From contig NZ_CP161920.1 in assembly GCF_040819555.1 (NCBI RefSeq), positions 943,501 through 1,007,500 on the forward strand: a stretch of 64,000 nucleotides of DNA. Reading direction: 5' to 3'. Below the pieces are notes generated by a model, which was not told where the DNA came from, did not search any database, and saw only the letters and a list, made by a program, of their open reading frames with translations. The stretch comes from Nitratireductor sp. GISD-1A_MAKvit. GTDB lineage: Bacteria; Pseudomonadota; Alphaproteobacteria; Rhizobiales; Rhizobiaceae. Below, piece after piece: positions 1-64,000 of the stretch. Position 1 is the first letter of the stretch, and every line of letters starts with the position of its first letter. Both the position numbers and the translations under genes were made by a program.

Positions 1-128
1 AGCCAAAGGAGGACGACTGTCAGGGCGGCATTGAGCGGCGTGCCGAAGAATGGCGCGAGACGACGTAGCAGTGAGCGCATGTCAGGCCCGACGGCACGTG
101 GGATCGTATTGGACGCGGTATCGGCCAT
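1..128 (-). CDS. Amino-acid ABC transporter permease, N-terminal part (AapM-like), cut by window edge
   Basis: Only the first 42 codons lie in the window. They encode a cytoplasmic N-terminus with a basic stretch (RSLLRRLAPFFGTPLNAA) that runs into the first hydrophobic segment, as in the second permease of aap/bzt-type polar amino-acid importers. The ATG at 126-128 lies 3 bases past the stop of the preceding permease gene, so the two are almost certainly translated as one operon. The product should pair with the upstream permease to form the inner-membrane channel. The assignment rests mainly on gene order; the body of the protein and the expected ATPase gene would lie to the left. Confidence 0.75.
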   Translation of the reverse strand, partial: MADTASNTIPRAVGPDMRSLLRRLAPFFGTPLNAALTVVLLW

Positions 129-131
129 GTC

Positions 132-1274
132 TCAGCGCTCCACGATGGCAATGCGGCGATTGTAGGCGTTGAGCAGCGCGGACAATGCCAGGTTCACGGC
201 TAGAAAGACCCCGAGGATGATTGCCACGCCTTCGATCGCATGGCTGGTCTTGTTGATCATGGTGCTGACGACCGTCATGAAATCCTGGTAGCCGACGACG
301 ATTGCCAGAGTGGAGTTCTTGACCACGTTGATGTACTGGCTGTTCAGCGGCGGAACGATGCTTCGCAACGCCAGCGGCAAGACCACGAGCCGGTAGGTCT
401 GGCCTCGCGACAACCCCAGCGCGGTCGCCGCCTCCCACTGCCCCTTGCGAACAGCCAGAATTCCGCCTCGCACGATCTCGCCGATAAAGCCTGCGGTGTA
501 GAAAGTGAGGCCGATCAGGATTGTGGTCAGTTCCGGCGTCAGCGACCAGCCGCCCGCAAAGTTGGCTCGGCGGAATTCCGGGATGTCCAGAGATGCGGCG
601 TCGCGATAGGCGAACAGAAAGATGCTGGCGCCAACCGCAACGAACAGCCACGCCATGCTGACGTAGGCGGGACGCCGGCCAGTTTTCATGTGGCGCCGCC
701 GAGCTGCGTAAGACGCTCCCAAGAGAATGAAGGCACTGGCGCCGAGGAATGCCAGTGGCGCAAGCGCCGAAGCTGACCAGGTGAGAGCCGGCATCGAGAG
801 GCCTCGCACCGAGATGTGCGTGCCCGGCGCCAGCGTCCATGCCTCGGTGGCGAGCGGGAGGACTTCCCACCAAAGCGCGTAGTTGAAGATTAGCAGGACG
901 ACCAGCGGCGTGTTTCGGGCCACCTCCACCCAGACACGGCACAGACCGCTCACCAGCGGGTTGCTGCTGAGGCGGCCGATGCCGATGAACAGGCCGATCA
1001 CGCTGGCCAGCAGTATGACAAGGACGGAGATGAACAGGCTGTTTGACAGGCCGACGACCGCGGCCCACCAGTTCGGATCGGAAGACGAATAGGGCAAGAT
1101 CGTTTCGGCGATCTGGAAGTTTGCCGGTCGCCAGAGAAACCCGAAACCGAGAGGAATTCCGCGAAGTTCAAGGTTTCGCGCCGTGGCTGTGAGAAGCACG
1201 AACCCGAGAGCGGCGACGCCCGCCAGAAGAGCGGCCTGAACCATAATCGCCCGAATTCGAGCATCCTGCAGCAT
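132..1274 (-). CDS. Amino-acid ABC transporter permease (AapQ/BztB-like)
   Basis: A 380-residue inner-membrane permease of the HAAT/PAAT importer class. Several hydrophobic segments are visible, and the N-terminal half carries the conserved run GLSNSLFISVLVILLASVIG followed by VWVEVARNTPLVVLL. The C-terminal half contains the EAA-type coupling loop around GQWEAATALGLSRGQTYRLVVLP, which contacts the ATPase. The start at 1272-1274 was chosen because an AAGGAGG ribosome site lies 6 bases upstream; an open frame extends further upstream but without such a site. It sits between the binding-protein gene and a second permease, as in aapJQMP. The substrate is not determined; the lyase gene at the operon head hints at sulfur amino acids. 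Confidence 0.88.
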   Translation of the reverse strand: MLQDARIRAIMVQAALLAGVAALGFVLLTATARNLELRGIPLGFGFLWRPANFQIAETILPYSSSDPNWWAAVVGLSNSLFISVLVILLASVIGLFIGIGRLSSNPLVSGLCRVWVEVARNTPLVVLLIFNYALWWEVLPLATEAWTLAPGTHISVRGLSMPALTWSASALAPLAFLGASAFILLGASYAARRRHMKTGRRPAYVSMAWLFVAVGASIFLFAYRDAASLDIPEFRRANFAGGWSLTPELTTILIGLTFYTAGFIGEIVRGGILAVRKGQWEAATALGLSRGQTYRLVVLPLALRSIVPPLNSQYINVVKNSTLAIVVGYQDFMTVVSTMINKTSHAIEGVAIILGVFLAVNLALSALLNAYNRRIAIVER

Positions 1275-1327
1275 CTCTGCCTCCTTGCACTGTGGCCGCC
1301 CGGCCCTCGCCGGACGGCCGTCCACGG

Positions 1328-2350
1328 CTACTTGAACGGAATGGGGAACAGTATTCCGCCGTCCCGCGGAAGCGCGTTGAGGCGGCGTTCGGCCTTCAGC
1401 GGGCTCTCCTCGCCGAGATTGCGCGCGAACACCTCGCCGTAGTTGCCGACTTGCTTGATCACGTTGTAGATCCATTTGTCGTCGAGCTTCAGAGGTTCGC
1501 CGATACCCGGATCCACGCCAAGAGCCTTGCGGGTTTCGCCGTCCGTTGCACTAGTGGCGATTTCATCGACGTTCTTGGATGTGATACCGCGATCTTCCGC
1601 CCACACCATGGCATTAAAAGCGTAGCGGACGATGTCGAACCAGCGGTCGTCGCCGCGAGGTATAGCCAGAGCAAGCGGTTCCGTCGTCGCTCCGCTCTGG
1701 AAGATCGCATGCTCGTCGGGATTGCCCGCGACCGCTGCCCTCTGGCCGGCAATCGCGAAACCGTCGCTCATGTAACCGTCACACCGCCCGCCGAAATAGG
1801 CGTCGCGCGCAAGGATCGTCGAGTCGAAGTAGACCCGTTCGACCTTTACTTGATTTTGCTGCTCGATCAGGTCGAGCGCATTTTCCACGAGGCTGCCGCC
1901 GCCCTGAAGGCAGATGGTCAGCCCGTCGAGATCGGCTGCGGCCTCTACGTTCAACGACTTGCGCAGCATGATCGCGTCACCGTCCACCAGGTTGATGGCT
2001 ACGAAACGGACTGCCACGTCGCGGGTATATGTCCAGGTCGTGGTGCGAGCCAGCACGTCGACTTCGCCGGTCTGGACGGCCGGTATCCGCTGGGCGGCAT
2101 TCAGCGGCACGAACTGGGCCTTTTGGCTGTCGCCGAAAAAGGCAGCTGCGACGGCGCGACAGCTGTCGACGTCGAACCCTGTCCACATCCCCTTGTCGTC
2201 GGGACGGGAAAGCCCAGGCACCCCCTGACTGGCGCCGCAGCTTACATAACCGCGTTCACGGACCTTATCCGTGATGGATTGCGCGTTCGCCGACCCGGCC
2301 CCGATCACGACCATTGCCGCGGCGACGGCAAACTGAACTGCACGTTTCAT
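1328..2350 (-). CDS. Periplasmic amino-acid-binding protein (AapJ-like)
   Basis: A 340-residue periplasmic solute-binding protein for the ABC importer encoded just downstream. Residues 1-22 form a typical signal peptide (MKRAVQFAVAAAM..., cleavage after SANA). The mature part starts SITDKVRERGYVSCG, matching the AapJ/BztA family, and keeps the family motif GMWTGFDVDSCRAVAAAFFGD and the conserved end RRLNALPRDGGILFPIPF. The start at 2348-2350 follows a GGAGAG ribosome site. The upstream lyase gene ends one base before this start codon, so expression is probably coupled. Ligand specificity cannot be read from the sequence; family members bind a broad range of L-amino acids. Confidence 0.9.
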   Translation of the reverse strand: MKRAVQFAVAAAMVVIGAGSANAQSITDKVRERGYVSCGASQGVPGLSRPDDKGMWTGFDVDSCRAVAAAFFGDSQKAQFVPLNAAQRIPAVQTGEVDVLARTTTWTYTRDVAVRFVAINLVDGDAIMLRKSLNVEAAADLDGLTICLQGGGSLVENALDLIEQQNQVKVERVYFDSTILARDAYFGGRCDGYMSDGFAIAGQRAAVAGNPDEHAIFQSGATTEPLALAIPRGDDRWFDIVRYAFNAMVWAEDRGITSKNVDEIATSATDGETRKALGVDPGIGEPLKLDDKWIYNVIKQVGNYGEVFARNLGEESPLKAERRLNALPRDGGILFPIPFK

Positions 2351-2351
2351 C

Positions 2352-3575
2352 TCATCTCTCCTCTTTCTGTAGTTCCCGTTGATCAGCGGCTTGTTTGCAT
2401 GCGCCGCGCATAGTGACGGAGGATAAGGTTGCCAGCGCCGCCTCAATGTCTGCCTTCAGATCCTCGACGGGCTCGAGCCCGACCGAGAACCGGATAAGTT
2501 TTGGCGACGCGGAACCAGCTGCGCCGTTCGATCTGAATGGGCTTTGCGGTGTAACGATGCTTTGGGTGCTACCCCAGCTCGCGCCAATTCGGAAAACCCG
2601 CAGTGCGTCCACGAATGTGGATGTGAATTCTTGATAGGGGGGTGCCAGTTCGATGGAGAAGAGGCCGCTCGCTCCGCGGAAATCTCGCTTCCAGAGATGA
2701 TGCCCAGGATCGCCCGGCAGAGCAGGATGCAGGACCCGTGCGATCTCTGGACGCGCGATGAGCCAATGCGCCAGGGTCAGCGCCGAGGCGCCCTCCCGCT
2801 CGATGCGGAGAGGCATCGTCTGAAGGCCGCGCAACGCCAGGCTCGCATCGTCGGCAGATACGCCCAGCCCCATGAGGCGACTGACGTCCTTCATTCGACG
2901 GAAGAGGGCTTCGTCGCGAGTCACAAGAGCGCCGAGGAGCACGTCCGCATGACCGCCAGCGTGCTTGGACAGCGCCTCCATGACGATATCAGCACCAAGA
3001 TCAAGGGGATTGCAGCACAGCGCCGATGCCCAGGTGTTGTCGGCAAGCACACGCACCCCCGATGCGTGTGCCGCATGGGCGATGGCGGGAATGTCCTGGA
3101 TCTCCATCGTGTTCGAGCCGGGGGACTCGACCACAACCATTCGGGTACGATCGTCGAGAAATGCACCGATACCGGACGCGATCCCCGGGTCGTAGAGCAC
3201 GACCTCGACGCCGAAGGCCGCAAGCATTTCCGTGCAGAATGTGCGCGTCGATCCGTAAGCAGAAGTCGTCACCAGCACGCGGTCTCCGGCTTTCAGGAAC
3301 GCACTGAGGGCAAGCACCGTCGCGGACTGCCCTGATGGCAGGCACAGGCAATGGTCCGCAGCGTACAGTTCGGAAATGCGCGCCTCCAATGTGCGGCTGG
3401 TCGGCGTGCCGTAGAGACCATAGGTGTAGCCGTCGTAGAAATGCTCGTAGCGTCGCTCGAAGGCATCGGACGAGGGAAAGATGATGGTCGAAGCCCGCGT
3501 CACCGGAACGGCAAGGCTGGCGAAGCCCTCGTCGCTCGCAGGTTCGGCACGCAGCAATCTGGTTTCTGTCTTCAA
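2352..3575 (-). CDS. metC: PLP-dependent cystathionine beta-lyase-like enzyme (trans-sulfuration family)
   Basis: A 407-residue cytosolic enzyme of the Cys/Met metabolism PLP family. Visible motifs are the N-terminal YGLYGTPTSRTLEARI, the cofactor-holding stretch LCLPSGQSATVLAL, the aspartate segment VLADNTWASALCCNPLDLGADIVMEALSKHAGGH with the Schiff-base lysine in SKHAGGH, and the C-terminal RFSVGLEPVEDL. Family members cleave cystathionine or cystine to pyruvate, ammonia and a thiol. I place the start at a TTG (3573-3575) because GAGGAG lies 7 bases upstream and the next candidate start is far away. As first gene of an amino-acid import operon it probably degrades the imported compound. It could instead be a different beta- or gamma-lyase. 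Confidence 0.85.
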   Translation of the reverse strand: MKTETRLLRAEPASDEGFASLAVPVTRASTIIFPSSDAFERRYEHFYDGYTYGLYGTPTSRTLEARISELYAADHCLCLPSGQSATVLALSAFLKAGDRVLVTTSAYGSTRTFCTEMLAAFGVEVVLYDPGIASGIGAFLDDRTRMVVVESPGSNTMEIQDIPAIAHAAHASGVRVLADNTWASALCCNPLDLGADIVMEALSKHAGGHADVLLGALVTRDEALFRRMKDVSRLMGLGVSADDASLALRGLQTMPLRIEREGASALTLAHWLIARPEIARVLHPALPGDPGHHLWKRDFRGASGLFSIELAPPYQEFTSTFVDALRVFRIGASWGSTQSIVTPQSPFRSNGAAGSASPKLIRFSVGLEPVEDLKADIEAALATLSSVTMRGACKQAADQRELQKEER

Positions 3576-3661
3576 GGCCAATCTCCTCAATAGAGGTGTA
3601 GCCCAGTGCACCTATGTGCGATAATGCTGCCGCTAGGTGTACATTATGCGTTGGTGTTATC
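3576..3661. promoter_or_regulatory. Divergent promoter region with LysR-type inverted repeat
   Basis: The 86 bases between the lyase gene and the divergent lysR gene contain an imperfect inverted repeat, GTGCACCTA at 3606-3614 and TAGGTGTAC at 3634-3642 (8 of 9 positions match). A related half-site, AGGTGTAG, lies at 3593-3600. This size and placement fit a LysR-type regulator that controls the transporter operon and itself. Direct binding is inference. Confidence 0.45.
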
Positions 3662-4585
3662 ATGCATCTTGGAGAGCTTGAGGCCTTCGATGCCGTCATG
3701 CGGATGGGCAGCACAAATCGGGCTGCCGACTTCCTGGGTATCAGCCAGCCGGCGGTCAGCCGGGCGATTGGCCGCCTCGCGAGATCCACGAGGCTGACGT
3801 TGTTCCGACAGGTTGGCGGACGTCTCGTGCCGACGCCTGAGGCGTTGAGCCTGCACGAGGAGGTGCAGCGCGCCTTTGTTGGCTTGGACCAGCTGCGCGC
3901 CCGCGCCGCGATGATACGTGAATTCGGCACCGGGGGGCTTCGGCTGGCATGCTATCCCGCGCTCGGTCTGTCCTTCGCACCCAAGGCGATCCAGCGATAT
4001 CGAACCAGGGACCGGTCGGGACATGTGACCCTCCTTATCGCAGGTTCGAACGCTGTGCGCGACATGGTCGCCTCCGGTCAGGCGGATGTCGGGCTGGCTG
4101 CCGACGAAATCGACGTGTCGCGCGTCTCCACGCAATCCTTCATGTCCGCACCCGCCGTGTGCGTCATGCCGGCAGGCCATCGCTTGTCCAGCCGCGAAAC
4201 AGTTTCGCCCAGTGACCTCGCCGGAGAGCCGTTCATAGCCCTTTCACCCGATGATACCGTTCGCAGGCGGATCGAGCGTATATTCGAAGAAGCCGGCATG
4301 CAGGCGCGCACCGTTGTCGAGACGCAGTATTCCGAGGTGGTCTGCAATCTGGCGCTCGAAGGCGTTGGTGTTGGAATCGCCAATTCCATAACGTTCAGGG
4401 CCAGCAAATTCGAAGAGCGTGGCCTAGTCGCTCGCCCATTCCATCCCAGGATTGCATTCAAGGCCCTGGTCCTCACAGCAAAGGAGCGACTGAAGTCTGC
4501 CCAAACGCAAGCCCTTGTTGCGGCGCTTCATGACACACGTAATCAATTCAGTATCATTGCCGCACCTGCCATGACTGGTGACTAG
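3662..4585 (+). CDS. LysR-family transcriptional regulator
   Basis: A 307-residue regulator with an N-terminal winged helix-turn-helix (residues about 3-62; MGSTNRAADFLGISQPAVSRAIGRLAR, the canonical LysR recognition helix) and a C-terminal substrate-binding-like effector domain from about residue 95. I start at the ATG at 3662 because MHLGELEAF is the usual LysR beginning; an upstream in-frame ATG at 3614 would add 16 unrelated residues. It is divergent from the metC-aap-like operon across an 86-base gap, the classic arrangement for a LysR regulator and its target. The inducer is likely a substrate or product of the lyase, which is inference. Confidence 0.9.
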   Translation: MHLGELEAFDAVMRMGSTNRAADFLGISQPAVSRAIGRLARSTRLTLFRQVGGRLVPTPEALSLHEEVQRAFVGLDQLRARAAMIREFGTGGLRLACYPALGLSFAPKAIQRYRTRDRSGHVTLLIAGSNAVRDMVASGQADVGLAADEIDVSRVSTQSFMSAPAVCVMPAGHRLSSRETVSPSDLAGEPFIALSPDDTVRRRIERIFEEAGMQARTVVETQYSEVVCNLALEGVGVGIANSITFRASKFEERGLVARPFHPRIAFKALVLTAKERLKSAQTQALVAALHDTRNQFSIIAAPAMTGD

Positions 4586-4674
4586 TCCAGGATAGGTCGT
4601 CAGCGCGGCGGTTGGGGCGTTCGGACGAGCCCGCAAAGCAAGCTGCCTGATAGTCCTTATGCTCAGCCCGTCGC

Positions 4675-5052
4675 TCATTCGCGGATGGTTTCGGGCCGAA
4701 AGCCCATACCGATCAGACGGCCTGTAAGATGCGGCAGGAGCCGCGAGCGCGCGATGAATCGCATGAAGGCCGGCGGGCCGGAAGATGGTTGCCCGCCATC
4801 CGGCTTGCGCCGTCGCCGCATCATGAGCTGCAGCTTCTGGGTCGCTTTAGTCGGAAAGCTCCTGCGCTTCTGGACGGCGTGCAGGTGCGCGTCCGTCAAC
4901 GTGCCCTCACGGAGCGGGCCGGCAAGGATGTTGGCGGCCCGGACCGTGAGGCCGCGAACGGCGCCATCCCGTTCGACCAGCCCGGTGGCCGTCGAGCCCA
5001 TTTCTAGCCGGAAACCGGGAAATGTGCGTGCCTTGTCGGCGATGAAGTCTAG
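4675..5052 (-). pseudogene. C-terminal remnant of an FAD-dependent monooxygenase, cut by the IS
   Basis: About 125 codons in one frame resemble the C-terminal region of PheA/TfdB-type FAD monooxygenases: LDFIADKARTFPGFRLEM, VERDGAVRGLTVRAANILAGPLREGTLTDAH, and a basic tail ending GMGFRPETIRE. There is no N-terminal FAD-binding half: the frame enters directly from the insertion element, and the sequence on its other side does not continue the protein. It is a dead fragment, strand minus, stop at 4675. It marks where older host or accessory DNA was cut. The exact family is a judgement from short motifs. Confidence 0.55.
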
Positions 5053-5068
5053 GGTCAGGACTCGTTGA

Positions 5069-5829
5069 TCAGAGCCAGAAGATGACGGTTGCGGCGAGAG
5101 CGATGGCTGAGAAGAAAGCCATTGGGCACCTGTCGTAGCGGGTAGCAACACGCCGCCAGTCCTTGAGACGCCCGAACATGATCTCGATCCGGTTGCGCCG
5201 TTTGTAGCGGCGCTTGTCGTATTTGACGGTCTTGTTTCGGGATTTCCTACCCGGAATGCAGGGAGTGATCCCCTTCGCTTGTAAAGCGTCACGAAACCAG
5301 TCGGCATCGTATCCACGGTCGGCCAGCAGCCATTTGGCCTTGGGAAGTTCATCAAGCAAGGCGGCAGCACCGGTGTAATCGCTGACCTGTCCCGCCGTTA
5401 TAAAGAAACTGATCGGGCGACCATTCGTATCCGTTACGGCATGAAGCTTGGTGTTCATGCCGCCTTTCGTGCGCCCAATCAGGCGACCTGCGCCCCCTTT
5501 TTTACCCGCAGGCTGGAAGCCGTGCGGTGGGCCTTGAGATAGGTCGCGTCGATCATGATCGTCTTGCGCTCCGCAGTATCAGGCACAGCCAGGCCTTCCA
5601 TCATCTGGAGAAAGATGCCCTTGTCACCCCAGCGTTTCCAGCGGTTGTAAAGCGTCTTTGCGGGGCCGTATTCCTTCGGCGCATCACACCACCTGAGCCC
5701 ATTGCGGTTGACGAAGATGATCCCGCTCAGAATGCGGCGATCATCAACACGCTGACGGCCATGGCTCTTGGGGAAATACGGCCGGAGACGAGCCATTTGC
5801 TCGTCCGTCAGCCAAAACAAATTACTCAT
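5069..5829 (-). CDS. IS5-family transposase, two frames joined by -1 ribosomal frameshift
   Basis: The first frame starts at 5829 (MSNLFWLTDEQMARLRPYFP) and ends after VKKGAQVA at 5479. The second runs to 5069 with the DDE parts: LLADRGYDADWF carries the second aspartate and RNRIEIMFGRLKDWRR the glutamate; the first aspartate is in IMIDATYLKAH of frame one. In the -1 frame the proteins join as GGAGRLIGRTKGGMNTKLHA, the normal transposase sequence. Only the fused product would hold the complete DDE site. Both frames look intact, so the copy may be active. Confidence 0.85.
5497..5503 (-). other. Slippery heptamer AAAAAAG for -1 frameshifting
   Basis: On the minus strand the codons GTA AAA AAG create the heptamer A AAA AAG, the classical -1 slippage sequence. 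Slipping here moves the ribosome exactly into the frame that continues the transposase. This is the normal control of IS5/IS427 transposase synthesis and should not be confused with the +1-base defects found elsewhere in the window. Confidence 0.8.
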
Positions 5830-5892
5830 CAGTCGGGCTCCTATGCGCCCTGCTGAATCACAGCCGTCAATTCAAATCAATGGGTCCTGAGC

Positions 5893-5972
5893 CTAGGGTG
5901 CGGCACAGCCTGCGAACTGCCTGATTGGAACACTTTTGCGAAATGGGGCGTGGACACCTTCCGAATATACAT
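5893..5972 (-). pseudogene. VapB/AbrB-type antitoxin N-terminal fragment (tentative)
   Basis: A minus-strand frame starting at ATG 5970-5972 encodes MYIRKVSTPHFAKVFQSGSS followed by QAVPHPR, then runs into the IS and stops. AKVFQSG-SQAV is very close to the start of VapB/MazE-type swapped-hairpin antitoxins (AKxFxNGRSQAVRLP). If correct, an antitoxin gene was cut by the IS and the rest is gone; no matching VapC lies next to it. The match covers only about 12 residues, so this is a suggestion. Confidence 0.35.
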
Positions 5973-6012
5973 CAAAGCATTTACGATGTGCCGGCACCCG
6001 AAACAGGTGAAT

Positions 6013-6441
6013 CTAGTTGTCTACGCGATCCGCTGAACTTGCAGCAGCATCCTCCGGTATCTCCTTCAAGAAGCTTCGGCCGGACTGCAGATGCTTGCCG
6101 AGCGTGTCGACGAATCCTTCGAACCGCACTCGACCCTTGGCTTGTGCTGCAGAATAGGCATCGGGCGCTATGGGCGGTGTGACTGTGAGCCAGAAGCGCA
6201 CGAACAGCGCAAGCGTTTCGGCCGAGATGCCAAGATCCCTCTCAATCCGGGCGACCTGTCGGGAAAGCCGGTCGAGGCGTCTGGCAAGTGCTGCCTCCTG
6301 CATCTGGGCATTGTCGGGCGAGAAAAAGGATTCGAGCGCCGCCTCGACAATTGAAGAGCGCGTTATTTTCTTGCGCGCGGCAAGTTCGGCGACCTGATCG
6401 ATCAGGGCAACTGGCAGGGAGGCGTTGAGACGATCGCGCAT
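6013..6441 (-). CDS. CopG-family (ribbon-helix-helix) DNA-binding protein of the tra cluster
   Basis: A 142-residue protein with an N-terminal ribbon-helix-helix: RLNASLPVALIDQVAELAARKKITRSSIVEAALESFF, residues about 3-40. This is followed by a helical region (AALARRLDRLSRQVARIERDLG) and a conserved tail. The same protein follows traG in many alphaproteobacterial mobile elements, where it precedes trbB. Here it is the last tra-region gene before the IS, and trbB is absent. The start at 6441 has AAGGA 8 bases upstream; the ATG at 6447 would be too close to it. It ends up 11 bases from traG and is probably co-transcribed. The likely role is repression or relaxosome support; this is inference. 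Confidence 0.82.
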   Translation of the reverse strand: MRDRLNASLPVALIDQVAELAARKKITRSSIVEAALESFFSPDNAQMQEAALARRLDRLSRQVARIERDLGISAETLALFVRFWLTVTPPIAPDAYSAAQAKGRVRFEGFVDTLGKHLQSGRSFLKEIPEDAAASSADRVDN

Positions 6442-6452
6442 GGCCATATTCC

Positions 6453-8453
6453 TTACAGTTCGATACCGTCATCGGGATTGAGTGAAGTCTGCCGGGCGAT
6501 ACGGCCCATCTGGCGGCGGATCGCCTGTCGCTGGCGGGCGTTGTCCTCCTGATCATCGTCGAGCATGATTCTGAACTCGTTTTCGGGAGCGGGTTCGGTC
6601 TTCTCGTGGACGATCTCGACATGGTCGGGGAGTTCGGGCTCACGGCGCAGGCTGGAATTGGCCTTGTCTTCCTTCTTCTTCCTGGCCTCTTCGGCGGCAG
6701 CGATCAGTGTTTCGTCCGGTTTGACCGGCTTGAGCACCGACCAGCCATCCGGCCGCGCGGTGACGACGAGTTTTGCGGGATCTGGCGGTGGCAGAATGCG
6801 TTCACTGAGACGCTGATCTTCAAAATACCGCGCCTTCTTCGCGCGGATCGGCGGCGTGCCGGCGACCATGACGATCTCGTCATCGGGCGGAAGCTGCATG
6901 ATCTCGCCGGGCGTAAGGAGCTGGCGGGCGGTCTCGGAGCGCGAGACCATGATGTGCCCCAGCCAGGGCGCAAGCCGGCTGCCGGCATAGTTTTGCATCG
7001 CCTTCATCTCGGTTGCTGTGCCGAGCGCATCGGAAACGCGCTTTGCCGTGCGCTCGTCATTGGTGGCAAAGCTGACACGCACATGGCAGTTGTCGAGGAT
7101 GGCGTTGTTCTGGCCGTAGGCCTTTTCGATCTGGTTGAGCGACTGGGCGATCAGAAAGCTCTTGATACCGTAGCCGGCCATGAAAGCCAGCGCGCTCTCG
7201 AAGAAGTCGAGCCGGCCGAGCGCCGGAAACTCGTCGAGCAGCATCAGGACGCGATGTTTGCGCTTTTTCGTATGGAGATCCTCGGTTAGGCGGCGGCCGA
7301 TCTGGTTGAGCACCAGGCGGATGAGCGGCTTGGTGCGGGAGATGTCGGATGGCGGCACCACGAGATAGAGTGTGGAAGGCTTTGCGTCGGCAATCAGGTC
7401 TTCGATGCTCCAGTCGCAGCGCGCGGTGACGGCCGCAACGACAGGATCGCGATAGAGGCCGAGAAAGCTCATGGCGGTCGAGAGCACACCGGAACGCTCA
7501 TTGTCGGATTTGTTCAGGAGCTCGCGGGCGGTCGAGGCGACCACGGGATGCGGGCCAGCTTCGCCCAGATGCCTGGTGGCCATCATACCATCGAGCGTGG
7601 CTTCGATCGTGCGACGGGGATCGGAGAGAAAAGCCGCGACACCGGCAAGCGTCTTGTCCTTCTCCGCATAGAGGACGTGGAGGATGGCGCCGACCAGGAG
7701 CGAATGGCTGGTCTTTTCCCAGTGGTTGCGCCTTTCGAGTGACCCTTCGGGATCGACCAACACATCGGCGATGTTCTGGACGTCGCGAACCTCCCATTCG
7801 CCGCGCCGCACCTCGAGCAGCGGATTATAGGCGGCAGATGCCGCATTGGTCGGATCAAACAGGAGCACGCGACCGTGCTTTCCTCGGAAGCCCGCCGTGA
7901 GCTCCCAGTTCTCACCCTTGATGTCGTGGACGATGGCCGAGCCGGGCCAGGTCAGCAACGAGGGCACTACGAGGCCGACGCCCTTGCCCGATCGTGTCGG
8001 CGCAAAGCACAGCACATGCTCCGGCCCGTCATGGCGCAGATAATCCCGATCGAGCTTTCCGAGCACAACGCCGTCGGGGCCGAGCAGCCCGGCCTTCTCG
8101 ATCTCGGGCCGCTCTGCCCATCGCGCCGAACCATAGGTATCGATATCGGCCGCCTCGCGGGCGCGCATCACCGACATGGTGATGGCGATGCCGATTGCAA
8201 GGAACCCGCCCGACGCCGCGATGATGCCGCCCTCGGCGAAGATGCGCGGGGCATAGGCGTCGTAAAAATACCACCACCAGAAGATCGCCGGTGGATAATA
8301 GACCGGCCAGCCCATCACCTCGAACCAGGCCGGGCCGAGCTGAGGCTGGAAGCCGAGCCGCCAGGCGACCCATTGCGTGCCTGACCAGACCGAGATGAGC
8401 ACGATCAGGAAGACGATGGAAATCTGGCCCCAGAGGATTTTCGTGCCGGACAT
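6453..8453 (-). CDS. traG: Conjugal transfer coupling protein TraG (VirD4-type ATPase)
   Basis: A 666-residue type IV coupling protein that would link the relaxosome to a type IV secretion channel. Two to three N-terminal membrane segments lie within residues 1-95. The Walker A motif is APTRSGKGVG (about residue 150), and Walker B is VLMLLDEFPALGRLDF (about residue 395). The family signature FGSARWA appears here as YGSARWA. Length matches TraG of Ti-type and Trb-linked systems. It lies 15 bases after the relaxase gene, in the same operon. The matching secretion genes trbB-trbI are missing from the window, so this protein may now serve a channel encoded elsewhere or be an orphan. Confidence 0.93.
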   Translation of the reverse strand: MSGTKILWGQISIVFLIVLISVWSGTQWVAWRLGFQPQLGPAWFEVMGWPVYYPPAIFWWWYFYDAYAPRIFAEGGIIAASGGFLAIGIAITMSVMRAREAADIDTYGSARWAERPEIEKAGLLGPDGVVLGKLDRDYLRHDGPEHVLCFAPTRSGKGVGLVVPSLLTWPGSAIVHDIKGENWELTAGFRGKHGRVLLFDPTNAASAAYNPLLEVRRGEWEVRDVQNIADVLVDPEGSLERRNHWEKTSHSLLVGAILHVLYAEKDKTLAGVAAFLSDPRRTIEATLDGMMATRHLGEAGPHPVVASTARELLNKSDNERSGVLSTAMSFLGLYRDPVVAAVTARCDWSIEDLIADAKPSTLYLVVPPSDISRTKPLIRLVLNQIGRRLTEDLHTKKRKHRVLMLLDEFPALGRLDFFESALAFMAGYGIKSFLIAQSLNQIEKAYGQNNAILDNCHVRVSFATNDERTAKRVSDALGTATEMKAMQNYAGSRLAPWLGHIMVSRSETARQLLTPGEIMQLPPDDEIVMVAGTPPIRAKKARYFEDQRLSERILPPPDPAKLVVTARPDGWSVLKPVKPDETLIAAAEEARKKKEDKANSSLRREPELPDHVEIVHEKTEPAPENEFRIMLDDDQEDNARQRQAIRRQMGRIARQTSLNPDDGIEL

Positions 8454-8468
8454 GAGAGATTCCTTTCG

Positions 8469-10253
8469 TCAAAGGCCGAGATCGCGTTTGCGTCCCAGCG
8501 ACCATTCGATGCCGCTGCCGGATTTCGCGACCCCGGAGATGTGCTGGCCGAGTTTGTCGTCGATCTCGCGTGACCAGGGCACGAGTTGGAAGCCGCGCCC
8601 GCCATCAGGACCGCGTCCCTCGATCATGGCGAAGCGCCCTGAGGTGAGCGTGATCTGGCGGCTGTAGGTGCCGGATACGTATTCGCCGGCCTGCGCCGTC
8701 ACATGCGGCATTCCGGTCTCGGCCGAAAGTTCAGCACCGACGGCATCGAGTTCGCGGCGGCGGAGGGTGCTCAGCAGATTTCGCTGCAGGACAATCCGCT
8801 GCCCGTCACGCCTGGCAAGGCCTTCGTCAGCGAGGTGCTCGGCACGGGCGTCCATGGCCTCGCGAACCTCCTTTCCGAAACCGCCGGTGGCGAGCGGCAT
8901 GGGTTCACGCTCGACCAACCGGTGATCGAGCCACGTCGCGCCGGGTGCGGTGATCTGCTCGTTCAGATCGAGATGCGAACGGTTGGCGAGGATCAGGGTT
9001 GGACGCGGATCGTCCGGCCCGCCGAAGCGCCGGACTTCGACGATGCCGCCAACGTCGGGCGCATGTGCGAACGCCTCCATGCCGCGCAGGCGAACATGAT
9101 GGGCACGGCCGTCGGTGCCGTCGATCACGGCATAGGCTTCGCCGGTCAACTCGTCATGGAGCCCCTTGTCGATGAGCCGTCCGATAATCGGCGGGCCCTC
9201 GCGCGCTGCATCGATCACGAAGTCCGCGGCGCCGCGCTCGGAGCCACGTTCGGCAAAAGCGCGATGCATGGTCTTGATGATGTCGCCGCGGATGCCCAGA
9301 TCGCGCAATGTGCGTTCGGCTCCCGGCTCGACAAACCATTCGTTGATGCCCGCGTCGGTCGCGAGGCCGGCCTGTTCGAGATGGCGCAGCCGCGCGATCA
9401 TCAGCCTGCGGATTTCGGGATCGTCGGGGCCTTTCACCTCGGGCCGCAGATCGATGTAGCCCAGTTCGTTGGCTTGCCGGGTGATCTCACGATCAAGTCG
9501 GGTCCAGCGCTCGGCGGTAACCTCGCGCTCAAGTGCGTTGCGGATCTCGTGTTCGGGCTTGGGGCCGAGCTCGAGATCGACCAGATCGCGGGCGCGGGAG
9601 GCAAGGCCTCGGCTGATGTAGTCGCGGGAGATAACCAGGTCGGCTCCCGTTTCGTCGACCCCGCGCACCAGGAGGTGAACATGGGGATTGTCGGTGTTCC
9701 AGTGATCAACGGCCACCCAGTCGAGCTTTGTGCCGAGATCGGCCTCCATCTGCTTGACCAAATCGCGGGTGAAGCCCTTGAGGTCGTCCATGTCGGCGGC
9801 GTCTTCGGGCGAGACAATGAAGCGGAAGTGATGCCGGTCCTCTTCGCAGCGCCGGGCAAAACCGAGATCGTCGGCGCGATCGGTCTCGGCGTCGAACATG
9901 ATCCCGCGCTCGCCGTCCCGGCTGACGCCCTCGCGCTTGAGATAGGCGAGATGCGCCGCCATCGGCGCTGCACGGAAGGCGCGGCCTTTGTGGCGGGCGA
10001 TGCGGGCCTTGGCGATGACGCGGCGATTGGATGCGAAGAGGCGTGAACGGCCGAACTTGCTATGACCGCGGCCGAAGGTGGATGGCGCTGAACCGGATAA
10101 TCGGCCTGAAGAGCGCGATGCGCCTGGAGAACGGGTGTGGCCTGCCTTCTGGGCGGCGCGCAGCACCTGGTTGACGAAGCTTTTGGCCTGCGGCGCGCGG
10201 GTAGATCGCGGCTTGCCCGGGCGGATGCGGAATTCGTGCTCGCTGTCGGTCAT
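8469..10253 (-). CDS. Relaxase/mobilisation nuclease (DUF3363 type)
   Basis: A 594-residue relaxase that should nick the transfer origin and remain bound to the 5' end. The N-terminal 100 residues are basic and low-complexity. The nuclease core has the metal-binding histidine motif DHWNTDNPHVHLLVRG (about residue 205) together with HHFRFIVSPED. The C-terminal half (about residues 330-590) matches the DUF3363 extension found in alphaproteobacterial relaxases. The start at 10253 was chosen from a GAGGTG site 7 bases upstream; an upstream in-frame start would add 27 unlike residues. It heads the relaxase-traG-copG operon. Confidence 0.9.
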   Translation of the reverse strand: MTDSEHEFRIRPGKPRSTRAPQAKSFVNQVLRAAQKAGHTRSPGASRSSGRLSGSAPSTFGRGHSKFGRSRLFASNRRVIAKARIARHKGRAFRAAPMAAHLAYLKREGVSRDGERGIMFDAETDRADDLGFARRCEEDRHHFRFIVSPEDAADMDDLKGFTRDLVKQMEADLGTKLDWVAVDHWNTDNPHVHLLVRGVDETGADLVISRDYISRGLASRARDLVDLELGPKPEHEIRNALEREVTAERWTRLDREITRQANELGYIDLRPEVKGPDDPEIRRLMIARLRHLEQAGLATDAGINEWFVEPGAERTLRDLGIRGDIIKTMHRAFAERGSERGAADFVIDAAREGPPIIGRLIDKGLHDELTGEAYAVIDGTDGRAHHVRLRGMEAFAHAPDVGGIVEVRRFGGPDDPRPTLILANRSHLDLNEQITAPGATWLDHRLVEREPMPLATGGFGKEVREAMDARAEHLADEGLARRDGQRIVLQRNLLSTLRRRELDAVGAELSAETGMPHVTAQAGEYVSGTYSRQITLTSGRFAMIEGRGPDGGRGFQLVPWSREIDDKLGQHISGVAKSGSGIEWSLGRKRDLGL

Positions 10254-10344
10254 CGCCGGACACCTCGCGCAGCCCGGCTGGCTCCTGCCACGCCGAGCCC
10301 TTGAATTCCTTGCCCAAATTCGTGCCCTTTGCACGCGACCGACC

Positions 10345-10400
10345 CGCCTGCCACGTAAAAGCCAAGCTTAGTCAGAGGCTTAGGGCGTTCGTGGCAGGCG
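10345..10400. other. Candidate oriT / relaxase-region inverted repeat
   Basis: The 247-base gap between the relaxase start and the lytic transglycosylase gene carries a perfect 11-bp inverted repeat, CGCCTGCCACG at 10345-10355 and CGTGGCAGGCG at 10390-10400. An inner imperfect arm (AAGCC/GGCTT) lies between them. A transfer origin next to the relaxase gene is typical, and this is the strongest palindrome in the gap. It could alternatively be an operator or a terminator. No nick-site consensus was recognised with confidence. Confidence 0.4.
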
Positions 10401-10500
10401 CTTTTAACTTGCCCTACCATTCGCACTATCACTAACGTCGCCCTTCCTGCCGCACCTCCTTTCCGGCATTGCGCCACGATGCGAGGTTGCACGCTGCGTC

Positions 10501-11280
10501 TCATGGCCGGGCTCCCTGGGAAGTCCGAACCGGAAACAGGGCGTCCGGTTGTGCTGGCACGAGCGGATTGTGGTGCGATGTCGGTGCCGCCAGTGTGCCG
10601 CTCGCGTGACGCTCGCCGTGCAAGCCGGGCGCAGTTTCCGGGCTGCTGGCGGACACCGCGAAGAGGCCGGCTTCGCGCCAGTCGGTGACCGATGGCGAAG
10701 CATTTGCGAGGTTATGAGGAAGCGGTTCCCCGCCGAGAAGAGTGACGAGTGCCGCGATATAGGCACGGGTTTCTGCTGGCAAGTCGCGGCCGGTCGAAAC
10801 ATATTCATCGTAGCGCGCCGGCCCGGCATTATAGGCAGCGAGCATCGCGCCGATATTGCCGTATCGGTCGAGCATCTCGCGCAGATAGGCGGTGCCCGCG
10901 AGGATGTTGTCGCGCGGCGCAAACGGGTCGCTGCCGAAGCCGTAACGCAAGCGCAGTTCCGTCCATGTGTCGGGCATGACCTGCATCAGGCCCATGGCGC
11001 CGGCCGAGGATATGGCGGAGCGATCACCGGCGCTTTCCGTCTGCATGACGGCGCGAATCCAGTGCTCGGGAATGGAGAAGCGCTCAGCGGCTTCCGCCAC
11101 ATGGGCCGCAAGCGGATCGCATGTCGTTTGCAGGACGGATGGTGGGTTCTGTGCTCTCGCGGCCGCCGCCGATGTGGCGGCGAGGAAAAGGCCGGAAAGG
11201 AGAAGGAACGCAATTCGCCGGGCGGCGTGATGCCGCCCGAACGCCCGCGTCTGACGATGCCCGATGCAAGGCAGTGGCAT
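10501..11280 (-). CDS. Lytic transglycosylase of the conjugation cluster
   Basis: A 259-residue exported muramidase-like protein that would open peptidoglycan for the transfer apparatus. An N-terminal signal segment (about residues 20-43, RIAFLLLSGLFLAATSAAAARA) precedes an SLT domain. That domain has the catalytic glutamate in RAVMQTESAGD, the motif SSAGAMGLMQVMPDTW, and AAYNAGPARYDEY. The C-terminal 60 residues are low-complexity. It starts 3 bases from the stop of the DUF736 gene, so the two are likely co-translated. VirB1-like enzymes are common in such clusters. Confidence 0.88.
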   Translation of the reverse strand: MPLPCIGHRQTRAFGRHHAARRIAFLLLSGLFLAATSAAAARAQNPPSVLQTTCDPLAAHVAEAAERFSIPEHWIRAVMQTESAGDRSAISSAGAMGLMQVMPDTWTELRLRYGFGSDPFAPRDNILAGTAYLREMLDRYGNIGAMLAAYNAGPARYDEYVSTGRDLPAETRAYIAALVTLLGGEPLPHNLANASPSVTDWREAGLFAVSASSPETAPGLHGERHASGTLAAPTSHHNPLVPAQPDALFPVRTSQGARP

Positions 11281-11283
11281 CGC

Positions 11284-11622
11284 TCAGTCCTTTCCGTCAC
11301 CTTTGGGGGGCCGGTTCCAGTGCAGCGACCAGGAGACGGCGTCGCTGCCATTCTGGAACAGGTTGGCGCGGATCGGATGCTGAAGGGACGGATCGTCGAG
11401 CAGCACGGAGAGATACTCGCCGGCTTTCTCGCCGGTGCGGGTCCATGCCGCGCCGATCTCCGGCCCGTCACCGTCGCCGCCGAGATAGACGCGGTGGTTG
11501 GGCGCGTTCTCGACCTCCGATGGCTCGGCTGGAAGAATTGCGATCGTCCGGTCGAGGAAGAGCGTTTGGATGCGGCCGGAAAAGCCGAAACTCTCGCGGG
11601 TGAATTCGCCGATCTGTGGCAT
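11284..11622 (-). CDS. DUF736 family protein
   Basis: A 112-residue protein of the DUF736 family, recognised from its start MPQIGEFTRESFGFSGRIQT and the conserved ENAPNHRVY and IGAAWTRTGEKAGEYLSVLLDDPSL segments. It is a standard component of the alphaproteobacterial repA-traF-relaxase mobile backbone. Its function is unknown; the short beta-rich sequence and its place between traF and the lytic transglycosylase suggest a role in maintenance or transfer. The start at 11622 is the family start; longer in-frame starts upstream have no support. Confidence 0.88.
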   Translation of the reverse strand: MPQIGEFTRESFGFSGRIQTLFLDRTIAILPAEPSEVENAPNHRVYLGGDGDGPEIGAAWTRTGEKAGEYLSVLLDDPSLQHPIRANLFQNGSDAVSWSLHWNRPPKGDGKD

Positions 11623-11693
11623 GGGTCTGGTCCTTTCTGCTGCGGTGATGGGTGACGGCCGGCAAGCGGAGCGCCGGCCGACGGACGGGGCGC

Positions 11694-12242
11694 TCACCGC
11701 GTTGACGCCCGCCATCGGAAGCGCCCGTCGCCGTTCTCGTCGGTCCAGACCGGCGTGACGCGGGCGGTGATGGAAGAAAGCGGCAATGGCCCGAAATATC
11801 GGCCGTCGAGGCTGTCGGGAGCGTCCCAATTCATCAGGAACACTTCGCCTTCGGCGAGTGTGCGGCAGCCTTGCCAGGAAGGCAGGTCGCGATCGAAGCG
11901 GTCACGCGCCTGCGCTTCGCCATAGGCGTGATCGTAGGCAATGATCGTTGCCGCGTGGCGGCAAACCTTTGTGCCGGAAAGTGCGAGCACGCGTTTGATG
12001 AGCGGCACACCGCGCGGCAGGTAGCCGCGCGTGTCGAGGAAGATGGCGAGGTCGCCGGGCGGCAGCACCGCGACCAGATCGCCGACCTCGATCTCTTTCG
12101 CCGGGGTGACTGTGTAGAGCCCGATCGGCACGCTGGCCGATGCGTTCCAGATGAGCCATGGCGCATGCCTGGTCCATGCCGGCAGCGCGATGAGCGCTGC
12201 ACCGGCGAGCATCGCGCCCAGTGTGGCCTTGCGCGCGGTCAT
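11694..12242 (-). CDS. traF: TraF-like S26 family signal peptidase
   Basis: A 182-residue membrane-anchored peptidase. After one N-terminal hydrophobic segment (GAMLAGAALIALPAW) come the catalytic serine in NASASVPIGLYTV and the catalytic lysine in GVPLIKRVLALSG. The C-terminal box is EVFLMNWDAPDSLDGRYFGPLP. In conjugative elements TraF matures and cyclises the TrbC pilin. No trbC is present here, so its substrate is missing or encoded elsewhere. The ATG overlaps the stop of the methyltransferase gene by 4 bases (ATGA), indicating translational coupling. Confidence 0.9.
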   Translation of the reverse strand: MTARKATLGAMLAGAALIALPAWTRHAPWLIWNASASVPIGLYTVTPAKEIEVGDLVAVLPPGDLAIFLDTRGYLPRGVPLIKRVLALSGTKVCRHAATIIAYDHAYGEAQARDRFDRDLPSWQGCRTLAEGEVFLMNWDAPDSLDGRYFGPLPLSSITARVTPVWTDENGDGRFRWRASTR

Positions 12243-13009
12243 GGCTTGCCCCCGGCTGGCTCGCGGCGCGCGGGGCCTCCGCCGTGCAGTGGCAGGACGG
12301 CAGCGATGCGCGCACGCGCAAGCGCAGCCATGTCGGCATCGAGCTCGCAGCCGATATAGTGCCGGCCGGACAGCCGGCACGCTTCTCCCGCGGCGCCCGA
12401 TCCGGCAAACCAGTCGCCAACAAGGCCGCCTTCAGGGCAGCTTGTCCGGATCAGGATTTCGAGGAGCGATGTCGGTTTCTCGGTCGGATGAATGGCGCGG
12501 CCGTGCGCATTGCGGATGTAGATGACCGACCGCATGATGCGCGGACCGCCGTCATGGCTGATGTAATAGCCAGCGTCTATATGGCCGGTATGGGGAGGAC
12601 GGCGCTTGCGGCGAACGGTGCGGGCGACCGCATCAGGGGTGGTCTGCACATCGTTGTAAATGTCGCGCCATGGCGTCTCGGCGCGATAGAACTGGACGGC
12701 CAACTCATGCACGCGCTTGAAGCGGTCGGCGTGGAAACCGGAGCCATTCTGCTTCTCCCAGACGATTTCCTGTGCGTAGCGAAGACCTGCATCGGCAACG
12801 CGGTCCGCCGTGGCCATGAAGCAGTGCAGCGAGCCGAAAACCCAGAGCGATCCGGTGCGGCCGAGGGCTGCCCGCGCAAGCGGCAGCCATCCTTCGACGC
12901 GCCGATCCCATGCAAGCGATGTGTCGCCATAAGGCGGATCGGCGGTGATCATGTCGAAGGGACCGTACGCGGGCATAAGTTCCCGGCAATCGCCGGCGAG
13001 GATCGTCAT
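12239..13009 (-). CDS. Site-specific DNA methyltransferase (N6-adenine/N4-cytosine family)
   Basis: A 256-residue methyltransferase with the catalytic motif ADPPYGDTS near the N-terminus (about residue 23) and the AdoMet-binding motif GDWFAGSGAAGEA near the C-terminus (about residue 203). This order is that of beta-class enzymes. HPTEKPTSLLEILI lies before motif I. No restriction endonuclease gene is adjacent, so it is an orphan enzyme that may protect the element from host restriction or mark its DNA. It overlaps both neighbours by 4 bases (traF and DUF2840), so it is part of a tightly coupled operon. The target sequence cannot be predicted. Confidence 0.9.
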   Translation of the reverse strand: MTILAGDCRELMPAYGPFDMITADPPYGDTSLAWDRRVEGWLPLARAALGRTGSLWVFGSLHCFMATADRVADAGLRYAQEIVWEKQNGSGFHADRFKRVHELAVQFYRAETPWRDIYNDVQTTPDAVARTVRRKRRPPHTGHIDAGYYISHDGGPRIMRSVIYIRNAHGRAIHPTEKPTSLLEILIRTSCPEGGLVGDWFAGSGAAGEACRLSGRHYIGCELDADMAALARARIAAVLPLHGGGPARREPAGGKP

Positions 13010-13509
13010 GACTGAATCCTCCGCCGTTTGAGCCAGGCGTTGTGCTGCCCGAGCGTGTAGGTTTGTGGCTCCAGACCGACGGTCAGGCGGTTGTGGACAT
13101 GGCGCCAGTGGTCGGGCGCAACATCAGCCGGATCGAGGCCGAGCGCCTCGATGGCGTCGATCGCCTGGAGAACCTTTTCCACCTGCGGCCAGCCGTCGAG
13201 GCGAAGCAGGATGTCACCGCCGCGCCGCACGAAAGGCAGCGTCTGGTAGGCTTCCCCGGGTTCGACGACGCGCACGATGTCGATGCGCGAAAGCACCGTG
13301 CCATAGGCGTTCGAGGCCCAGCGGACGAAGGCGAAGACGTGGCCCGGAGCGAAGCTGGCGATACGGCGGGCATAATCGATCCGTTGCTCGGCGACTGGGT
13401 GACCGAAGCGCAGCCAGTGTTCGATCCGGCCTTGGCGCCAGGTGAGCTCCACATGGGTGAGATGGGGCGCGGCCTTGTAGGCGGCGCGCACGTCGGCGGG
13501 CGGCCTCAT
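13006..13509 (-). CDS. DUF2840 family protein
   Basis: A 167-residue protein of the DUF2840 family: LTHVELTWRQGRIEHWLRFG at the start, YARRIASFAPGHVFAFVRWASNAYGT in the middle and a basic end AWLKRRRIQS. It is always found in the repA-parA-traF segment of these elements; its biochemical role is unknown. Its start overlaps the stop of a 68-codon frame (ATGA, 13506-13509), and its stop overlaps the methyltransferase start. In related elements the gene just upstream is parA; here it is not. Confidence 0.85.
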   Translation of the reverse strand: MRPPADVRAAYKAAPHLTHVELTWRQGRIEHWLRFGHPVAEQRIDYARRIASFAPGHVFAFVRWASNAYGTVLSRIDIVRVVEPGEAYQTLPFVRRGGDILLRLDGWPQVEKVLQAIDAIEALGLDPADVAPDHWRHVHNRLTVGLEPQTYTLGQHNAWLKRRRIQS

Positions 13510-13712
13510 GGCTTTGATCCTGTCGATTTGATGATCAGCGCGTGCCGTGTCGACGGCGTTTGGCAGGCCAATCGCAGGCCGTTGCCGGTGCTTCGCGACG
13601 GTAAGGCGTTGATGAGCGAGTCCACGATTAACGGGGAATTCCGTTCAACGATTAAAGGAACGCGAGACCACGAGTTGCGGGACCGTTCAGTCATCTTCCG
13701 GCCCCCGTTCAC
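13506..13712 (-). CDS. Small frame filling the expected parA position
   Basis: A 68-codon frame (MNGGRKMTERSRNSWSRVPL...) starts inside the last 26 bases of repA and ends in an ATGA overlap with DUF2840. It is therefore placed like a translated gene, yet its sequence is rich in R, S and P and matches no family I know. The corresponding place in related elements holds a ParA ATPase of about 210 residues; no Walker A motif is present here. It may be a linker left after deletion of parA, or simply an open frame. An internal ATG (13694) is an alternative start. Confidence 0.3.
   Translation of the reverse strand: MNGGRKMTERSRNSWSRVPLIVERNSPLIVDSLINALPSRSTGNGLRLACQTPSTRHALIIKSTGSKP
13619..13658. 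repeat. Two CGATTAA repeats 24 bp apart, possible RepA iterons
   Basis: On the plus strand CACGATTAACGG (13624 onward) and AACGATTAAAGG (13647 onward) share 10 of 12 positions; their CGATTAA cores lie at 13625 and 13649, 24 bases apart. Iterons of replication initiators are direct repeats of about this period, and these lie directly downstream of repA. Only two copies are visible, so they could equally be a promoter or chance. Confidence 0.3.
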
Positions 13713-14805
13713 GCTTTGCGAAAAGCCGAATGTTTTGCGCGGTCAGCCGACCGTCGAAGGCGTCGCCAGCGGTGTCGAGAAGCCGGTTTTCCCCAGGGCG
13801 CGCGCCTCTACAAAAGTTAGATTCAAGAGGGTTATATAAGTTAAGGGCCGGAATTCGTTTTTCAGGCCAAAGGCTTAACTGCTGTCCCTGCGTGCGAAGT
13901 ACAGTGCCTGCTGCGTGCGAAGTACAGATAGTGGATGCGTTCGAAGTACAGATGCCGTCCACACTTCGTCCACAGGCTTTCCACAAGCGCACAGGCTGGA
14001 TGCGGAGCAGCTCGCGGCCGTCCTGGATCTCGCGTGCCAAGCGATAGCCCGGCAGCGGCTGGCGCATGATCAGCCGGCGCATGTGGAGCGCGAAATCCGA
14101 AGGTCGTGCGAGCGAACCGGACTTCCTGTGAAGATGGGAAAACTCGAAGTGCCAGCCTTCCGGTTGGCGACCGGCATGTTTGCGGGCAACGCGGTAGAGC
14201 CAGCGTTCCAACCCGCCGCTCAGCCGGAAATAGGCCGGGTCGATCGCCAGCACCAATGTGCGGTCGATGACGCCGCGATAGAACCAGTCTGGCAGGACGA
14301 ATTCCATGCCCTCGACGCGGCCGTCGTGCCGGGTGAGCATTTCCCATTCATTGATCCAGGAGAACTGATGCCGCCGCCATTGCTTGTCGTGACGGATGGT
14401 GGTGCGGATCGAGGTCGATTGCAGCCGGTCGAGCGCTCCCTTGAGCAGTTCGTAGGCGCGAATGCCTGTGCCGCGGCCGGTTGCGGTGAGAAGGTGGTAG
14501 GGTGTGAAACGCAGGAAGCGGGACGTGACGAGCCCGTGGTTCTGGGCTTCGACGATCTGGCTCGCGGCCCAGATGAGAACATCGGCGTCCCAGATGGTCG
14601 CCATGCCGTGTTCGGGAACTGCGAACACCTCGACTCGGACATCGCCCGATGCGTAGCGGATCGGAACGATCCTCTTGGCCTTGGCCAGCGAGAAGAACGG
14701 CCGTTCCATGAGATCCCGTTGATCGCGCGGGCTTGCATCGCCCGTTGCGATCACGAACGCATCGAGCTGGGCCCGTTCGGAGGCTGGTGGTCGATAACGC
14801 GACAT
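13687..14805 (-). CDS. repA: Replication initiator RepA (plasmid/ICE type)
   Basis: A 372-residue initiator of the alphaproteobacterial RepA family. Conserved blocks are RDQRDLMERPFFSLAKAKR near the N-terminus, PYHLLTATGRGTGIRAYELLKGALDRLQSTSIRT, the helix-turn-helix-like SGGLERWLYRVARKHAG, and FALHMRRLIMRQPLPGYRL. The C-terminus holds the family tag QLSLWPEKRIPALNLYN-LESNF. It would bind the origin and recruit host replication proteins, either for a plasmid or for rolling maintenance of an integrated element. The start at 14805 is the family start. The gene follows a small helix-turn-helix gene by 11 bases; that order (HTH-repA-DUF2840-traF) is standard. Confidence 0.9.
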   Translation of the reverse strand: MSRYRPPASERAQLDAFVIATGDASPRDQRDLMERPFFSLAKAKRIVPIRYASGDVRVEVFAVPEHGMATIWDADVLIWAASQIVEAQNHGLVTSRFLRFTPYHLLTATGRGTGIRAYELLKGALDRLQSTSIRTTIRHDKQWRRHQFSWINEWEMLTRHDGRVEGMEFVLPDWFYRGVIDRTLVLAIDPAYFRLSGGLERWLYRVARKHAGRQPEGWHFEFSHLHRKSGSLARPSDFALHMRRLIMRQPLPGYRLAREIQDGRELLRIQPVRLWKACGRSVDGICTSNASTICTSHAAGTVLRTQGQQLSLWPEKRIPALNLYNPLESNFCRGARPGENRLLDTAGDAFDGRLTAQNIRLFAKRERGPEDD

Positions 14806-14816
14806 ATGGCCCGACC

Positions 14817-15098
14817 TCAGCGTGCGTAGCGGCCGGAATGACCAGAAGATGTCAGCTCCTGCCGCTTGGCGGGCAGCACGCTGCCGCGCGGGTCCGAGGT
14901 CGAGGTGACCGTGCCTTTTTCGGCCCAGGCTTCCAGCTCATGGATGGTGTAGACCACGCGGCCGCCGAGCTTGCGATAGGATGGGCCGGTGCCATAGGTT
15001 CGATGCTTTTCCAGCGTGCGTGCGGACAGGCCGAGAAAGGCTGCCGCTTCTTTCGTGCGCAGGAAGCGGGGCGGTAAAAGAGCAGGATCGGGTCGCAT
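14817..15098 (-). CDS. Helix-turn-helix (AlpA/MerR-like) regulator upstream of repA
   Basis: A 93-residue DNA-binding protein with a winged-helix excisionase-like fold: RFLRTKEAAAFLGLSARTLEKHRTYGTGPSYRKLGGRVVYTIHELEAW (about residues 10-57) and a disordered tail. The start at 15098 follows GGAGG; a longer open frame upstream lacks a ribosome site. Its place just ahead of repA suggests control of replication or excision. Which of these it does cannot be told from sequence. Confidence 0.85.
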   Translation of the reverse strand: MRPDPALLPPRFLRTKEAAAFLGLSARTLEKHRTYGTGPSYRKLGGRVVYTIHELEAWAEKGTVTSTSDPRGSVLPAKRQELTSSGHSGRYAR

Positions 15099-15233
15099 GG
15101 GTGCCTCCGTGGTTTGCTGTGGAGCCGCTGGTTCGAAGCGGCGGACACAGGTCACGGTGGCGAAGAACGATCGCGCAGAGGGAGGGGGAATTAAGGGGAT
15201 GCTAAATTCCCCCACCCTTGATCGAACAGGCGG

Positions 15234-16005
15234 CTATAATCGGCGGCGGAAGCGCAGGAGCTTGAGATAGCCGCCGCCGATCATTGCATCGCCATATTTG
15301 AGCAGTTCGCTCACGGCGTCGCGCAAGGATGAGGTTTTCCAGTGTTCGGAAGTAACCCGCTCGACGCCATAGAGGACACCGGCGATCTCGCGCTGGCTGG
15401 CATTATGCTGGCGTGCGTCGACCGCGCGGAACATGGATTTCAGGCGCCGGCGTTGCTGGTCGGTCATCCGCCTGTCGGCTGGAACCTTGTAGCCGAGGAA
15501 TTGGCGCAGCAGCCGCTCGAGCGCGGCCAGGCGATCAAGCCCATCGCGGCTGATGGAAATGCGCGCTTCCAGAGGATCGTCCGGCCTGCAATTCGGATCG
15601 ATCATGAGGTGCTGGTCGGGATTAATACTCCTGCGCAGAATATGCAGAGCCTCGGTGGCCGCTTTGATTTCGTCGCCGAGAAATGTTCGGAGGGTTGCCT
15701 GGTCCTCCTCACCACTCCCGCTAGCAGCAGCCAGGCGAAGGACGCCCGTATTGGCGTGTTCGCTCCAGAAGATCGGCTGGTCAGCGGCTGCGAGGCGAGG
15801 ACGGGCGGCGAAATCGCAACCCCCAGCGGCGCTCCAGTTCCGCAGGCACAGGGCGATCGAGCGCACTACGCGCTTTGAGACCGGCATAGTCCTTCTGATA
15901 GTCCCGGTTTCGCCTCAGACATTCCCAGGCGATATCGTCGACCCCTGCGTGATCCACGAAGTCGTAAGTCGACGCAACGCGCCAGAGTGATGTGTTGGGT
16001 TTCAT
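15234..16005 (-). pseudogene. DUF6499/DUF2285 DNA-binding protein, broken by one extra base
   Basis: Starting at 16005 (GGAGG upstream) the first frame encodes a DUF6499-type head, MKPNTSLWRVASTYDFVDHA to ELERRWGLRF, then stops at 15781. The correct continuation, AARPRLAAADQPIFWSEHAN, is in the next frame and runs to a DUF2285 end (REIAGVLYG-ERV, DAMIGGGYLKLLRFR) at 15234. Deleting one base from the run at 15811-15813 (CGATTT to CGATT on the minus strand) restores a single protein of about 256 residues: WGLRF-AARPRL. The rest is well preserved, so this is either a sequencing error or a very recent mutation. Family members are putative regulators on mobile elements. Confidence 0.75.
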
Positions 16006-16138
16006 GACACTCCTCCCGCTCAACAAGATACGCCAATCAGGGCAGAGGATCGCGGCGAGTCATCCACAGAGCAATTACCGCGAGCCGCAAGCCGCCTTGC
16101 ACTGGCGGCAATACGGTCATCGGCGGCAGAGAGGGAAA

Positions 16139-16402
16139 TTAGTTCGGCCGGCCTCGCCGTAAGATCTTGTAGCCATGTTCGGTCATCCAGTGTGCGCGCG
16201 CCAGATGGCTGTCATGGATTTTGCGCGCACGTTCCGGCTCGGCATCCGGATCAATGCCGAAGAGCACTTCGACAGCCTCCTCCCAGCATGCCCCGTCTTC
16301 CTCCGCATCAAGCAGACGGACATAGAGCTTTACGCTCTGCCGGTCGTATTCGGTCAGCAGATCCCCGGTCGGCGCCTCGTCGAGAAAGGATAACGTGGTC
16401 AT
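16139..16402 (-). CDS. Small DUF2285-like protein
   Basis: An 87-residue protein resembling short DUF2285 proteins: DRQSVKLYVRLLDAEEDGACWEEAVEVLFGIDPDAEPERARK followed by HDSHLARAHWMTEHGYKIL. The start at 16402 follows GGGAGG. It lies upstream of the broken DUF6499/DUF2285 gene, and both are common near repA in alphaproteobacterial elements. The predicted helices suggest DNA binding, but function is unknown. Confidence 0.75.
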   Translation of the reverse strand: MTTLSFLDEAPTGDLLTEYDRQSVKLYVRLLDAEEDGACWEEAVEVLFGIDPDAEPERARKIHDSHLARAHWMTEHGYKILRRGRPN

Positions 16403-16530
16403 TCTACCTCCCACTATGTGTGACGCAGCACCTAAAGCGATCCGACGCATAGCGCAACGAAGTGACCGGGAAACGGCGGAGAGCGACGATAGTTATCGGG
16501 GAAGACGGGGAGCAAAAGCGGCGTCCCATC

Positions 16531-16779
16531 CTATTTGTATGTATGCAACTGCGAAACATCGACCATCACTCCAATATGCGGGCCCGAATTGATAAAGACG
16601 ATGCCTTGCGCTTCGAGCGCGCGACGCACCTGATCGGCGGTGCTTTCATAGACGCGCAGGCCATTGATCGACTCCATGCGCTTGAGCGCGGTGAGCGATA
16701 CCCTGGCCCTGTCGGCAAGCATCTCCTGTGTCCAACCAAGCAATGCGCGCGCGGCTCGTGTCTGATGTGCGGTGATCAT
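16531..16779 (-). CDS. XRE-family helix-turn-helix protein
   Basis: An 82-residue Cro/CI-type DNA-binding protein: MITAHQTRAARALLGWTQEM then LADRARVSLTALKRMESING, with the recognition helix near residues 27-36. A short tail follows (ALEAQGIVFINSGPHIGVMV). It starts after a GGGAGG site at 16779. Small XRE proteins of this kind often control element excision or transfer. It is the outermost gene of the leftward tra/rep block, so a role as master regulator is plausible but unproven. Confidence 0.85.
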   Translation of the reverse strand: MITAHQTRAARALLGWTQEMLADRARVSLTALKRMESINGLRVYESTADQVRRALEAQGIVFINSGPHIGVMVDVSQLHTYK

Positions 16780-17022
16780 GCATGATCACCTCCCACCGGC
16801 ACATAAAAGCGCGCCACAACTACGGCTATAATAGTCGGAGTTTGGACGAAATCCACCTGAATCGGACGCCCTACACGCCTATTTGAGCAACGCAACTGCG
16901 ACTGATTCGGTCGTCCTTTCGAGCCGGACAGACGGGAGGTTAGTGTTCAGGGACATATTTTCGACGTAGTAATTTGACGTCTTGTCATCGTGTTTCGATG
17001 GCAGGAATGATGAGGAAGCCTG

Positions 17023-17463
17023 TTGCTGAAGTCTGTCAGGTATTTTGCGGCAGCCGTGGCGCTGATAAGCACGACGGTGGGATATGCGTCCGCACAAAAC
17101 GACCCAATACCATCCGAGGTGCTCGCTGAGCCTGATGTGATCATTGACGCTGATCCTGAGCCGCCTTTCACCTATTGGGCTCCCGAGGGGTCCACGATTC
17201 GTAATCATCCGCGCGATCCCATGACCTGGATCGCTGAAAGCGCGGATGGCTCACGCAAGTATTATTTCGGGGATCAATGTCGTGCGTCCCAGTTTCAGGG
17301 CTTTGTCGGCGTACCGCTGGACTCTCTTCCCAAGAAGCCAGCCGACGTAACCTGGCGGATGGCATGTTCTACCTGTGCGGTGACCTCGGATCTCGGCCGC
17401 GAGAGGATGAACGTATTCTTTGATGAGAACTCACGGATTATCTCAAGTATATCTTGCGGCTGA
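17023..17463 (+). CDS. Secreted I78-type peptidase inhibitor-like protein
   Basis: A 146-residue protein with a signal peptide (LKSVRYFAAAVALISTTVGY, cleavage after ASA). The C-terminal half resembles the peptidase-inhibitor I78 family: GDQCRASQFQGFVGVPLDSL, then ERMNVFFDENSRIISSISCG, with the family's paired cysteines. The only suitable start is a TTG at 17023, 4 bases after GAGGAAG. The middle (residues 25-80) is acidic and unmatched. Lower GC than its neighbours and opposite strand suggest cargo. An inhibitor could protect the cell from external serine proteases; this is family-based inference. Confidence 0.65.
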   Translation: MLKSVRYFAAAVALISTTVGYASAQNDPIPSEVLAEPDVIIDADPEPPFTYWAPEGSTIRNHPRDPMTWIAESADGSRKYYFGDQCRASQFQGFVGVPLDSLPKKPADVTWRMACSTCAVTSDLGRERMNVFFDENSRIISSISCG

Positions 17464-17498
17464 GGCTAACGAACATGGTTCTGTGGGCACGAAAGGAA

Positions 17499-17520
17499 CC
17501 CGGCGGCTTCTGCCGCCGGG
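17499..17520 (-). terminator. Terminator-like hairpin after ssb
   Basis: A perfect 9-bp stem (CCCGGCGGC/GCCGCCGGG) with a TTCT loop lies 13 bases after the ssb stop. On the minus strand it is followed by TTCCTTTCG, a weak U-tract, so it may be a modest intrinsic terminator. Confidence 0.65.
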
Positions 17521-17532
17521 CTCTGGCCCTTG

Positions 17533-17934
17533 TCAGAAGGGGATATCGTCGTCTAGGTCGCGCTGACCCTGACCGTTTTCGGTCTGCTTGACCCGGCTGA
17601 GGAAATCGACCGTTTCGGCGATGATCTCGCAACCGTAGCGATCGTTGCCCTGCTGGTCGGTCCACTTCGTGTAGTGGATGCGGCCGCGAACCAGAACCTT
17701 CATACCCTTCTCGCAATATTGCTGGATCGTCTTGCCGAGGCCGTTGAAGGCGGTGATGCGGTGCCATTCGGTATCCTGCACCCGATAGCCGTTCTCGTCC
17801 CGGACAACCTTGCCTTCCGAGTAGCGGGGACGCGAGGTGGCCAGGGTGAAGTGGGTGATGCCGGTGCCGCCCTGGGTGATGCGGGTTTCGGGGTCCTGAC
17901 CGATGTTGCCGGCGAGGATGACGATGTTCTGCAT
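17533..17934 (-). CDS. ssb: Single-stranded DNA-binding protein
   Basis: A 133-residue Ssb with one OB fold: MQNIVILAGNIGQDPETRIT, FTLATSRP, TEWHRITAFNGLGKTIQQYC, KGMKVLVRGRI, and the acidic C-terminal tip DLDDDIPF that docks partner proteins. It is shorter than the usual chromosomal Ssb (about 165 residues) and belongs to the mobile block, where it would coat single-stranded DNA during transfer or replication. It starts after GGAGA at 17934. A 17-bp palindrome lies in its leader. Confidence 0.92.
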   Translation of the reverse strand: MQNIVILAGNIGQDPETRITQGGTGITHFTLATSRPRYSEGKVVRDENGYRVQDTEWHRITAFNGLGKTIQQYCEKGMKVLVRGRIHYTKWTDQQGNDRYGCEIIAETVDFLSRVKQTENGQGQRDLDDDIPF

Positions 17935-17956
17935 TGTAAGTCTCCGTTGCTTCTTC

Positions 17957-17973
17957 GGAGGGACCATCCCTCC
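17957..17973. promoter_or_regulatory. Palindrome GGAGGGACCATCCCTCC in the ssb leader
   Basis: A near-perfect 17-bp palindrome 23 bases upstream of the ssb start. A close copy of its core (GGGGGACCATCCCCC) precedes the small gene at 28.8 kb in the same relative position, so this looks like a shared operator or 5'-UTR hairpin. Confidence 0.5.
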
Positions 17974-18284
17974 GACGAGACCCGGCCAAGGCTGTCGGGA
18001 GACTCCCGCAACTGCCGTCCTGACGGCTGCTCGCCCCTAAGGCCCCAGGTGGAGCGGGCAGCCGCGCTCGCGCGGCAACACGGCTGGGAGCCGCGGGGGT
18101 TGCTGGTGGAAACCGCACGGACTTAGGGGATCAGTCAGTCGGAGGGATTGGCGCCTCAGGGTAGCTCGGTGAAGACGCACAAGAACCATCGCTCTTGACG
18201 CCAACAGCGCCCTCATGGCCCTATCCGCACTGTCGCCGGGCGCATGCGCCGGCCTCCTTCATCGGCCATCCGTGTTCCTAATAG

Positions 18285-18311
18285 GGAAGGCAAGGTTGTC
18301 CGGGACGAGAA
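18285..18311. repeat. 27-bp inverted copy of an internal ssb segment
   Basis: The 27 bases at 18285-18311 are the exact reverse complement of 17792-17818, which encodes part of EGKVVRDEN in ssb. The flanks do not match beyond a base or two. Such a precise short copy outside the gene is best explained by a rearrangement or template switch. Confidence 0.7.
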
Positions 18312-18587
18312 GGATGTGTTGCCGGGTTTCAGGAGAATGGCGTCGTCGGAACCGTCCGGGGCCGCTGGTGCGATCCGGCGGATATTGCGAAGGGCGACGA
18401 TGAAGGTGAAACGCGCCTGTCACCCCGGCGAAACGACGGGCCGACCAGCGGGCTGCGTTTCTGTCGCACGGTTTGCGGCAACCGAGCCGATGACCGATCT
18501 CCATCTCGAACCGAGCAAGCGAACCCAGGGCGTTGGCGGCAGGATTGCTCGATGCTGGTTTGCCCCCTCTGATCGGACGCGCCGGAG

Positions 18588-18611
18588 ACCCGGTGGCGTA
18601 GGCCGCCGGGT
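18588..18611 (-). terminator. Terminator-like hairpin after the membrane-protein gene
   Basis: ACCCGGTGGC at 18588-18597 pairs with GCCGCCGGGT at 18602-18611 (9 of 10) around a 4-base loop, 45 bases past the stop of the gene at 18656-19078. No strong U-tract follows, so termination efficiency is uncertain. Confidence 0.4.
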
Positions 18612-18655
18612 TTCATCACCAAGGGGAACGGCAGGGCGCTGCAGCGTATCGCCTG

Positions 18656-19078
18656 TCAGGTGCAGCGTGAGAGGACGTCGGTTCCCAGAGCATTGAGATT
18701 GAGCATGGCCGCGACGCCGAGGAACAGGCCGCCCACGCTGCCGAGGATGTTGAGCGCGAGAGTGGAATCCACCGCGTATTTGGTAACGCCATAGACGAGC
18801 GCATAACCCGCGATGGCGGCGGGGATCGTGAAGACGGCGAGCGCGCCGAGACGCAGATACGGGTTTCTAGCGAAGCCCAGCACCGCGATCACGACGGCAA
18901 TGGACAAGAGCGCCGCGCCGACGGCGGCAAGGCCCGACATGAAGAATCCGGCGTCCGTGGCATAGACATATTTGAAGGCCGTCAGGCCGACCATGAAGGG
19001 CAAGGCGTAGATCGCCAGATGATAGGCCACGATGCAGGCCATAACGGAAAGGAAAATGGCGAGCAGGATAAGATACAT
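18656..19078 (-). CDS. Small four-helix membrane protein, unknown function
   Basis: A 140-residue very hydrophobic protein with about four to five membrane segments (MYLILLAIFLSVMACIVAYH, FMSGLAAVGAALLSIAVVIAVL, LGALAVFTIPAAIAGYALVYGV, LNILGSVGGLFLGVAAMLNL) and few charges. No family was recognised. The start at 19078 follows GGAGG and fits a membrane protein that begins directly with a hydrophobic segment. It lies alone between the ssb region and the DUF2493 gene. It may be an envelope component of the mobile element; function unknown. Confidence 0.65.
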   Translation of the reverse strand: MYLILLAIFLSVMACIVAYHLAIYALPFMVGLTAFKYVYATDAGFFMSGLAAVGAALLSIAVVIAVLGFARNPYLRLGALAVFTIPAAIAGYALVYGVTKYAVDSTLALNILGSVGGLFLGVAAMLNLNALGTDVLSRCT

Positions 19079-19211
19079 GGAAGCCTCCACATGAACGGGC
19101 AAACGATCACGACAGGCCGCCAGGAGATGCGCGCCGCCTGCGACTATGGTGCTTCACCGGTTCTGCAAGGATGGCCTATGTGACCAAAAAGACGGCTCGC
19201 CGTCAAGAATT

Positions 19212-19259
19212 GGCGGCTTCGACAGCCGCCCGACGGCGGCGCTTTACGCGCCGCCGTCG
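19212..19259 (-). terminator. Tandem hairpins over and after the DUF2493 stop codon
   Basis: A perfect 12-bp stem (CGACGGCGGCGC at 19231-19242, GCGCCGCCGTCG at 19248-19259) has a 5-base loop that contains the gene's TAA stop codon (19244-19246). A second stem follows at once (GGCGGCT at 19212-19218 with AGCCGCC at 19224-19230). Together they form a strong 3' structure on the minus-strand transcript. Confidence 0.6.
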
Positions 19260-20179
19260 ATCTTCATGACCGGGATGCCGAGCTTGCGAGCCTTGTCCGC
19301 GAGGTTCTCCTGGATGCCGGTGCCGGGGAAGACGAGGACGCCGACCGGGAGCGTATCGAGCATGGCGTCGTTGCGCTTGAAGGGTGCGGCCTTGGCATGT
19401 TTGGTCCAGTCGGGCTTGAAGGCGACTTGGCGGACCTTGCGATTGTCGGCCCATTTCGCCGCGATCAGCTCGGCGCCCTTCGGCGATCCGCCGTGCAGCA
19501 GCACCATGTCCGGGTGCTTGGCGTGGACCTGATCGAGCTTGGCCCAGATCAGGCGGTGATCGTTGAAGTCGAGACCGCCGGTGAAGGCGACCCTGGGACC
19601 GGCGGGCAGCATCACCTCGGCCTCAGTCCGGCGCTTGGCGGCGAGGAAATCGCGGCTGTCGATCATTGCCGAGGTCAGGTTGCGATGGTTGACCATCGAC
19701 CCGGAGCGCGGCCGCCAGGCCGATCCGGTATGGCGCTCGAACTGCTCGGCGGCGACGTCGCGGAAGAGTTCCATGCTGTTGCGCCGCTCGATGAAGGTCT
19801 GCCCCTCGGCCGTGAGCCGCTCCAGTTCGACGGACTTGACCTCGCTGCCGTCCTGTTCGCGCTGAAGGCGGCGCTGCGCCAGCTCGTTGTCGTCCACATC
19901 GCGCTCGATGCGGCCGGTTGCGCGGTGGAAGAGATTGACGGTCGACCAGAGCAACTCGTCGAGGTCGGGTTCGAGCCGGGTGTCACTGAGCGTGACGATC
20001 AGGGCATCGAAGATGTCGGCGACGGCCCCGGCCACGAAATTCCCTTCGGGAAGCGGCCTCGGGTCGGGTTCATCCTCGAACGGACGGTAGCCGTAGAGCT
20101 GGAGTTCGGTGAGGACGTGATCGGTGGGGGATGAGGTGTGCTGCGGCTCTAGCCTCAAGTCATCGTAGTCGGTCATCAT
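19244..20179 (-). CDS. DUF2493 domain protein (SLOG-like)
   Basis: A 311-residue protein whose C-terminal half (about residues 185-311) is a DUF2493 domain: RVAFTGGLDFNDHRLIWAKL, the nucleotide-binding-like loop DMVLLHGGSPKGAELIAAKWAD, and VGVLVFPGTGIQENLADKARKLGIPVMKI. This domain is related to DprA/SLOG Rossmann folds that sense nucleotides or nucleic acids. The N-terminal half is acidic, then helical (ERDVDDNELAQRRLQREQDG). Two ATGs in a row (20179, 20176) can serve as start. The stop codon sits in a hairpin loop. It is common beside the Toprim protein and large helicase in these elements; role unknown. Confidence 0.85.
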   Translation of the reverse strand: MMTDYDDLRLEPQHTSSPTDHVLTELQLYGYRPFEDEPDPRPLPEGNFVAGAVADIFDALIVTLSDTRLEPDLDELLWSTVNLFHRATGRIERDVDDNELAQRRLQREQDGSEVKSVELERLTAEGQTFIERRNSMELFRDVAAEQFERHTGSAWRPRSGSMVNHRNLTSAMIDSRDFLAAKRRTEAEVMLPAGPRVAFTGGLDFNDHRLIWAKLDQVHAKHPDMVLLHGGSPKGAELIAAKWADNRKVRQVAFKPDWTKHAKAAPFKRNDAMLDTLPVGVLVFPGTGIQENLADKARKLGIPVMKIDGGA

Positions 20180-20504
20180 GGTGTTCGCCTTGTCCGATTG
20201 ACCGCGCCCATCGCGGCCTTCGCAGGCGTCGATAGCCGTCGGGCGGGACGGACTGGCACCCGAAGCGAAGCGATGGGCCTGATGGCAAAGCCCGGCTATT
20301 TTGCTTCGCGCTGCAAAGGCGGGCGTGCCCGCCGGCGGAAAATAGCCGGGCGCCGCCATTGCCTTTCCGGCCCGTTTGACGGCCGATCGCCCTCTCAGAA
20401 GGCCGTGGGCGGCGGTCCCTCCGGCAAATCAGGAGGCCACCACGACCGGATACGGCAGGCTTCGGGGTGCCGTGGCTCATCCCCCTGCCTGACCGATCCC
20501 GCAC
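20180..20504. other. 325-bp intergenic region with a nested 12-bp palindrome
   Basis: No gene is seen. A perfect 12-bp inverted repeat, CCCGGCTATTTT (20291-20302) and AAAATAGCCGGG (20339-20350), encloses a second perfect hairpin (GGCGGGC/GCCCGCC at about 20317-20332). The structure lies between the Toprim gene and the DUF2493 gene and would form a cruciform or a branched RNA. It may end one transcript or regulate the next. Confidence 0.55.
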
Positions 20505-21542
20505 TCACACAGCGAGAAACCGGCTGACGTCCTCGGGGATCATCTGAACCTGCAAGGCCGCCCGAAGCGCCTCGATGCCGCGACGTCTGAGATCCTCGTT
20601 GAAGTCCCCGAACACCGGCGACAGGACAACCGCCTCGATCCCGGCGCTGCTCGCCCGTTCGACCAGCAGGTCTCGCGCGCGTGTCCCGGCCGGATCGCCA
20701 TCCCTGACGATATAGAGCCGGCGCAGCGATGCCGGGAACAGGATGGCCGCGAGGTGTGCTGCCGAGAGCGCGGCGATCATCGGCATGCGGGGCAGTCCCG
20801 AGCGTGCCGACAGCACGGTCTCGATACCTTCGCCCGCCGCGAGGACATCCTGCGCCCTGCCGAAGCGGACGCCGTGTCCCAGGAGATGACCCATCGCCCG
20901 CCTCGGCGTTTCGATGGGCGCTTTCCCGCAGCCATCGGGCCTAAGCCAGGTGCGATGCGCGCCGGTCTGGACGCCCGCAAGGTCGGTGACGGAAGCGATC
21001 ATCGCCGGCCAGGTCTCGGTCGGGCCATCGCCTTCCGGACGGTAGTAGCAGCGCGGATGGAACCGAAGGCTCGCGGTGTCGTGCAAAGCCGTAATCTCAC
21101 GGTTGCGCAAATGCGCTTCTACGACTGTGCCGGCCATCGGCCGCGCCATGGCGAACAGACTCCGTGCCGCTTCGGGCGATCCCGGCGGTGCTTTCTCCGG
21201 CAATGGCGGAGAAGCCGGTTGAGGCTCCGGCCTCGGGAGGCTGAGGAACGAGCGGGCTTCGTCGGCGACATCGCGGAAGTCGATCAGGCCGCAGCTCTCG
21301 CGGATGACGTCGAGCAGATCGCCATGCTCGGCCGTTGCGGCGTCCGTCCAGCGCCCGGCAGCCCCCTTGCCGGATTCCGGGCCTTTGAGCCGGACGAACA
21401 TGGAGCGTCCGGGGGTGTTGCGAACGTCGCCCACCACCCAGTAGCGCCCCTCGCGCCGCCCGTTGGACAGATAGTGGCGGCACACCGCCTCGGCCTCCCG
21501 GCCAAGACGATGGGCAAGTTCGGAAGCGGTCTGGCGGACCAT
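20505..21542 (-). CDS. Toprim domain protein (DUF7146-type, primase-like)
   Basis: A 345-residue protein of the mobile-element Toprim family. The N-terminal part has HYLSNGRREGRYWVVGDV and RSMFVRLKGP, resembling the CHC-less primase-like domain. The C-terminal Toprim fold has the glutamate loop VLAAGEGIETVLSARSG and the aspartates in RRLYIVRDGDPAGTRAR. No helicase is fused. It could prime or process transferred single strands. The gene ends one base before the start of the noncoding region and begins directly after the large helicase gene (stop 21543), so the pair is co-transcribed. Confidence 0.87.
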   Translation of the reverse strand: MVRQTASELAHRLGREAEAVCRHYLSNGRREGRYWVVGDVRNTPGRSMFVRLKGPESGKGAAGRWTDAATAEHGDLLDVIRESCGLIDFRDVADEARSFLSLPRPEPQPASPPLPEKAPPGSPEAARSLFAMARPMAGTVVEAHLRNREITALHDTASLRFHPRCYYRPEGDGPTETWPAMIASVTDLAGVQTGAHRTWLRPDGCGKAPIETPRRAMGHLLGHGVRFGRAQDVLAAGEGIETVLSARSGLPRMPMIAALSAAHLAAILFPASLRRLYIVRDGDPAGTRARDLLVERASSAGIEAVVLSPVFGDFNEDLRRRGIEALRAALQVQMIPEDVSRFLAV

Positions 21543-24500
21543 TTACGCTGCCTCCCGTTCACCGATGCGCTCGACCGGATAGCGTTCGAGCACCTTGGCG
21601 AGAATGGCCGGGCCGCTGGCATCGGTCGGCACGAACATCCTGAGCTTCCACGAGATGATTTCGTGGAACAGGCCGTAGGCGCGCAGCCGATCCCGCATCG
21701 TGTCGGTGAAGCCGGTGAGTTCGATGCGGTTCGCGCCCATGACGCGGCTGCGGCGAAGCTGAAGCCCCTCGGCGAGGTCGAGGATGGTGTTGCCATCGAT
21801 CACAGCCGTGAAGGCCTCGTCCGGCGTCAGCGTCGACGTGCCGGTGGCGAGCGCACCCGCGACCCAGGCCGGCGAGACGCGGCGACCGACGATGCGCTCG
21901 CCTTCATCGGTCTGGAGCCGATAGACGCGCGTTGACTCGTTCGGCAGTCGTTTCCAGATCGGCAGGAGCAGCCCGCTGACGACGTGGATGGTGCTGTCGA
22001 CGAATTCCGGCACTTCGGCCACTTCCGCGCTCCAGGCCGAGGCGAAGTCCGACCGGTCGGCCTCGGCCCAACGGGTCTCGCCCATCATCTTGACCGGCAC
22101 GTTGTGCGCCTCCATCGGTCGGATCAGGCGGACACGCCGCTCGATCTCGCCGTCATCCAGCATGACGCTGGAGATCGGGATTTGGACGGCGGCGCGGCCG
22201 GAGCGCTCGTTAATAAGCAGCTTTGCGCGAGGATCGGCAAGTTGGTCGAGCGCCTCGGCCAGCGTGACCGGGTGGTTGCGCTGGCGCTGCGTGATGGTCA
22301 GCAGCCGGGCTTCGGCGCCGGTGGCGGGATGGACGTGGATCGTCTGCCGGGCGGTGACGGTGAAACTCTCCGCCCGCAGCGTTTCCAGCCCGGCATCATA
22401 GCTGCCAGATGCGATGGCGCCCTCGATGCGGGCGTTCAGCAATTGCTCGAACGCCGTGAACAGCACGCCCTGCAAGTCGATAGTCAGGGCAAGCAGGCGA
22501 TTGAGGAAGGTGGTGATCGGCGGCAACTCGTCCTTGATGCCCGTCGAGTCCATCAGCTTGAGGCCGGTCGACGCCTCGAACATCTGGAGCGAGCAGCCTT
22601 CGACCTTGCCGCGGACGAGCAGCATGTAGAGTTGGCGCAGCGCATCGCGGGCATAGTGCGATTCCAGATTATCCTCGGGCCGGAACAGGCCCTGACCGCC
22701 GGTCTGGCGCTGGCCGCGCGTGATCGCGCCCAGCGTGTCGAGACGACGCGCGATGGTCGAAAGGAACCGCTTTTCGGCTTTCACATCGGTCGAGATCGGC
22801 CGGAACAGCGGCGGCTGCGCCTGGTTGGTGCGGTTGGTGCGGCCGAGGCCCTGAATGGCGGCGTCGGCCTTCCAGCCCGGTTCCAGCAGATAGTGGACGC
22901 GCAGGCGCTGGTTCTTCGCATTGAGGTCGGCGTGATACGACCTGCCGGTGCCGCCCGCGTCTGAGAAGATCAGGATGCGTTTCTGATCGTCCATGAAGGC
23001 GGCGGTCTCGGCGAGGTTGGCCGATCCGGCGCGGTTCTGGACGGCCAGACGGTCGATGCCACCGGGGCCGGATTTGCGGACGATGCGGCGCGAGCGGCCC
23101 GTCACCTCGGCCACGAGGTCGGTGCCGAAACGCTGGACGATCTGGTCGAGCGCGCCGGGAACGGGAGGCAGCGAGGCGAGCTTCTCGATCAGACGGTCGC
23201 GGCGGGCGACGGCCTCACGGCTCTCGACCGGCTGGCCGTCGCGATAGACCGGGCGCGAGGAGAGATTGCCATCGGCGTCGGTGAACGGCTCATAGAGTTG
23301 CACCGGGAAGCTATGTGCGAGGTAGTCCAGGACATATTCCCTTGGCGTGATGTCGACCCGGACGTCGTTCCATTCCTCGGCCGGCAGTTCGGCGAGCCGG
23401 CGTTCCATCAGGGCCTCGCCGGTCGAGACGATCTGGATCACGGCGGCATGGCCGTCCTCCAGATCACGCTCGATCGAGCGGATCAGGGTCGGCGTCTTCA
23501 TGCTGGTGAGGAGGTGGCCGAAGAAACGCTGCTTGGCGGACTCGAAGGCCGAGCGCGCGGCGGACTTGGCCTGCCGGTTCAGCGCGCCGGAACCGCTGTC
23601 GCCGCCGGTGATGTTGGCGGCCTCCATCGCCGCGTCGAGATTGTTGTGAATGATGGCGAAAGCGCCGGCATAGGCATCGTAGATGCGCGTCTGCTCGGGC
23701 GTGAGCTGGTGTTCGACCAGTTCGTATTCCACGCCGTCATAGGAGAGCGATCGGGCGGTATAGAGGCCGAGCGCGCGAAGGTCGCGGGCCAGAACCTCCA
23801 TGGCAGCGACACCGCCGGCCTCGATCGCCTCGACGAACTCGGCGCGGGTTGCGAAGGGGAAATCCTCGCCGCCCCAAAGGCCGAGCCTCTGGGCGTAGGC
23901 GAGATTATGGACGGTGGTCGCGCCGGTGGCGGAGACATAGACGACACGGGCGTTCGGCAGGGCGTGCTGGAGGCGCAAGCCTGCACGGCCCTGCTGCGAG
24001 GCGGCGACATCGCCGCGTTCACTCTTGCCGCCCGCGGCGTTCTGCATGGCGTGGCTCTCGTCGAAAATGATCACTCCATCGAAGTCGGAGCCCAACCAAT
24101 CGACGATTTGCCGGACGCGGGAAACCTTCTCGCCGCGCTCATCGGAGCGTAGCGTGGCGTAGGTTGTAAATAGGACGCCTTCCGACAGGCGGATGTCCTT
24201 GCCTTGCGGGAACCGTGACAGCGGCGTGACCAGCAGGCGCTCCATGCCGAGCGCCGACCAGTCGCGCTGTGCGTCTTCCAGCAGTTTGTCAGACTTGCTG
24301 ATCCACACCGCTTTGCGACGGCCTCTCATCCAGTTGTCGAGGAGAATGCCCGCAGACTGGCGGCCCTTGCCGGCTCCGGTGCCGTCGCCGAGCATGAAGC
24401 CGCGACGGAAGCGGACGGCATTTGGCGCATCGTCAGGCGCGGCCGAGACAACATCGAAAGTCTCGTCGAGCATCCACGATCCGGCGAGGAAGTCCGAATG

Positions 24501-25889
24501 GGCTTCGCCGGCATAGATGACGGTTTCGAGCTGGGCGTCGGACAGCAGGCCCTCGGTGACGAGATTGGCGGGCAGACGCGGGCGGTAGCTCGGTCGGGGC
24601 GGCGCGACCGAAGCCATGGCCGCCGATTGCACGAGTTTGGTGGGATGGGCCTGCGCGCCGTGAATACGGATCGCCTGCAATCTGTATTCTTCGTAGATCG
24701 CATCGGTGATGCGGCCGTCGTCGGCGGGCGTCCAGTCGACGGTCTCGTAGGCGAGTTCGACGCCCTCGGGTTCGGCGGCGGGACGCGGCGGCGCGGAGGT
24801 GGCGGCGCGGGCGAGATAGCGGCGAACGGTGCGCGGCGCGGCCGTGGCAACAGGAGCCAGGATCGTCGGATCGACCGGCAGGCGTGCGGGCACATGCTCG
24901 CCAACCCAGCCGATCAGGGTGGCGGCGTCGGGCGCGATGCCGGGCGACGCCGGAAATGCGGCCCGATCGTCGGCGGGTATTTTGTCGATAACGATTAGCC
25001 GGGTGGGAAAAGTCGTGCCGTGCTTGGCATAGACCGAGCCGTCGATGGCAGCGGTGAACACCACGCGGCCATGCTCCTGAAGCCGAATGAAGGCGTCGCG
25101 CCAGGCCGGCGCATCGGGGGCGAAGTTCGCGCCGGTGATCGTCACCAGCCGCCCGCCCTCGGCCAGACGCGCCAGCGCCGAGGCGACATGGAGATAGGTG
25201 GCTTCGGCCATCCGGCCTGAGACGTTCGCCATCGCCGAGAATGGTGGGTTCATCAGCACGACGCTCGGCACGATGGCGGGATCGAGGTGATCGTGGATCT
25301 GCGCGGCGTCGAAGCGGGTGACGGGATTGGCCGGAAAAAGATGCGCAAGAAGATCGGCGCGGGTATCGGCCAACTCATTCAGGGTGAGCGATCCGCCGGC
25401 GATCTCGGCGAGGATGGCGAGCAGTCCGGTGCCCGCCGAAGGTTCGAGAACCCGGTCGGCCGGCGTGATGGCGGCGGCAGAGGCGGCGATCAGGCCGAGC
25501 GGAATCGGCGTCGAGAACTGCTGAAAAGTCTGGCTCTCTTCGGAGCGGCGCGTATGGGTGGGCAGAAGTCCGGCGATTCTGGTCAGAAGCGGCAGGCTGG
25601 CGCCCTGAGACCCGGCTTTACGGAAAAGCGCCTTTCCGTATTTGCGCAGAAACAGGACGGTCGCGGCCTCGCAGGCTTCGTAGGCATCCTTCCAGCTCCA
25701 CGCGCCGGTCGTGTCGGAGCCGCCGAAGGCGGTCTCCATCGCAGCGCGCAGCGTGGCCGCGTCGATACGCTGGCCGCGTTCGAGATGGGGAAGAAGGAGA
25801 AGTCCGGACTGGTGGATGGCGACGGCGGTATCGACGGCTGCAAGGATCGGCCCGACCTGAAGGGCCGCGGCGGCAGAGGTGTAGGTCAT
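21543..25889 (-). CDS. Large methyltransferase-helicase, strawberry-notch type
   Basis: A 1448-residue protein combining two activities. An N-terminal gamma-type methyltransferase shows VLEPSAGTGLLAIL (AdoMet motif I, about residue 145) and VVLMNPPFSAM (catalytic motif IV, about residue 215). A superfamily-2 helicase of the strawberry-notch class follows: Walker A in MLGDGTGAGKGRQSAG (about 505), Walker B IIFDESHAMQN (about 610), VVYVSATGATT, and motif VI AAIQGLGRTNRTNQAQPP (about 980). The C-terminal 300 residues are family-specific. The start at 25889 was taken from homologous starts (MTYTSAAAAL). Similar domain pairs occur in phage P1 DarB, which protects incoming DNA from restriction; that role is inference here. 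A variant of the repeated leader lies upstream. Confidence 0.88.
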   Translation of the reverse strand: MTYTSAAAALQVGPILAAVDTAVAIHQSGLLLLPHLERGQRIDAATLRAAMETAFGGSDTTGAWSWKDAYEACEAATVLFLRKYGKALFRKAGSQGASLPLLTRIAGLLPTHTRRSEESQTFQQFSTPIPLGLIAASAAAITPADRVLEPSAGTGLLAILAEIAGGSLTLNELADTRADLLAHLFPANPVTRFDAAQIHDHLDPAIVPSVVLMNPPFSAMANVSGRMAEATYLHVASALARLAEGGRLVTITGANFAPDAPAWRDAFIRLQEHGRVVFTAAIDGSVYAKHGTTFPTRLIVIDKIPADDRAAFPASPGIAPDAATLIGWVGEHVPARLPVDPTILAPVATAAPRTVRRYLARAATSAPPRPAAEPEGVELAYETVDWTPADDGRITDAIYEEYRLQAIRIHGAQAHPTKLVQSAAMASVAPPRPSYRPRLPANLVTEGLLSDAQLETVIYAGEAHSDFLAGSWMLDETFDVVSAAPDDAPNAVRFRRGFMLGDGTGAGKGRQSAGILLDNWMRGRRKAVWISKSDKLLEDAQRDWSALGMERLLVTPLSRFPQGKDIRLSEGVLFTTYATLRSDERGEKVSRVRQIVDWLGSDFDGVIIFDESHAMQNAAGGKSERGDVAASQQGRAGLRLQHALPNARVVYVSATGATTVHNLAYAQRLGLWGGEDFPFATRAEFVEAIEAGGVAAMEVLARDLRALGLYTARSLSYDGVEYELVEHQLTPEQTRIYDAYAGAFAIIHNNLDAAMEAANITGGDSGSGALNRQAKSAARSAFESAKQRFFGHLLTSMKTPTLIRSIERDLEDGHAAVIQIVSTGEALMERRLAELPAEEWNDVRVDITPREYVLDYLAHSFPVQLYEPFTDADGNLSSRPVYRDGQPVESREAVARRDRLIEKLASLPPVPGALDQIVQRFGTDLVAEVTGRSRRIVRKSGPGGIDRLAVQNRAGSANLAETAAFMDDQKRILIFSDAGGTGRSYHADLNAKNQRLRVHYLLEPGWKADAAIQGLGRTNRTNQAQPPLFRPISTDVKAEKRFLSTIARRLDTLGAITRGQRQTGGQGLFRPEDNLESHYARDALRQLYMLLVRGKVEGCSLQMFEASTGLKLMDSTGIKDELPPITTFLNRLLALTIDLQGVLFTAFEQLLNARIEGAIASGSYDAGLETLRAESFTVTARQTIHVHPATGAEARLLTITQRQRNHPVTLAEALDQLADPRAKLLINERSGRAAVQIPISSVMLDDGEIERRVRLIRPMEAHNVPVKMMGETRWAEADRSDFASAWSAEVAEVPEFVDSTIHVVSGLLLPIWKRLPNESTRVYRLQTDEGERIVGRRVSPAWVAGALATGTSTLTPDEAFTAVIDGNTILDLAEGLQLRRSRVMGANRIELTGFTDTMRDRLRAYGLFHEIISWKLRMFVPTDASGPAILAKVLERYPVERIGEREAA

Positions 25890-25901
25890 GGGATGAGCCT
25901 C

Positions 25902-25968
25902 GGAGAGCGGGACAGGATCGAGCCGCGCAGCGCTCTCTCTCGACCGCACCGGCTCAAACCCGTCCCGG
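25902..25968 (-). promoter_or_regulatory. Divergent copy (D) of the repeated hairpin leader
   Basis: Upstream of the methyltransferase-helicase, the minus strand carries GGGACGGGTTTGAGCCGG, a GAGAGAGAG run, and a closing arm CCTGTCCCGCTC. It aligns with the better-conserved leaders at 28446, 32068 and 33549 but is longer in the loop. Confidence 0.45.
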
Positions 25969-26022
25969 CCTTCCTCTCCCTCTCAAGCGGGAACGGGCGG
26001 CCCGTGCTTCGCGCATCTTGAC

Positions 26023-26077
26023 ATGGACCATCGAACGGTCCATTTCTCGGATAGAAATGGACTATTGAGCGGTCCAG
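26023..26077. promoter_or_regulatory. Tandem operators of the VapBC-like operon
   Basis: Two similar sites, ATGGACCATCGAACGGTCCAT (26023-26043, GGACC-N7-GGTCC) and a looser GGAC-N8-GGTCC at 26059-26075, lie 34 bases apart, centre to centre. Between them an ATTTCT/AGAAAT palindrome is centred at 26050. All precede the antitoxin start at 26089. Such paired palindromes are typical of toxin-antitoxin autoregulation. Confidence 0.7.
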
Positions 26078-26088
26078 AAGGAGGTGTC

Positions 26089-26346
26089 ATGCGAATTTCC
26101 GTGACCGAAGCCAAAGGCCAGTTGACGGAACTGGTGCGCCGCGCCGAGGCCGGCGATGAAGTGGTATTGACCCGTCATGGCCATGCCGCCGTGCGGCTTG
26201 TCCCTGTCCGCAATGTGCCGGGCCGGAAGGATCGCCGGACGCTTCTTGAGGCGGTTCGGAAATCCGGTGCGGCGAAGGCGCTGGCGGGAGCGCCTGCCGC
26301 GCGGAGTCAGGACTTCCTTTATGATGACGACGGCCTGCCGCAATGA
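26089..26346 (+). CDS. Antitoxin, Phd/YefM family
   Basis: An 85-residue antitoxin: MRISVTEAKGQLTELVRRAEAGDEVVLTRHGHAAVRLVPV is the standard Phd/YefM DNA-binding head. The tail (ARSQDFLYDDDGLPQ) is the toxin-neutralising part with the acidic end seen in VapB partners. The start at 26089 follows AAGGAGG. The ATGA overlap at 26343-26346 couples it to the toxin gene. It would repress the operon through the two palindromes just upstream. Confidence 0.92.
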   Translation: MRISVTEAKGQLTELVRRAEAGDEVVLTRHGHAAVRLVPVRNVPGRKDRRTLLEAVRKSGAAKALAGAPAARSQDFLYDDDGLPQ

Positions 26347-26726
26347 TGGTGGTCGATACCTCGGCGCTGATGGCCATTCTGCTCGACGAGCCGGAGGCGG
26401 ACGCCTGCATCGCGGCGCTTGAAGCTGAAGACGAGCTGATGATCTCCGCTGGCACCGTCGCCGAGGCGCTGATCGTGGCGAACCGCCGGAATGTCGGTGA
26501 GGAGATGATGCGTTTGCTTGATGACCTCGGATTCGAGATCATCAATGTGACCGCCGCGTCGGCGCAGCGGATCGCTGCCGCCTATGACGCATGGGGGAAA
26601 GGTGTTCACCGCGCATCGCTCAATTTCGGCGATTGCTTTGCCTATGAGGCCGCGAAGGAGCGGAAAGCGCCGCTGCTCTATGTCGGGGACGATTTCGCAC
26701 GGACCGACATCGAGGGTGTCCTGTAG
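26343..26726 (+). CDS. vapC: VapC-type toxin (PIN-domain ribonuclease)
   Basis: A 127-residue PIN-domain nuclease: MMVVDTSALMAILLDEPEA holds the first catalytic aspartate, VAEALIVANR the conserved glutamate, and LNFGDCFAYEAAKERKAPLLYVGDDFARTDI the last acidic residues. VapC toxins cut tRNA or rRNA and halt translation. All active-site acids are present, so the pair looks functional and would stabilise the element by post-segregational killing. It reads opposite to its neighbours. Confidence 0.92.
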   Translation: MMVVDTSALMAILLDEPEADACIAALEAEDELMISAGTVAEALIVANRRNVGEEMMRLLDDLGFEIINVTAASAQRIAAAYDAWGKGVHRASLNFGDCFAYEAAKERKAPLLYVGDDFARTDIEGVL

Positions 26727-26768
26727 ATCAGGGTCAGCACGCTTCCCGCCGCCCGGCAACCATGTCGC

Positions 26769-27413
26769 CTATCCGAACCGGCGCCCCGCTTCGGTGAAGG
26801 TGTATTCGTTGGCGACGATCGTGTCGTCGACCACCTCGTCGGACGAGAGATACTCATATTCGCGTTCGAGCTGCCGGTAGAGCCAGCGGGCCAGATCGCG
26901 CAGCGCTTCGGCGACGCTCTCCTCGGCATCCTCGGTCATGTCCTGATATGTCGGACTGTCGCGTTCGACCGAAATCGCCATGCAATACTCGTGATAGTAA
27001 TGCCCGCGATGGCTGACCTCGGCGCGGAGTTGGTAGAAATTGCGGCGCTGGACCGCCTGCAAGGCGTCGGCGATCCGATGAAGCTCCTGATCCTGCGGCG
27101 CATAGGCCCGGATTTTGGCCGTGGCGTTTCTGGCGTAGGAATACGACCCCTCCCAGCAGGCGCCATCGCCCTGCGACCAGAAGCCCCGGAACCAGATGCA
27201 GGGTTCGCGGCGCGTGCCGCCGCCCATCAGGCGGACGGCACGGGTCCTGAAGTCGATGCCGAGGATTTCCGCGATGCGCCGGAAATCCTCATAGACGGCA
27301 TCATACCAGTCGTAATCGAAGCCGCCCTCGCGATACCAGGCGCGCGCCTTGTCCTTCGCCGCATCGGATAGTTCGTCCAGGCGATAGACCGTGGTTTCAA
27401 TGATCTCAGGCAT
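26769..27413 (-). CDS. Conserved accessory protein of unknown function (aromatic, acidic)
   Basis: A 214-residue soluble protein rich in Tyr, Trp, Asp and Arg: TTVYRLDELSDAAKDKARAW, WYREGGFDYDWYDAVYEDFR, CIWFRGFWSQGDGACWEGSY, HRGHYYHEYCMAISVERDS, LARWLYRQLEREYEYLSSDE. Such proteins are carried by many proteobacterial plasmids and sometimes labelled antitoxin-like, but I know no demonstrated role. The start at 27413 overlaps the stop of the preceding gene by 8 bases. It has no signal peptide. It may be an anti-defence or regulatory factor; this is open. Confidence 0.75.
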   Translation of the reverse strand: MPEIIETTVYRLDELSDAAKDKARAWYREGGFDYDWYDAVYEDFRRIAEILGIDFRTRAVRLMGGGTRREPCIWFRGFWSQGDGACWEGSYSYARNATAKIRAYAPQDQELHRIADALQAVQRRNFYQLRAEVSHRGHYYHEYCMAISVERDSPTYQDMTEDAEESVAEALRDLARWLYRQLEREYEYLSSDEVVDDTIVANEYTFTEAGRRFG

Positions 27414-27822
27414 AGGGATCACCTGCCTCCAGCACGGTGGAAAGCCAGCCATCGGTATAGATCCAGTCCACCGTCTCGCCGGTGGCGAGATCGAGGACAT
27501 GCGCGCCGCCGCCGAAACCGTCGATACGGGGCTTCGAGCAGCTATTGGCGTATTGCATCCCCCATAAACCGGTCAGGCCGAACGCTTTCGCACAGCGTTT
27601 GACGAACTGGATGACATGCTCGGGATCGCCGGTGACATCATCGCGTATCCAAAGCCGGGTGCCGCCATGTTCGGGCTGGATCGAGAGCAGGAAACCGTCC
27701 GAGGGCGGATCCTCAGCGGCATTGTCCTCCGCCATGGCGTTGTAGAGATCGAGCGCGCGGGCGGCGTTTTCGGGGGTGCCCACGTCGAGCAGGCAGGAAA
27801 AGTGGGTAAAATAGTCGGCCAT
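27406..27822 (-). CDS. Conserved mobile-element protein of unknown function
   Basis: A 138-residue protein beginning MADYFTHFSCLLDVGTPENA and ending VLDLATGETVDWIYTDGWLS followed by TVLEAGDPYA. The acidic, tryptophan-bearing end and ALDLYNAMAEDN segment do not match a family I can name. Proteins like it travel with ParB, ArdC and DUF2958 genes. The start at 27822 follows GGAGG. It overlaps the next gene by 8 bases, so the two are probably co-translated and may work together. Confidence 0.75.
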   Translation of the reverse strand: MADYFTHFSCLLDVGTPENAARALDLYNAMAEDNAAEDPPSDGFLLSIQPEHGGTRLWIRDDVTGDPEHVIQFVKRCAKAFGLTGLWGMQYANSCSKPRIDGFGGGAHVLDLATGETVDWIYTDGWLSTVLEAGDPYA

Positions 27823-27886
27823 GTGAGCCTCCTGAAACAAGAAAGCCCGGCTCAGGACCGGGCGGATGACGGGGAATGGGTGAGTC

Positions 27887-28436
27887 TCACGCCGCTTGCG
27901 GCATGCGGAGGAGATCGGCAGAGATTTCGCGCCAGAAGGGGTCGACCAGACGGGCTTCCAGTGCCGCCGCGCGGTAGCGCAAAGCCCCAGCCTCGGTTGA
28001 GTCCACGGCCCGGAATGCCATCCCGCGCAGGCGGCTGGCCTCCGTCACAATCCTGCGTGCCTGGGCATCGGATGAGACTGGCTGTTGCCAGAGGATGATA
28101 CCGGCACGGATTTCGCCGGCAAGGACCAGGCGATGATCGTGATCCTGAATGAGCATGATACGAGGCTGGAAACAGGGGAAGCTGTCCGGCCCCCGTGCAA
28201 ATATCACCGCGTGACAGGCGCAAAGCGGCTGCCTGTATTGCCTCCTCCGGTGACGGGCATTCGCCTAGCGCGATCATGCGGTCGAAGCTGTTTTCATCGT
28301 CACTGACGCCATAACTGGCTACGCCCAGGCAGGAGATGCGCAGCGGCAGCTTTTGCGCCCGATAGAGCGCTGGCAGAACATCGGCTGCGAGAATCTGACC
28401 GATGGAGCGGAAGGTTTCGGAACGGGCAAAGATCAT
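27887..28436 (-). pseudogene. Hypothetical mobile-element gene split by one extra base
   Basis: From ATG 28436 one frame reads MIFARSETFRSIGQILAADV to EEAIQAAALRLSR, then turns into R/P/S-rich noise. From about 28207 the next frame continues with normal coding character (VIFARGPDSFPCFQPRIMLI to REISADLLRMPQAA) and stops at 27887. Removing one C from 28207-28208 joins them into about 182 residues. A GTG inside the second frame could start a separate 106-residue protein, so two overlapping genes remain possible. It lies behind leader copy A (28446-28496) with GGAG 8 bases from the start. No family recognised. Confidence 0.6.
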
Positions 28437-28445
28437 CGGGATCAC

Positions 28446-28496
28446 TCCATGACGGGCGCCGGGAAGCCTCTCTCTCCAGCCCTCAACCCGTCACGG
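28446..28496 (-). promoter_or_regulatory. Repeated hairpin leader, copy A
   Basis: On the minus strand: CCGTGACGGGTTGAGGGCTG, then GAGAGAGAGG, then GCGCCCGTCATGGAG, ending 9 bases before the start codon. TGACGGG pairs with CCCGTCA to form a stem whose loop holds the purine run; the start-proximal GGAG is the ribosome site. The same layout recurs upstream of parB (copy B) and ardC (copy C). Confidence 0.7.
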
Positions 28497-28634
28497 CCGA
28501 ACGGCCCGCACTCTTCCTCTCTGACAGGGCTTGTTCCCGGGTCCGCTGCCGACGATGGGGATCATCGTGAGGCGCTGAAGGCCCGATCGCGGGGTGCCGC
28601 GCTCGGGCCGTCGGGGATGAGGCGCTTTCGCGCC

Positions 28635-28799
28635 TTATTCCCACGGGTCCAGTTCCAGCTTCACCATGTCGTCGTCGCCATCGAATTCGGCGGCGGGGCA
28701 AGCGGCATGGGTGCCGTCTCCGGCCTGGAACACAACGATCGAAACCATCAGCGTGGCGGCGAGGCTGGCGGCGAAGGCGGTGGCATCTGCATAGGACAT
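28635..28799 (-). CDS. Small single-span membrane protein
   Basis: A 54-residue protein, MSYADATAFAASLAATLMVS then IVVFQAGDGTHAACPAAEFD and an acidic end DDDMVKLELDPWE. One membrane helix spans about residues 8-26. It is preceded by GGGAGGC-like leader sequence and by the palindrome at 28826-28840. Small proteins of this type accompany ParB and ArdC on alphaproteobacterial plasmids. Function unknown. Confidence 0.6.
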   Translation of the reverse strand: MSYADATAFAASLAATLMVSIVVFQAGDGTHAACPAAEFDGDDDMVKLELDPWE

Positions 28800-28825
28800 G
28801 GGGTCCGGCTCCTGTCTTGGGAGGC

Positions 28826-28840
28826 GGGGGACCATCCCCC
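28826..28840. promoter_or_regulatory. Palindrome GGGGGACCATCCCCC before the 54-residue gene
   Basis: A 15-bp palindrome 27 bases upstream of the small gene, sharing the core GGGACCATCCC with the palindrome in the ssb leader. The common core and position suggest one regulator or one RNA structure. Confidence 0.5.
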
Positions 28841-29194
28841 GCGCGACAGGCGCCCGAAGTGTCTGACCGGATCTGCAATCACCCGAGGGCGTTCGGACTC
28901 TTTCCGAATCCCCGAGGGCGGCACGCGCGCGTAAGCCGACCCCTTTGGGGTTGAATGTCAAAGAGACGGATCGGACCAAGGTTTGCGAATGGAAGCGGGG
29001 GTGGTTTTTCGCATGTGACAGGATGCCGAATACCCGTCGCTGATGCTCTGCCGTGGCAGCCTTGCCACCATGCTGGCATCAGGATCGTGTTCCCTTCAGG
29101 CCAGAGATGGTTGCCGCTCGCCAATGTGCAGGGAAGACGGCTGTTATGGTGAAGCTGGAGTTGGAGCAGTGGATGTAGACAACGCGAAGAGTCC
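28841..29194. other. Noncoding stretch with short repeats
   Basis: No supported gene. Two copies of CCGAGGGCG (about 28884 and 28913) flank a TTCGGA/TCCGAA hairpin. The rest shows no clear structure. It separates the ParB-ArdC accessory genes from a lower-GC kinase-like gene and may hold its terminator and the promoter of the 54-residue gene. Confidence 0.4.
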
Positions 29195-29764
29195 TTAGCC
29201 GCCGGTCGGATATCGGGCCAAGTCGAGTTGTCTTGCGACCTGATCGGCCAGCAGTTCACTGTCATGCTCGCCATCCAACCTCAGTACCGGCGCTGATTGC
29301 TTACTCAGCCATTTCTGATGCTGCGTAAAATTCCTCCCGGTGAACTCCGGGTCGTCGTAACGTGATGCCCAATCCCGAAAGGCCAAGTGAGCGTCATGCA
29401 TGTCTCCTCCTGGCAAAATGCGAGAGCCATGACGTTCTGCCTCTCGCTCGTCGAGACGCTGAAGGCGAACGGGCGTTGGCGTGTACAAGAAAACAATCAA
29501 ATCGACGTCCCGAATAAGTGAATCACCCCATCCGATGAACGATCCTGTGAGTATCCATCCAACGATAGAACTCTGGCGATCTTTAATCAGTTGGACGCGC
29601 TCCTCGGGAGCACGCTTGGTGCTGTAAGGGGGATCGGTGGGCATCCAATAGTAATCGTCTACATCAATTTGCGGGACACGGAAACGCTTCGACAGGATCG
29701 AACCAAGTGTTGAAACACCGGAGCAAGACGCCCCTGTCAGGTATACACAAGGTTTGTCTGACAT
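29195..29764 (-). CDS. P-loop kinase-like protein (adenylate-kinase superfamily)
   Basis: A 189-residue P-loop protein: CVYLTGASCSGVSTLGSILS is a Walker A of the GxxxxGxST form. PQIDVDDYYWMPTDPPYST resembles the acceptor-binding region of small-molecule kinases. The LID-like region is PVRLQRLDEREAERHGSR. The substrate is unknown. GC content is visibly lower than in the neighbours, and no mobile-element family fits, so it is likely transferred cargo. It starts after AGGA at 29764 (ATG) and stands alone between the small membrane protein and parB. Confidence 0.75.
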   Translation of the reverse strand: MSDKPCVYLTGASCSGVSTLGSILSKRFRVPQIDVDDYYWMPTDPPYSTKRAPEERVQLIKDRQSSIVGWILTGSFIGWGDSLIRDVDLIVFLYTPTPVRLQRLDEREAERHGSRILPGGDMHDAHLAFRDWASRYDDPEFTGRNFTQHQKWLSKQSAPVLRLDGEHDSELLADQVARQLDLARYPTGG

Positions 29765-29919
29765 AATTTTTCCTATTTAGGTCGGGCGGGTTCCAACCTG
29801 GCGTTGACCAACGGCTTCGCCCGCATAGTTCCGAAAGGAAAAGCCGGGTCAAGAGAACTGGGCGTGTTGCACAAACGGGGTGGCTGAAACGGGGCGACCG
29901 AAGCCGCCCCGTATGAATG

Positions 29920-32058
29920 CTATTCAGCAGCGACCATATGCTGTTCCTCCTCGTCATCAGCCGGATCGTCCTCGCCATCACCGGAGAGGAAATCGGGCAG
30001 CTCGTCGGCTTCCCTGTCGGTTCCCGTCGTCGGGTCCGCGTCAATGCCATCATCCACCATGCGCAGCGGCTCGGGCAACCAGCCGGTGTCCGCCAGCAGG
30101 CGCTCGGCTTCCTTGGCCATGTCACCCTTCTTCAGGTGCCCGATCAGTTCGGCGGCCCGGTCTCCGGCCCCTTCACGCACAGCCTCAAGGATACGCGGCT
30201 TGGTCACGCGGCCAAGATAGTTCTCAACCGTCGGCCGCCAGCCCACGGCAACCATATCGAGACCGGTCGAGCGCGCCAGCCGATCAGCCTGCGATAGGCG
30301 GATGTCCAGCCCGTGCTGGCTGACGCCCGAGCCGCTATAGGGGTTCGGCTTTTCATAGAGCGCGTTCACACCATAGCTGACGCAATGGGCGAGCAGGTCC
30401 ATGCGCGAACCATCGTCCAGATCGGTCAGCCAATCCCAGAGGGCGGCATCGTCTGCCGGGACATGATCGCCCCAGCGTTCGTGGCGGTCAGCGATGGCCT
30501 TGGCCGACGCGCTATCGCGCAGATCCTCGGCCTGTGCGGGCAGATGAACCTCCCGGACCTGTGCTTCCAGGCATCCGCAGCTGGCATGCGGCATGAAGCA
30601 ATCAATGACCAGCCGGTGCAGCAGTGCCGTCATGGCGACATGCGGGTTCACCGCCACGGCATCACGCAACGCCAGCGTACGGTGCGCGGTCAATTCGCTG
30701 ACCAGACGATCTGGCAGCGGCTTGATGGTCTCGGTCTCGTCGTCTTCCTCCTGTTCGACCGGCTGCCCCCCAAGCGTGATGACGGCGCGCTGATGGGTGA
30801 CGGCCGGTTCGGTCCGCTGGATCACCTCGCCGGTGTCGGGGTCAACGATCTCAACGTCGGGTTCGGCCGGTGTTTCATCCTCGGCGCGAACATAGCCGCG
30901 TTCGATCAGCAAGGAGCCATCGGCGTCGATGCTGATGAAGGCCCCCGCCTTGTCCGTCTGGTCCGACTCAAAGACCATCGGGCGGCGCTCGAAGGTTTCC
31001 AGCGCCTGTTCGATCTCACCCAGGCGGGCGTCGATCTCGTCAGGCAGCTCGTCAGCCTCACCATATTCGGCTTCAAGCCGGTCATATTCATCGCGCAGAG
31101 CCTCGCGGGTGGCGCGTTCCTCTTCGCTCAGGTTGACCGTGGTGCCGACGATCTGGCGAAGGCCATGATCGTGACCATAGGGAAAGGTGATGGCGACCTC
31201 GATCCATTTCCAGCCCTCAACGGCAATGACTTCGGCTTCCGCCTTCAGCTTTTCGCCCACCAGCCGGTCGAGCAGCACCGGATCTTGCAGCCAGCCGCCA
31301 TCGTCCTGCTGGAAGAGATCGCGCAGCACGCAGCCGCCTGCTGCCTCATAGGTGTCGATACCGACGAAGACCGCCCGCTTGTCAGCGGCGCGCACCGTGG
31401 TTTCGGTCAGCAGACGGCGGATGGTATAGGGCTCCTTCTGCCAGCCATCCTTGATCGCGTCCCACACCTGCTCCTGACGGGCATGGTCGGAACTGACGGT
31501 GAAGGCCATGAGCTGTTCCAGCGTCATGCCATCCTCGGCATAGATGTCGAGCAATGCGGGCGAGACCGAGACCAGGCGCAGGCGCTGTTTCACCACCTTG
31601 GCGTCCACAAAGAAGGCGGCGGCGATGGCTTCCTCGGTCATGCCCTTTTCGCGCAAGGCCTGGAAGGCGCGGAACTGGTCGAGCGGATGCAAGGGGGCGC
31701 GCTCGATGTTCTCGGCGAGCGATACCTCGTCGATCAGCACATCGGCGCTGGCCTCCGACACGACGCAGGGGACCGGCGCGATCTTGGCGAGGCGCTTTTG
31801 TTTGACCAGCAGTTCCAGTGCGCGGAAGCGGCGACCGCCGGCAGGAACCTCGAACATGCCGGTTTCCTTGCCCTCGCCGTCAACGACAGGGCGGACATGC
31901 AGGGACTGGATCAGGCCGCGCCGGGCGATGGACTCGGCCAATTCCTCGACCGAGACACCGGCCTTGACACGCCGGACGTTGGACTGGCTGAGCACCAGCT
32001 TGTTGAAGGGAATGTCGCGCGAGGACGACAGCGTGATTTTCTGAACGGCAGTGGCCAT
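29920..32058 (-). CDS. Large ParB/RepB/Spo0J-type partition protein
   Basis: A 712-residue protein. The N-terminal 200 residues are a ParB CTPase and DNA-binding unit: NVRRVKAGVSVEELAESIAR, PAGGRRFRALELL (the GERRxRA-type CTP motif), DEVSLAENIERAPLHPLDQF and the helix-turn-helix MTEEAIAAAFFVDAKVVKQRL. The remaining 500 residues are a plasmid-specific extension, acidic at the end (DGEDDPADDEEEQHMVAAE). No ParA lies next to it, unlike canonical parAB pairs; such large ParB-like proteins on alphaproteobacterial plasmids may act in gene control rather than segregation. Leader copy B precedes it. Confidence 0.88.
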   Translation of the reverse strand: MATAVQKITLSSSRDIPFNKLVLSQSNVRRVKAGVSVEELAESIARRGLIQSLHVRPVVDGEGKETGMFEVPAGGRRFRALELLVKQKRLAKIAPVPCVVSEASADVLIDEVSLAENIERAPLHPLDQFRAFQALREKGMTEEAIAAAFFVDAKVVKQRLRLVSVSPALLDIYAEDGMTLEQLMAFTVSSDHARQEQVWDAIKDGWQKEPYTIRRLLTETTVRAADKRAVFVGIDTYEAAGGCVLRDLFQQDDGGWLQDPVLLDRLVGEKLKAEAEVIAVEGWKWIEVAITFPYGHDHGLRQIVGTTVNLSEEERATREALRDEYDRLEAEYGEADELPDEIDARLGEIEQALETFERRPMVFESDQTDKAGAFISIDADGSLLIERGYVRAEDETPAEPDVEIVDPDTGEVIQRTEPAVTHQRAVITLGGQPVEQEEDDETETIKPLPDRLVSELTAHRTLALRDAVAVNPHVAMTALLHRLVIDCFMPHASCGCLEAQVREVHLPAQAEDLRDSASAKAIADRHERWGDHVPADDAALWDWLTDLDDGSRMDLLAHCVSYGVNALYEKPNPYSGSGVSQHGLDIRLSQADRLARSTGLDMVAVGWRPTVENYLGRVTKPRILEAVREGAGDRAAELIGHLKKGDMAKEAERLLADTGWLPEPLRMVDDGIDADPTTGTDREADELPDFLSGDGEDDPADDEEEQHMVAAE

Positions 32059-32067
32059 GTCAGGTAC

Positions 32068-32117
32068 TCCATGACGGACGCCGGTGAGCCTCTCTCTCCG
32101 GCTATCAGCCCGTCACG
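32068..32117 (-). promoter_or_regulatory. Repeated hairpin leader, copy B (parB-like gene)
   Basis: On the minus strand: CGTGACGGGCTGATAGCCGG, GAGAGAGAGG, GTCCGTCATGGAG, the GGAG lying 8 bases before the start. TGACGG/CCGTCA forms the outer stem; AGCCGG and CCGGC can form an inner one. Base changes relative to copies A and C largely keep the stem. Confidence 0.7.
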
Positions 32118-32183
32118 AAGCGAAGCGCCGCCCTCTTCCTCTGAAGAGAGCGACGCCAGCCGCAGAACCTGAAACCCGGAAAT

Positions 32184-32579
32184 TCAGGAACTACGGCTTT
32201 CCGTATCCGCGGATGCACGAGGCAAGATCGCCCCGACGCGGTAGAGCAGACGCTCGGCGGCGCGGATGCTGCCGGTCTCGCGAGCGGCCTCGGCCCAGAC
32301 CGAGATCGGGAAATCCCCGGTGAACAGCAGATCACGCTCGATGCCCATGCCAAGGGGCAGCCGGACTGACTGCATCTCGCTCAGGCTCCACGACCCCAGT
32401 TCGGGATAGCCGAGATCGGCCAAACCGAACATGATGTCGCCATCCTCATCCAGTTCGGTGGCGAGCCAGACGCCTTCGCCGAGGGGGTTGAAGAACTTCA
32501 CGACCGGAATGTGATCCTGATCGCGCTGGCGGCCATTGGCCAGCAGCCGGTCGCGCTGCATATCGGTCAGGAGGATCAT
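32184..32579 (-). CDS. DUF2958 family protein
   Basis: A 131-residue protein with the DUF2958 core: MILLTDMQRDRLLANGRQRD, VVKFFNPLGEGVWLATELDE, FGLADLGYPELGSWSLSEMQ, and GIERDLLFTGDFPISVWAE. Members are small and found on plasmids near anti-restriction genes; function unknown. Its start overlaps the stop of ardC by 4 bases (ATGA), so the two are made together, suggesting a shared role. The tail after residue 115 is unique. Confidence 0.88.
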   Translation of the reverse strand: MILLTDMQRDRLLANGRQRDQDHIPVVKFFNPLGEGVWLATELDEDGDIMFGLADLGYPELGSWSLSEMQSVRLPLGMGIERDLLFTGDFPISVWAEAARETGSIRAAERLLYRVGAILPRASADTESRSS

Positions 32580-33538
32580 GCCGCAGCCCTCCGTTCGGTT
32601 GCGCTCGCATCTAACTCTCCAGCGTCTTCGGCAGGCAGATGCGACAACAGCCAGTCAGCCGCCTTGCTGGCCTGCGAGGCGGCGCGGACAATGGCGCGAT
32701 TATCCTCGCGCAGCACTTCCAGCCACGACCCGATATAATCGGCGTGGCGCACAGTCGGCACGATACCCAGATTGGCGCAGCAAAAGGCCGCGTTCATTTC
32801 TGCAACCAGTTCCTCGAAGGCGTACTCCTTCGTGCCGAAGCTGCCCGAAAAATCCCGCCCAAGCCGCGAGACATGGCCAGTCGCATGCCCCATCTCGTGC
32901 AGGGCCGTTCGATGCCAGTTGATCGGCTCGAAATAGGCTTGCGGAGGCGGAACCTGAACATAGTCCAGAGATGGCATATAAAAGGCGCGATCTCCGCCAA
33001 TGCGGAAGTCGATGCCTGTCGCCTTGATGAGCGCCTCGACCTTCGGCTCGATCAGGCCGGGTGGCGGTGACGGGGCATCGACTGCGATATCCTCTGGCAG
33101 GCCCTCGCATTGCGCAGCGTTGAACACGGTGAAGCGCTTCAGGAATGGGATGCGGCCTGGCTCCTCGCCGGTCTCGCGGGCACGCCGCTTTTCATCCTCG
33201 GGCGTGAAGCGGTCAGCATACACGACAGTGGTGCCGCGCTCGCCCTTCCTGACATTTCCGCCGAGCGAAAGCGCCTGTCGGAAGGTCAGCCAATTCTGGG
33301 TTGGAAAGCCATGCTGGATCACAGCCCCCCAGAGGATCAGCACATTGATCCCGGAATACTGCCGGGAGGTCGTCGCGTTTCTCGGCATGGCAAGAGGAGC
33401 CTTCGCCATGGCCGTCCCCCAGGGCTGGACCCAGGGGAGCCTCCCTTGCTCCAGTTCGGCGATGATCTTGTTGGTGATATCGTCGTAAAGGTTGCTGCGC
33501 GCGCCACTGTCAGGGGCGACGCGATCTCGTCTGGCCAT
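32576..33538 (-). CDS. ardC: ArdC-family anti-restriction protein (zincin-like)
   Basis: A 320-residue protein with an N-terminal ssDNA-binding domain (LYDDITNKIIAELEQGRLPW, QYSGINVLILWGA) and a C-terminal metallopeptidase domain. The zinc motif HEMGHATGH is at about residue 214, followed by the glutamate-bearing YAFEELVAEMNAAF. ArdC proteins bind incoming single-stranded DNA and shield it from restriction. The N-terminus begins MARRDRVAPDSGARSNLY. It lies behind leader copy C and overlaps DUF2958. It is one of two likely anti-restriction functions in the element. Confidence 0.92.
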   Translation of the reverse strand: MARRDRVAPDSGARSNLYDDITNKIIAELEQGRLPWVQPWGTAMAKAPLAMPRNATTSRQYSGINVLILWGAVIQHGFPTQNWLTFRQALSLGGNVRKGERGTTVVYADRFTPEDEKRRARETGEEPGRIPFLKRFTVFNAAQCEGLPEDIAVDAPSPPPGLIEPKVEALIKATGIDFRIGGDRAFYMPSLDYVQVPPPQAYFEPINWHRTALHEMGHATGHVSRLGRDFSGSFGTKEYAFEELVAEMNAAFCCANLGIVPTVRHADYIGSWLEVLREDNRAIVRAASQASKAADWLLSHLPAEDAGELDASATERRAAA

Positions 33539-33548
33539 CGGGATGATC

Positions 33549-33597
33549 TCCGCGACGGGCGCCGGAAGCCTCTCTTCCAGTCCTCAACCCGTCACGG
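33549..33597 (-). promoter_or_regulatory. Repeated hairpin leader, copy C (ardC)
   Basis: On the minus strand: CCGTGACGGGTTGAGGACTG, GAAGAGAGG, GCGCCCGTCGCGGAG, with GGAG 9 bases before the start codon. GACGGG pairs with CCCGTC. Upstream, a further GGCGTTGC/GCAACGCC palindrome (33627-33634 and 33665-33672) encloses a GCGGGG/CCCCGC hairpin. Confidence 0.7.
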
Positions 33598-33787
33598 AAA
33601 ACCCGTCCGCACTCTAACTCTTTGGGGGCGTTGCGGGGTCTCCCCGCTGATGGGGGGTGCGTCGGCAACGCCAGTGCCGACCAGGGGGAAGGCTTTCCCC
33701 CGACATCGCTTCGTAAATCCGCAAACCCGTAAATTCGCTGATCCGACAATCAGGAAATGTGCCTTTCAGCAAAGCGGTCTGCTGCTA

Positions 33788-34081
33788 TCATTCAGGCTGG
33801 AATCCATCCATCAGAATGAAGGTCGCGTCATGACGCTGATGGGCATTGATAAGCGGGACTAGGCGCGTGAAATGCTCCGTCCGGCAATGCGCGTCCAGCG
33901 CCGCCCGATCCGGCCATTCCTTGATGAAGATGAAGTGCCCGGGGTCTTTCTGGTCAATGAACAGGTCGTAGCCGATGCAAAGCTCTTCCTGCCGGGTCTT
34001 ATCGACCAGTTCGCGGTAAAGCGGCATGACGATTCCAACGGCTTCTGGTTTAATGAAGTCCTGAGCGATAACTTTGAGCAT
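33788..34081 (-). CDS. Antibiotic-biosynthesis-monooxygenase (ABM) fold protein
   Basis: A 97-residue protein of the dimeric ferredoxin-like ABM family: MLKVIAQDFIKPEAVGIVMP, then YRELVDKTRQEELCIGYDLF, HFIFIKEWPDRAALDAHCRT, EHFTRLVPLI. It matches the YgiN/LsrG size. Members degrade quinones or aldehydes or act in heme breakdown. It lies between ardC and dnaE2, with no sequence clue to a link with either. The start at 34081 follows CAGGA. It may be host cargo. Confidence 0.85.
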   Translation of the reverse strand: MLKVIAQDFIKPEAVGIVMPLYRELVDKTRQEELCIGYDLFIDQKDPGHFIFIKEWPDRAALDAHCRTEHFTRLVPLINAHQRHDATFILMDGFQPE

Positions 34082-34128
34082 GGTCCTGTTCTTCCTGATG
34101 TGATGGCCGGCAAGGGTCGGTTGTGTGT

Positions 34129-37100
34129 TCAGCGAAAATCCCGCGTTTTGACCTGGATTGCATCGATATGCAGATCGCGCACATACATGTCTCGCGTTCT
34201 CGAGACCTTGGGCGGCTGACCGCGGGGATCTGGCGAGGACGATCCGTGGTGGAATTCATCGCCACGACCATGCGGCAGCGGAAAGGCGGCGTCCCGCTGC
34301 CCGATGCTCGCCAGTTCCGATGACAGGTCGGTAATCCGGTACACGACGAGATGCACAACCTCGCCTTCGCGCTGGATGCGGCCCTTCACGGCGATCATGC
34401 CCGAGGATAGGATGATACGGCGAAACTTCTCGAACACCTTGGTCCAGACGACGAGATTGGCGATGCCGGTTTCATCTTCCACGGTTACGAACATCACCCC
34501 CTTGGCCGAGCCGGGACGCTGGCGAACGAGAACGATCCCGGCAGCTTCCAGCCATCGCCCATCGCGTGATCCCATGGCCTCGGCACAGGAGACGATCCGG
34601 CGTCTGGCGAGATCGGCACGCAGGAAGGAAACCGGATGGCGGCGAAGCGACAGGCCGGTGTGGCTATAATCCTCGACCACCTCGCGCCCGGCAGCCATGG
34701 CGCGCAAGGTGGTCTCAGGCTCGATAATCTCCGTAACGGTCGTGCCCGCCCGCGCTGAGGCGGCGGCGAAGAGCGGCAGTTCTTCATCGCGCAGGCCCTT
34801 GATGGCCCAAAGCGCCTCCCGACGGGCGAGGCCAAAGGCCGGGCGAAAACCATCGGCTTCCGCGATTTTCGTCAAAGCGGCGACCGGAACGCCGCAACGG
34901 CGCCAAAGGTCGTCAACCGATGTGAATGGCTGATCGGCCCCGTGCGGCGACAATGGCTGCTGCATGGGCATTGGCCAGCCCCTTGACCATGCGCATACCG
35001 AAGCGCACGGCGAAGCGGGATTCATCCCCGGTCGGCTCCAGCGTGCAGTCCCAGCGGGAAGCATTGACGCTGATTGGCCGGATCTCGACGCCATGGTCGC
35101 GCGCATCCCGGACAATTTGCGCCGGGGCGTAGAAGCCCATGGGCTGGGAGTTCAGAAGCGCGGCGCAGAAGGCATCGGGATGCCAGCATTTCAACCAGGC
35201 CGACGCATAGGCCACGAGCGCGAAAGAGGCCGCATGGCTTTCTGGGAAACCGTAGGAGCCGAAGCCCTCCAACTGCCGGAAGGTGCGTTCGGCAAACTCC
35301 TGTTCATAGCCATTGGTCACCATGCCCTCGATCAGCTTGTCGCGTAACTTCGAGACCCCGCCGGTGAACTTGAAGGTCGCCATGCTCTTGCGTAGCAGGT
35401 CGGCTTCGCCGGGGGTGAAGCCCGCGCATTCGATGGCGACACGCATGGCCTGTTCCTGAAACAAGGGCACGCCCAACGTTTTTCCCAGCACCTTCTCCAG
35501 CTCCGGCGTTGGGTAATGAACCTCCTCCAGCCCTTCGCGGCGGCGGAGATAGGGATGAACCATGTCACCCTGGATCGGTCCGGGGCGGACGATGGCCACC
35601 TGCACCACCAGGTCGTAATAGGTGCGCGGTTTCAGGCGGGGCAGCATCGACATCTGCGCGCGCGACTCGATCTGGAAGGTGCCGAGGGTGTCCGCCTTAC
35701 GGATCATGGCATAGGTGCGTGGGTCTTCGGCCGGGATCGTCGCCAGATCGAGTTCGATCCCCTTGTGCTTCGCAATCAGGTCGAGCCCCTTGCGCATGCA
35801 GGTGAGCATGCCGAGCGCCAGGACATCCACCTTCATAAAGCTCAGGGCGTCGATATCGTCCTTATCCCATTCGATGATCTGGCGATCCGCCATGGCGGCA
35901 GGTTCGATCGGCACGAGATCGTCAAGCCGGTCATGGGTCAGGACGAAACCGCCGGGATGCTGCGACAGATGGCGCGGCGCACCGCGAAGCTGGGCGGCCA
36001 GTTCGAGGGTCAGGCGCAGGCGCCGATCTTCGGGGTTGAGGTTCAAATCGCGGATCTGCTGATCCGAGACACCGGTTTCCGACCAAGACCAGAGCTGGCC
36101 GGACAGGGACTGGATCAGGTCCTCGGGCAGGCCCATGGCCTTGCCGACATCACGCAGCGCACCCTTGGAGCGATAGCGGATGACGGTAGCGGTCAGCGCC
36201 GCGTGGTCGCGGCCATAATGCTCATAGACCCACTGGATGACCTCCTCGCGGCGTTCGTGCTCGAAATCCACGTCGATGTCGGGCGGCTCGCGGCGTTCCT
36301 CGGAAACGAAGCGCTCGAACAGGAGATCGTTGCGACCGGGATCAATGGCGGTGATGCCCAGCACATAGCAGACGGCGGAGTTCGCCGCAGAACCGCGCCC
36401 CTGACAGAGGATGCCCTTGGAACGGGCAAAGCGGACGATGCTGTTCACGGTCAGAAAGTAGGGAGCATATTCGAGCTTGCCGATCAGGGTCAGTTCATGG
36501 CGCAGGGCCGCCGTCACCTCATCAGGTATGCCCTCGGGATAGCGGGTTGCCGCGCCCTCCCAGGTCAGGCGTTCCAGCGTTTGCTGTGGTGTCAGGGCCG
36601 GATCGTCGCGTTCTTCGGGATATTGATATCGCAGCTCATCGAGGCTGAAGGTGCAACGGCGTGCGATCTCCAGCGTCCGCGCCAATGCCTCGGGCCAGCG
36701 GGCGAACAGGCGGTACATCTCGGCGGGCGGCTTGAGATAGCGGTCGACATGGCGTTCCCGCCGAAGACCGAGCGCGTCTATTGTCGTGTTGTGGCGGATG
36801 GCCGTCACAACATCCTGCAACATGCGCCGACCAGGCTCATGGAACAGCACGTCATTGGTCACAACGGTCGGCACCCGCGCCTGTTGCGCCAGTTGCGACA
36901 GTTCCCACAGCCGCATCTGGTCATTGGGGCGGCGTCGCAGGGTCAGAGCCAGATAGGCGCGATCCCCGAACACCTCACGCATGCGGCGCAGCCGCAGGGC
37001 GCAGACCTCATCGGCGAGGTCCGGCACCAGCACCGCGATCAGCCCCTCGCCATAGGCTACAAGATCATCCCATTCGAGATGGCATCCGCCTTTCCCGGCC

Positions 37101-37417
37101 CGTCCCTTGCCGAGGGTCAGCAGGCGGCATAGTCGTGACCAGGCATCCCGATCAGTGGGATAGACCAGCACCGACATACCGCAGGCCAGATCGAGGCGGC
37201 AGCCGACGATCAGGCGGACGCCAGTGGCCTTGGCGGCCTCATAGGCGCGGACGATCCCTGCGACGGAGTTGCGGTCGACCACGGCAAGAGCCTCGATCCC
37301 CATGATGGCGGCGGTGGCAAACAGCTCTTCGGCCGAAGAGGCCCCGCGCAGAAACGAAAATTGCGACGTCACCTGCAACTCGGCATAGCGCCGGCCATTC
37401 TTCGGAACGTCCGTCAT
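34129..37417 (-). pseudogene. dnaE2: Error-prone DNA polymerase DnaE2, broken by one extra base
   Basis: The first frame, from ATG 37417, encodes 834 residues: the PHP domain ([20 protein letters not shown]), the polymerase core with acidic residues in [19 protein letters not shown], and the palm/fingers [16 protein letters not shown]. It then runs past RGRSAIHIG to a stop at 34913. The correct continuation, [18 protein letters not shown] through the OB-fold (GVMFVTVEDETGIANLVVW) to 34129, is in the next frame. Removing one base within 34936-34941 restores a protein of about 1095 residues. DnaE2 does translesion synthesis with ImuB. Whether the gene is dead or the base is a sequencing error is unresolved. 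Confidence 0.85.
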
Positions 37418-38937
37418 CCGAAGATCCCGTGCATAAACCAGCGGTGCGAGCCGGTGGCGGCATCCTCGCCGTCGCCGGCGCGAAAAATCCAGAAGCGTTC
37501 ACCGGCGTCATCCTCGATACGGAAGTAATCGCGCACCGCCATCAGTTCGGCGTCGCGCTTCCACCATTCGCCGAACACCCGCTCGGGGCCGTCGGCCCGG
37601 CGCACCCGCCGACGCACGCCGCGCCAGGAAATCCAGTTCGGCGGATGATCGGGCAGAAGCGCCATGGTCTCGATCGGTTCCGGTCGCATCAAGAGGCGCG
37701 ACGGACGCGGCCAGTGATCCGGCCAGCCTGCGCCGGTCTCCTCGGCCAGGGCTGGAATACGGCGGACGGATCGTTCCGGCACATCGCTGGCGACGGGAGC
37801 GAAGCGATAGATCGCTCGCGCTCCGACCCGGTTGGCCAGCGTATCAATCAGTCCCGAGAGATCGGGTTCCGGCGCCTCGATCAGCGAAGTCGCCACCTGC
37901 CGCGCTTCAAGCGGCTCGGCGATGGGGGCGGCAAGCGACATGATCTCGATACCGAGGCCCGGATCGATGGTTTCTATCTTGTCGCAAAGCAGCCGGGTCA
38001 GCCGTTTCGGATCGCGAACCGGCCGGGCCAGCCCGATGCGGAGCGTCTCGATGCGGTTGTCGATGCGATGGCACAGCAGATCGAGCCTGCGCGCGCCCAG
38101 GCCGCGTTCTTCCAGACTGGCGCAGAGGGAGACAACCAGCTTGCCGATATAGCGCGCGATGGTCTCGGCCGCACCGATCGGCTCGGCAAAACTGCGCCTC
38201 GCTTCGATCATGTCTTCGGGACGGACGGGCGTGATCGGCTCTGCGGCCAGCCCAAGCGCCTGGTCGAGCCTGCGGCCGAGTTCCGGACCGAACCTGCGGG
38301 TGAGCGGCGCGCGGGGCTGGCCGATCAGATCACCTATGGAGTTGAAACCCAAATCGCGCAGCCCAGCCGGGATGGAAGGCGGCAGGCGAAGCGCCTCCAG
38401 CGGCAAAGGCGCCAAAATGGCCTCTGCCTTTCCCGGCTCGGAGATCAGGATCGGATCGGCCCGGTATCGGGCGAGCGCATGGGCGGCGCCCCAAGTGTCG
38501 GCCATGGCGGCGCGGGCAGCAACACCCGAAAGGGTCAGCCGACCGATAAGCGCATCCAGCATGGCAGCCTCGCCGCCGTGTAAATGGTCGGCGCCGGTGG
38601 ACTCAATGACGATGCCGTCCGGTAGATCGACAGCAACGATGGGGCTGAAGCGCTGCAATACCCAGAGGGCGAGACGCTCCAGGCCTTCCGCATCGGCCTT
38701 GGGGTCGGCGGGTTCGATGGCCAGCCCTGGCACCAGCGCCTGCGCCTTGGTGACAGGCATCTCGACCCGCAGTCCGAGCGTTTTTGCCGCCGCATCTGCC
38801 GCAGTGACGATGCGCCGATTCCGGTCTCGCCCGACGAGAACCAGAGGCGCTTCAACCGGCAGCGCTGTGTCGCCAGCCTTCCGCCGCAGCCGGTCTGTCG
38901 GCCATGTCGGCAGGAAGACCGAGATGACCCGAGCCAT
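37414..38937 (-). CDS. imuB: ImuB, Y-family-like mutasome protein
   Basis: A 507-residue protein of the DNA-polymerase Y family: [40 protein letters not shown], and [20 protein letters not shown]. The positions where active polymerases carry catalytic aspartates lack the usual YSIDE motif, as is characteristic of ImuB, which acts as a clamp-binding scaffold for DnaE2. The end (RLWIFRAGD-type [24 protein letters not shown]) is the ImuB C-terminus. Its stop overlaps the dnaE2 start by 4 bases and its start overlaps imuA by 86. SOS-induced mutagenesis is the expected role. Confidence 0.9.
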
Positions 38938-39613
38938 CGCACGCCTCCAGTTCAATATCGAGGGATTCCCCCGCGCGGGCGCGGATCAGCTCGATGAGCC
39001 AGCGCGCGCGTCCGACGCCCGGAACCGGCAAGGGTCGCGACGGAAGCACTGACACCCGCCACCGCGTCATCGCCGCCGTTGGCTGCCCAAAATCGCTGGC
39101 CTCGGCTTGCCGTCGCCAGCGCCGCAGCGCGATACCTATGGTCCCGCTCTCCTTCGCGGCCAGATGCAGCCGCCGCGAAGCGGTCATCGGCAGGCGGGCG
39201 ACATCGGCGACCACCGCGCCGAGACCGCCGTGCCGTAACCCTTCCTCCATGCAGGCAAGAACCGACTTGTCGTCGCCGGCCTCGACATGGATAACGCGAT
39301 CAGGGGCGAGGCCAGCCTGTTCCAGCCCCGGCGCGAACAAATCCTGCTGCGCCACGCACCACAGAACCTTGCCACGTGTTCGGGCGGCGATCCCGGCCAC
39401 GAAACAGGCGGCTGCCGCACCGTCGACAGCGCCATTTCCGCCGCCGGCAACTTCGTGCAGACAACCAAGCGCCAGTCCACCACCCTTTAACTTCCGATCC
39501 AGCACCGGCACGCCGAAGGGCAGAACCTGCCGCGTGCGCGCACCATCCCCCTCCAGCTGCATGATGCGTTCACGCAGCGCCAGAATGGCCGGGTTGAGGG
39601 GGCGCGTACTCAT
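38852..39613 (-). CDS. imuA: ImuA, RecA/SulA-like mutasome protein
   Basis: A 253-residue protein of the ImuA family: LRERIMQLEGDGARTRQVLP, FGVPVLDRKLKGGGLALGCL, HEVAGGGNGAVDGAAAACFV, and the RecA-like body with GTIGIALRRWRR and [24 protein letters not shown]. It starts the imuA-imuB-dnaE2 operon. ImuA is required with ImuB and DnaE2 for damage-induced mutagenesis. A GTTC-N7-GTTC SOS box lies 48 bases upstream of its start. The long C-terminal overlap with imuB means the two are translated together. Confidence 0.9.
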   Translation of the reverse strand: MSTRPLNPAILALRERIMQLEGDGARTRQVLPFGVPVLDRKLKGGGLALGCLHEVAGGGNGAVDGAAAACFVAGIAARTRGKVLWCVAQQDLFAPGLEQAGLAPDRVIHVEAGDDKSVLACMEEGLRHGGLGAVVADVARLPMTASRRLHLAAKESGTIGIALRRWRRQAEASDFGQPTAAMTRWRVSVLPSRPLPVPGVGRARWLIELIRARAGESLDIELEACDGSGHLGLPADMADRPAAAEGWRHSAAG

Positions 39614-39660
39614 GCGCGGTTGGTTCTCCGAGGGTTGTCACTGTGGATTCTCGCTGTTAT

Positions 39661-39675
39661 GTTCCTTATTTGTTC
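39661..39675 (-). promoter_or_regulatory. LexA (SOS) box upstream of imuA
   Basis: GTTC-CTTATTT-GTTC (39661-39675), or GAAC-N7-GAAC on the coding strand, is an exact match to the alphaproteobacterial SOS box GTTC-N7-GTTC. It lies between the divergent imuA and ku genes. LexA control of the mutasome is expected; whether ku is also controlled cannot be told. Confidence 0.85.
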
Positions 39676-39882
39676 TCGTTCTGGTGGAGAGTCAATCTGA
39701 GTCCATCGAGATGTGAACGACAGGCTTGTTCAAGGTCCTTAGCCGAAAGCATCAATATGAGCGGCTTGAAAAGATCGAGCGCCGAACAGAGCCACACAGT
39801 CAGCTGCCGTTATTCTTACCGGGGGGAACAAATAGGCCGGTGCAGGCGTTTCGGACGCAAGTATTGCGTAGGGGGGGCAGTT

Positions 39883-40746
39883 GTGGCGCCAAGAGCAAAT
39901 TGGAAGGGTTTTCTCAAAATTGCCGAGGTCAGTTGCCCGGTGGCCCTCTATACGGCCGCGTCGACCTCCGAACGGATCGCCTTCCACACCCTCAACCGTG
40001 CAACCGGAAACCGTGTCCGACGCCAGTTCGTTGACAGCGATACCGGCAAGCCCGTCGACAGGGAGGACCAGGTCAAAGGCTATGAAGTGGGTTCGGGCGA
40101 ATACATCATGCTCGATCCTGAAGAAGTAGCCTCGGCGGTTCCTGACAGTGACAAGACCCTGTCGGTGTCGACCTTCATCGGCTGTGGCGACATCGACGAC
40201 GTCTACTTCGACAAGCCCTATTATCTGGCGCCCGCCGACAGGCATGCTGAAGAGGCTTACATCCTGATCCGCGAGGGCATGCGCAAGAAGAAGGTCGCCG
40301 CGCTCGCCCAGACGGTCCTGTTCCGCCGCGTTCGCACGGTCCTGATCCGCGCGCACGGCACAGGCCTGATCGCGACCACGCTCAATTTCGATTACGAGGT
40401 CCGCTCGGCGAAGGACGCTTTCAATGACGTCCCGGATTTCAAGCTCAAGGGCGAAATGCTTGAGCTTGCCGAGCACATCATCAAAACCAAGCGTGGCAAG
40501 TTCGATCCCAGGGAGTTTGACGATCGCTATGACGCTGCCCTGGCCGAGGTGGTCAAGGCGAAGTTCGAGGGCCGCAAGATCGAGGTCCGCAAGGAGCCGA
40601 AGGAAGAAAAGGTCGTCGACCTGATGGCCGCGCTACGCGAGAGCGCCGGCCTTTCCGGCAAGAAAACAGCCAAGCGCGCGTCGGCGAAATCGAAAACGAA
40701 GGCCACACAGGCAAAGGCTGCACCGGCGCGTCGTAAAGCGAGCTGA
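39883..40746 (+). CDS. ku: Ku protein, first copy (non-homologous end joining)
   Basis: A 287-residue bacterial Ku: APRANWKGFLKIAEVSCPVA, ERIAFHTLNRATGNRVRRQF, DREDQVKGYEVGSGEYIMLD, VYFDKPYYLAPADRHAEEAY. A basic Lys/Ala-rich tail (KKTAKRASAKSKTKATQAKA) follows for DNA and LigD contact. Ku binds double-strand ends and recruits LigD. The GTG at 39883 is the best start (G-rich site just upstream and the family begins here). The stop is 2 bases before ligD, so the pair is an operon. Confidence 0.92.
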   Translation: MAPRANWKGFLKIAEVSCPVALYTAASTSERIAFHTLNRATGNRVRRQFVDSDTGKPVDREDQVKGYEVGSGEYIMLDPEEVASAVPDSDKTLSVSTFIGCGDIDDVYFDKPYYLAPADRHAEEAYILIREGMRKKKVAALAQTVLFRRVRTVLIRAHGTGLIATTLNFDYEVRSAKDAFNDVPDFKLKGEMLELAEHIIKTKRGKFDPREFDDRYDAALAEVVKAKFEGRKIEVRKEPKEEKVVDLMAALRESAGLSGKKTAKRASAKSKTKATQAKAAPARRKAS

Positions 40747-40748
40747 GC

Positions 40749-43304
40749 ATGGCGCCCCTCGAAACCTACCGGCAGAAACGCAACTTCAAATCGACCGCCG
40801 AACCCAGGGGCCGGAAAGGCAGGACGAGCGGCAGCGCTTTCGTCATCCAGAAGCATGCTGCCAGACGGCTGCACTACGATCTGCGACTGGAATTGGACGG
40901 GGTGATGAAGAGCTGGGCGGTGACGAAGGGGCCCAGCCTTGTCCCCGGCGAAAAGCGGCTGGCTGTTCATGTCGAGGACCACCCGCTCGAATATAACGAC
41001 TTCGAAGGCACGATCCCGAAGGGCGAGTATGGCGGCGGCACCGTCATTATCTGGGATCGGGGCACATGGACCCCCGTACATGATGCCCACAAGGGATATG
41101 CCAAGGGTCATCTCGAGTTCGAGTTGAAGGGCGACAAACTTTCCGGACATTGGCATCTGGTCAGGATGCAGGGCAAGCCATCCGAGAAGCGGGAAAACTG
41201 GCTGCTGATCAAGAGCGAGGATGATGCCGCCCGAACAGCCGCCGATCCCGATATCCTTGAGGAACGCCCGGAATCGGTGAAGACGGGTCGGGACATCAAG
41301 GAGGTCGCCGGCGAGGTGCCCGGTTGGTCCTCGAAGACCGGAAAGATCACCAGGAAAGCCACGCGAAAGCCGACAAAGACGGAGAAGGCACCGGAGCCCG
41401 AGATCACAGTGGTGCTGCCTGATCCCGCCGCGATCAAAGGGGCGAAGAAAGCTTCATTGCCGGATTTCGTCGAACCGACGCTTGCCACGCTCATGTCGGC
41501 GCCGCCGGCGGGGGATCGCTGGATCCACGAGATCAAGTTTGACGGCTATCGGCTGCAGGCTCGTATCGAGGCCGGCCGCATCAAGCTCCTGACTCGGAGC
41601 GGTCTCGACTGGACCAAAAAGTTCGGAAAAGACGTGGTCGCTGCATTGCAGGCGCTACCTGTCGGAACCGCCATCATCGATGGCGAACTGGTTGTCGAGA
41701 GCGGTTCGGGAGCATCAGATTTTTCGGCCCTGCAGGCCGATCTCAGTGCGGGGCGGTCTGATCGGTTCGTCTTCTATGTCTTCGATTTGCTGTATCTCGA
41801 CGGCTACGATCTGCGCGCCGTGCCACTGATCGAACGAAAAACGCTGCTTGAGCAATTGGTGGACACTGAGCCGGGGCTGATCCGCTACAGCAGCCACTTC
41901 AATGAGAATGGCGGTCTGGTGCTGCGCCATGCCTGCCGGTTGAGCCTCGAAGGCGTCATTTCCAAAGTCAGGGATGCGCCCTATCGATCGGGGCGCAGCA
42001 AGTCCTGGGTCAAATCCAAATGCTCGGCCCGGCAGGAATTCGTCATTGCAGGCTATGTGCCGTCCTCGACATCGCGCAAGGCGATCGGCTCCCTCATCCT
42101 CGGCGTCTATGACGGTGGCAAGCTGGAACATGTCGGCCGCGTCGGGACGGGCTTTACCGGCCCTGTGGCCGAGGATCTGTTCAAGCGTCTCGACCGCATG
42201 CGCATTGCAGCCAGCCCGTTCGCTGGGACGCTAACCCCCGAAGAAGCACGGCAGGCGCGGTATGTTCGCCCCGAACTCGTGGCCGAGGTCGAATTCCGGG
42301 CATGGACTGCCGATGGCCACCTCCGACATGCGTCGTTTCGGGGTCTGCGCGAGGACAAGGCTGCAATCGAGATCGTCCGCGAAATCCCGAAGAGCAAGGC
42401 GACGACACCGAAGCCCCAGCGGCGCACTGTCACGCTGACCCATCCCGATCGTGTCTATTGGCCGGACGAAGGCGTCACCAAGGAGGGGCTCGCCGATTAC
42501 TACACTGAGGTCTGGCGCTACATCGCGCCCTATATCGTGGGCCGGCCTTTGGCTTTGTTGCGCTGTCCGAGCGGCATCACCGGTCAGATGTTCTTCCAGA
42601 AGCATGCCTGGAAGGGGCTCAACAAGCATATCGTGCTGGTCAACGACCCAAAGGACGAGGACGACGAACCGTTGATTTCGATCAATGATCTCGACGGGCT
42701 GATGGGGCTCGTACAGTCCGCCGTGCTGGAAATCCACCCATGGGGGTCGACGGTTGCCGATTGGGAACACCCCGACACGATCATCATGGATCTCGACCCC
42801 GGCGATGGGGTCGCGTGGGAGACCATCATCACCGCCGCGGGGGAAGTCCGGCAGCGACTCAGGGATGCTGGACTGAATGCCTTCGTCAAAACCTCCGGCG
42901 GCAAGGGGCTGCATGTGGTCGCGCCGCTCACGCCGAGGGCTGACTGGCCGGCGGTGAAGGCCTTCACCAAGGCCATGGCGGACAGCATGGCCTCCGACAG
43001 CCCGGACCAGTATGTGTCGACCATCACCAAGTCCAAGCGCCGCGGCAAGATCCTAATCGACTATTTGCGCAATCAGCGTGGCATGACCGCCGTCGCGCCT
43101 TACTCCACCCGAGCCCGACCCGGCGCTGCGGTTTCCATGCCGTTGGCGTGGGAGGAACTCAATCCGGGCATCGGCCCGGACTATTTCACCGTGGAGAATA
43201 CGCCTACCCGGCTGGCCGCTCTCACATCCGATCCGTGGGAGGGCTTCCGGGCGGCTGCCGAACCGCTGACGTCCCAACGATCAAAGCGCAGGAAGGCGAC
43301 ATAG
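40749..43304 (+). CDS. ligD: ATP-dependent DNA ligase D
   Basis: An 851-residue LigD with all three domains. The phosphoesterase domain (about residues 10-170) has HAARRLHYDLRLELDG and FEGTIPKGEYGGGTV. The ligase domain (about 245-540) has the adenylated lysine in HEIKFDGYR (K263). The polymerase/primase domain (about 565-840) has the acidic pair in IIMDLDPGDG and FVKTSGGKGLHVVAPL. It processes, fills and seals double-strand breaks with Ku. Order phosphoesterase-ligase-polymerase is the common one in proteobacteria. It follows ku directly and is convergent with a second ku gene. No defects seen. Confidence 0.95.
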   Translation: MAPLETYRQKRNFKSTAEPRGRKGRTSGSAFVIQKHAARRLHYDLRLELDGVMKSWAVTKGPSLVPGEKRLAVHVEDHPLEYNDFEGTIPKGEYGGGTVIIWDRGTWTPVHDAHKGYAKGHLEFELKGDKLSGHWHLVRMQGKPSEKRENWLLIKSEDDAARTAADPDILEERPESVKTGRDIKEVAGEVPGWSSKTGKITRKATRKPTKTEKAPEPEITVVLPDPAAIKGAKKASLPDFVEPTLATLMSAPPAGDRWIHEIKFDGYRLQARIEAGRIKLLTRSGLDWTKKFGKDVVAALQALPVGTAIIDGELVVESGSGASDFSALQADLSAGRSDRFVFYVFDLLYLDGYDLRAVPLIERKTLLEQLVDTEPGLIRYSSHFNENGGLVLRHACRLSLEGVISKVRDAPYRSGRSKSWVKSKCSARQEFVIAGYVPSSTSRKAIGSLILGVYDGGKLEHVGRVGTGFTGPVAEDLFKRLDRMRIAASPFAGTLTPEEARQARYVRPELVAEVEFRAWTADGHLRHASFRGLREDKAAIEIVREIPKSKATTPKPQRRTVTLTHPDRVYWPDEGVTKEGLADYYTEVWRYIAPYIVGRPLALLRCPSGITGQMFFQKHAWKGLNKHIVLVNDPKDEDDEPLISINDLDGLMGLVQSAVLEIHPWGSTVADWEHPDTIIMDLDPGDGVAWETIITAAGEVRQRLRDAGLNAFVKTSGGKGLHVVAPLTPRADWPAVKAFTKAMADSMASDSPDQYVSTITKSKRRGKILIDYLRNQRGMTAVAPYSTRARPGAAVSMPLAWEELNPGIGPDYFTVENTPTRLAALTSDPWEGFRAAAEPLTSQRSKRRKAT

Positions 43305-43322
43305 GCTGGCGTGGTTCGGCTC

Positions 43323-43613
43323 TTATACCGGCTTCGGTAACGGCAGATGCCGCGACAAAGCAAACCGTTCAGCGAAGTTTATGTCGTCCTGAGTGATCAC
43401 CGGCACCGGGTCCGAAATCATGGCAAGAAGCGTTTCGCGAGAGATGCTATCATCTTCAAGAGCAGCCTCGAGCGCTCCACGCGTTTCCCGCTCCGCCCGT
43501 AAGAGGGCAGCAAGCGCAAGGATCAGCCGATCCTTGCTGTCAAACGACGCATGGACCTTGGGTGACAGCTCGCTCTCTGGCTCCGAAAGGCCGTCTGGAG
43601 GTAAGTTCTTCAT
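43323..43613 (-). CDS. Small protein after the second ku gene
   Basis: A 96-residue soluble protein (MKNLPPDGLSEPESELSPKV, LILALAALLRAERETRGALE, ERFALSRHLPLPKPV) with a central amphipathic helix. No family recognised. Its ATG overlaps the stop of the second ku gene (ATGA at 43610-43613), so it is probably translated as the second gene of that operon. A role in end joining is only suggested by position. Confidence 0.6.
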   Translation of the reverse strand: MKNLPPDGLSEPESELSPKVHASFDSKDRLILALAALLRAERETRGALEAALEDDSISRETLLAMISDPVPVITQDDINFAERFALSRHLPLPKPV

Positions 43614-44416
43614 CGCGATCGCCCCTTCCTCTCGGACGCGATGCTCTTCTTCAGCGCGTCCATGATATTGATGACGTTGCTGGCGGGCTCTTCTGACGTC
43701 GGCCTGGCCTTCGCGACACGCTTCCTGCCCTTTTTCTTGGCGGCGATGATGTCGAGCAGTTTGTCCTGGACGGGATCGTCCACCATCCTGGGTTCCCAGG
43801 GGCCGGTGCGCTCATCGATCAGTTTCGTGACCAGTGTCATCAGCTTTGGGTCGGGCTTTCCTTTCTTGATATGGCCGAAGTAGTCGCTCTCGTCGCGCAC
43901 CTCGTCGCCATAACGCAAAGTCCAGAGGATAATGCCCTTGTCGCGCGGCTCGAGCATGACGGCCCGCTCCCGGCGATACATTACCAGCCTTGAAATCCCG
44001 ACCATCTGCGTCGATGCCATGGCTTCGCGGATGACGGCAAAGGCTTCTTCGCCGACCGCATCATTCGGCGTCAGATAATGCGGCTTGTCGTACCAAATCC
44101 ATTCGATGCTATCGCGGAGCACAAAGCTGTCGATATCGATGGTACGGGTGCTTTCCAGAGCAACCGCCTCGATCTCGTCGTCCTCGAGCATGACATAGTC
44201 GTCTTCGCCACGCGGATAACCTTTGACCTCATCATCTTCGTCGACGGGCTTCTCGGTGACCGCATCGATATACTGGCTGACGACGCGGTTGCCGGTCCTG
44301 GCATTGAGAGTGTGGAAGCGGACTTTTTCGTTTTCGGAGGTCGCCGGCGTCATCGCCACCGGACAGGTGACCAGGGACAGTTTGAGATAGCCTTTCCAGA
44401 ATGAACGCGGCGCCAT
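43610..44416 (-). CDS. ku: Ku protein, second copy
   Basis: A 268-residue Ku paralogue: APRSFWKGYLKLSLVTCPVA, EKVRFHTLNARTGNRVVSQY, DEVKGYPRGEDDYVMLEDDE, WYDKPHYLTPNDAVGEEAFA. The C-terminal tail is shorter and less lysine-rich than in the first copy. It is convergent with ligD. Rhizobial genomes often carry several ku genes whose products may form heterodimers. The start at 44416 was chosen because the Ku fold begins at APRSFWKG; an upstream open frame of 92 codons shows no Ku sequence. Confidence 0.92.
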   Translation of the reverse strand: MAPRSFWKGYLKLSLVTCPVAMTPATSENEKVRFHTLNARTGNRVVSQYIDAVTEKPVDEDDEVKGYPRGEDDYVMLEDDEIEAVALESTRTIDIDSFVLRDSIEWIWYDKPHYLTPNDAVGEEAFAVIREAMASTQMVGISRLVMYRRERAVMLEPRDKGIILWTLRYGDEVRDESDYFGHIKKGKPDPKLMTLVTKLIDERTGPWEPRMVDDPVQDKLLDIIAAKKKGRKRVAKARPTSEEPASNVINIMDALKKSIASERKGRSR

Positions 44417-44676
44417 TTGCGATAACTCCCCCAGTAAACCACCGGGGAAACGAGAAAACGGCCCGTTTTGTTCCTCTCCGCGCAGTGGGAAGAGCGTGAC
44501 CCAGACGTGTGCTTGCCCGTTTTTCTTGTCGAGGTCGTGAAGCAGGGATAGCAATCCAGGATAGCTGATCTCGCCATGCTGCGGCGTTGCCACGGGCTGC
44601 CTCCGTGGATAGGCGAGTCCAGCCAACAAAGCTATAATGCCCCTGAGGGTGGAGTTGGCAGGGAGGAGCAGCGATA

Positions 44677-45663
44677 ATGATGATTTGGACACGCCTTAGC
44701 GTCGCGCTGCAAATCGCCGCTCTATCCTGCTTTCTTCCGGTGAGCGCGATAGCAGAAGAGAACCTCGGATGGCACGGCCAGAAGATCGATGATGGTGCGT
44801 CTCTGTTCTACGGCGTCCCGCAAACGGACTATGCACCCCTATCGTTGTCCTGCGCTCAGGGGAGCGACGAGCTCGCATTCGTCTTCGCCTTTGCGCCCAT
44901 CAACGCTTTTGATGGAGTCGAGGTCGGGGTTCTGCTGGAGTCTGGCGACATATCCGTGCCGATCGCCACCACCGGGGCAAGAATCGAGATGGACAACAGC
45001 TTCATCCTCGAAGGCAAGACGGTGCTAGATACCCGTCTGACCGACCTCCTCACCTCGCGCGGCACATTGAGCGTCTTCGTAGAGGATGGAGCAGAGGAGT
45101 ATCCGCTCGATGGCGCGCGAGAAGCCGCCGCAGCGCTACTCGAAACCTGCATCGGCAAGGCGGCCACCCCTCCGGTGCAAGAGACCACACAATGCGACAT
45201 CGCGGCATGGGTGATGAAGGGTGCGCCTGCCGATCTTGTTGTGCGCGCCGGTCCGGGGCCGGAATATCCTGCTTTCTCGACCATACCGCGTCCCTATACG
45301 GACGGCGAAGAGATCTACTTTCCCCAGGTGACGATCACGGGGTCGCGCGGTGGCTGGTTGCGGATTTCCGAGGTCATAACCGAACTCCATGGCGGTTTGC
45401 CCACCGAACCGATCACCACGTTCAGCGGCGAAGGGTGGCTGCCCGGCGATGTGCTGCGGCTATGGGTAGAATCGGGCCGCGTGTTCTCCCGGCCATCGGA
45501 CGATGCGCCGATCGCTGCGACCTTTGACTCCGACGAGTTCGCGGTCGAGGCCCTGCATGCCTGCACAGGTCTCTGGGTTGAGGTCGAGGGGCGCCATGCC
45601 GACAAGAGGGCACGCGGCTGGACCCGGGACGTCTGCGCAAGCCAGGTGACGACATGCCCATAG
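44677..45663 (+). CDS. Secreted protein with SH3-like domain, unknown role
   Basis: A 328-residue exported protein. The signal peptide is residues 1-26 (MMIWTRLSVALQIAALSCFL, cleavage after AIA). Residues about 30-160 form a beta-rich region. From about 175 (CDIAAWVMKGAPADLVVRAG) a bacterial SH3-like unit follows, VVRAGPGPEYPAFSTIP to GWLRISEV, with a second (EGWLPGDVLRL-VESGRVFSRPSDDAPIAA). Several cysteines suggest disulfides. GGGAGGAG lies 12 bases before the start. It overlaps the next gene by 10 bases, so the two secreted proteins are made together. Possibly envelope- or cell-wall-associated. Confidence 0.7.
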   Translation: MMIWTRLSVALQIAALSCFLPVSAIAEENLGWHGQKIDDGASLFYGVPQTDYAPLSLSCAQGSDELAFVFAFAPINAFDGVEVGVLLESGDISVPIATTGARIEMDNSFILEGKTVLDTRLTDLLTSRGTLSVFVEDGAEEYPLDGAREAAAALLETCIGKAATPPVQETTQCDIAAWVMKGAPADLVVRAGPGPEYPAFSTIPRPYTDGEEIYFPQVTITGSRGGWLRISEVITELHGGLPTEPITTFSGEGWLPGDVLRLWVESGRVFSRPSDDAPIAATFDSDEFAVEALHACTGLWVEVEGRHADKRARGWTRDVCASQVTTCP

Positions 45664-46505
45664 GTGAGGCAACATTATCCGTTGCCCTGGTGCGGGCTGT
45701 GCTTGTTGGACTTGCGCTCTGCTGGATGCCCATCGAGCGAGCCGGCGCCGAGCCGATCCTGCGTCCCGATCTGTCGGATCGGGTTGACGGCCGGGAGGAT
45801 GTGACGTTTGCGGACCTGCTTCGCCTCGTCGTGCCGACGGCTGACGGCAACCTGACGATCTCCGTCCGGGAGATTGGCAGCGCGGCCGTTGAGGAACTCG
45901 AAATGGCGTCGGCTGCGTCGCTGCGGCTGGCGGCCGTCCTGGTGCGCTCGGGCGGGTTGGAGCGGATCGCGGTACTGCTGGATTTCGGGAGCGGCAGGGA
46001 TGTCGTCGGTCTGGCGGTTCTCGCCTTATTCGATATAGCGGGCGAACCTAGACTTCTTGACGCTGCGAACGTCGCGAGTGGCGACATGACATACTTCCTT
46101 GAACCTGCCCGGCTTCGGGTCAGCGCCGGCGACGATCTTCTGGCGATCGGCAGTACGCATGCGAACTCAAGTCAGAGCTACACCACCATCCCGCTCGTTC
46201 TGCTCCGTGACGACCGGCTGGAACTGGTCGATACAATATTCGTCTTCAACGAGCGGGCGTGCGAATATGACCAGACACAACGCGTCACGCTGGACCAAGG
46301 CACCGGTGAGCCTTATTCGGACATCGTGGCGACGGTGATCGTGCAGACGAAAATAACCGGTGAAGATTGCGGCAGGGCGGAAGTCGCGGAAGCAGGGTCG
46401 CGAACGATCACAGTGAAATATCGGTGGGACGCGGCCGCAAAGCGCTACGTTCCCGAATCCGACGCGTTTGATCAGCTGGCGCGGGACAACGAGGAGCGCT
46501 TCTGA
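45654..46505 (+). CDS. Secreted protein of unknown function
   Basis: A 283-residue protein with a signal-type N-terminus (LVRAVLVGLALCWMPIERAG, cleavage after AGA). The body is acidic and beta-rich without a recognised family: DVTFADLLRLVVPTADGNLT, LERIAVLLDFGSGRDVVGLA, LDAANVASGDMTYFLEPARL, and a tail of alternating strands (RTITVKYRWDAAAKRYVPES). It overlaps the preceding secreted protein gene by 10 bases, so the pair is translationally coupled and likely functions together at the envelope. I cannot name the role. Confidence 0.65.
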   Translation: MPIGEATLSVALVRAVLVGLALCWMPIERAGAEPILRPDLSDRVDGREDVTFADLLRLVVPTADGNLTISVREIGSAAVEELEMASAASLRLAAVLVRSGGLERIAVLLDFGSGRDVVGLAVLALFDIAGEPRLLDAANVASGDMTYFLEPARLRVSAGDDLLAIGSTHANSSQSYTTIPLVLLRDDRLELVDTIFVFNERACEYDQTQRVTLDQGTGEPYSDIVATVIVQTKITGEDCGRAEVAEAGSRTITVKYRWDAAAKRYVPESDAFDQLARDNEERF

Positions 46506-46597
46506 TCGTCCGCGGCATATAACACCATTTGTCGCTCAAGTGTGCGGGAACATCGCGCCACTGCATTCGCTCTCTCCGCATGGTCGGTGGAGATGGT

Positions 46598-48209
46598 TCA
46601 GGCTACGAGAAAAGTCAATCTGCGGCGCGTTCTTGATGCTTGCTTTGTGACTGCCCCCGCGATGGCCGAGCCGATGTCCGCGCTTGCTGTAATTCCCTGG
46701 ACGAATGGCTGGTCGTGCATCAGATAGGGGAGCGCACCAAATGCGATGCGGCCGCGCGCAATGTCAGGCGCGAGCAAGGTGTAGTCCTCCCCGACGTCCG
46801 GAATATCCTCGCCCACCGAGAGGAGTTGCCGGCGCAGTGACGGGAACGGCAGATCGTTGGTCTTGAGCGGCTTCTGGCCGCGCGCGTCGATGAACACGTC
46901 AAAGGTGTACGCGTCGTCGCCGATGGCGATAACCGTGTGTGCATCCCCGACGTCCATCTTATAATCCTGCCCGAGTTCGAGCACCTCGACAAGGCCGGCC
47001 TTTCGGAGCGCCAGCAGCCTTCGGATCGATTCCGACGGAATCGCGGCATAGTTGTCGACGAAGACCTTGCAGAGGCCGTCATCGAACCGCTCGCGATCCT
47101 CTTCATCAAGGTGAGGCACGATTTCCTGCACCGCCTCGTGCAGCCGCAGGATCGCGTAGCGCCAAGCCACAGTGCGCTTGTCGCGCTTGTTGCCTTCGAC
47201 TTCGCTCAGATTGTATTCGGCCCAGCGGAAAGGATCATGCCGCTGTCTATCCGCGAAATAGGCGTCGGCGAAGCTGTCGGCATCGAGCGTGGAAAGCGCT
47301 ACCCGTTCGCTCCACGCCGGATCGGCATCTTCTATTTCGCGTGCCACGAGAGTATAGACCCGGTCGAGCAGACCGTCTGGTCCTACCGCGATCTCCCTTG
47401 CAATGGCATCTTCGGTGGCGATCCGAAGCGGCTCATAGGGAATGGGGCAGTAGAAATCCGCTTCCGGCAAAATGCCCGAGCGCGACATCAGCGTGATGGA
47501 AAGCCCTTCACTGTCCGCTCCCAGATCGAACCGCAACGCCTCGTCGTCCTGTTCGACGAAGGTTCCGTGCTGGGCGACGACCGCCATGGCGGCGTCGATG
47601 GCGCTGAGCGAGGTTCCCATGATCCCCACCTTACACGCGGGAATCCTGGCCTCGATGAGTCCCGACCATGGGCTGGGAAAATAGCTCCGCGTTGCCTCCT
47701 CGTCGTCGGGCCAGACGTGTCCGGTGGCGATGACGGCGAGATCGAAGAGTTTCGATGCCGGCTTTCCGTCGGTCCACAACCTGACCCCATCCGGGGTCGC
47801 TTCGAGATCTGCGACCTCGCAGGATTCATGTAAATCGACGTCGAACCCCTTCTCTCGGGCAGCCTCGACGAGCGCCAGGAACTGGTCCCGGAAATACTCG
47901 CCCAGCAGGATGCGCGGCAGGAACTGCCGGTCGTGGAGGCTGGCCTTGTCGACTCCGTAGCGCGCCAGACGCTTCTCATCCCGATCGCGCAGCCAGTCCA
48001 GATAGGTCGAGGCGATTGGCGGTATCTCGATGCTGGCGATGTTGGCCAACATCATGCGACTGTTCTCGTCGTCATTGTAGGGCATGCCGACGCCCGCTTC
48101 CTCGGCCTGCTCATAGATCGAGATGGACAAAGGCGTGTCGGCCTTGAGCAAAGAGAAGAAGGTATAGATTCCGGTCGGGGCCGGCGCCGACAATAGCGAC
48201 GTTCTTCAT
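46598..48209 (-). pseudogene. FAD/NAD(P)-binding protein, broken near its start by one extra base
   Basis: From ATG 48209 the sequence begins MKNVAIVGAG, the first part of a Rossmann FAD-binding loop (GxGxxG). It then loses frame; the right continuation, PTGIYTFFSLLKADTPLSIS, is in the next frame and runs intact to 46598 with DLAVIATGHVWPDDE and GIMGTSLSAIDAAMAVVA. Removing one base from the G run 48177-48180 gives MKNVAIVGAGPTGIYTFFSL, a perfect family start, and about 537 residues. Proteins like this (COG4529-type) are putative FAD oxidoreductases of unknown substrate. Without the correction, the only translatable form lacks the FAD loop. Confidence 0.75.
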
Positions 48210-48327
48210 GGGCGATCACCAGATCTTTTCGGTTTTCGGGCAATGAACGCTAAACGGCCCGGCTCGGGCCGGACCGCTTGTCTCTTCTGCTCTCCGCGCC
48301 TGACGACATCAGGAAAACGCCATCACG

Positions 48328-50442
48328 TCAGAGCTTGACGGCATCTTCCCGCGCCCACACGCGCAGTTTGCGGCAGGATGTGACGTAGTCCGAAGCCGCC
48401 TTCGCGTCGTCGAGCGGAATCAGGCCCTCGTCCATGTCGGGCTCGATGCCGGCCTTTGCCAAGAGCGGCATTGCGCCTGGGGTAAAGCCGATGAACTTAC
48501 AATGTGCAAAGGCGTCGGCCACGAAATCCCGCGCTGTGGCTTCGCCGGCCAACCGGTTAGCCGCCTCCTCTGACAGCACCAGCGCGACGGCATCGAACAG
48601 GACCGAAGGACCGCCGTCGATCATATGGTCGGCCTCCACCCATGAGCCATTCGATGCCTCGAAGCCGCCGACCTGTGGCGCGATCAGTTCCACCACCGCG
48701 CCTTCCTGTTCCGCCGCCTGCCGGATCGCGTCCAGCACCTTCGCATCAGAACCGTTTGCGACCAGCACGCCGATCTTGCGGCCCTTGAAACTATCCGGCC
48801 CGTTCTCAATGATGCTCAGCGCAGGAGACTGCGGAAGATCGTCGCGCACCGGCACGGCCGCATCAGCCGCCTTTGGCATCTTGCGGATACCGAGCTTCCC
48901 GGCGACCGTCTCAGCCAACGTGGCGTCGATGTTCATGAGGTGCGACACGACGCGCTCGCGAATGACGGGTGTTTCCACCTTGGACAGCTCGAAGGTGAGC
49001 GCCATCGCGATATGCTTTTGCTCGACCGCCGTCTGGCTTAGATAGAACTGACGCGCCTGGCTGTAGTGGTCGGAGAAGCTCTCGGGCCGAAGGCGTACCT
49101 TGCGCCCGTCTTCCTCCGCGGCGAAGGATCGGAAGCCGCGCTTCGGATCGGGCCTCGGTCCGTCGCCCCATGAATTCGGCTGGTAGTTCGCCCGGCCGAC
49201 CGGATTGCGCATCGCCATGTGGCCGTCCTGCTGGAAGTGATGGAACGGGCATTTCGGTGCATTGATTGGAATATGCGTGAAGTTCGGGCTGCCGAGCCGT
49301 TTCAGCTGCGTGTCGAGATAGGAGAAGTTGCGCCCCTGAAGCAGCGGATCGTTCGAGAAATCGATGCCGGGCGGCACATTCTGCGTCATGAACGCGACCT
49401 GCTCTGTCTCGGCGAAGAAGTTGTCGGGCATCCTGTCGAGCACCAGCCGCCCGACCGGGATCGGCTCAATCATCTCTTCCGGGATCAGTTTCGTCGGATC
49501 GAGCACGTCGAAGTCGAAACTGTCAGCAAAATCCTGATCGAAGAGCTGGACGCACAGCTCCCATTCCGGGTAGTCGCCGGACTGGATGGCGTTCCAAAGG
49601 TCGCGGCGGTGGAAATCAGGGTCCGCGCCATTGATCTTGACCGCCTCGTTCCAGGCCACGGACTGGAGCCCGAGCTTGGGCTTCCAGATGAACTTGACGA
49701 AGGTAGACTCGTCTTTTGCGTTCACGAAGCGGAAGGTGTGAACGCCGAAACCTTCCATGAAACGGAAGGAGCGCGGGATTGCCCGGTCGGACATGACCCA
49801 CATGATCATGTGCATGGATTCAGGCGTGAGAGAAATGAAATCCCAGAAATTGTCGTGCGCGGACTGGGCCTGCGGGAAAGCCCTGTCAGGCTCTTCCTTG
49901 ACCGCATGCACCAGGTCGGGGAAGCGGATCGCGTCCTGGATGAAGAAGACCGGGATATTGTTGCCAACGAGATCCCAGTTGCCTTCCTGCGTATAGAATT
50001 TTACCGCGAAGCCGCGAACGTCGCGTGCAAGGTCGGCGGACCCCTTCGCGCCAGCAACCGTCGAGAAGCGTACGAAGACGGGCGTCTTTTCGCCGACCCG
50101 CTGGAAGATGTCAGCGCGCGTGTATTTGCTCAGCGACTTCGTTGTCTCAAAATAGCCATGTGCCCCATAGCCACGCGCATGGACTACGCGCTCGGGGATG
50201 CGCTCGTGGTCGAAATGGAAGATCTTCTCCCGGAAATGAAAATCCTCGACCAGGGTGGGACCGCGCGATCCGACTTTCAGCGTGTTGAGGTCGTCGGAGA
50301 CCGGCCCACCGTGGGCGGTGGTCATCGCCGGCATATCGCCGTCCGAGAATTGATGAAGCTCGCCTCCTTGTCCTGAGACGAGCTTTTGATCGTGAATTGA
50401 ACGCGGCTTTCCTGCGGCCGGTGCGGATTTGCTGGCTGACAT
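48328..50442 (-). CDS. katE: Large-subunit monofunctional catalase (HPII-type)
   Basis: A 704-residue clade-2 catalase that decomposes hydrogen peroxide. Key parts are the distal histidine in [15 protein letters not shown], the asparagine in [14 protein letters not shown], and the heme tyrosine near [17 protein letters not shown]-terminal flavodoxin/glutaminase-like domain (about 575-704, [20 protein letters not shown]) is typical of large catalases. The N-terminal 40 residues are a disordered extension. The length is normal for HPII. It stands between the FAD protein and a ferritin-like gene, fitting an oxidative-stress group. Confidence 0.95.
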
Positions 50443-50512
50443 GGCTGGCTCCCCGGTCTGGGCTTGTCTGCGTGAATGCGTGGAGCGCCTGAACGGCGCC
50501 CCACGCTATGGT

Positions 50513-51010
50513 TCAGGCGGCTTTCGCGCGACGATTCACCGAAGCGTCCGCGAGCTTGCTCAGGTCGCTGTCGGTCTTCGATTCTTCCTGCAGCGTCTGA
50601 TCGAGAAGCTTCGCGGCATCCGCCATTCCAAGTTCCGTGGCCCAGCGCTTCAGTGTCCCATAGCGGGTGATTTCATAGTGCTCGACAGCCTGCGCGGACG
50701 AGATAAGGCCGGCATCGAGAGCTGGCGTCCCCTTGAACTCCTCCATGATCTCCTCGCCCTCGGCGATGATCCCTTCGATCGCGTCGCAGGTTTTACCTCT
50801 CGCCGCCTTCCCCATGATCTCGAACACCTGGACCAGGCGCTCGATATGGCCTTCAGTCTCGTCATGGTGCTTCTCGAACGCAGCCCTTAATTCTTCAGAT
50901 TGAGCAGCGCGCTTCATCTTCGGAAGGGCTTTCAGGATCTTGCGCTCAGCGTAGTAGATGTCCTTCAACGTATCATGGAACAGATCTTCGAGTGTCTTTT
51001 CCCTGGCCAT
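50513..51010 (-). CDS. Ferritin-like DUF892 (YciE/YciF) protein
   Basis: A 165-residue ferritin-like four-helix protein: MAREKTLEDLFHDTLKDIYY, AERKILKALPKMKRAAQSEE, FEKHHDETEGHIERLVQVFE, AVEHYEITRYGTLKRWATEL. These carry the family's iron-binding E and H residues (E-x-H pairs in helices 2 and 4). YciE/YciF proteins are induced by osmotic, oxidative and stationary-phase stress. It is followed by katE in the same direction. Function in iron or oxygen handling is family inference. Confidence 0.92.
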   Translation of the reverse strand: MAREKTLEDLFHDTLKDIYYAERKILKALPKMKRAAQSEELRAAFEKHHDETEGHIERLVQVFEIMGKAARGKTCDAIEGIIAEGEEIMEEFKGTPALDAGLISSAQAVEHYEITRYGTLKRWATELGMADAAKLLDQTLQEESKTDSDLSKLADASVNRRAKAA

Positions 51011-51258
51011 TTCCTCTACCCTTGTGACAACATCATCTTAACAGCCCGCCATTAGGACGACCTGCTGCGACTATTGTTTCTGCCGTGAAGCTTTGACTGC
51101 GCTTCAGGAGATATTCAGAACGAAAATTTGCGGAACTGGTTCCGTCGATGTCGTCGGTTGGGTGTCATGTGGTTTTTTCCCACCTAGCGGGGCTAGGGTA
51201 TCCAGCGCGCGGAACAACCTTGCATCTTCGGCGTTGCAGTTGTCGAAAGAGAGGCGCC

Positions 51259-51765
51259 ATGAAAGAACAACAGCACGATAATCCGGCAACTCCGGAACAA
51301 GTTGTCGACCGCGTGTGGGAGCTCGCAGAGAAGATCGACATCTGTATGCTGACCACCTGGAACGGCAAAGAGCAGCATAGCCGACCAATGTCGGCTCGGC
51401 CGCGTCGACAGGAGAACGCAATCTATTTTCTTACGGATGTGTCCGGCGAGAAGAATGCGGAGATCGAGGAATTTCCGACCATATCACTCGCATGGGCAGA
51501 CAATGGCAGCTATCGCTACGCCGTCATATCGGGCAAGGCGAAGGTGACCAATGATCGTTCCAGGATCGCAGAGCTCTGGTCGAAAATGGATGAGGTATGG
51601 TGGGAGGACAAGGAGGATCCGACCGTTCGACTTCTGACCGTGACGCCGGAAAGAGGTGAGATTTGGGATAGCCCGAATGCTTTAGTTACGGGCGCGAAGA
51701 TGCTGGCGGCGATTGTCACGGGAGCTCCACCCAAGTTGGGAGACAACGCCGAAGTTCGCATGTGA
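51259..51765 (+). CDS. PNPOx-like general stress protein (pyridoxamine-oxidase fold)
   Basis: A 168-residue protein of the general-stress-protein-26 family: EQVVDRVWELAEKIDICMLT, TWNGKEQHSRPMSARPRRQE, ISLAWADNGSYRYAVISGKA, KVTNDRSRIAELWSKMDEVW. The split-barrel fold binds FMN or F420. Its start at 51259 follows AGAGAGGCG; the long open frame upstream has no coding character. It lies divergent from the ferritin-like gene across 248 bases, so both may share a stress promoter region. Confidence 0.87.
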   Translation: MKEQQHDNPATPEQVVDRVWELAEKIDICMLTTWNGKEQHSRPMSARPRRQENAIYFLTDVSGEKNAEIEEFPTISLAWADNGSYRYAVISGKAKVTNDRSRIAELWSKMDEVWWEDKEDPTVRLLTVTPERGEIWDSPNALVTGAKMLAAIVTGAPPKLGDNAEVRM

Positions 51766-51869
51766 ATATTTCATCTTTGTCAAATGACCGAGTGGTCTGC
51801 ATCCCGGCGAACCGTAACGGGATCCCTCTCGTACCAAACGTTGTGCTGCCCCGGGCCATCGCGAGCCAA

Positions 51870-52240
51870 CCGAGTCTCCCCTCAAAGAACAACATCTTGC
51901 ATTCCTGTCGGACCGAACTGCCCAATTCCTCTGCCAGATCGGTGGAGTTCAATGGTCAGGTGCGCGGGTATCATGCCCGCACCTCTTGCCACTGAAAAAG
52001 GATAGAGGCGAGCGTGAACAGCACCAGCATGCCGGAGATCGGCAGCCAGACGATAGGCATCCTCGGGATGGTCGGCACCGCGGCGTCTATCACTTCGTCC
52101 TTCATTTTGTGCATGAACAGCGGCCCGACGGATCACGCGGCAGGGGCCAGAAAAAGCCCCGTTCCCTCTCCATAAAGCTTCTGCGGAGAGATTGGGGCGA
52201 TCGCCTGCTGCGTTTCGAAGTGGTTGAGCACGCTCAGAGG
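51870..52240 (-). pseudogene. Degraded second copy of the ABC-2 permease 3' end
   Basis: The stretch matches 53.41-53.79 kb with many changes and deletions. Both contain, in the same order, gaggcgagcgtgaacag/caccagcat, cggagatc-gg-agccagacga, atgaacagcggcccgacgg, and gcgatcgcctgctg-cgaa-tggtt. The frame is broken. It is a decayed duplicate of the C-terminal part of the permease gene at 53509-54468 plus its downstream flank. The similarity stops at about 52240, where the relaxase fragment begins. Confidence 0.6.
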
Positions 52241-52447
52241 ATCGCAGTGGTCCGCGACTTCGTACAGGGGGAATTTTCTGGTCAGGGCATCATCGCCGAA
52301 CTGAATGTGCATTGGGACATCGGGGAAAACGGGATGCCCAAACCAAATGCCCATGTCATGCTGGCCAAGCGCAGCAAGGACGAGAACGGTTTCGGCCCGA
52401 AGGTACGCGACTGGAACCGCACTGAGATGGTGGAGCTGTGGCGGAAC
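52241..52447 (+). pseudogene. Fragment of a TraA/MobQ-type relaxase
   Basis: One frame encodes VVRDFVQGEFSGQGIIAELN, then VHWDIGENGMPKPNAHVMLA and KRSKDENGFGPKVRDWNRTE. This is a close match to the histidine-motif region of TraA relaxases (AHVMLxxR and KVRDWNRxE). Only about 70 residues of the >900-residue family remain, and both ends are lost: the left end joins a degraded permease, the right end runs into unrelated sequence. It is a relic of a second, different conjugative plasmid system. Confidence 0.75.
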
Positions 52448-52510
52448 CGATTGGATGCTCGAACGGCACCCTTCTGCTACGCTATTTGCTGAAAAAAAAG
52501 CGATAAGACG

Positions 52511-53254
52511 TTAAGCAGCCTTATCGATAGCCGTGGGAGCAGAACGGCTACGCTTTTTAGCGTAAAGCTCGTTGTCGGCGCGGGAGATCATTTCCCGGAA
52601 CTTAAGCTTCGGATGGCATTTCTGCATTCCAACGGAGAATGAAAGCGGATAGTTCAGCCCTGTTTTACGGAAGAATTCGTTTCGGGCGGCGGATCCGACC
52701 TCTGTCACCAGTTGGTTGACTGTGTTTGCGTCGGCCTTTGGCAAATAGGCGCAAAACTCGTCACCACCGATCCGCGCGATGAGGCATTCATCACCTAGTA
52801 CCAGTTCCAATGCCTGCGCGAACGAGATGATAGCGTCATCTCCTACAAGATGCCCATGTTCATCGTTAATCGCTTTAAGGTAGTCCATGTCGGCAATTAT
52901 GAACTTGCCGCCCGCGCGATGGGTCATTGCGAGATTGAATTGTCGCTCGAAACTGCGTCTGTTGAGAAGGCCCGTCAGCGGATCGGTGCTGGCGCATTTT
53001 GCGAGTTCTCTCGCTTCTTTCAGGAGGCTGCGGTAGGCTTTCTCGAGTTTCTCGATTTTGGCAAAGAGCATGATAGCAATCGGAAACGCGATGATGAACG
53101 GCAATATGAGCCGTACGATGATCGTGATCGTGTCCGACTGGACACCCAGGTAGAAACGGATCCCCGTAGAGACGGATATCGAAATCGCGGCACAAATGAT
53201 GGTCACGATTGCGGACTTCTTCAGAACGCCTCTCGATGGGAAAGCCACCATCAT
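52511..53254 (-). CDS. Membrane-anchored diguanylate cyclase (GGDEF)
   Basis: A 247-residue protein with two N-terminal membrane helices (about residues 12-33 and 43-66). A short coiled-coil linker (KIEKLEKAYRSLLKEARELA) and a GGDEF domain follow: TDPLTGLLNRRSFERQF, the substrate-binding KAINDEHGHLVGDDAI, and an intact active site RIGGDEFCAYL. It lacks an upstream RxxD inhibitory site. It would make cyclic di-GMP and influence biofilm or motility. GC content is lower than in neighbours, hinting at transfer. The first ATG is very close to AGGAG, so the ATG at 53251 is an equal candidate. Confidence 0.9.
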   Translation of the reverse strand: MMVAFPSRGVLKKSAIVTIICAAISISVSTGIRFYLGVQSDTITIIVRLILPFIIAFPIAIMLFAKIEKLEKAYRSLLKEARELAKCASTDPLTGLLNRRSFERQFNLAMTHRAGGKFIIADMDYLKAINDEHGHLVGDDAIISFAQALELVLGDECLIARIGGDEFCAYLPKADANTVNQLVTEVGSAARNEFFRKTGLNYPLSFSVGMQKCHPKLKFREMISRADNELYAKKRSRSAPTAIDKAA

Positions 53255-53508
53255 TCTCCTAAATGCGTTAGAACCTGCCGCTTGTTACAATATTTTGGTG
53301 TCGGGGTAGCTAATCGTATATCTACAACTTGAGCGAAAGGCTGGGCGACGACGGGCGGGAGTATCCCGCAATCTGGCGATAGCGACAGCCACATGGGTTC
53401 GCGCCTCCAGCCAGTCGCTTACCTGCCAGACGGAAAATGTAGAACTCCTCCGCCAGATCGGCTTGCGTCCAGCGGAGGATGGCGTTCAATGGCTCAGGCC
53501 CGCGGCAA

Positions 53509-54468
53509 TTATGCGCGCACCTCTTGGCGCTGGAAGACGACATAGGCGAGCGTGAACAGGACCAGCATCGCGGCGATCAGGCCGGAGATCTGGGGCCAGA
53601 CGATCAGCAGGCTCTGCATGGTCGGCAGCGGCGCGCCGATGACCGCACCCTGCATCTGATGCATGAGCAGCGGCCCGACCGAACGGGCGGCGGGATCGAG
53701 CAGCAGCCCCGTCACCTCGCCATAGAGCGTCTGCGGCGAGACGCGGGCTATCGCCTGCTGCCACTCGAAGCGGTTCACCACGCTCATCGGATCGAACGGG
53801 TCGATCGGCGCGACAATCCCGGCTACCAACGGCGCGATCATACCCCAGAAGACCGTCAGCACCAGCCAGACGGAGAGCGCGGCCAGCGCCGAGGTGGCGG
53901 GCGAGCGGATGACGGTCGAGAACGCGATGGCCAGCGCCAGCCATACCCCGGCATAGGCGAGCGTCGCGGCAAGCCAGAACACGCCGCGCACGATATCCGC
54001 GCCGGAAGGCGGCAGGCCGAGGAAGAGCATACCGAGCCCGATCATCATCAGCCACAGCGTCAGGAGCGCGATGGCGATGACCAGCAAGCCGCCGAGGAAT
54101 TTTCCGAACAGCACCGCATCGCGATAGATCGGCTGGGCGAGCAGCCGGCTCATGGTGCGCCGGTTGAACTCGCCGTTGATGGCATCGAAGCCGAGCGAGA
54201 TCGCCACCAGCGGCAGCAGGAAGCCGAGGAAGGCGGCGAAGGACGGCAACGGCTCGCGCGCCACGGTGAACAGCTTGAGGAACAGGTAGGCGTCTTGCGC
54301 CGTCGTGTCGCGGATACGGTCGATGGCGCCGTAGACCGCGCCGATGGCCGTAAGCAGCACCAGCAGCATGATGAGATGCATGCGGGCGCTCGTCATGTGG
54401 TCGGCCGCTTCCTTGAGCGCGACTGTGCCGACGCCCCTGAATGGAGATCCTTCACGCCGCATTGGCAA
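53509..54468 (-). CDS. ABC-2 type transporter permease
   Basis: A 319-residue permease with about six membrane segments (HLIMLLVLLTAIGAVYGAID, FAAFLGFLLPLVAISLGFDA, LLVIAIALLTLWLMMIGLGM, ALSVWLVLTVFWGMIAPLVA). The loop GEFNRRTMSRLLAQPIYRDA is characteristic of NosY/ABC-2 permeases. It overlaps the ATPase gene by 17 bases at its start. A decayed partial copy lies 1.3 kb away at 51870-52240. Partners are the ATPase and the NEW3 protein upstream. The cargo is unknown. Confidence 0.87.
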   Translation of the reverse strand: MPMRREGSPFRGVGTVALKEAADHMTSARMHLIMLLVLLTAIGAVYGAIDRIRDTTAQDAYLFLKLFTVAREPLPSFAAFLGFLLPLVAISLGFDAINGEFNRRTMSRLLAQPIYRDAVLFGKFLGGLLVIAIALLTLWLMMIGLGMLFLGLPPSGADIVRGVFWLAATLAYAGVWLALAIAFSTVIRSPATSALAALSVWLVLTVFWGMIAPLVAGIVAPIDPFDPMSVVNRFEWQQAIARVSPQTLYGEVTGLLLDPAARSVGPLLMHQMQGAVIGAPLPTMQSLLIVWPQISGLIAAMLVLFTLAYVVFQRQEVRA

Positions 54469-55390
54469 CCTCCCTGAAGTAACGATTGTAGGCTTCGTCG
54501 AGGCGCGCGCGACGCAGGTCGAGGTTCTTCAACCTGCCGCCCGCCTCGACCACGAGTTTTGCGAGATCGGACCGCACATCGCGGATTGCCTCGACCTGCC
54601 AGAGGCCGTGGGACGCGACTGCAACCGACGTCACGCCGTCGGTCTTGCCCGCGAGTTGGCCGAGGTCGATCCCATCAGCCTCAACATCGATGACGAAGGA
54701 ACCGCGCCCGATCCTCGCCGCCAGATCCTCGATGGTACCGAAGAAGCCAATGCGCCCCTTGTTGAACAGCGCGACCCGGCTGCAGATCGACTGCACCACG
54801 TCGAGCATGTGCGAGGACAGAAGGATGGTCATGCCGCCGCGCGACAGGTCGAGGATGAGATCGAGCAGTTCCTGCGTCGATTGCGGATCGAGGCCCGAGG
54901 TCGGCTCGTCGAGGATCGCTATCCTGCAGTCGCGCATCAGCAGTTCGGCAATGCCGAGACGCTGGCGCATGCCGCGCGAATAGGTGGTGACCGGACGGTC
55001 CGCGGCATCGCTGAGCCGCACCTTTTCCAGCGCGGCGGCGATGCGCTCCTTCGCCAGTTCGCGCGACATACCGGCGAGCTTCGCCGTATAGGCGAGGTTT
55101 TCGCTGCCGGTCATCGTGTCGTAGAAGCCGACCGAGTCCGGCAGGTAGCCGACCTCGCGCTTGACCTCCAGCGGCCGACGCAGCGGGTCCTTGCCGAGGA
55201 TGCTGACGCTTCCCTCGCTTGCTTCCGTCAGGCCGAGCAGCATCAGGATCGTCGTGGTCTTGCCGGCGCCGTTTGGGCCAAGCAGGCCGATCACCTCGCC
55301 CTGGTTGACGGAAAGGTCGATGCCGGCCACGGCCACCGCATCGCCATAGCGCTTGGCGAGACCCTTCGCTTCGAGAACGACCGTGCTCAT
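54452..55390 (-). CDS. ABC transporter ATP-binding protein (CcmA/NatA type)
   Basis: A 312-residue ATPase. It has Walker A GLLGPNGAGKTTTILMLLGL, signature SRGMRQRLGIAELL, Walker B RIAILDEPTSGLDPQS, and H-loop LLSSHMLD. A C-terminal 90-residue extension is typical of ABC-2 exporters. The start at 55390 is set by the family start and overlaps the NEW3 gene's stop by 4 bases (ATGA); its own end overlaps the permease gene. The three genes form one exporter operon. Confidence 0.92.
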   Translation of the reverse strand: MSTVVLEAKGLAKRYGDAVAVAGIDLSVNQGEVIGLLGPNGAGKTTTILMLLGLTEASEGSVSILGKDPLRRPLEVKREVGYLPDSVGFYDTMTGSENLAYTAKLAGMSRELAKERIAAALEKVRLSDAADRPVTTYSRGMRQRLGIAELLMRDCRIAILDEPTSGLDPQSTQELLDLILDLSRGGMTILLSSHMLDVVQSICSRVALFNKGRIGFFGTIEDLAARIGRGSFVIDVEADGIDLGQLAGKTDGVTSVAVASHGLWQVEAIRDVRSDLAKLVVEAGGRLKNLDLRRARLDEAYNRYFREVANAA

Positions 55391-56589
55391 CGCCGCCCGT
55401 ACCTCATTACTGCGCCGCCCAGCACCAGCGCGGCGACGGCGATCACGCCAAGCCCTGCAGCGCCCCACATCGTCGAGGTCCTGACCGTGACGCGGAACTG
55501 TACGCTTTCAGAGACGGTGTCGTTGGAGGCCCGCACCGACACCATGTAATCGCCGGCGATCGCCTGTTCAGACGGGGTGATTTTTACATTGACCTCGCCG
55601 GTGGAGTTGGGCGCGATCTGGGCAACGTCCTGCGGCTCGAACGCGACGGTCCAGCCGGAGGGCGGCGTGGCGGAAAGCTCGAGGTCGGTCGCGGGGGCGG
55701 TGCCGGTGTTGACGAGGGTGAAGGTGAAGCTCGATTCCCTGCCGGCCACCGCCTCGCCCGACAGGCGCTCCTGCGGCCCGACTATGGCGACCTGCGGTTC
55801 ACCCGTCACGTCGAGGCTGAGTTGCGTGGTCCCGGAAAGCCCTTCGCCGGAAACCTCGAATCCGGCTTCATAGCGCCCGGCCGCGACCCCACGCGATGGG
55901 ATCACCTCCATCGTGACCGTCTCGGTCGCGCCGGCGGCGATAGGCAAGCCGGTGATCTCTTCCGAGCCATAACCCTTCTTGAAGCGTGTCTGGAAGCCGG
56001 CCGGAACGCTGGCTGTCAGATTGAACAGCCCGTCTTCCGCGCCTTCGTTCTTCACCTTGATCTTGAAGGAGAAGGTCGAGCGCGCGGTGCCGCGTAAAGC
56101 AGGCAATTCGGGCTCAAGCGAAAGGCCGGAGGCGGCATCCTCGGTTTCTGACAGGCGCACCACAAGCGGCAGGGTCACCGTCTCTGCCGCAGTGCGGGCG
56201 CGGACCTCGATGGCGTGTTCGCCGTCGGTGGAAGCGTCTTCCGGAGGGGTGAGTTCGAGCGTCAGCCGCTCGGTCGAATCCGGCGAGACGATCGCTGCCG
56301 TCACATCCCGGCCGCCGCCCTTCAGCGACCACGCCCAGCTTTCCGGCACGCCCGACACCTCGATCGTGGCGCGTTGCGGGGGCAGCTTCTCGTTGCGCAG
56401 GGACAGCGAAACCGACTGTGTTTCGCCCGGCTTGATGGTCATCTCTGGCCAGGACGTCGTCAGCCAGAAGCCGCTGAGTTCGGCGGATTGCTGCGCCGCA
56501 GGGGTTTCCTGTGCGCCAAGCGGCAGGGGCGCCATCAGCATTGCGCCGAGCGCGGCTGCCATCAATGTTGTGGTGAATGTCCTCATCAT
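55387..56589 (-). CDS. Exported NEW3-domain protein of the ABC exporter operon
   Basis: A 400-residue protein with a signal peptide (residues 1-27, MMRTFTTTLMAAALGAMLMA, cleavage after LGA). Repeated NEW3/immunoglobulin-like domains follow (VSLSLRNEKLPPQRATIEVS, FKIKVKNEGAEDGLFNLTAS, TFTLVNTGTAPATDLELSAT, VNVKITPSEQAIAGDYMVSV). A C-terminal membrane helix (MWGAAGLGVIAVAALVLGGA) ends in MRYGRR. It is held on the outer face of the inner membrane. NEW3 proteins beside CcmA/NosY-type ABC genes are a recurring set of unknown substrate. Its start follows GGGAGAAC. Confidence 0.87.
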   Translation of the reverse strand: MMRTFTTTLMAAALGAMLMAPLPLGAQETPAAQQSAELSGFWLTTSWPEMTIKPGETQSVSLSLRNEKLPPQRATIEVSGVPESWAWSLKGGGRDVTAAIVSPDSTERLTLELTPPEDASTDGEHAIEVRARTAAETVTLPLVVRLSETEDAASGLSLEPELPALRGTARSTFSFKIKVKNEGAEDGLFNLTASVPAGFQTRFKKGYGSEEITGLPIAAGATETVTMEVIPSRGVAAGRYEAGFEVSGEGLSGTTQLSLDVTGEPQVAIVGPQERLSGEAVAGRESSFTFTLVNTGTAPATDLELSATPPSGWTVAFEPQDVAQIAPNSTGEVNVKITPSEQAIAGDYMVSVRASNDTVSESVQFRVTVRTSTMWGAAGLGVIAVAALVLGGAVMRYGRR

Positions 56590-56636
56590 GTTCTCCCGTA
56601 TTCACAACGAACAGTCAGCAAAGCGGAAGGCGCGCC

Positions 56637-58007
56637 CTAACGAACGACGAGCAAGAGCCGCGCCCCTCCGCGGAAGAGATCAAGCGCGATGGTGCCGCGC
56701 GTTTCGCCGAGCAGCCGCGTCAGTTCGGCCACGGTCCCGACTGGCCGGCGGTTGACGGCGACGATCACGTCGCCGGTGCGCAGACCGGCGTGTGCGGCGG
56801 GACTGCCCGGAGCCACGTTGGCGACCAGCACGTTGCCGGATGCATCGTGGAAGTCAGCGCCGGCCAGACGGTCGGGTATGACGCTCGTGGAGGCGCGCGA
56901 GGGACCCGATTCGCCATTCACGGTCAGGGTCGCCGTCCGCCTGGCGCCATCACGAAGATAGTCGACCTCCACCCTCGAGCCCGCAGGTGACAGGCCGATG
57001 CGGTTGCGCAAATCGGCCGAACCCGAGATCTCGCGCCCGTCGACGGCGACGATGATGTCACCGGCCTGAATGCCGGCCTCGGCGGCGGGCGAGCCGTCCT
57101 CAACGCCGGCGACGACCGCGCCAAAGCTGGCGTCGATTCCCAGAGCCTCTGCAAGGTCGGGCGTCAAGTCCTGTATCGAGACGCCGATGCGTCCGCGCCG
57201 GACCTCGCCATGCTCGATCAATTGAGCCATCACCGCCGATGCCATGTCGATAGGAACGGCGAAGCCGATGCCGACATTGCCGCCGGCCGGCGCGATGATC
57301 GCGGTGTTGATGCCGACAAGCTGGCCGTCCGCCGTCACCAGCGCGCCGCCCGAATTGCCGGGATTGATCGAAGCGTCCGTCTGGATGAAGTCTTCATAGC
57401 CTTCGACGTTCAACCCACTACGGCTCAGCGCGCTGACGATGCCGGAGGTAACGGTCTGGCCGAGCCCGAACGGGTTGCCGATGGCGACCACGCTGTCGCC
57501 GACGCGCAGACGCGACGGATCGCCCAGCCGCAAGGCGGTCAGATTGGGCGCATCGATCCTGAGCAAGGCGATGTCGGTCGCCTTGTCGCTGCCGACCAGT
57601 TCGGCAGTGAAGCGGCGGCGATCTTTCAGCGTCACCGCGATCTCGCTCGCGCCGTCGACGACATGGTGGTTGGTGAGAATGTAACCCTTGTCCGCGTCGA
57701 CGATGACGCCGGACCCGGCGCTCATGCGGGGCCTTTGCTGCGGCGTCTGCGGCAAGTCGAAGAAGCGCCGGAAGTAGGGATCGTTGAAAAGAGGGTTTGT
57801 TTCGGCAGACGCGCGGGACGTGACGGCGATGTTGACGACCGCCGGCGTGATCTCCTCAAGCACGTCAGGCAACGAACGCTCGATACGCACGCCGGATGCC
57901 ACATCCTGTGCGGCTGCGGGCGGTACAACGCCACCGGAAAATGACAATGCAAGGCACGTGACAAGGACGGCGACAATCTGCGGGGCGCGAGGCAGGCCGA
58001 TGAACAT
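56637..58007 (-). CDS. Periplasmic serine protease DegP/DegQ (Do-like)
   Basis: A 456-residue HtrA protease. The signal peptide covers residues about 1-34 (cleavage after AAA). The catalytic triad is His in ILTNHHVVDG, Asp in DKATDIALLRI, and Ser in NPGNSGGALV. Two PDZ domains follow (IGVSIQDLTPDLAEALGI, and DRLAGADFHDASGNVLVANV). It degrades or refolds misfolded envelope proteins under heat and oxidative stress. The chosen start (58007) has GGGAG 9 bases upstream and gives a clean signal peptide; the open frame upstream is noncoding. Near the exporter and chaperone genes, it fits envelope stress. Confidence 0.93.
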   Translation of the reverse strand: MFIGLPRAPQIVAVLVTCLALSFSGGVVPPAAAQDVASGVRIERSLPDVLEEITPAVVNIAVTSRASAETNPLFNDPYFRRFFDLPQTPQQRPRMSAGSGVIVDADKGYILTNHHVVDGASEIAVTLKDRRRFTAELVGSDKATDIALLRIDAPNLTALRLGDPSRLRVGDSVVAIGNPFGLGQTVTSGIVSALSRSGLNVEGYEDFIQTDASINPGNSGGALVTADGQLVGINTAIIAPAGGNVGIGFAVPIDMASAVMAQLIEHGEVRRGRIGVSIQDLTPDLAEALGIDASFGAVVAGVEDGSPAAEAGIQAGDIIVAVDGREISGSADLRNRIGLSPAGSRVEVDYLRDGARRTATLTVNGESGPSRASTSVIPDRLAGADFHDASGNVLVANVAPGSPAAHAGLRTGDVIVAVNRRPVGTVAELTRLLGETRGTIALDLFRGGARLLLVVR

Positions 58008-58141
58008 TGTCGATCTCCCGATTAGGTTCCTTCGTGTTGGATGCGGCGATGCCGTCGCGCCGGAAGAGATCTTCCGCCGCCGGTCCTTCGCGCGTCTGGT
58101 TCGATTGGAAAGGAACCCCGCCCGGAGGCGAGGTTCCTGGA

Positions 58142-58366
58142 TCATTGTGGCCGGCCGTCTCGCGAGAGGGCCGACACCTGCGCCGCCGCATGGAACATCA
58201 GCGCGGAGGCCGCTGTGCGCCGATCCCATCCAGCCATCACCAGCCTGTCGAGCAGAGATTCGAACAGCGGTGCCAATGCCGTGCGCGCTTCCGCATCGTG
58301 CGACAGGAACTCGGCCGGGGGATGATGCGGCACAGGTACATGGTCAAAGTCCGGCATGAGGCTCAT
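58142..58366 (-). CDS. Small protein between degP and groEL, unknown function
   Basis: A 74-residue protein, MSLMPDFDHVPVPHHPPAEF, LAPLFESLLDRLVMAGWDRR, TAASALMFHAAAQVSALSRD. It is partly helical with histidine-rich start. GGAGA precedes the ATG at 58366 by 5 bases. No family recognised. It may be co-expressed with groEL downstream of the same heat-shock promoter, which is inference. Confidence 0.6.
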   Translation of the reverse strand: MSLMPDFDHVPVPHHPPAEFLSHDAEARTALAPLFESLLDRLVMAGWDRRTAASALMFHAAAQVSALSRDGRPQ

Positions 58367-58437
58367 GTCAGTCTCCGATCTATGCTTTGCTCCTGACCGC
58401 CCCCGACATGGGAGCGGTCACTTTCAGAGCGAGACGG

Positions 58438-60076
<1,639 letters not shown>

Positions 60077-60120
60077 TCAATAGGCAGTTTTCATGGACTG
60101 GTTGATGATCGAAGAATCCG

Positions 60121-60435
60121 TCAGGCGGCCTTCTTCAGCGTGGCGGTCTGCTCGATCACGCCCATCACGTCGCTTTCCTTCATGATGAGCAGGTCTTCGC
60201 CGTCGAGCCTGATCTCGGTGCCGGACCATTTGCCAAACAGGATGCGGTCCCCGACCTTGACGTCGAGCTCAATGATCTTGCCCGCATCGTCGCGGGCACC
60301 GGGGCCGACCGCGATGACTTCGCCTTCGCTCGGCTTTTCCTTGGCGGTATCGGGAATGATGATGCCGCCTGCGGTTTTCTCGTCGGCTTCGATGCGGCGA
60401 ACCAGGATACGGTCATGCAATGGACGGAACGTCAT
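60121..60435 (-). CDS. groES: Co-chaperonin GroES
   Basis: A 104-residue Gro[82 protein letters not shown]. It has the mobile loop (about residues 20-32) that docks on GroEL and the usual IVI-like hydrophobic tripeptide (III). It caps the GroEL folding chamber. It precedes groEL by 56 bases in a standard groESL operon. A CIRCE-like element lies about 150 bases upstream. Confidence 0.95.
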
Positions 60436-60763
60436 ATCGTTCTCCTCAAGGACAAACAGATTTTGAGAGGTCCCTCCGCTCCGATCCGGGGACCGGAGCG
60501 GGGCCGCGCAACCCTTGTCGGCGTCACGCGCATAGCGATCTGGTTTCGCTGAATTCAGATTTCAAGAGCGCAATGCAAAATTTTTAGCACTCGCAGCCAT
60601 TCACTGCTAGTGCCATGTAATCGCAGTCGAAATTGGTGCTGCAAATCATCGAGGCACTTGAAAAATTCGCGCGATTGGCCAAACTTTCTCTGTGTGCCGT
60701 GCCGGGAGGCGCGGTCCGGAGTCCTGATCGAAACGGAGTTTTTGGAACGGCTGAAAAGCAAGG
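60436..60763. other. Divergent groESL upstream region
   Basis: No gene is supported in these 328 bases. It holds the likely groESL promoter and a CIRCE-like repeat (60584-60610) on the left and the start region of a small plus-strand gene on the right. The rest shows no clear element. Confidence 0.5.
60584..60610. promoter_or_regulatory. CIRCE-like element upstream of groESL (degenerate right arm)
   Basis: TTAGCACTC-N9-CACTGCTAG matches the CIRCE consensus TTAGCACTC-N9-GAGTGCTAA in the full left arm, the exact 9-base spacing, and 6 of 9 right-arm positions. HrcA repression of groESL is common in alphaproteobacteria. The weakened right arm could mean partial control. Confidence 0.6.
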
Positions 60764-61117
60764 ATGACAGCGATGCGCCGCGCCGATTTTTCGACGATCA
60801 TTCCCTCTCTCGCGCCACGAGCGGAAGACATTGCGCTTGACCGGCTCCTGTCACCGTCGCGCCACTACAGGCATCCCGAGGATGTGCTGCGCGACGACAC
60901 GCTCGAACGCAGCGAAAAGCGCGCCATTCTCTCGTCATGGGCATCCGACGCATGCGCGGTCGAATCGATGCCCGCACTGCGCCAGCCGCCGGGCGCGGAA
61001 AGCCCCATCCCATTCGATGTCATCATGGATGCGCTGCGGCGTCTTGATCGCGGCGACATCGGGGCGGACGATCCCGTATGCGGATCCGCAGACCATCACC
61101 ATCGTTTTCACGCATGA
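60764..61117 (+). CDS. Hypothetical protein beside the chaperone genes
   Basis: A 117-residue protein: FSTIIPSLAPRAEDIALDRL, LSPSRHYRHPEDVLRDDTLE, RSEKRAILSSWASDACAVES, DALRRLDRGDIGADDP. The segment HPEDVLRDDTLERSEKRAILSSWASDA with a preceding P-rich part recurs in rhizobial proteins of unknown function. An ATG at 60773, 8 bases after AAGGA, is an alternative start. It ends 20 bases before usg, so the two may form an operon. Confidence 0.7.
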   Translation: MTAMRRADFSTIIPSLAPRAEDIALDRLLSPSRHYRHPEDVLRDDTLERSEKRAILSSWASDACAVESMPALRQPPGAESPIPFDVIMDALRRLDRGDIGADDPVCGSADHHHRFHA

Positions 61118-61136
61118 AGCGACAAAGGAGAGACAT

Positions 61137-61415
61137 ATGCCAGCGATCGTCAGTCGCGAATTTCGGATGCAGATGGAAGGCTATGGCCTGACCACAGCCG
61201 AAATCCACTATCGTCTTCCAGATCACCCGAGCCTGTTGCAGGTCTATGTCTGGCAGGATTACGACCTCGCCCCGAAGTTTCCCGAACTGCGCGGCTTTCT
61301 CGACTACTGGACAGAGACGCTGGAGGGCGCGCTGCACTCCGTGCGCGTCGCCCACCATCGTCTGATACAGCCCTCAGAATGGAAAGCCGTCGACGGGATC
61401 ATATCCGTTCACTGA
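61137..61415 (+). CDS. usg: Usg family protein
   Basis: A 92-residue Usg-type protein: SREFRMQMEGYGLTTAEIHY, RLPDHPSLLQVYVWQDYDLA, PKFPELRGFLDYWTETLEGA, LHSVRVAHHRLIQPSEWKAV. These are the hallmark blocks of the family, best known upstream of trpF in Rhodobacterales and rhizobia. Function is unknown. The start at 61137 follows AAAGGAG. Its place in a heat-shock cluster, away from trp genes, is a variation worth noting. Confidence 0.9.
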   Translation: MPAIVSREFRMQMEGYGLTTAEIHYRLPDHPSLLQVYVWQDYDLAPKFPELRGFLDYWTETLEGALHSVRVAHHRLIQPSEWKAVDGIISVH

Positions 61416-61439
61416 AGCCCGGCGGAAATTCCCTGATAG

Positions 61440-61718
61440 CTACCGAGAGCCCCCCGAACTCGCGTGCGTCGTGCTCCCTGAACGAGGGCCGGAGCGCATT
61501 GCAGCCTTCATGAAGCTTCGGCGTGCCTCCTTCGCAGAGCGCCATCCATCGAGTGCGTCCCGACAGGCAACAATGGCGTTTCGCCAACGACGTCCACGTG
61601 CCCAGTCCGGCCATTCGCGCTCAAGGCATTCCAGTGCTTCAAAACCTGTCGCCACCTTTCGGAGGCCAGTTTTTGGCATGCGCAGAATTACGGGTTCGTT
61701 GAACACGACATCAGACAT
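61440..61718 (-). CDS. DUF982 family protein
   Basis: A 92-residue protein with the DUF982 core: FNEPVILRMPKTGLRKVATG, FEALECLEREWPDWARGRRW, ACRDALDGWRSAKEARRSFM. DUF982 proteins are small, rhizobial and often present in many copies; function unknown. The start at 61718 follows AAGGAGG. The last 20 residues (RSGPRSGSTTHASSGGSR) are atypical, as families usually end soon after the FxxAA segment, so the end may be altered. It is convergent with usg. Confidence 0.82.
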   Translation of the reverse strand: MSDVVFNEPVILRMPKTGLRKVATGFEALECLEREWPDWARGRRWRNAIVACRDALDGWRSAKEARRSFMKAAMRSGPRSGSTTHASSGGSR

Positions 61719-61829
61719 CACTTCCTCCTTGTTTTCTGATCGTCTTTTAAGAGCAAGTAACTGATCGTTCTGTACGATCTCTTGTGATCTGGGCATACCG
61801 ACGTGCCTCTTCAACCCTCCATCCGTATC

Positions 61830-62045
61830 TCAGTCAACGCCGTCATCATCAGGTTCAAGCAGATCGATGAGTTGGCTGACGCGTGTGTCCGGGAGCGGTC
61901 GCCCTTCGCCCATCAGCGCCTCGTCATTGTTAAGCCAGTTCCACGCTTCTCGCAGTTCATCAACACTCGCCCCGGTTGCGATAAGCCCCGCCGCCAGATC
62001 GTCGTCTATGGAGCCGAGCACTGAAACGATGTCGTCATAGGTCAT
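61830..62045 (-). CDS. Small acidic protein, unknown function
   Basis: A 71-residue acidic protein, MTYDDIVSVLGSIDDDLAAG, LIATGASVDELREAWNWLNN, DEALMGEGRPLPDTRVSQLI, with a predicted all-helical fold. Similar short proteins (TGASxxELxEAxxWxxxDE pattern) are common in alphaproteobacteria. The start follows GGAGG at 62045. It may be a small stress-related regulator; no function is known. Confidence 0.7.
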   Translation of the reverse strand: MTYDDIVSVLGSIDDDLAAGLIATGASVDELREAWNWLNNDEALMGEGRPLPDTRVSQLIDLLEPDDDGVD

Positions 62046-62147
62046 GGCAGGCCTCCATTCATATTACCAACCAACTCATCACATGGTGGAGTTGTTCTCA
62101 AATTCCAACAGCCTGAAATAGCTGTAGAAATTTTCTGCCGTCACCCT

Positions 62148-62177
62148 CTTGAAACTCAGAGATCACGAAACCAGATC
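62148..62177 (+). promoter_or_regulatory. Possible sigma-32 promoter for hsp20
   Basis: CTTGAAA (62148-62154) is an exact match to the -35 consensus of heat-shock sigma-32 promoters. A loose -10-like CCAGATC lies 16 bases downstream at 62171-62177. Spacing is at the upper limit. It precedes the ROSE-like leader and hsp20. Confidence 0.35.
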
Positions 62178-62202
62178 GATCGTGCGCCGCTGCCACTACG
62201 GG

Positions 62203-62267
62203 GCGGCGCCGGTTAAAAAAGCCGGACAATCTTGTACCCATGTTGCTTCAAGGAGGATGTGGCTATG
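62203..62267 (+). promoter_or_regulatory. ROSE-type RNA thermometer in the hsp20 leader
   Basis: UUGCU (62243-62247) lies 3 bases before the ribosome site AGGAGGAU (62251-62258). The arms pair U-A, U-G, bulged G, C-G, U-A, extended outward by CCAUGU with AUGUGG. This bulged-G hairpin masking the ribosome site is the hallmark of ROSE elements that open on heating. A CCGG/CCGG arm pair near 62208-62225 may form a second hairpin. Known ROSE elements control rhizobial small heat-shock genes, as here. Confidence 0.65.
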
Positions 62268-62741
62268 AGAACCACTTTCGATTTTTCTCCCCTGTTCCGG
62301 TCGAGCATCGGCTTCGACCGTCTGGTCAATGCGCTGGAGGCAGCCAGCCGCGTCGAGAGCATCGACAACTGGCCGCCCTATGACATCGCAAAGACTGACG
62401 AAGACGACTACCGCATCACCATGGCGGTGGCCGGCTTCAGCGAAGACGAGCTTTCCATCACGCAGGAGCAGAACATGCTTCTCGTGGCGGGCAGCAAAAC
62501 CACGGACGAGAATGCCCAGTATCTGCATCGCGGCATTGCCGGACGCTCGTTCCAGCGTCGCTTCCAGCTTGCAGACCACGTGCGAGTTGAAGGCGCGACT
62601 CTCGTCAACGGCCTCCTGACAATCGATCTTCGGCGTGAGATCCCGGAGGAGATGAAGCCTCGTCGGATTGCGATCTCGTCGCAGGAGAAGACGATGCAGA
62701 TTGAAGCCCCTTCGCACACCAACGAGCAGATCGCAGCCTGA
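62265..62741 (+). CDS. Small heat-shock protein (Hsp20, IbpA-like class A)
   Basis: A 158-residue small heat-shock protein: MRTTFDFSPLFRSSIGFDRL, the alpha-crystallin domain about residues 35-130 (PPYDIAKTDEDDYRITMAVA, DELSITQEQNMLLVAGSKTT, YLHRGIAGRSFQRRFQLADH, LVNGLLTIDLRREIPEEMKP). It binds unfolding proteins and prevents aggregation. This is the IbpA-like rhizobial class A. The start at 62265 follows AAGGAGG within a ROSE-like hairpin. It is the first of two hsp20 genes, 95 bases from the second. Confidence 0.95.
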   Translation: MRTTFDFSPLFRSSIGFDRLVNALEAASRVESIDNWPPYDIAKTDEDDYRITMAVAGFSEDELSITQEQNMLLVAGSKTTDENAQYLHRGIAGRSFQRRFQLADHVRVEGATLVNGLLTIDLRREIPEEMKPRRIAISSQEKTMQIEAPSHTNEQIAA

Positions 62742-62836
62742 CGCTTTTGTCAGTCTACAGATCGCCAGCGCCGGCCATGCGTCCGGCGCCACCGGCGAAG
62801 CTGTGTCCAATTGTTCAGAACAGAAGGAGAATAACC

Positions 62837-63349
62837 ATGAACGTACGTGACCTGATCCCCTGGGGCCGTGACACGAGCAGCAATCAGGCTCCCGCTGTCT
62901 ATCGTGAAGAGGACCGCAATCCGTTCCTATCACTGCACCGGGAAGTCAATCGCCTGTTCGATGATGTCTTTCGCTCGTTTGATCGAAACCTGCCAGCTTT
63001 TGACTCTCTGGCTTCCTTCGGACGGGGGTGGCCAAGCGTCGAAATCTCCGAGACTGAAAAGGAGATCCGCATAACCGCGGAAGTGCCAGGTCTGGAGGAA
63101 AAGGACATCGAACTGGTTCTGGATGACGGTGTGCTGACGCTACGCGGCGAAAAGCGATCTGAGACCGAGGACAAGGATAAGCAGTTCTCGGAACGCTTCT
63201 ACGGCCGTTTCGAGCGCCGTATCCCGGTTGGAAGGGAAATCGTCGAGGACAAGATAGACGCCAGGTTCAGAAATGGCGTGCTGAGCCTCGTGCTTCCCAA
63301 GACCGAAAAGGCACAGTCGCAGGTAAAACGCATAGCGATCAAGAGCTGA
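62837..63349 (+). CDS. Small heat-shock protein (Hsp20, second class)
   Basis: A 170-residue Hsp20: MNVRDLIPWGRDTSSNQAPA, LSLHREVNRLFDDVFRSFDR, the alpha-crystallin domain from about residue 65 (WPSVEISETEKEIRITAEVP, GLEEKDIELVLDDGVLTLRG, FSERFYGRFERRIPVGREIV, ARFRNGVLSLVLPKTEKAQS). The motif VNRLFDDVF is of the class with HSP16.5-like members, different from the IbpA type upstream. The start follows AAGGAG at 62837. No ROSE hairpin is seen here, so it may depend on the upstream promoter. Confidence 0.95.
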   Translation: MNVRDLIPWGRDTSSNQAPAVYREEDRNPFLSLHREVNRLFDDVFRSFDRNLPAFDSLASFGRGWPSVEISETEKEIRITAEVPGLEEKDIELVLDDGVLTLRGEKRSETEDKDKQFSERFYGRFERRIPVGREIVEDKIDARFRNGVLSLVLPKTEKAQSQVKRIAIKS

Positions 63350-63359
63350 CGATGGTTTC

Positions 63360-63393
63360 GGCGCCGGCGGGTTCGTTGCGCCCGTCGGTGCCG
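63360..63393 (+). terminator. Hairpin between hsp20 and the next gene
   Basis: An imperfect stem (GGCGCCGGCGGG with GCGCCCGTCGGTGCC) at 63360-63393 lies 10 bases past the hsp20 stop. It lacks a T-run, so it may attenuate rather than end the transcript. Confidence 0.35.
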
Positions 63394-63420
63394 ACCTTCA
63401 CCGATCACGGAGGAAGAACC

Positions 63421-64000
63421 ATGAACATTGCTGCAAGAAGGACATCAATGGCAGATGGTCCTCTCGACCGGGCCGTGCCGGGAGCCAACGACAACCGTCG
63501 CACGATGCTGTCAATGGGAAGCTCCTTATTCCCCAGCGATGCCGTGGCCCGGATCTACCGCCCATCTCGCTCGGCGACTACCAGTGCTCCGTCGCGCGAT
63601 CAATGGAAGCTCGTGTTCGAGGTGCGCAGCCCGTCTTTTATCGAACCGCTCATGGGCTACACCGGTAGCCGGGACACACTGAAGCAGGTCGAGCTTAGGT
63701 TCCCGACGCTGGCGTCTGCGATCCGTTACGCGCAGCGGCAGGGTCTTTGCTATGTCGTGGACGTACCAAAGGATAAGGCTAGGATTACCATGGATAAGTC
63801 TGGAGAACGGCGAAACACATTCTCTGATGCAACGCTCGGCAAGCTTGGCCTGGCCGGGCTTTCGGACAAGTACCGTCGGGCGATGTCGATTGACGCCAAT
63901 CGCAATGATGGGGATGGCGGCTGGGCTTCGCCGATGGATGTCGTGGCCGACAACCGGCTCCCCCTTGATGCGAGGCGGTCGATCCTGATGAACTGGGGCC
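63421..64000 (+). CDS. NDUFS4-like complex-I accessory protein, cut by window edge
   Basis: The frame opens at ATG 63421 (GGAGG 9 bases upstream) and is open to the window end (193 codons). The segment ARIYRPSRSATTSAPSRDQW, then FEVRSPSFIEPLMGYTGSRD, LKQVELRFPTLASAIRYAQR and QGLCYVV is the ETC-complex-I subunit (NDUFS4/18-kDa) domain. After it comes a linker and SPMDVVADNRLPLDARRSIL, a tail motif seen in bacterial versions. The position after hsp20 and away from nuo genes suggests a stress-linked role rather than a core subunit. The C-terminus lies outside. Confidence 0.78.
   Translation, partial: MNIAARRTSMADGPLDRAVPGANDNRRTMLSMGSSLFPSDAVARIYRPSRSATTSAPSRDQWKLVFEVRSPSFIEPLMGYTGSRDTLKQVELRFPTLASAIRYAQRQGLCYVVDVPKDKARITMDKSGERRNTFSDATLGKLGLAGLSDKYRRAMSIDANRNDGDGGWASPMDVVADNRLPLDARRSILMNWG

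What the first reader, a model, noticed from the sequence alone, without database searches (positions are those of the whole stretch)
25902..33597. Repeated hairpin leader shared by at least three, probably four, accessory genes
Copies at 28446-28496, 32068-32117 and 33549-33597 (and a divergent one at 25902-25968) are nearly identical on the minus strand: TGACGGG arm, TTGAGG, a GAGAGAGAGG run, GGCGCCCGTC arm and a start-proximal GGAG 8-9 bases from the ATG. They precede the split 28-kb gene, parB-like, ardC and the methyltransferase-helicase. Stem positions are largely kept while loops vary, and a ribosome-site-like purine run lies in the loop. This looks like one regulatory unit, either a DNA operator or an RNA element controlling translation, that co-ordinates the early-acting genes after entry into a new host.
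Basis: partly seen in the sequence, partly recalled or inferred. Interest (0 to 1): 0.8.

Follow-up and report, generated by a model that had tools for sequence, protein, structure and literature searches.

The report
Shared RNA leader of plasmid-establishment genes
Several genes that a bacterial mobile DNA element probably needs on entering a new cell share one folded stretch of RNA in front of their start codons, an apparently uncatalogued family that recurs in many alphaproteobacteria and probably controls how these genes are translated.

Summary
Three copies (minus strand; ATGs of ardC, parB-like and an unknown gene) share one 86-87-nt layout: a 5' box AGAG[G/T]nAGAG, a spacer, a two-part hairpin (P1, 5-nt one-sided bulge, P2, AGAGG loop), GGAG, ATG. 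The fourth copy (helicase) is a second type: same box, GAGAGAGAG loop, another stem. A covariance model from 12 copies finds the leader in 29 of 385 alphaproteobacterial genomes; it precedes 80 of 80 retrieved parB homologues, and 65 of 66 helicase homologues carry the box. Type I stems covary (0/500 shuffles reach the observed values). G·U pairs outnumber A·C on the sense strand 447 to 59, pointing to folding of the mRNA rather than of the template DNA strand. No promoter-like signal was found. Leaders mostly follow their gene family, so recent duplication does not explain them. No Rfam 15 family matches, radC RNA included. Best reading: a cis-acting mRNA leader controlling translation (or stability) of an anti-restriction/establishment regulon of alphaproteobacterial plasmids and ICEs. 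The trans-acting partner, the direction of control and "early after entry" are inference; there is no experiment.

The parts
33536..33621 (-). type I leader of ardC: box 33621-33607, hairpin 33595-33552, GGAG 33551-33548, ATG 33538-33536
   Evidence: R1 88.5 bits; sequence
32056..32142 (-). type I leader of the parB-like gene: box 32142-32128, hairpin 32116-32071, GGAG 32070-32067, ATG 32058-32056
   Evidence: R1 76.5 bits
28434..28520 (-). type I leader of the unknown 28-kb gene: box 28520-28506, hairpin 28494-28449, GGAG 28448-28445, ATG 28436-28434
   Evidence: R1 79.1 bits
25887..25983 (-). type II leader of the strawberry-notch helicase: box 25983-25974, loop GAGAGAGAGC 25941-25932, GCTCTCC 25908-25902, GAGG 25901-25898, ATG 25889-25887
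   Evidence: R1 only 19.3 bits; alignment A7 with 46 other type II leaders
32576..33538 (-). ardC (ArdcN + MPTase-PolyVal domains)
   Evidence: Pfam
32184..32579 (-). DUF2958 gene between ardC and parB-like; ends 41 nt before the parB leader; R1 finds no leader of its own
   Evidence: Pfam
29920..32058 (-). parB-like gene, 712 aa (ParB_N)
   Evidence: Pfam
27852..28436 (-). unknown gene with leader; reading frame broken relative to a homologue (second part in the frame of 27887-28207)
   Evidence: Pfam

Best explanation
A cis-acting structured mRNA leader, shared as a regulon by establishment and anti-restriction genes of alphaproteobacterial conjugative plasmids and ICEs, that works at or near translation initiation. 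Shown by sequence comparison: a sense-strand structure is kept by selection; it ends at the Shine-Dalgarno sequence and ATG; it is tied to a small set of gene families. Inferred: the base of P1 holds the GG of GGAG partly closed, and the box AGAGnnAGAG plus the AGAGG (type I) or GAGAGAGAG (type II) loop form a recognition site for a trans-acting partner (RNA-binding protein, or an RNA with CUCU) that sets translation of all these genes together. Inferred more weakly: this gives a burst of the proteins in a recipient that lacks the partner.
For: Covariation, type I: on A5 (150 of the 180 matches, 132 distinct) 9 of 17 pairs have changes on both sides, 121 such cells against 43 in shuffles, 0/500 shuffles as high; on A6 (77 of 77) 16 of 17 pairs, 109 cells against 32, 0/500; sliding the partner by 1-3 columns drops pairing from 94-96% to 30-54%. 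Strand: GU+UG 447 cells, AC+CA 59 in 179 distinct leaders (of 247 parsed, of 257), with GU and AC scored alike in the parse; in P1 of A5 GU+UG are 266 cells and all non-standard cells together 9, in P1 of A6 137 and 28; type II, all 14 predicted pairs, 56 and 10. Position: 255 of 257 matches end at ATG (the ATG is part of the model); 180 of 180 in the parB loci run straight into an open frame of at least 80 codons, all on parB's strand. Association: 80 of 80 parB genes, 65 of 66 helicase genes with the box. AGAGnnAGAG occurs 224 times on the gene strand and 15 on the other in 1.53 Mb; 212 of the 224 were assigned to leaders. Mean predicted pairing at -12 and -11 from the ATG, where the SD GG usually lies, is 0.94 and 0.90 over 183 leaders. 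No sigma-70-like signal in 122 distinct leaders or the 110 nt upstream: mean scores are below shuffles. In 28 of 51 loci with ardC or DUF2958 upstream the parB box starts 32-119 nt after that gene.
Against: No expression, probing or binding data. SD occlusion is a fold prediction of GC-rich RNA. The box itself is predicted 52% paired on average, with no consistent partner, so a single-stranded box is an assumption. No partner was found: the most widespread neighbour families that I could recognise include no obvious RNA-binding protein (one region of up to 22 kb per locus). Loops agree no better inside an element than by chance for ardC (42 of 59, shuffled mean 42.4) and DUF932 (14 of 34, 13.3); whole leaders of one element are slightly more alike than shuffled for ardC and the unknown gene, so an element-specific partner is neither shown nor excluded. 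Shuffle tests ignore relatedness; on a parB protein tree double changes are too few for a significant controlled test. One P2 position has A·C in 23 of 69 parB leaders. Type II covariation is weak in the MAFFT alignment: 3 of 14 pairs with changes on both sides. RadC and a 128-aa family have leaders with other loops and poorer hairpins. In 23 of the 51 loci the gap before the parB leader is 274-1334 nt, room enough for an own promoter.
Confidence: 0.62

Rival explanations
1. mRNA stability or processing element: the hairpin and purine box protect or cut the 5' end of each mRNA, without regulated translation.
For: A strong hairpin close to the ATG and placement close behind another gene in 28 of 51 loci also fit a processing or protecting site; all RNA-level evidence fits equally.
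Against: Abutting GGAG-ATG at nearly fixed spacing, a sharp 5' edge of the box and a favoured loop (AGAGG in 178 of 250 by a crude loop call) are more than a protective hairpin needs.
Confidence: 0.2
2. Single-stranded DNA promoter (Frpo type): the hairpin forms on the entering template strand and lets RNA polymerase start.
For: Gene families (ArdC, helicase, ParB-like, SSB nearby in L007 and L010) are of the sort found in leading regions; PMC11541004 describes Frpo-type promoters there (passages). The genes lie on the same strand as relaxase and coupling protein, which fits template-strand transfer if oriT lies between them (not located).
Against: On the template strand every sense G·U is an A·C mismatch: 447 against 59 is the wrong way round. 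Best TATAAT matches lie below shuffles (3.2 against 3.6 of 6): 23 of 122 leaders reach 4/6, 2 reach 5/6.
Confidence: 0.07
3. Double-stranded DNA operator: a palindrome bound by a repressor or activator, the box being a second DNA site.
For: P1 core letters GACGG/CCGUC are nearly invariant and the box is a direct repeat, as protein sites often are.
Against: A dsDNA palindrome gives no reason for G·U over A·C nor for compensatory P2 changes beside an offset 5-nt bulge.
Confidence: 0.06
4. No function: copies are relics of leader-segment duplication carried along with genes.
For: Copies occur close together in one element.
Against: Compensatory changes; leaders of one gene family in different elements are more alike than different leaders of one element.
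Confidence: 0.02

Closest known systems
radC RNA motif (Rfam RF01754, Proteobacteria)
   Same: Candidate cis-acting leader RNA; recalled, not from a call: said to precede genes for DNA-acting proteins including anti-restriction, methyltransferase and RadC proteins.
   Different: 149-position model; it matches none of the leaders tested: no hit in the window or five leader-bearing loci; 0 of 190 alphaproteobacterial genomes above cut-off, and the 4 sub-threshold hits lack the box.
STAXI motif (PMC2864571, passage)
   Same: Structured element near SSB, antirestriction, integrase and topoisomerase genes; its authors also weighed ssDNA against RNA.
   Different: Pseudoknots repeated two to three times, often with UUCG loops; here one unit per gene, mostly with an AGAGG loop, at the ATG.
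Frpo / ssi single-stranded DNA promoters (PMC11541004, passages)
   Same: Repeated folded elements before leading-region genes.
   Different: Act as DNA with -35/-10 elements; here sense-strand folding is favoured and no such elements were found.

Membership tests
radC RNA (RF01754) | matches the Rfam covariance model at its gathering score | tested here: not met
   window and 5 loci; 0 of 190 genomes above cut-off
STAXI RNA | unit repeated at least twice in tandem | tested here: not met
   R1 finds one unit per leader in the window; no tandem copies
STAXI RNA | pseudoknot in each unit | not tested
   folding tools used here do not predict pseudoknots; no Rfam family matched, but I did not check that STAXI is in that library
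Frpo-type ssDNA promoter | -35/-10 elements in a hairpin | tested here: not met
   122 distinct leaders, mean scores below shuffles
Frpo-type ssDNA promoter | structure selected on the transferred (template) strand | tested here: not met
   wobble asymmetry favours the sense strand; that the template is the transferred strand is assumed, oriT not located
Frpo-type ssDNA promoter | transcription from ssDNA in the recipient | not testable with these tools
   needs an experiment
cis-regulatory structured RNA (general kind) | covarying secondary structure | tested here: met
   type I; type II weak
cis-regulatory structured RNA (general kind) | consistent place before a coherent gene set | tested here: met
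cis-regulatory structured RNA (general kind) | transcribed, and changes expression | not testable with these tools
   no transcriptome or reporter data

The most novel reading that the evidence does not exclude
An RNA-level establishment regulon: one trans-acting partner reads the AGAGnnAGAG box together with the AGAG-bearing loop of every leader, holds anti-restriction, partition-like and helicase mRNAs silent in the donor, and its absence in the recipient releases them all at once, a translational counterpart of the single-stranded promoters of enterobacterial plasmids.
Probability: 0.25. Interest if true: 0.88.

Novelty: new variant of a known kind. Interest (0 to 1): 0.72.

Why it matters
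If true it would be, as far as my ten paper searches show, the first described RNA leader that ties together counter-defence and establishment genes of conjugative elements across a bacterial class. It gives a sequence handle to find new anti-defence genes: any gene behind this leader is a candidate, including the unknown 28-kb gene family and the 128-, 145- and 158-aa families seen here. It also poses a testable question: do alphaproteobacterial elements use translational control where F-type plasmids use single-stranded DNA promoters?

Tried and rejected
Rfam at gathering score over the window gave one match, a ROSE thermometer far from the leaders; at relaxed E-value (25700-33800; five loci) only matches below cut-off, one of which (snoTBR17, 18.5 of 40 bits) overlaps the ardC leader on the opposite strand and is taken as chance. 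A conserved extra stem upstream of the box: none across 183 non-redundant leaders, although single parB leaders can form one. Conserved promoter upstream of the box: none. Loop concordance inside an element, as a sign of an element-specific partner: not above chance for ardC (42 of 59, shuffled mean 42.4) and DUF932 (14 of 34, 13.3), slightly for the unknown gene (22 of 25, 18.7, shuffled maximum 22). Whole-leader alignment scores: ardC 50.15 (highest of 20 shuffles 49.93), unknown gene 51.3 (49.84), DUF932 46.43 (46.81). A phylogeny-controlled covariation test on 69 of the 80 parB genes was underpowered (its output was cut in the middle, so some pairs were not seen). RF01754 over 190 genomes: 4 weak hits without the box. 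Phage records: no match to the ardC leader. Two IMG/VR contigs matched an exact pattern; the one read looks like a parB leader.

Literature: searches listed no paper that by title or abstract describes this element. Read by passages: PMC11541004 and PMC2864571. In the main text of PMC11109978 the terms searched did not occur, in PMC8632094 only irrelevant uses of 'plasmid'. All other papers were seen in listings only; supplements were not searched.

Caveats of counts: the parB query alignment was made from leader-bearing loci and the scan kept the best 80 of 569 relatives (itself a capped list), so 80 of 80 holds for close homologues. A5 holds 150 of 180 matches. The class and phylum scans used the tool's stricter filters and overlap in genomes. 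In the class scan 59 matches lie in 35 fetched regions; two with frames under 30 codons were left out of the family count of 57; the same two are left out of the 255 clustered of 257. Family names rest on one representative per cluster. In one search, 10 of 257 leaders could not be parsed, duplicates were dropped, and the register of P1 was free to slide outward. In one search it is not shown how many of the non-matching genomes lie outside the class. Relatives in the collections may partly be the same genomes as in the class scan.
Full report
What is there. On the minus strand of the window three genes, ardC (32576-33538), a parB-like gene (29920-32058) and an unknown gene with a broken reading frame (27852-28436), have the same 86-87-nt leader that ends at the ATG. 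Read as mRNA it is: a box AGAG[G/T]nAGAG[G/T]GCGG; 11 variable nt; stem P1 (GUGACGGGU with GCCCGUCGC or a variant); five unpaired nt on the 5' side only; stem P2 of 8-9 pairs; a pentaloop, mostly AGAGG; then GGAG and 7-9 nt to the ATG. The fourth copy, in front of the strawberry-notch helicase (21543-25889), is a second type. It has the same box, a longer and different stem, a GAGAGAGAGC loop and a conserved GCTCTCC just before the GAGG Shine-Dalgarno sequence; by inspection GCTCTCC could pair with the loop or the box.

Not chance. Model R1 was built from 12 copies (window, five plasmids, second element of the same genome). It finds the leader in 29 of 385 sampled alphaproteobacterial genomes, the window's own included, and in 34 of 398 of an overlapping phylum sample, where every matching genome is in the window's class. 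By BLAST 118 and 210 of 72,556 plasmid records match the leader of the unknown gene and of ardC; no phage record matches the ardC leader. A collection scan with ParB proteins, whose query proteins came from leader-bearing loci, kept the best 80 of 569 relatives: 36 Hyphomicrobiales, 20 Rhodobacterales, 13 Sphingomonadales, 4 Acetobacterales, 2 Caulobacterales, 1 labelled Propionibacteriales, 4 unplaced, with 42 genus labels (a blank may be one of them). All 80 parB genes have the leader at their ATG. In those loci 180 of 180 matches run at once into an open frame of at least 80 codons, all on parB's strand.

Which genes. Of 257 matches, 255 have a frame of 30 codons or more: 116 precede parB-like genes, 60 ardC, 37 DUF932-like genes, 25 homologues of the unknown gene, 9 radC-like genes, 3 a 128-aa family and 5 single cases (Pfam on representatives; the DUF932 name rests on record annotation and a Pfam score below its cut-off). 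In the class scan alone, which did not start from parB, the counts among 57 are parB 28, ardC 11, DUF932 10, 128-aa family 3, others 5. The helicase has type II: 65 of 66 helicase genes in the 80 loci carry the box between 170 nt upstream and 60 nt downstream of the projected start, against 297 of 4000 random windows of that length, which themselves include leaders. AGAGnnAGAG is nearly private to leaders there: 224 occurrences on the gene strand, 15 on the other; 212 of the 224 were assigned to leaders, and of the other 12 at least four look like further type II leaders.

RNA rather than DNA. Both type I stems covary beyond column shuffles and slid partners; these controls do not remove relatedness, and a tree-based test on parB alone was underpowered. 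The telling asymmetry is wobble. With G·U and A·C scored alike when arms were aligned, 179 distinct leaders have 447 G·U/U·G cells and 59 A·C/C·A cells; one P2 position has A·C in 23 of 69 parB leaders. P1 has 266 G·U/U·G against 9 non-standard cells of any kind in A5 and 137 against 28 in A6. Type II gives 56 to 10, although its covariation is weak (3 of 14 pairs). Folding of the template DNA strand, which a single-stranded promoter needs, would show the opposite; a double-stranded palindrome would show no bias. No -35/-10 signal rises above shuffles in the leader or upstream, and conservation starts abruptly at the box. In 28 of 51 loci with ardC or DUF2958 upstream the parB leader starts 32-119 nt behind that gene, which suits a leader inside an operon mRNA; in the other 23 the gap is 274-1334 nt.

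Age. Mean alignment scores between leaders of one gene family in different elements (parB 52.8, ardC 63.3, DUF932 54.0, unknown 65.3, radC 65.0) exceed those between different leaders of one element (46.4-51.3 for parB with ardC, DUF932 or the unknown gene); between families they are 46-53, or 32-37 with radC, so that DUF932 leaders are hardly closer to each other than to ardC leaders. Leaders have thus mostly travelled with their genes, and recent duplication does not explain them. Leaders of one element are at most slightly more alike than shuffled, which gives little sign of a partner that differs from element to element.

How it probably works. The hairpin ends at the Shine-Dalgarno sequence and in predictions covers the positions where its GG usually lies (paired 0.94 and 0.90 on average over 183 leaders). 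The two AGAG features, box and loop, are kept in both types although the stems differ, as a recognition site would be. I infer translational control by a trans-acting partner; whether it represses or activates, and whether it is a protein or an RNA, is open. A role in mRNA stability fits nearly as well. The link to entry into a new host is inferred from the gene set (anti-restriction, helicase, partition-like), from the element's conjugation genes on the same strand (relaxase 8469-10334, coupling protein 6453-8453) and from the finding that leading regions of plasmids carry anti-defence genes (PMC11541004, passages). oriT was not located.

Compared with what is known. No Rfam family reaches its cut-off on the leaders. 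The nearest in kind are the radC and STAXI motifs listed in PMC2864571 (passages; the gene context of radC is recalled); the radC model does not recognise these leaders, and STAXI is described with repeated pseudoknots. I therefore file it as a new family of a known kind, candidate cis-regulatory leader RNA, with the unusual property of uniting establishment genes of mobile elements across a bacterial class.

Noticed in passing
window 33625-33638 (minus strand), upstream of the ardC leader: CCCCGCAACGCCCC, the end of a recurrent GCGGGG-AGA-CCCCGC hairpin, lies just upstream of the leader in 42 of 60 ardC and 21 of 37 DUF932 cases and in 0 of 116 parB, 0 of 25 unknown-gene and 0 of 9 radC cases; it may mark the start of the unit.
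   Followed up: partly
window 27852-28436: The unknown gene behind the 28-kb leader is broken: its two parts match one 182-aa homologue in two frames.
   Followed up: partly
window 62186-62271 (+): ROSE RNA thermometer, Rfam RF00435, 56.5 bits.
   Followed up: no
L076 (G000:C2:2730001-2750000): A second element in the same genome carries two type I leaders (10365-10450, 11850-11933) and one type II (6275-6373).
   Followed up: partly
type II leaders, e.g. window 25908-25902 with 25941-25932: Conserved GCTCTCC before the Shine-Dalgarno could pair with the GAGAGAGAGC loop or with the AGAG box: possible pseudoknot or switch (by inspection).
   Followed up: no
L094, contig JAFKDC010000049.1 named Enemella evansiae (Actinomycetes): A leader-bearing parB 77% identical to the window's in a genome labelled actinobacterial; contamination is likely.
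   Followed up: no
window 34913-38955 (-) and 40749-43304 (+): DnaE-like polymerase, ImuB-like polymerase and LigD beside the ardC end of the element, probably host side.
   Followed up: no
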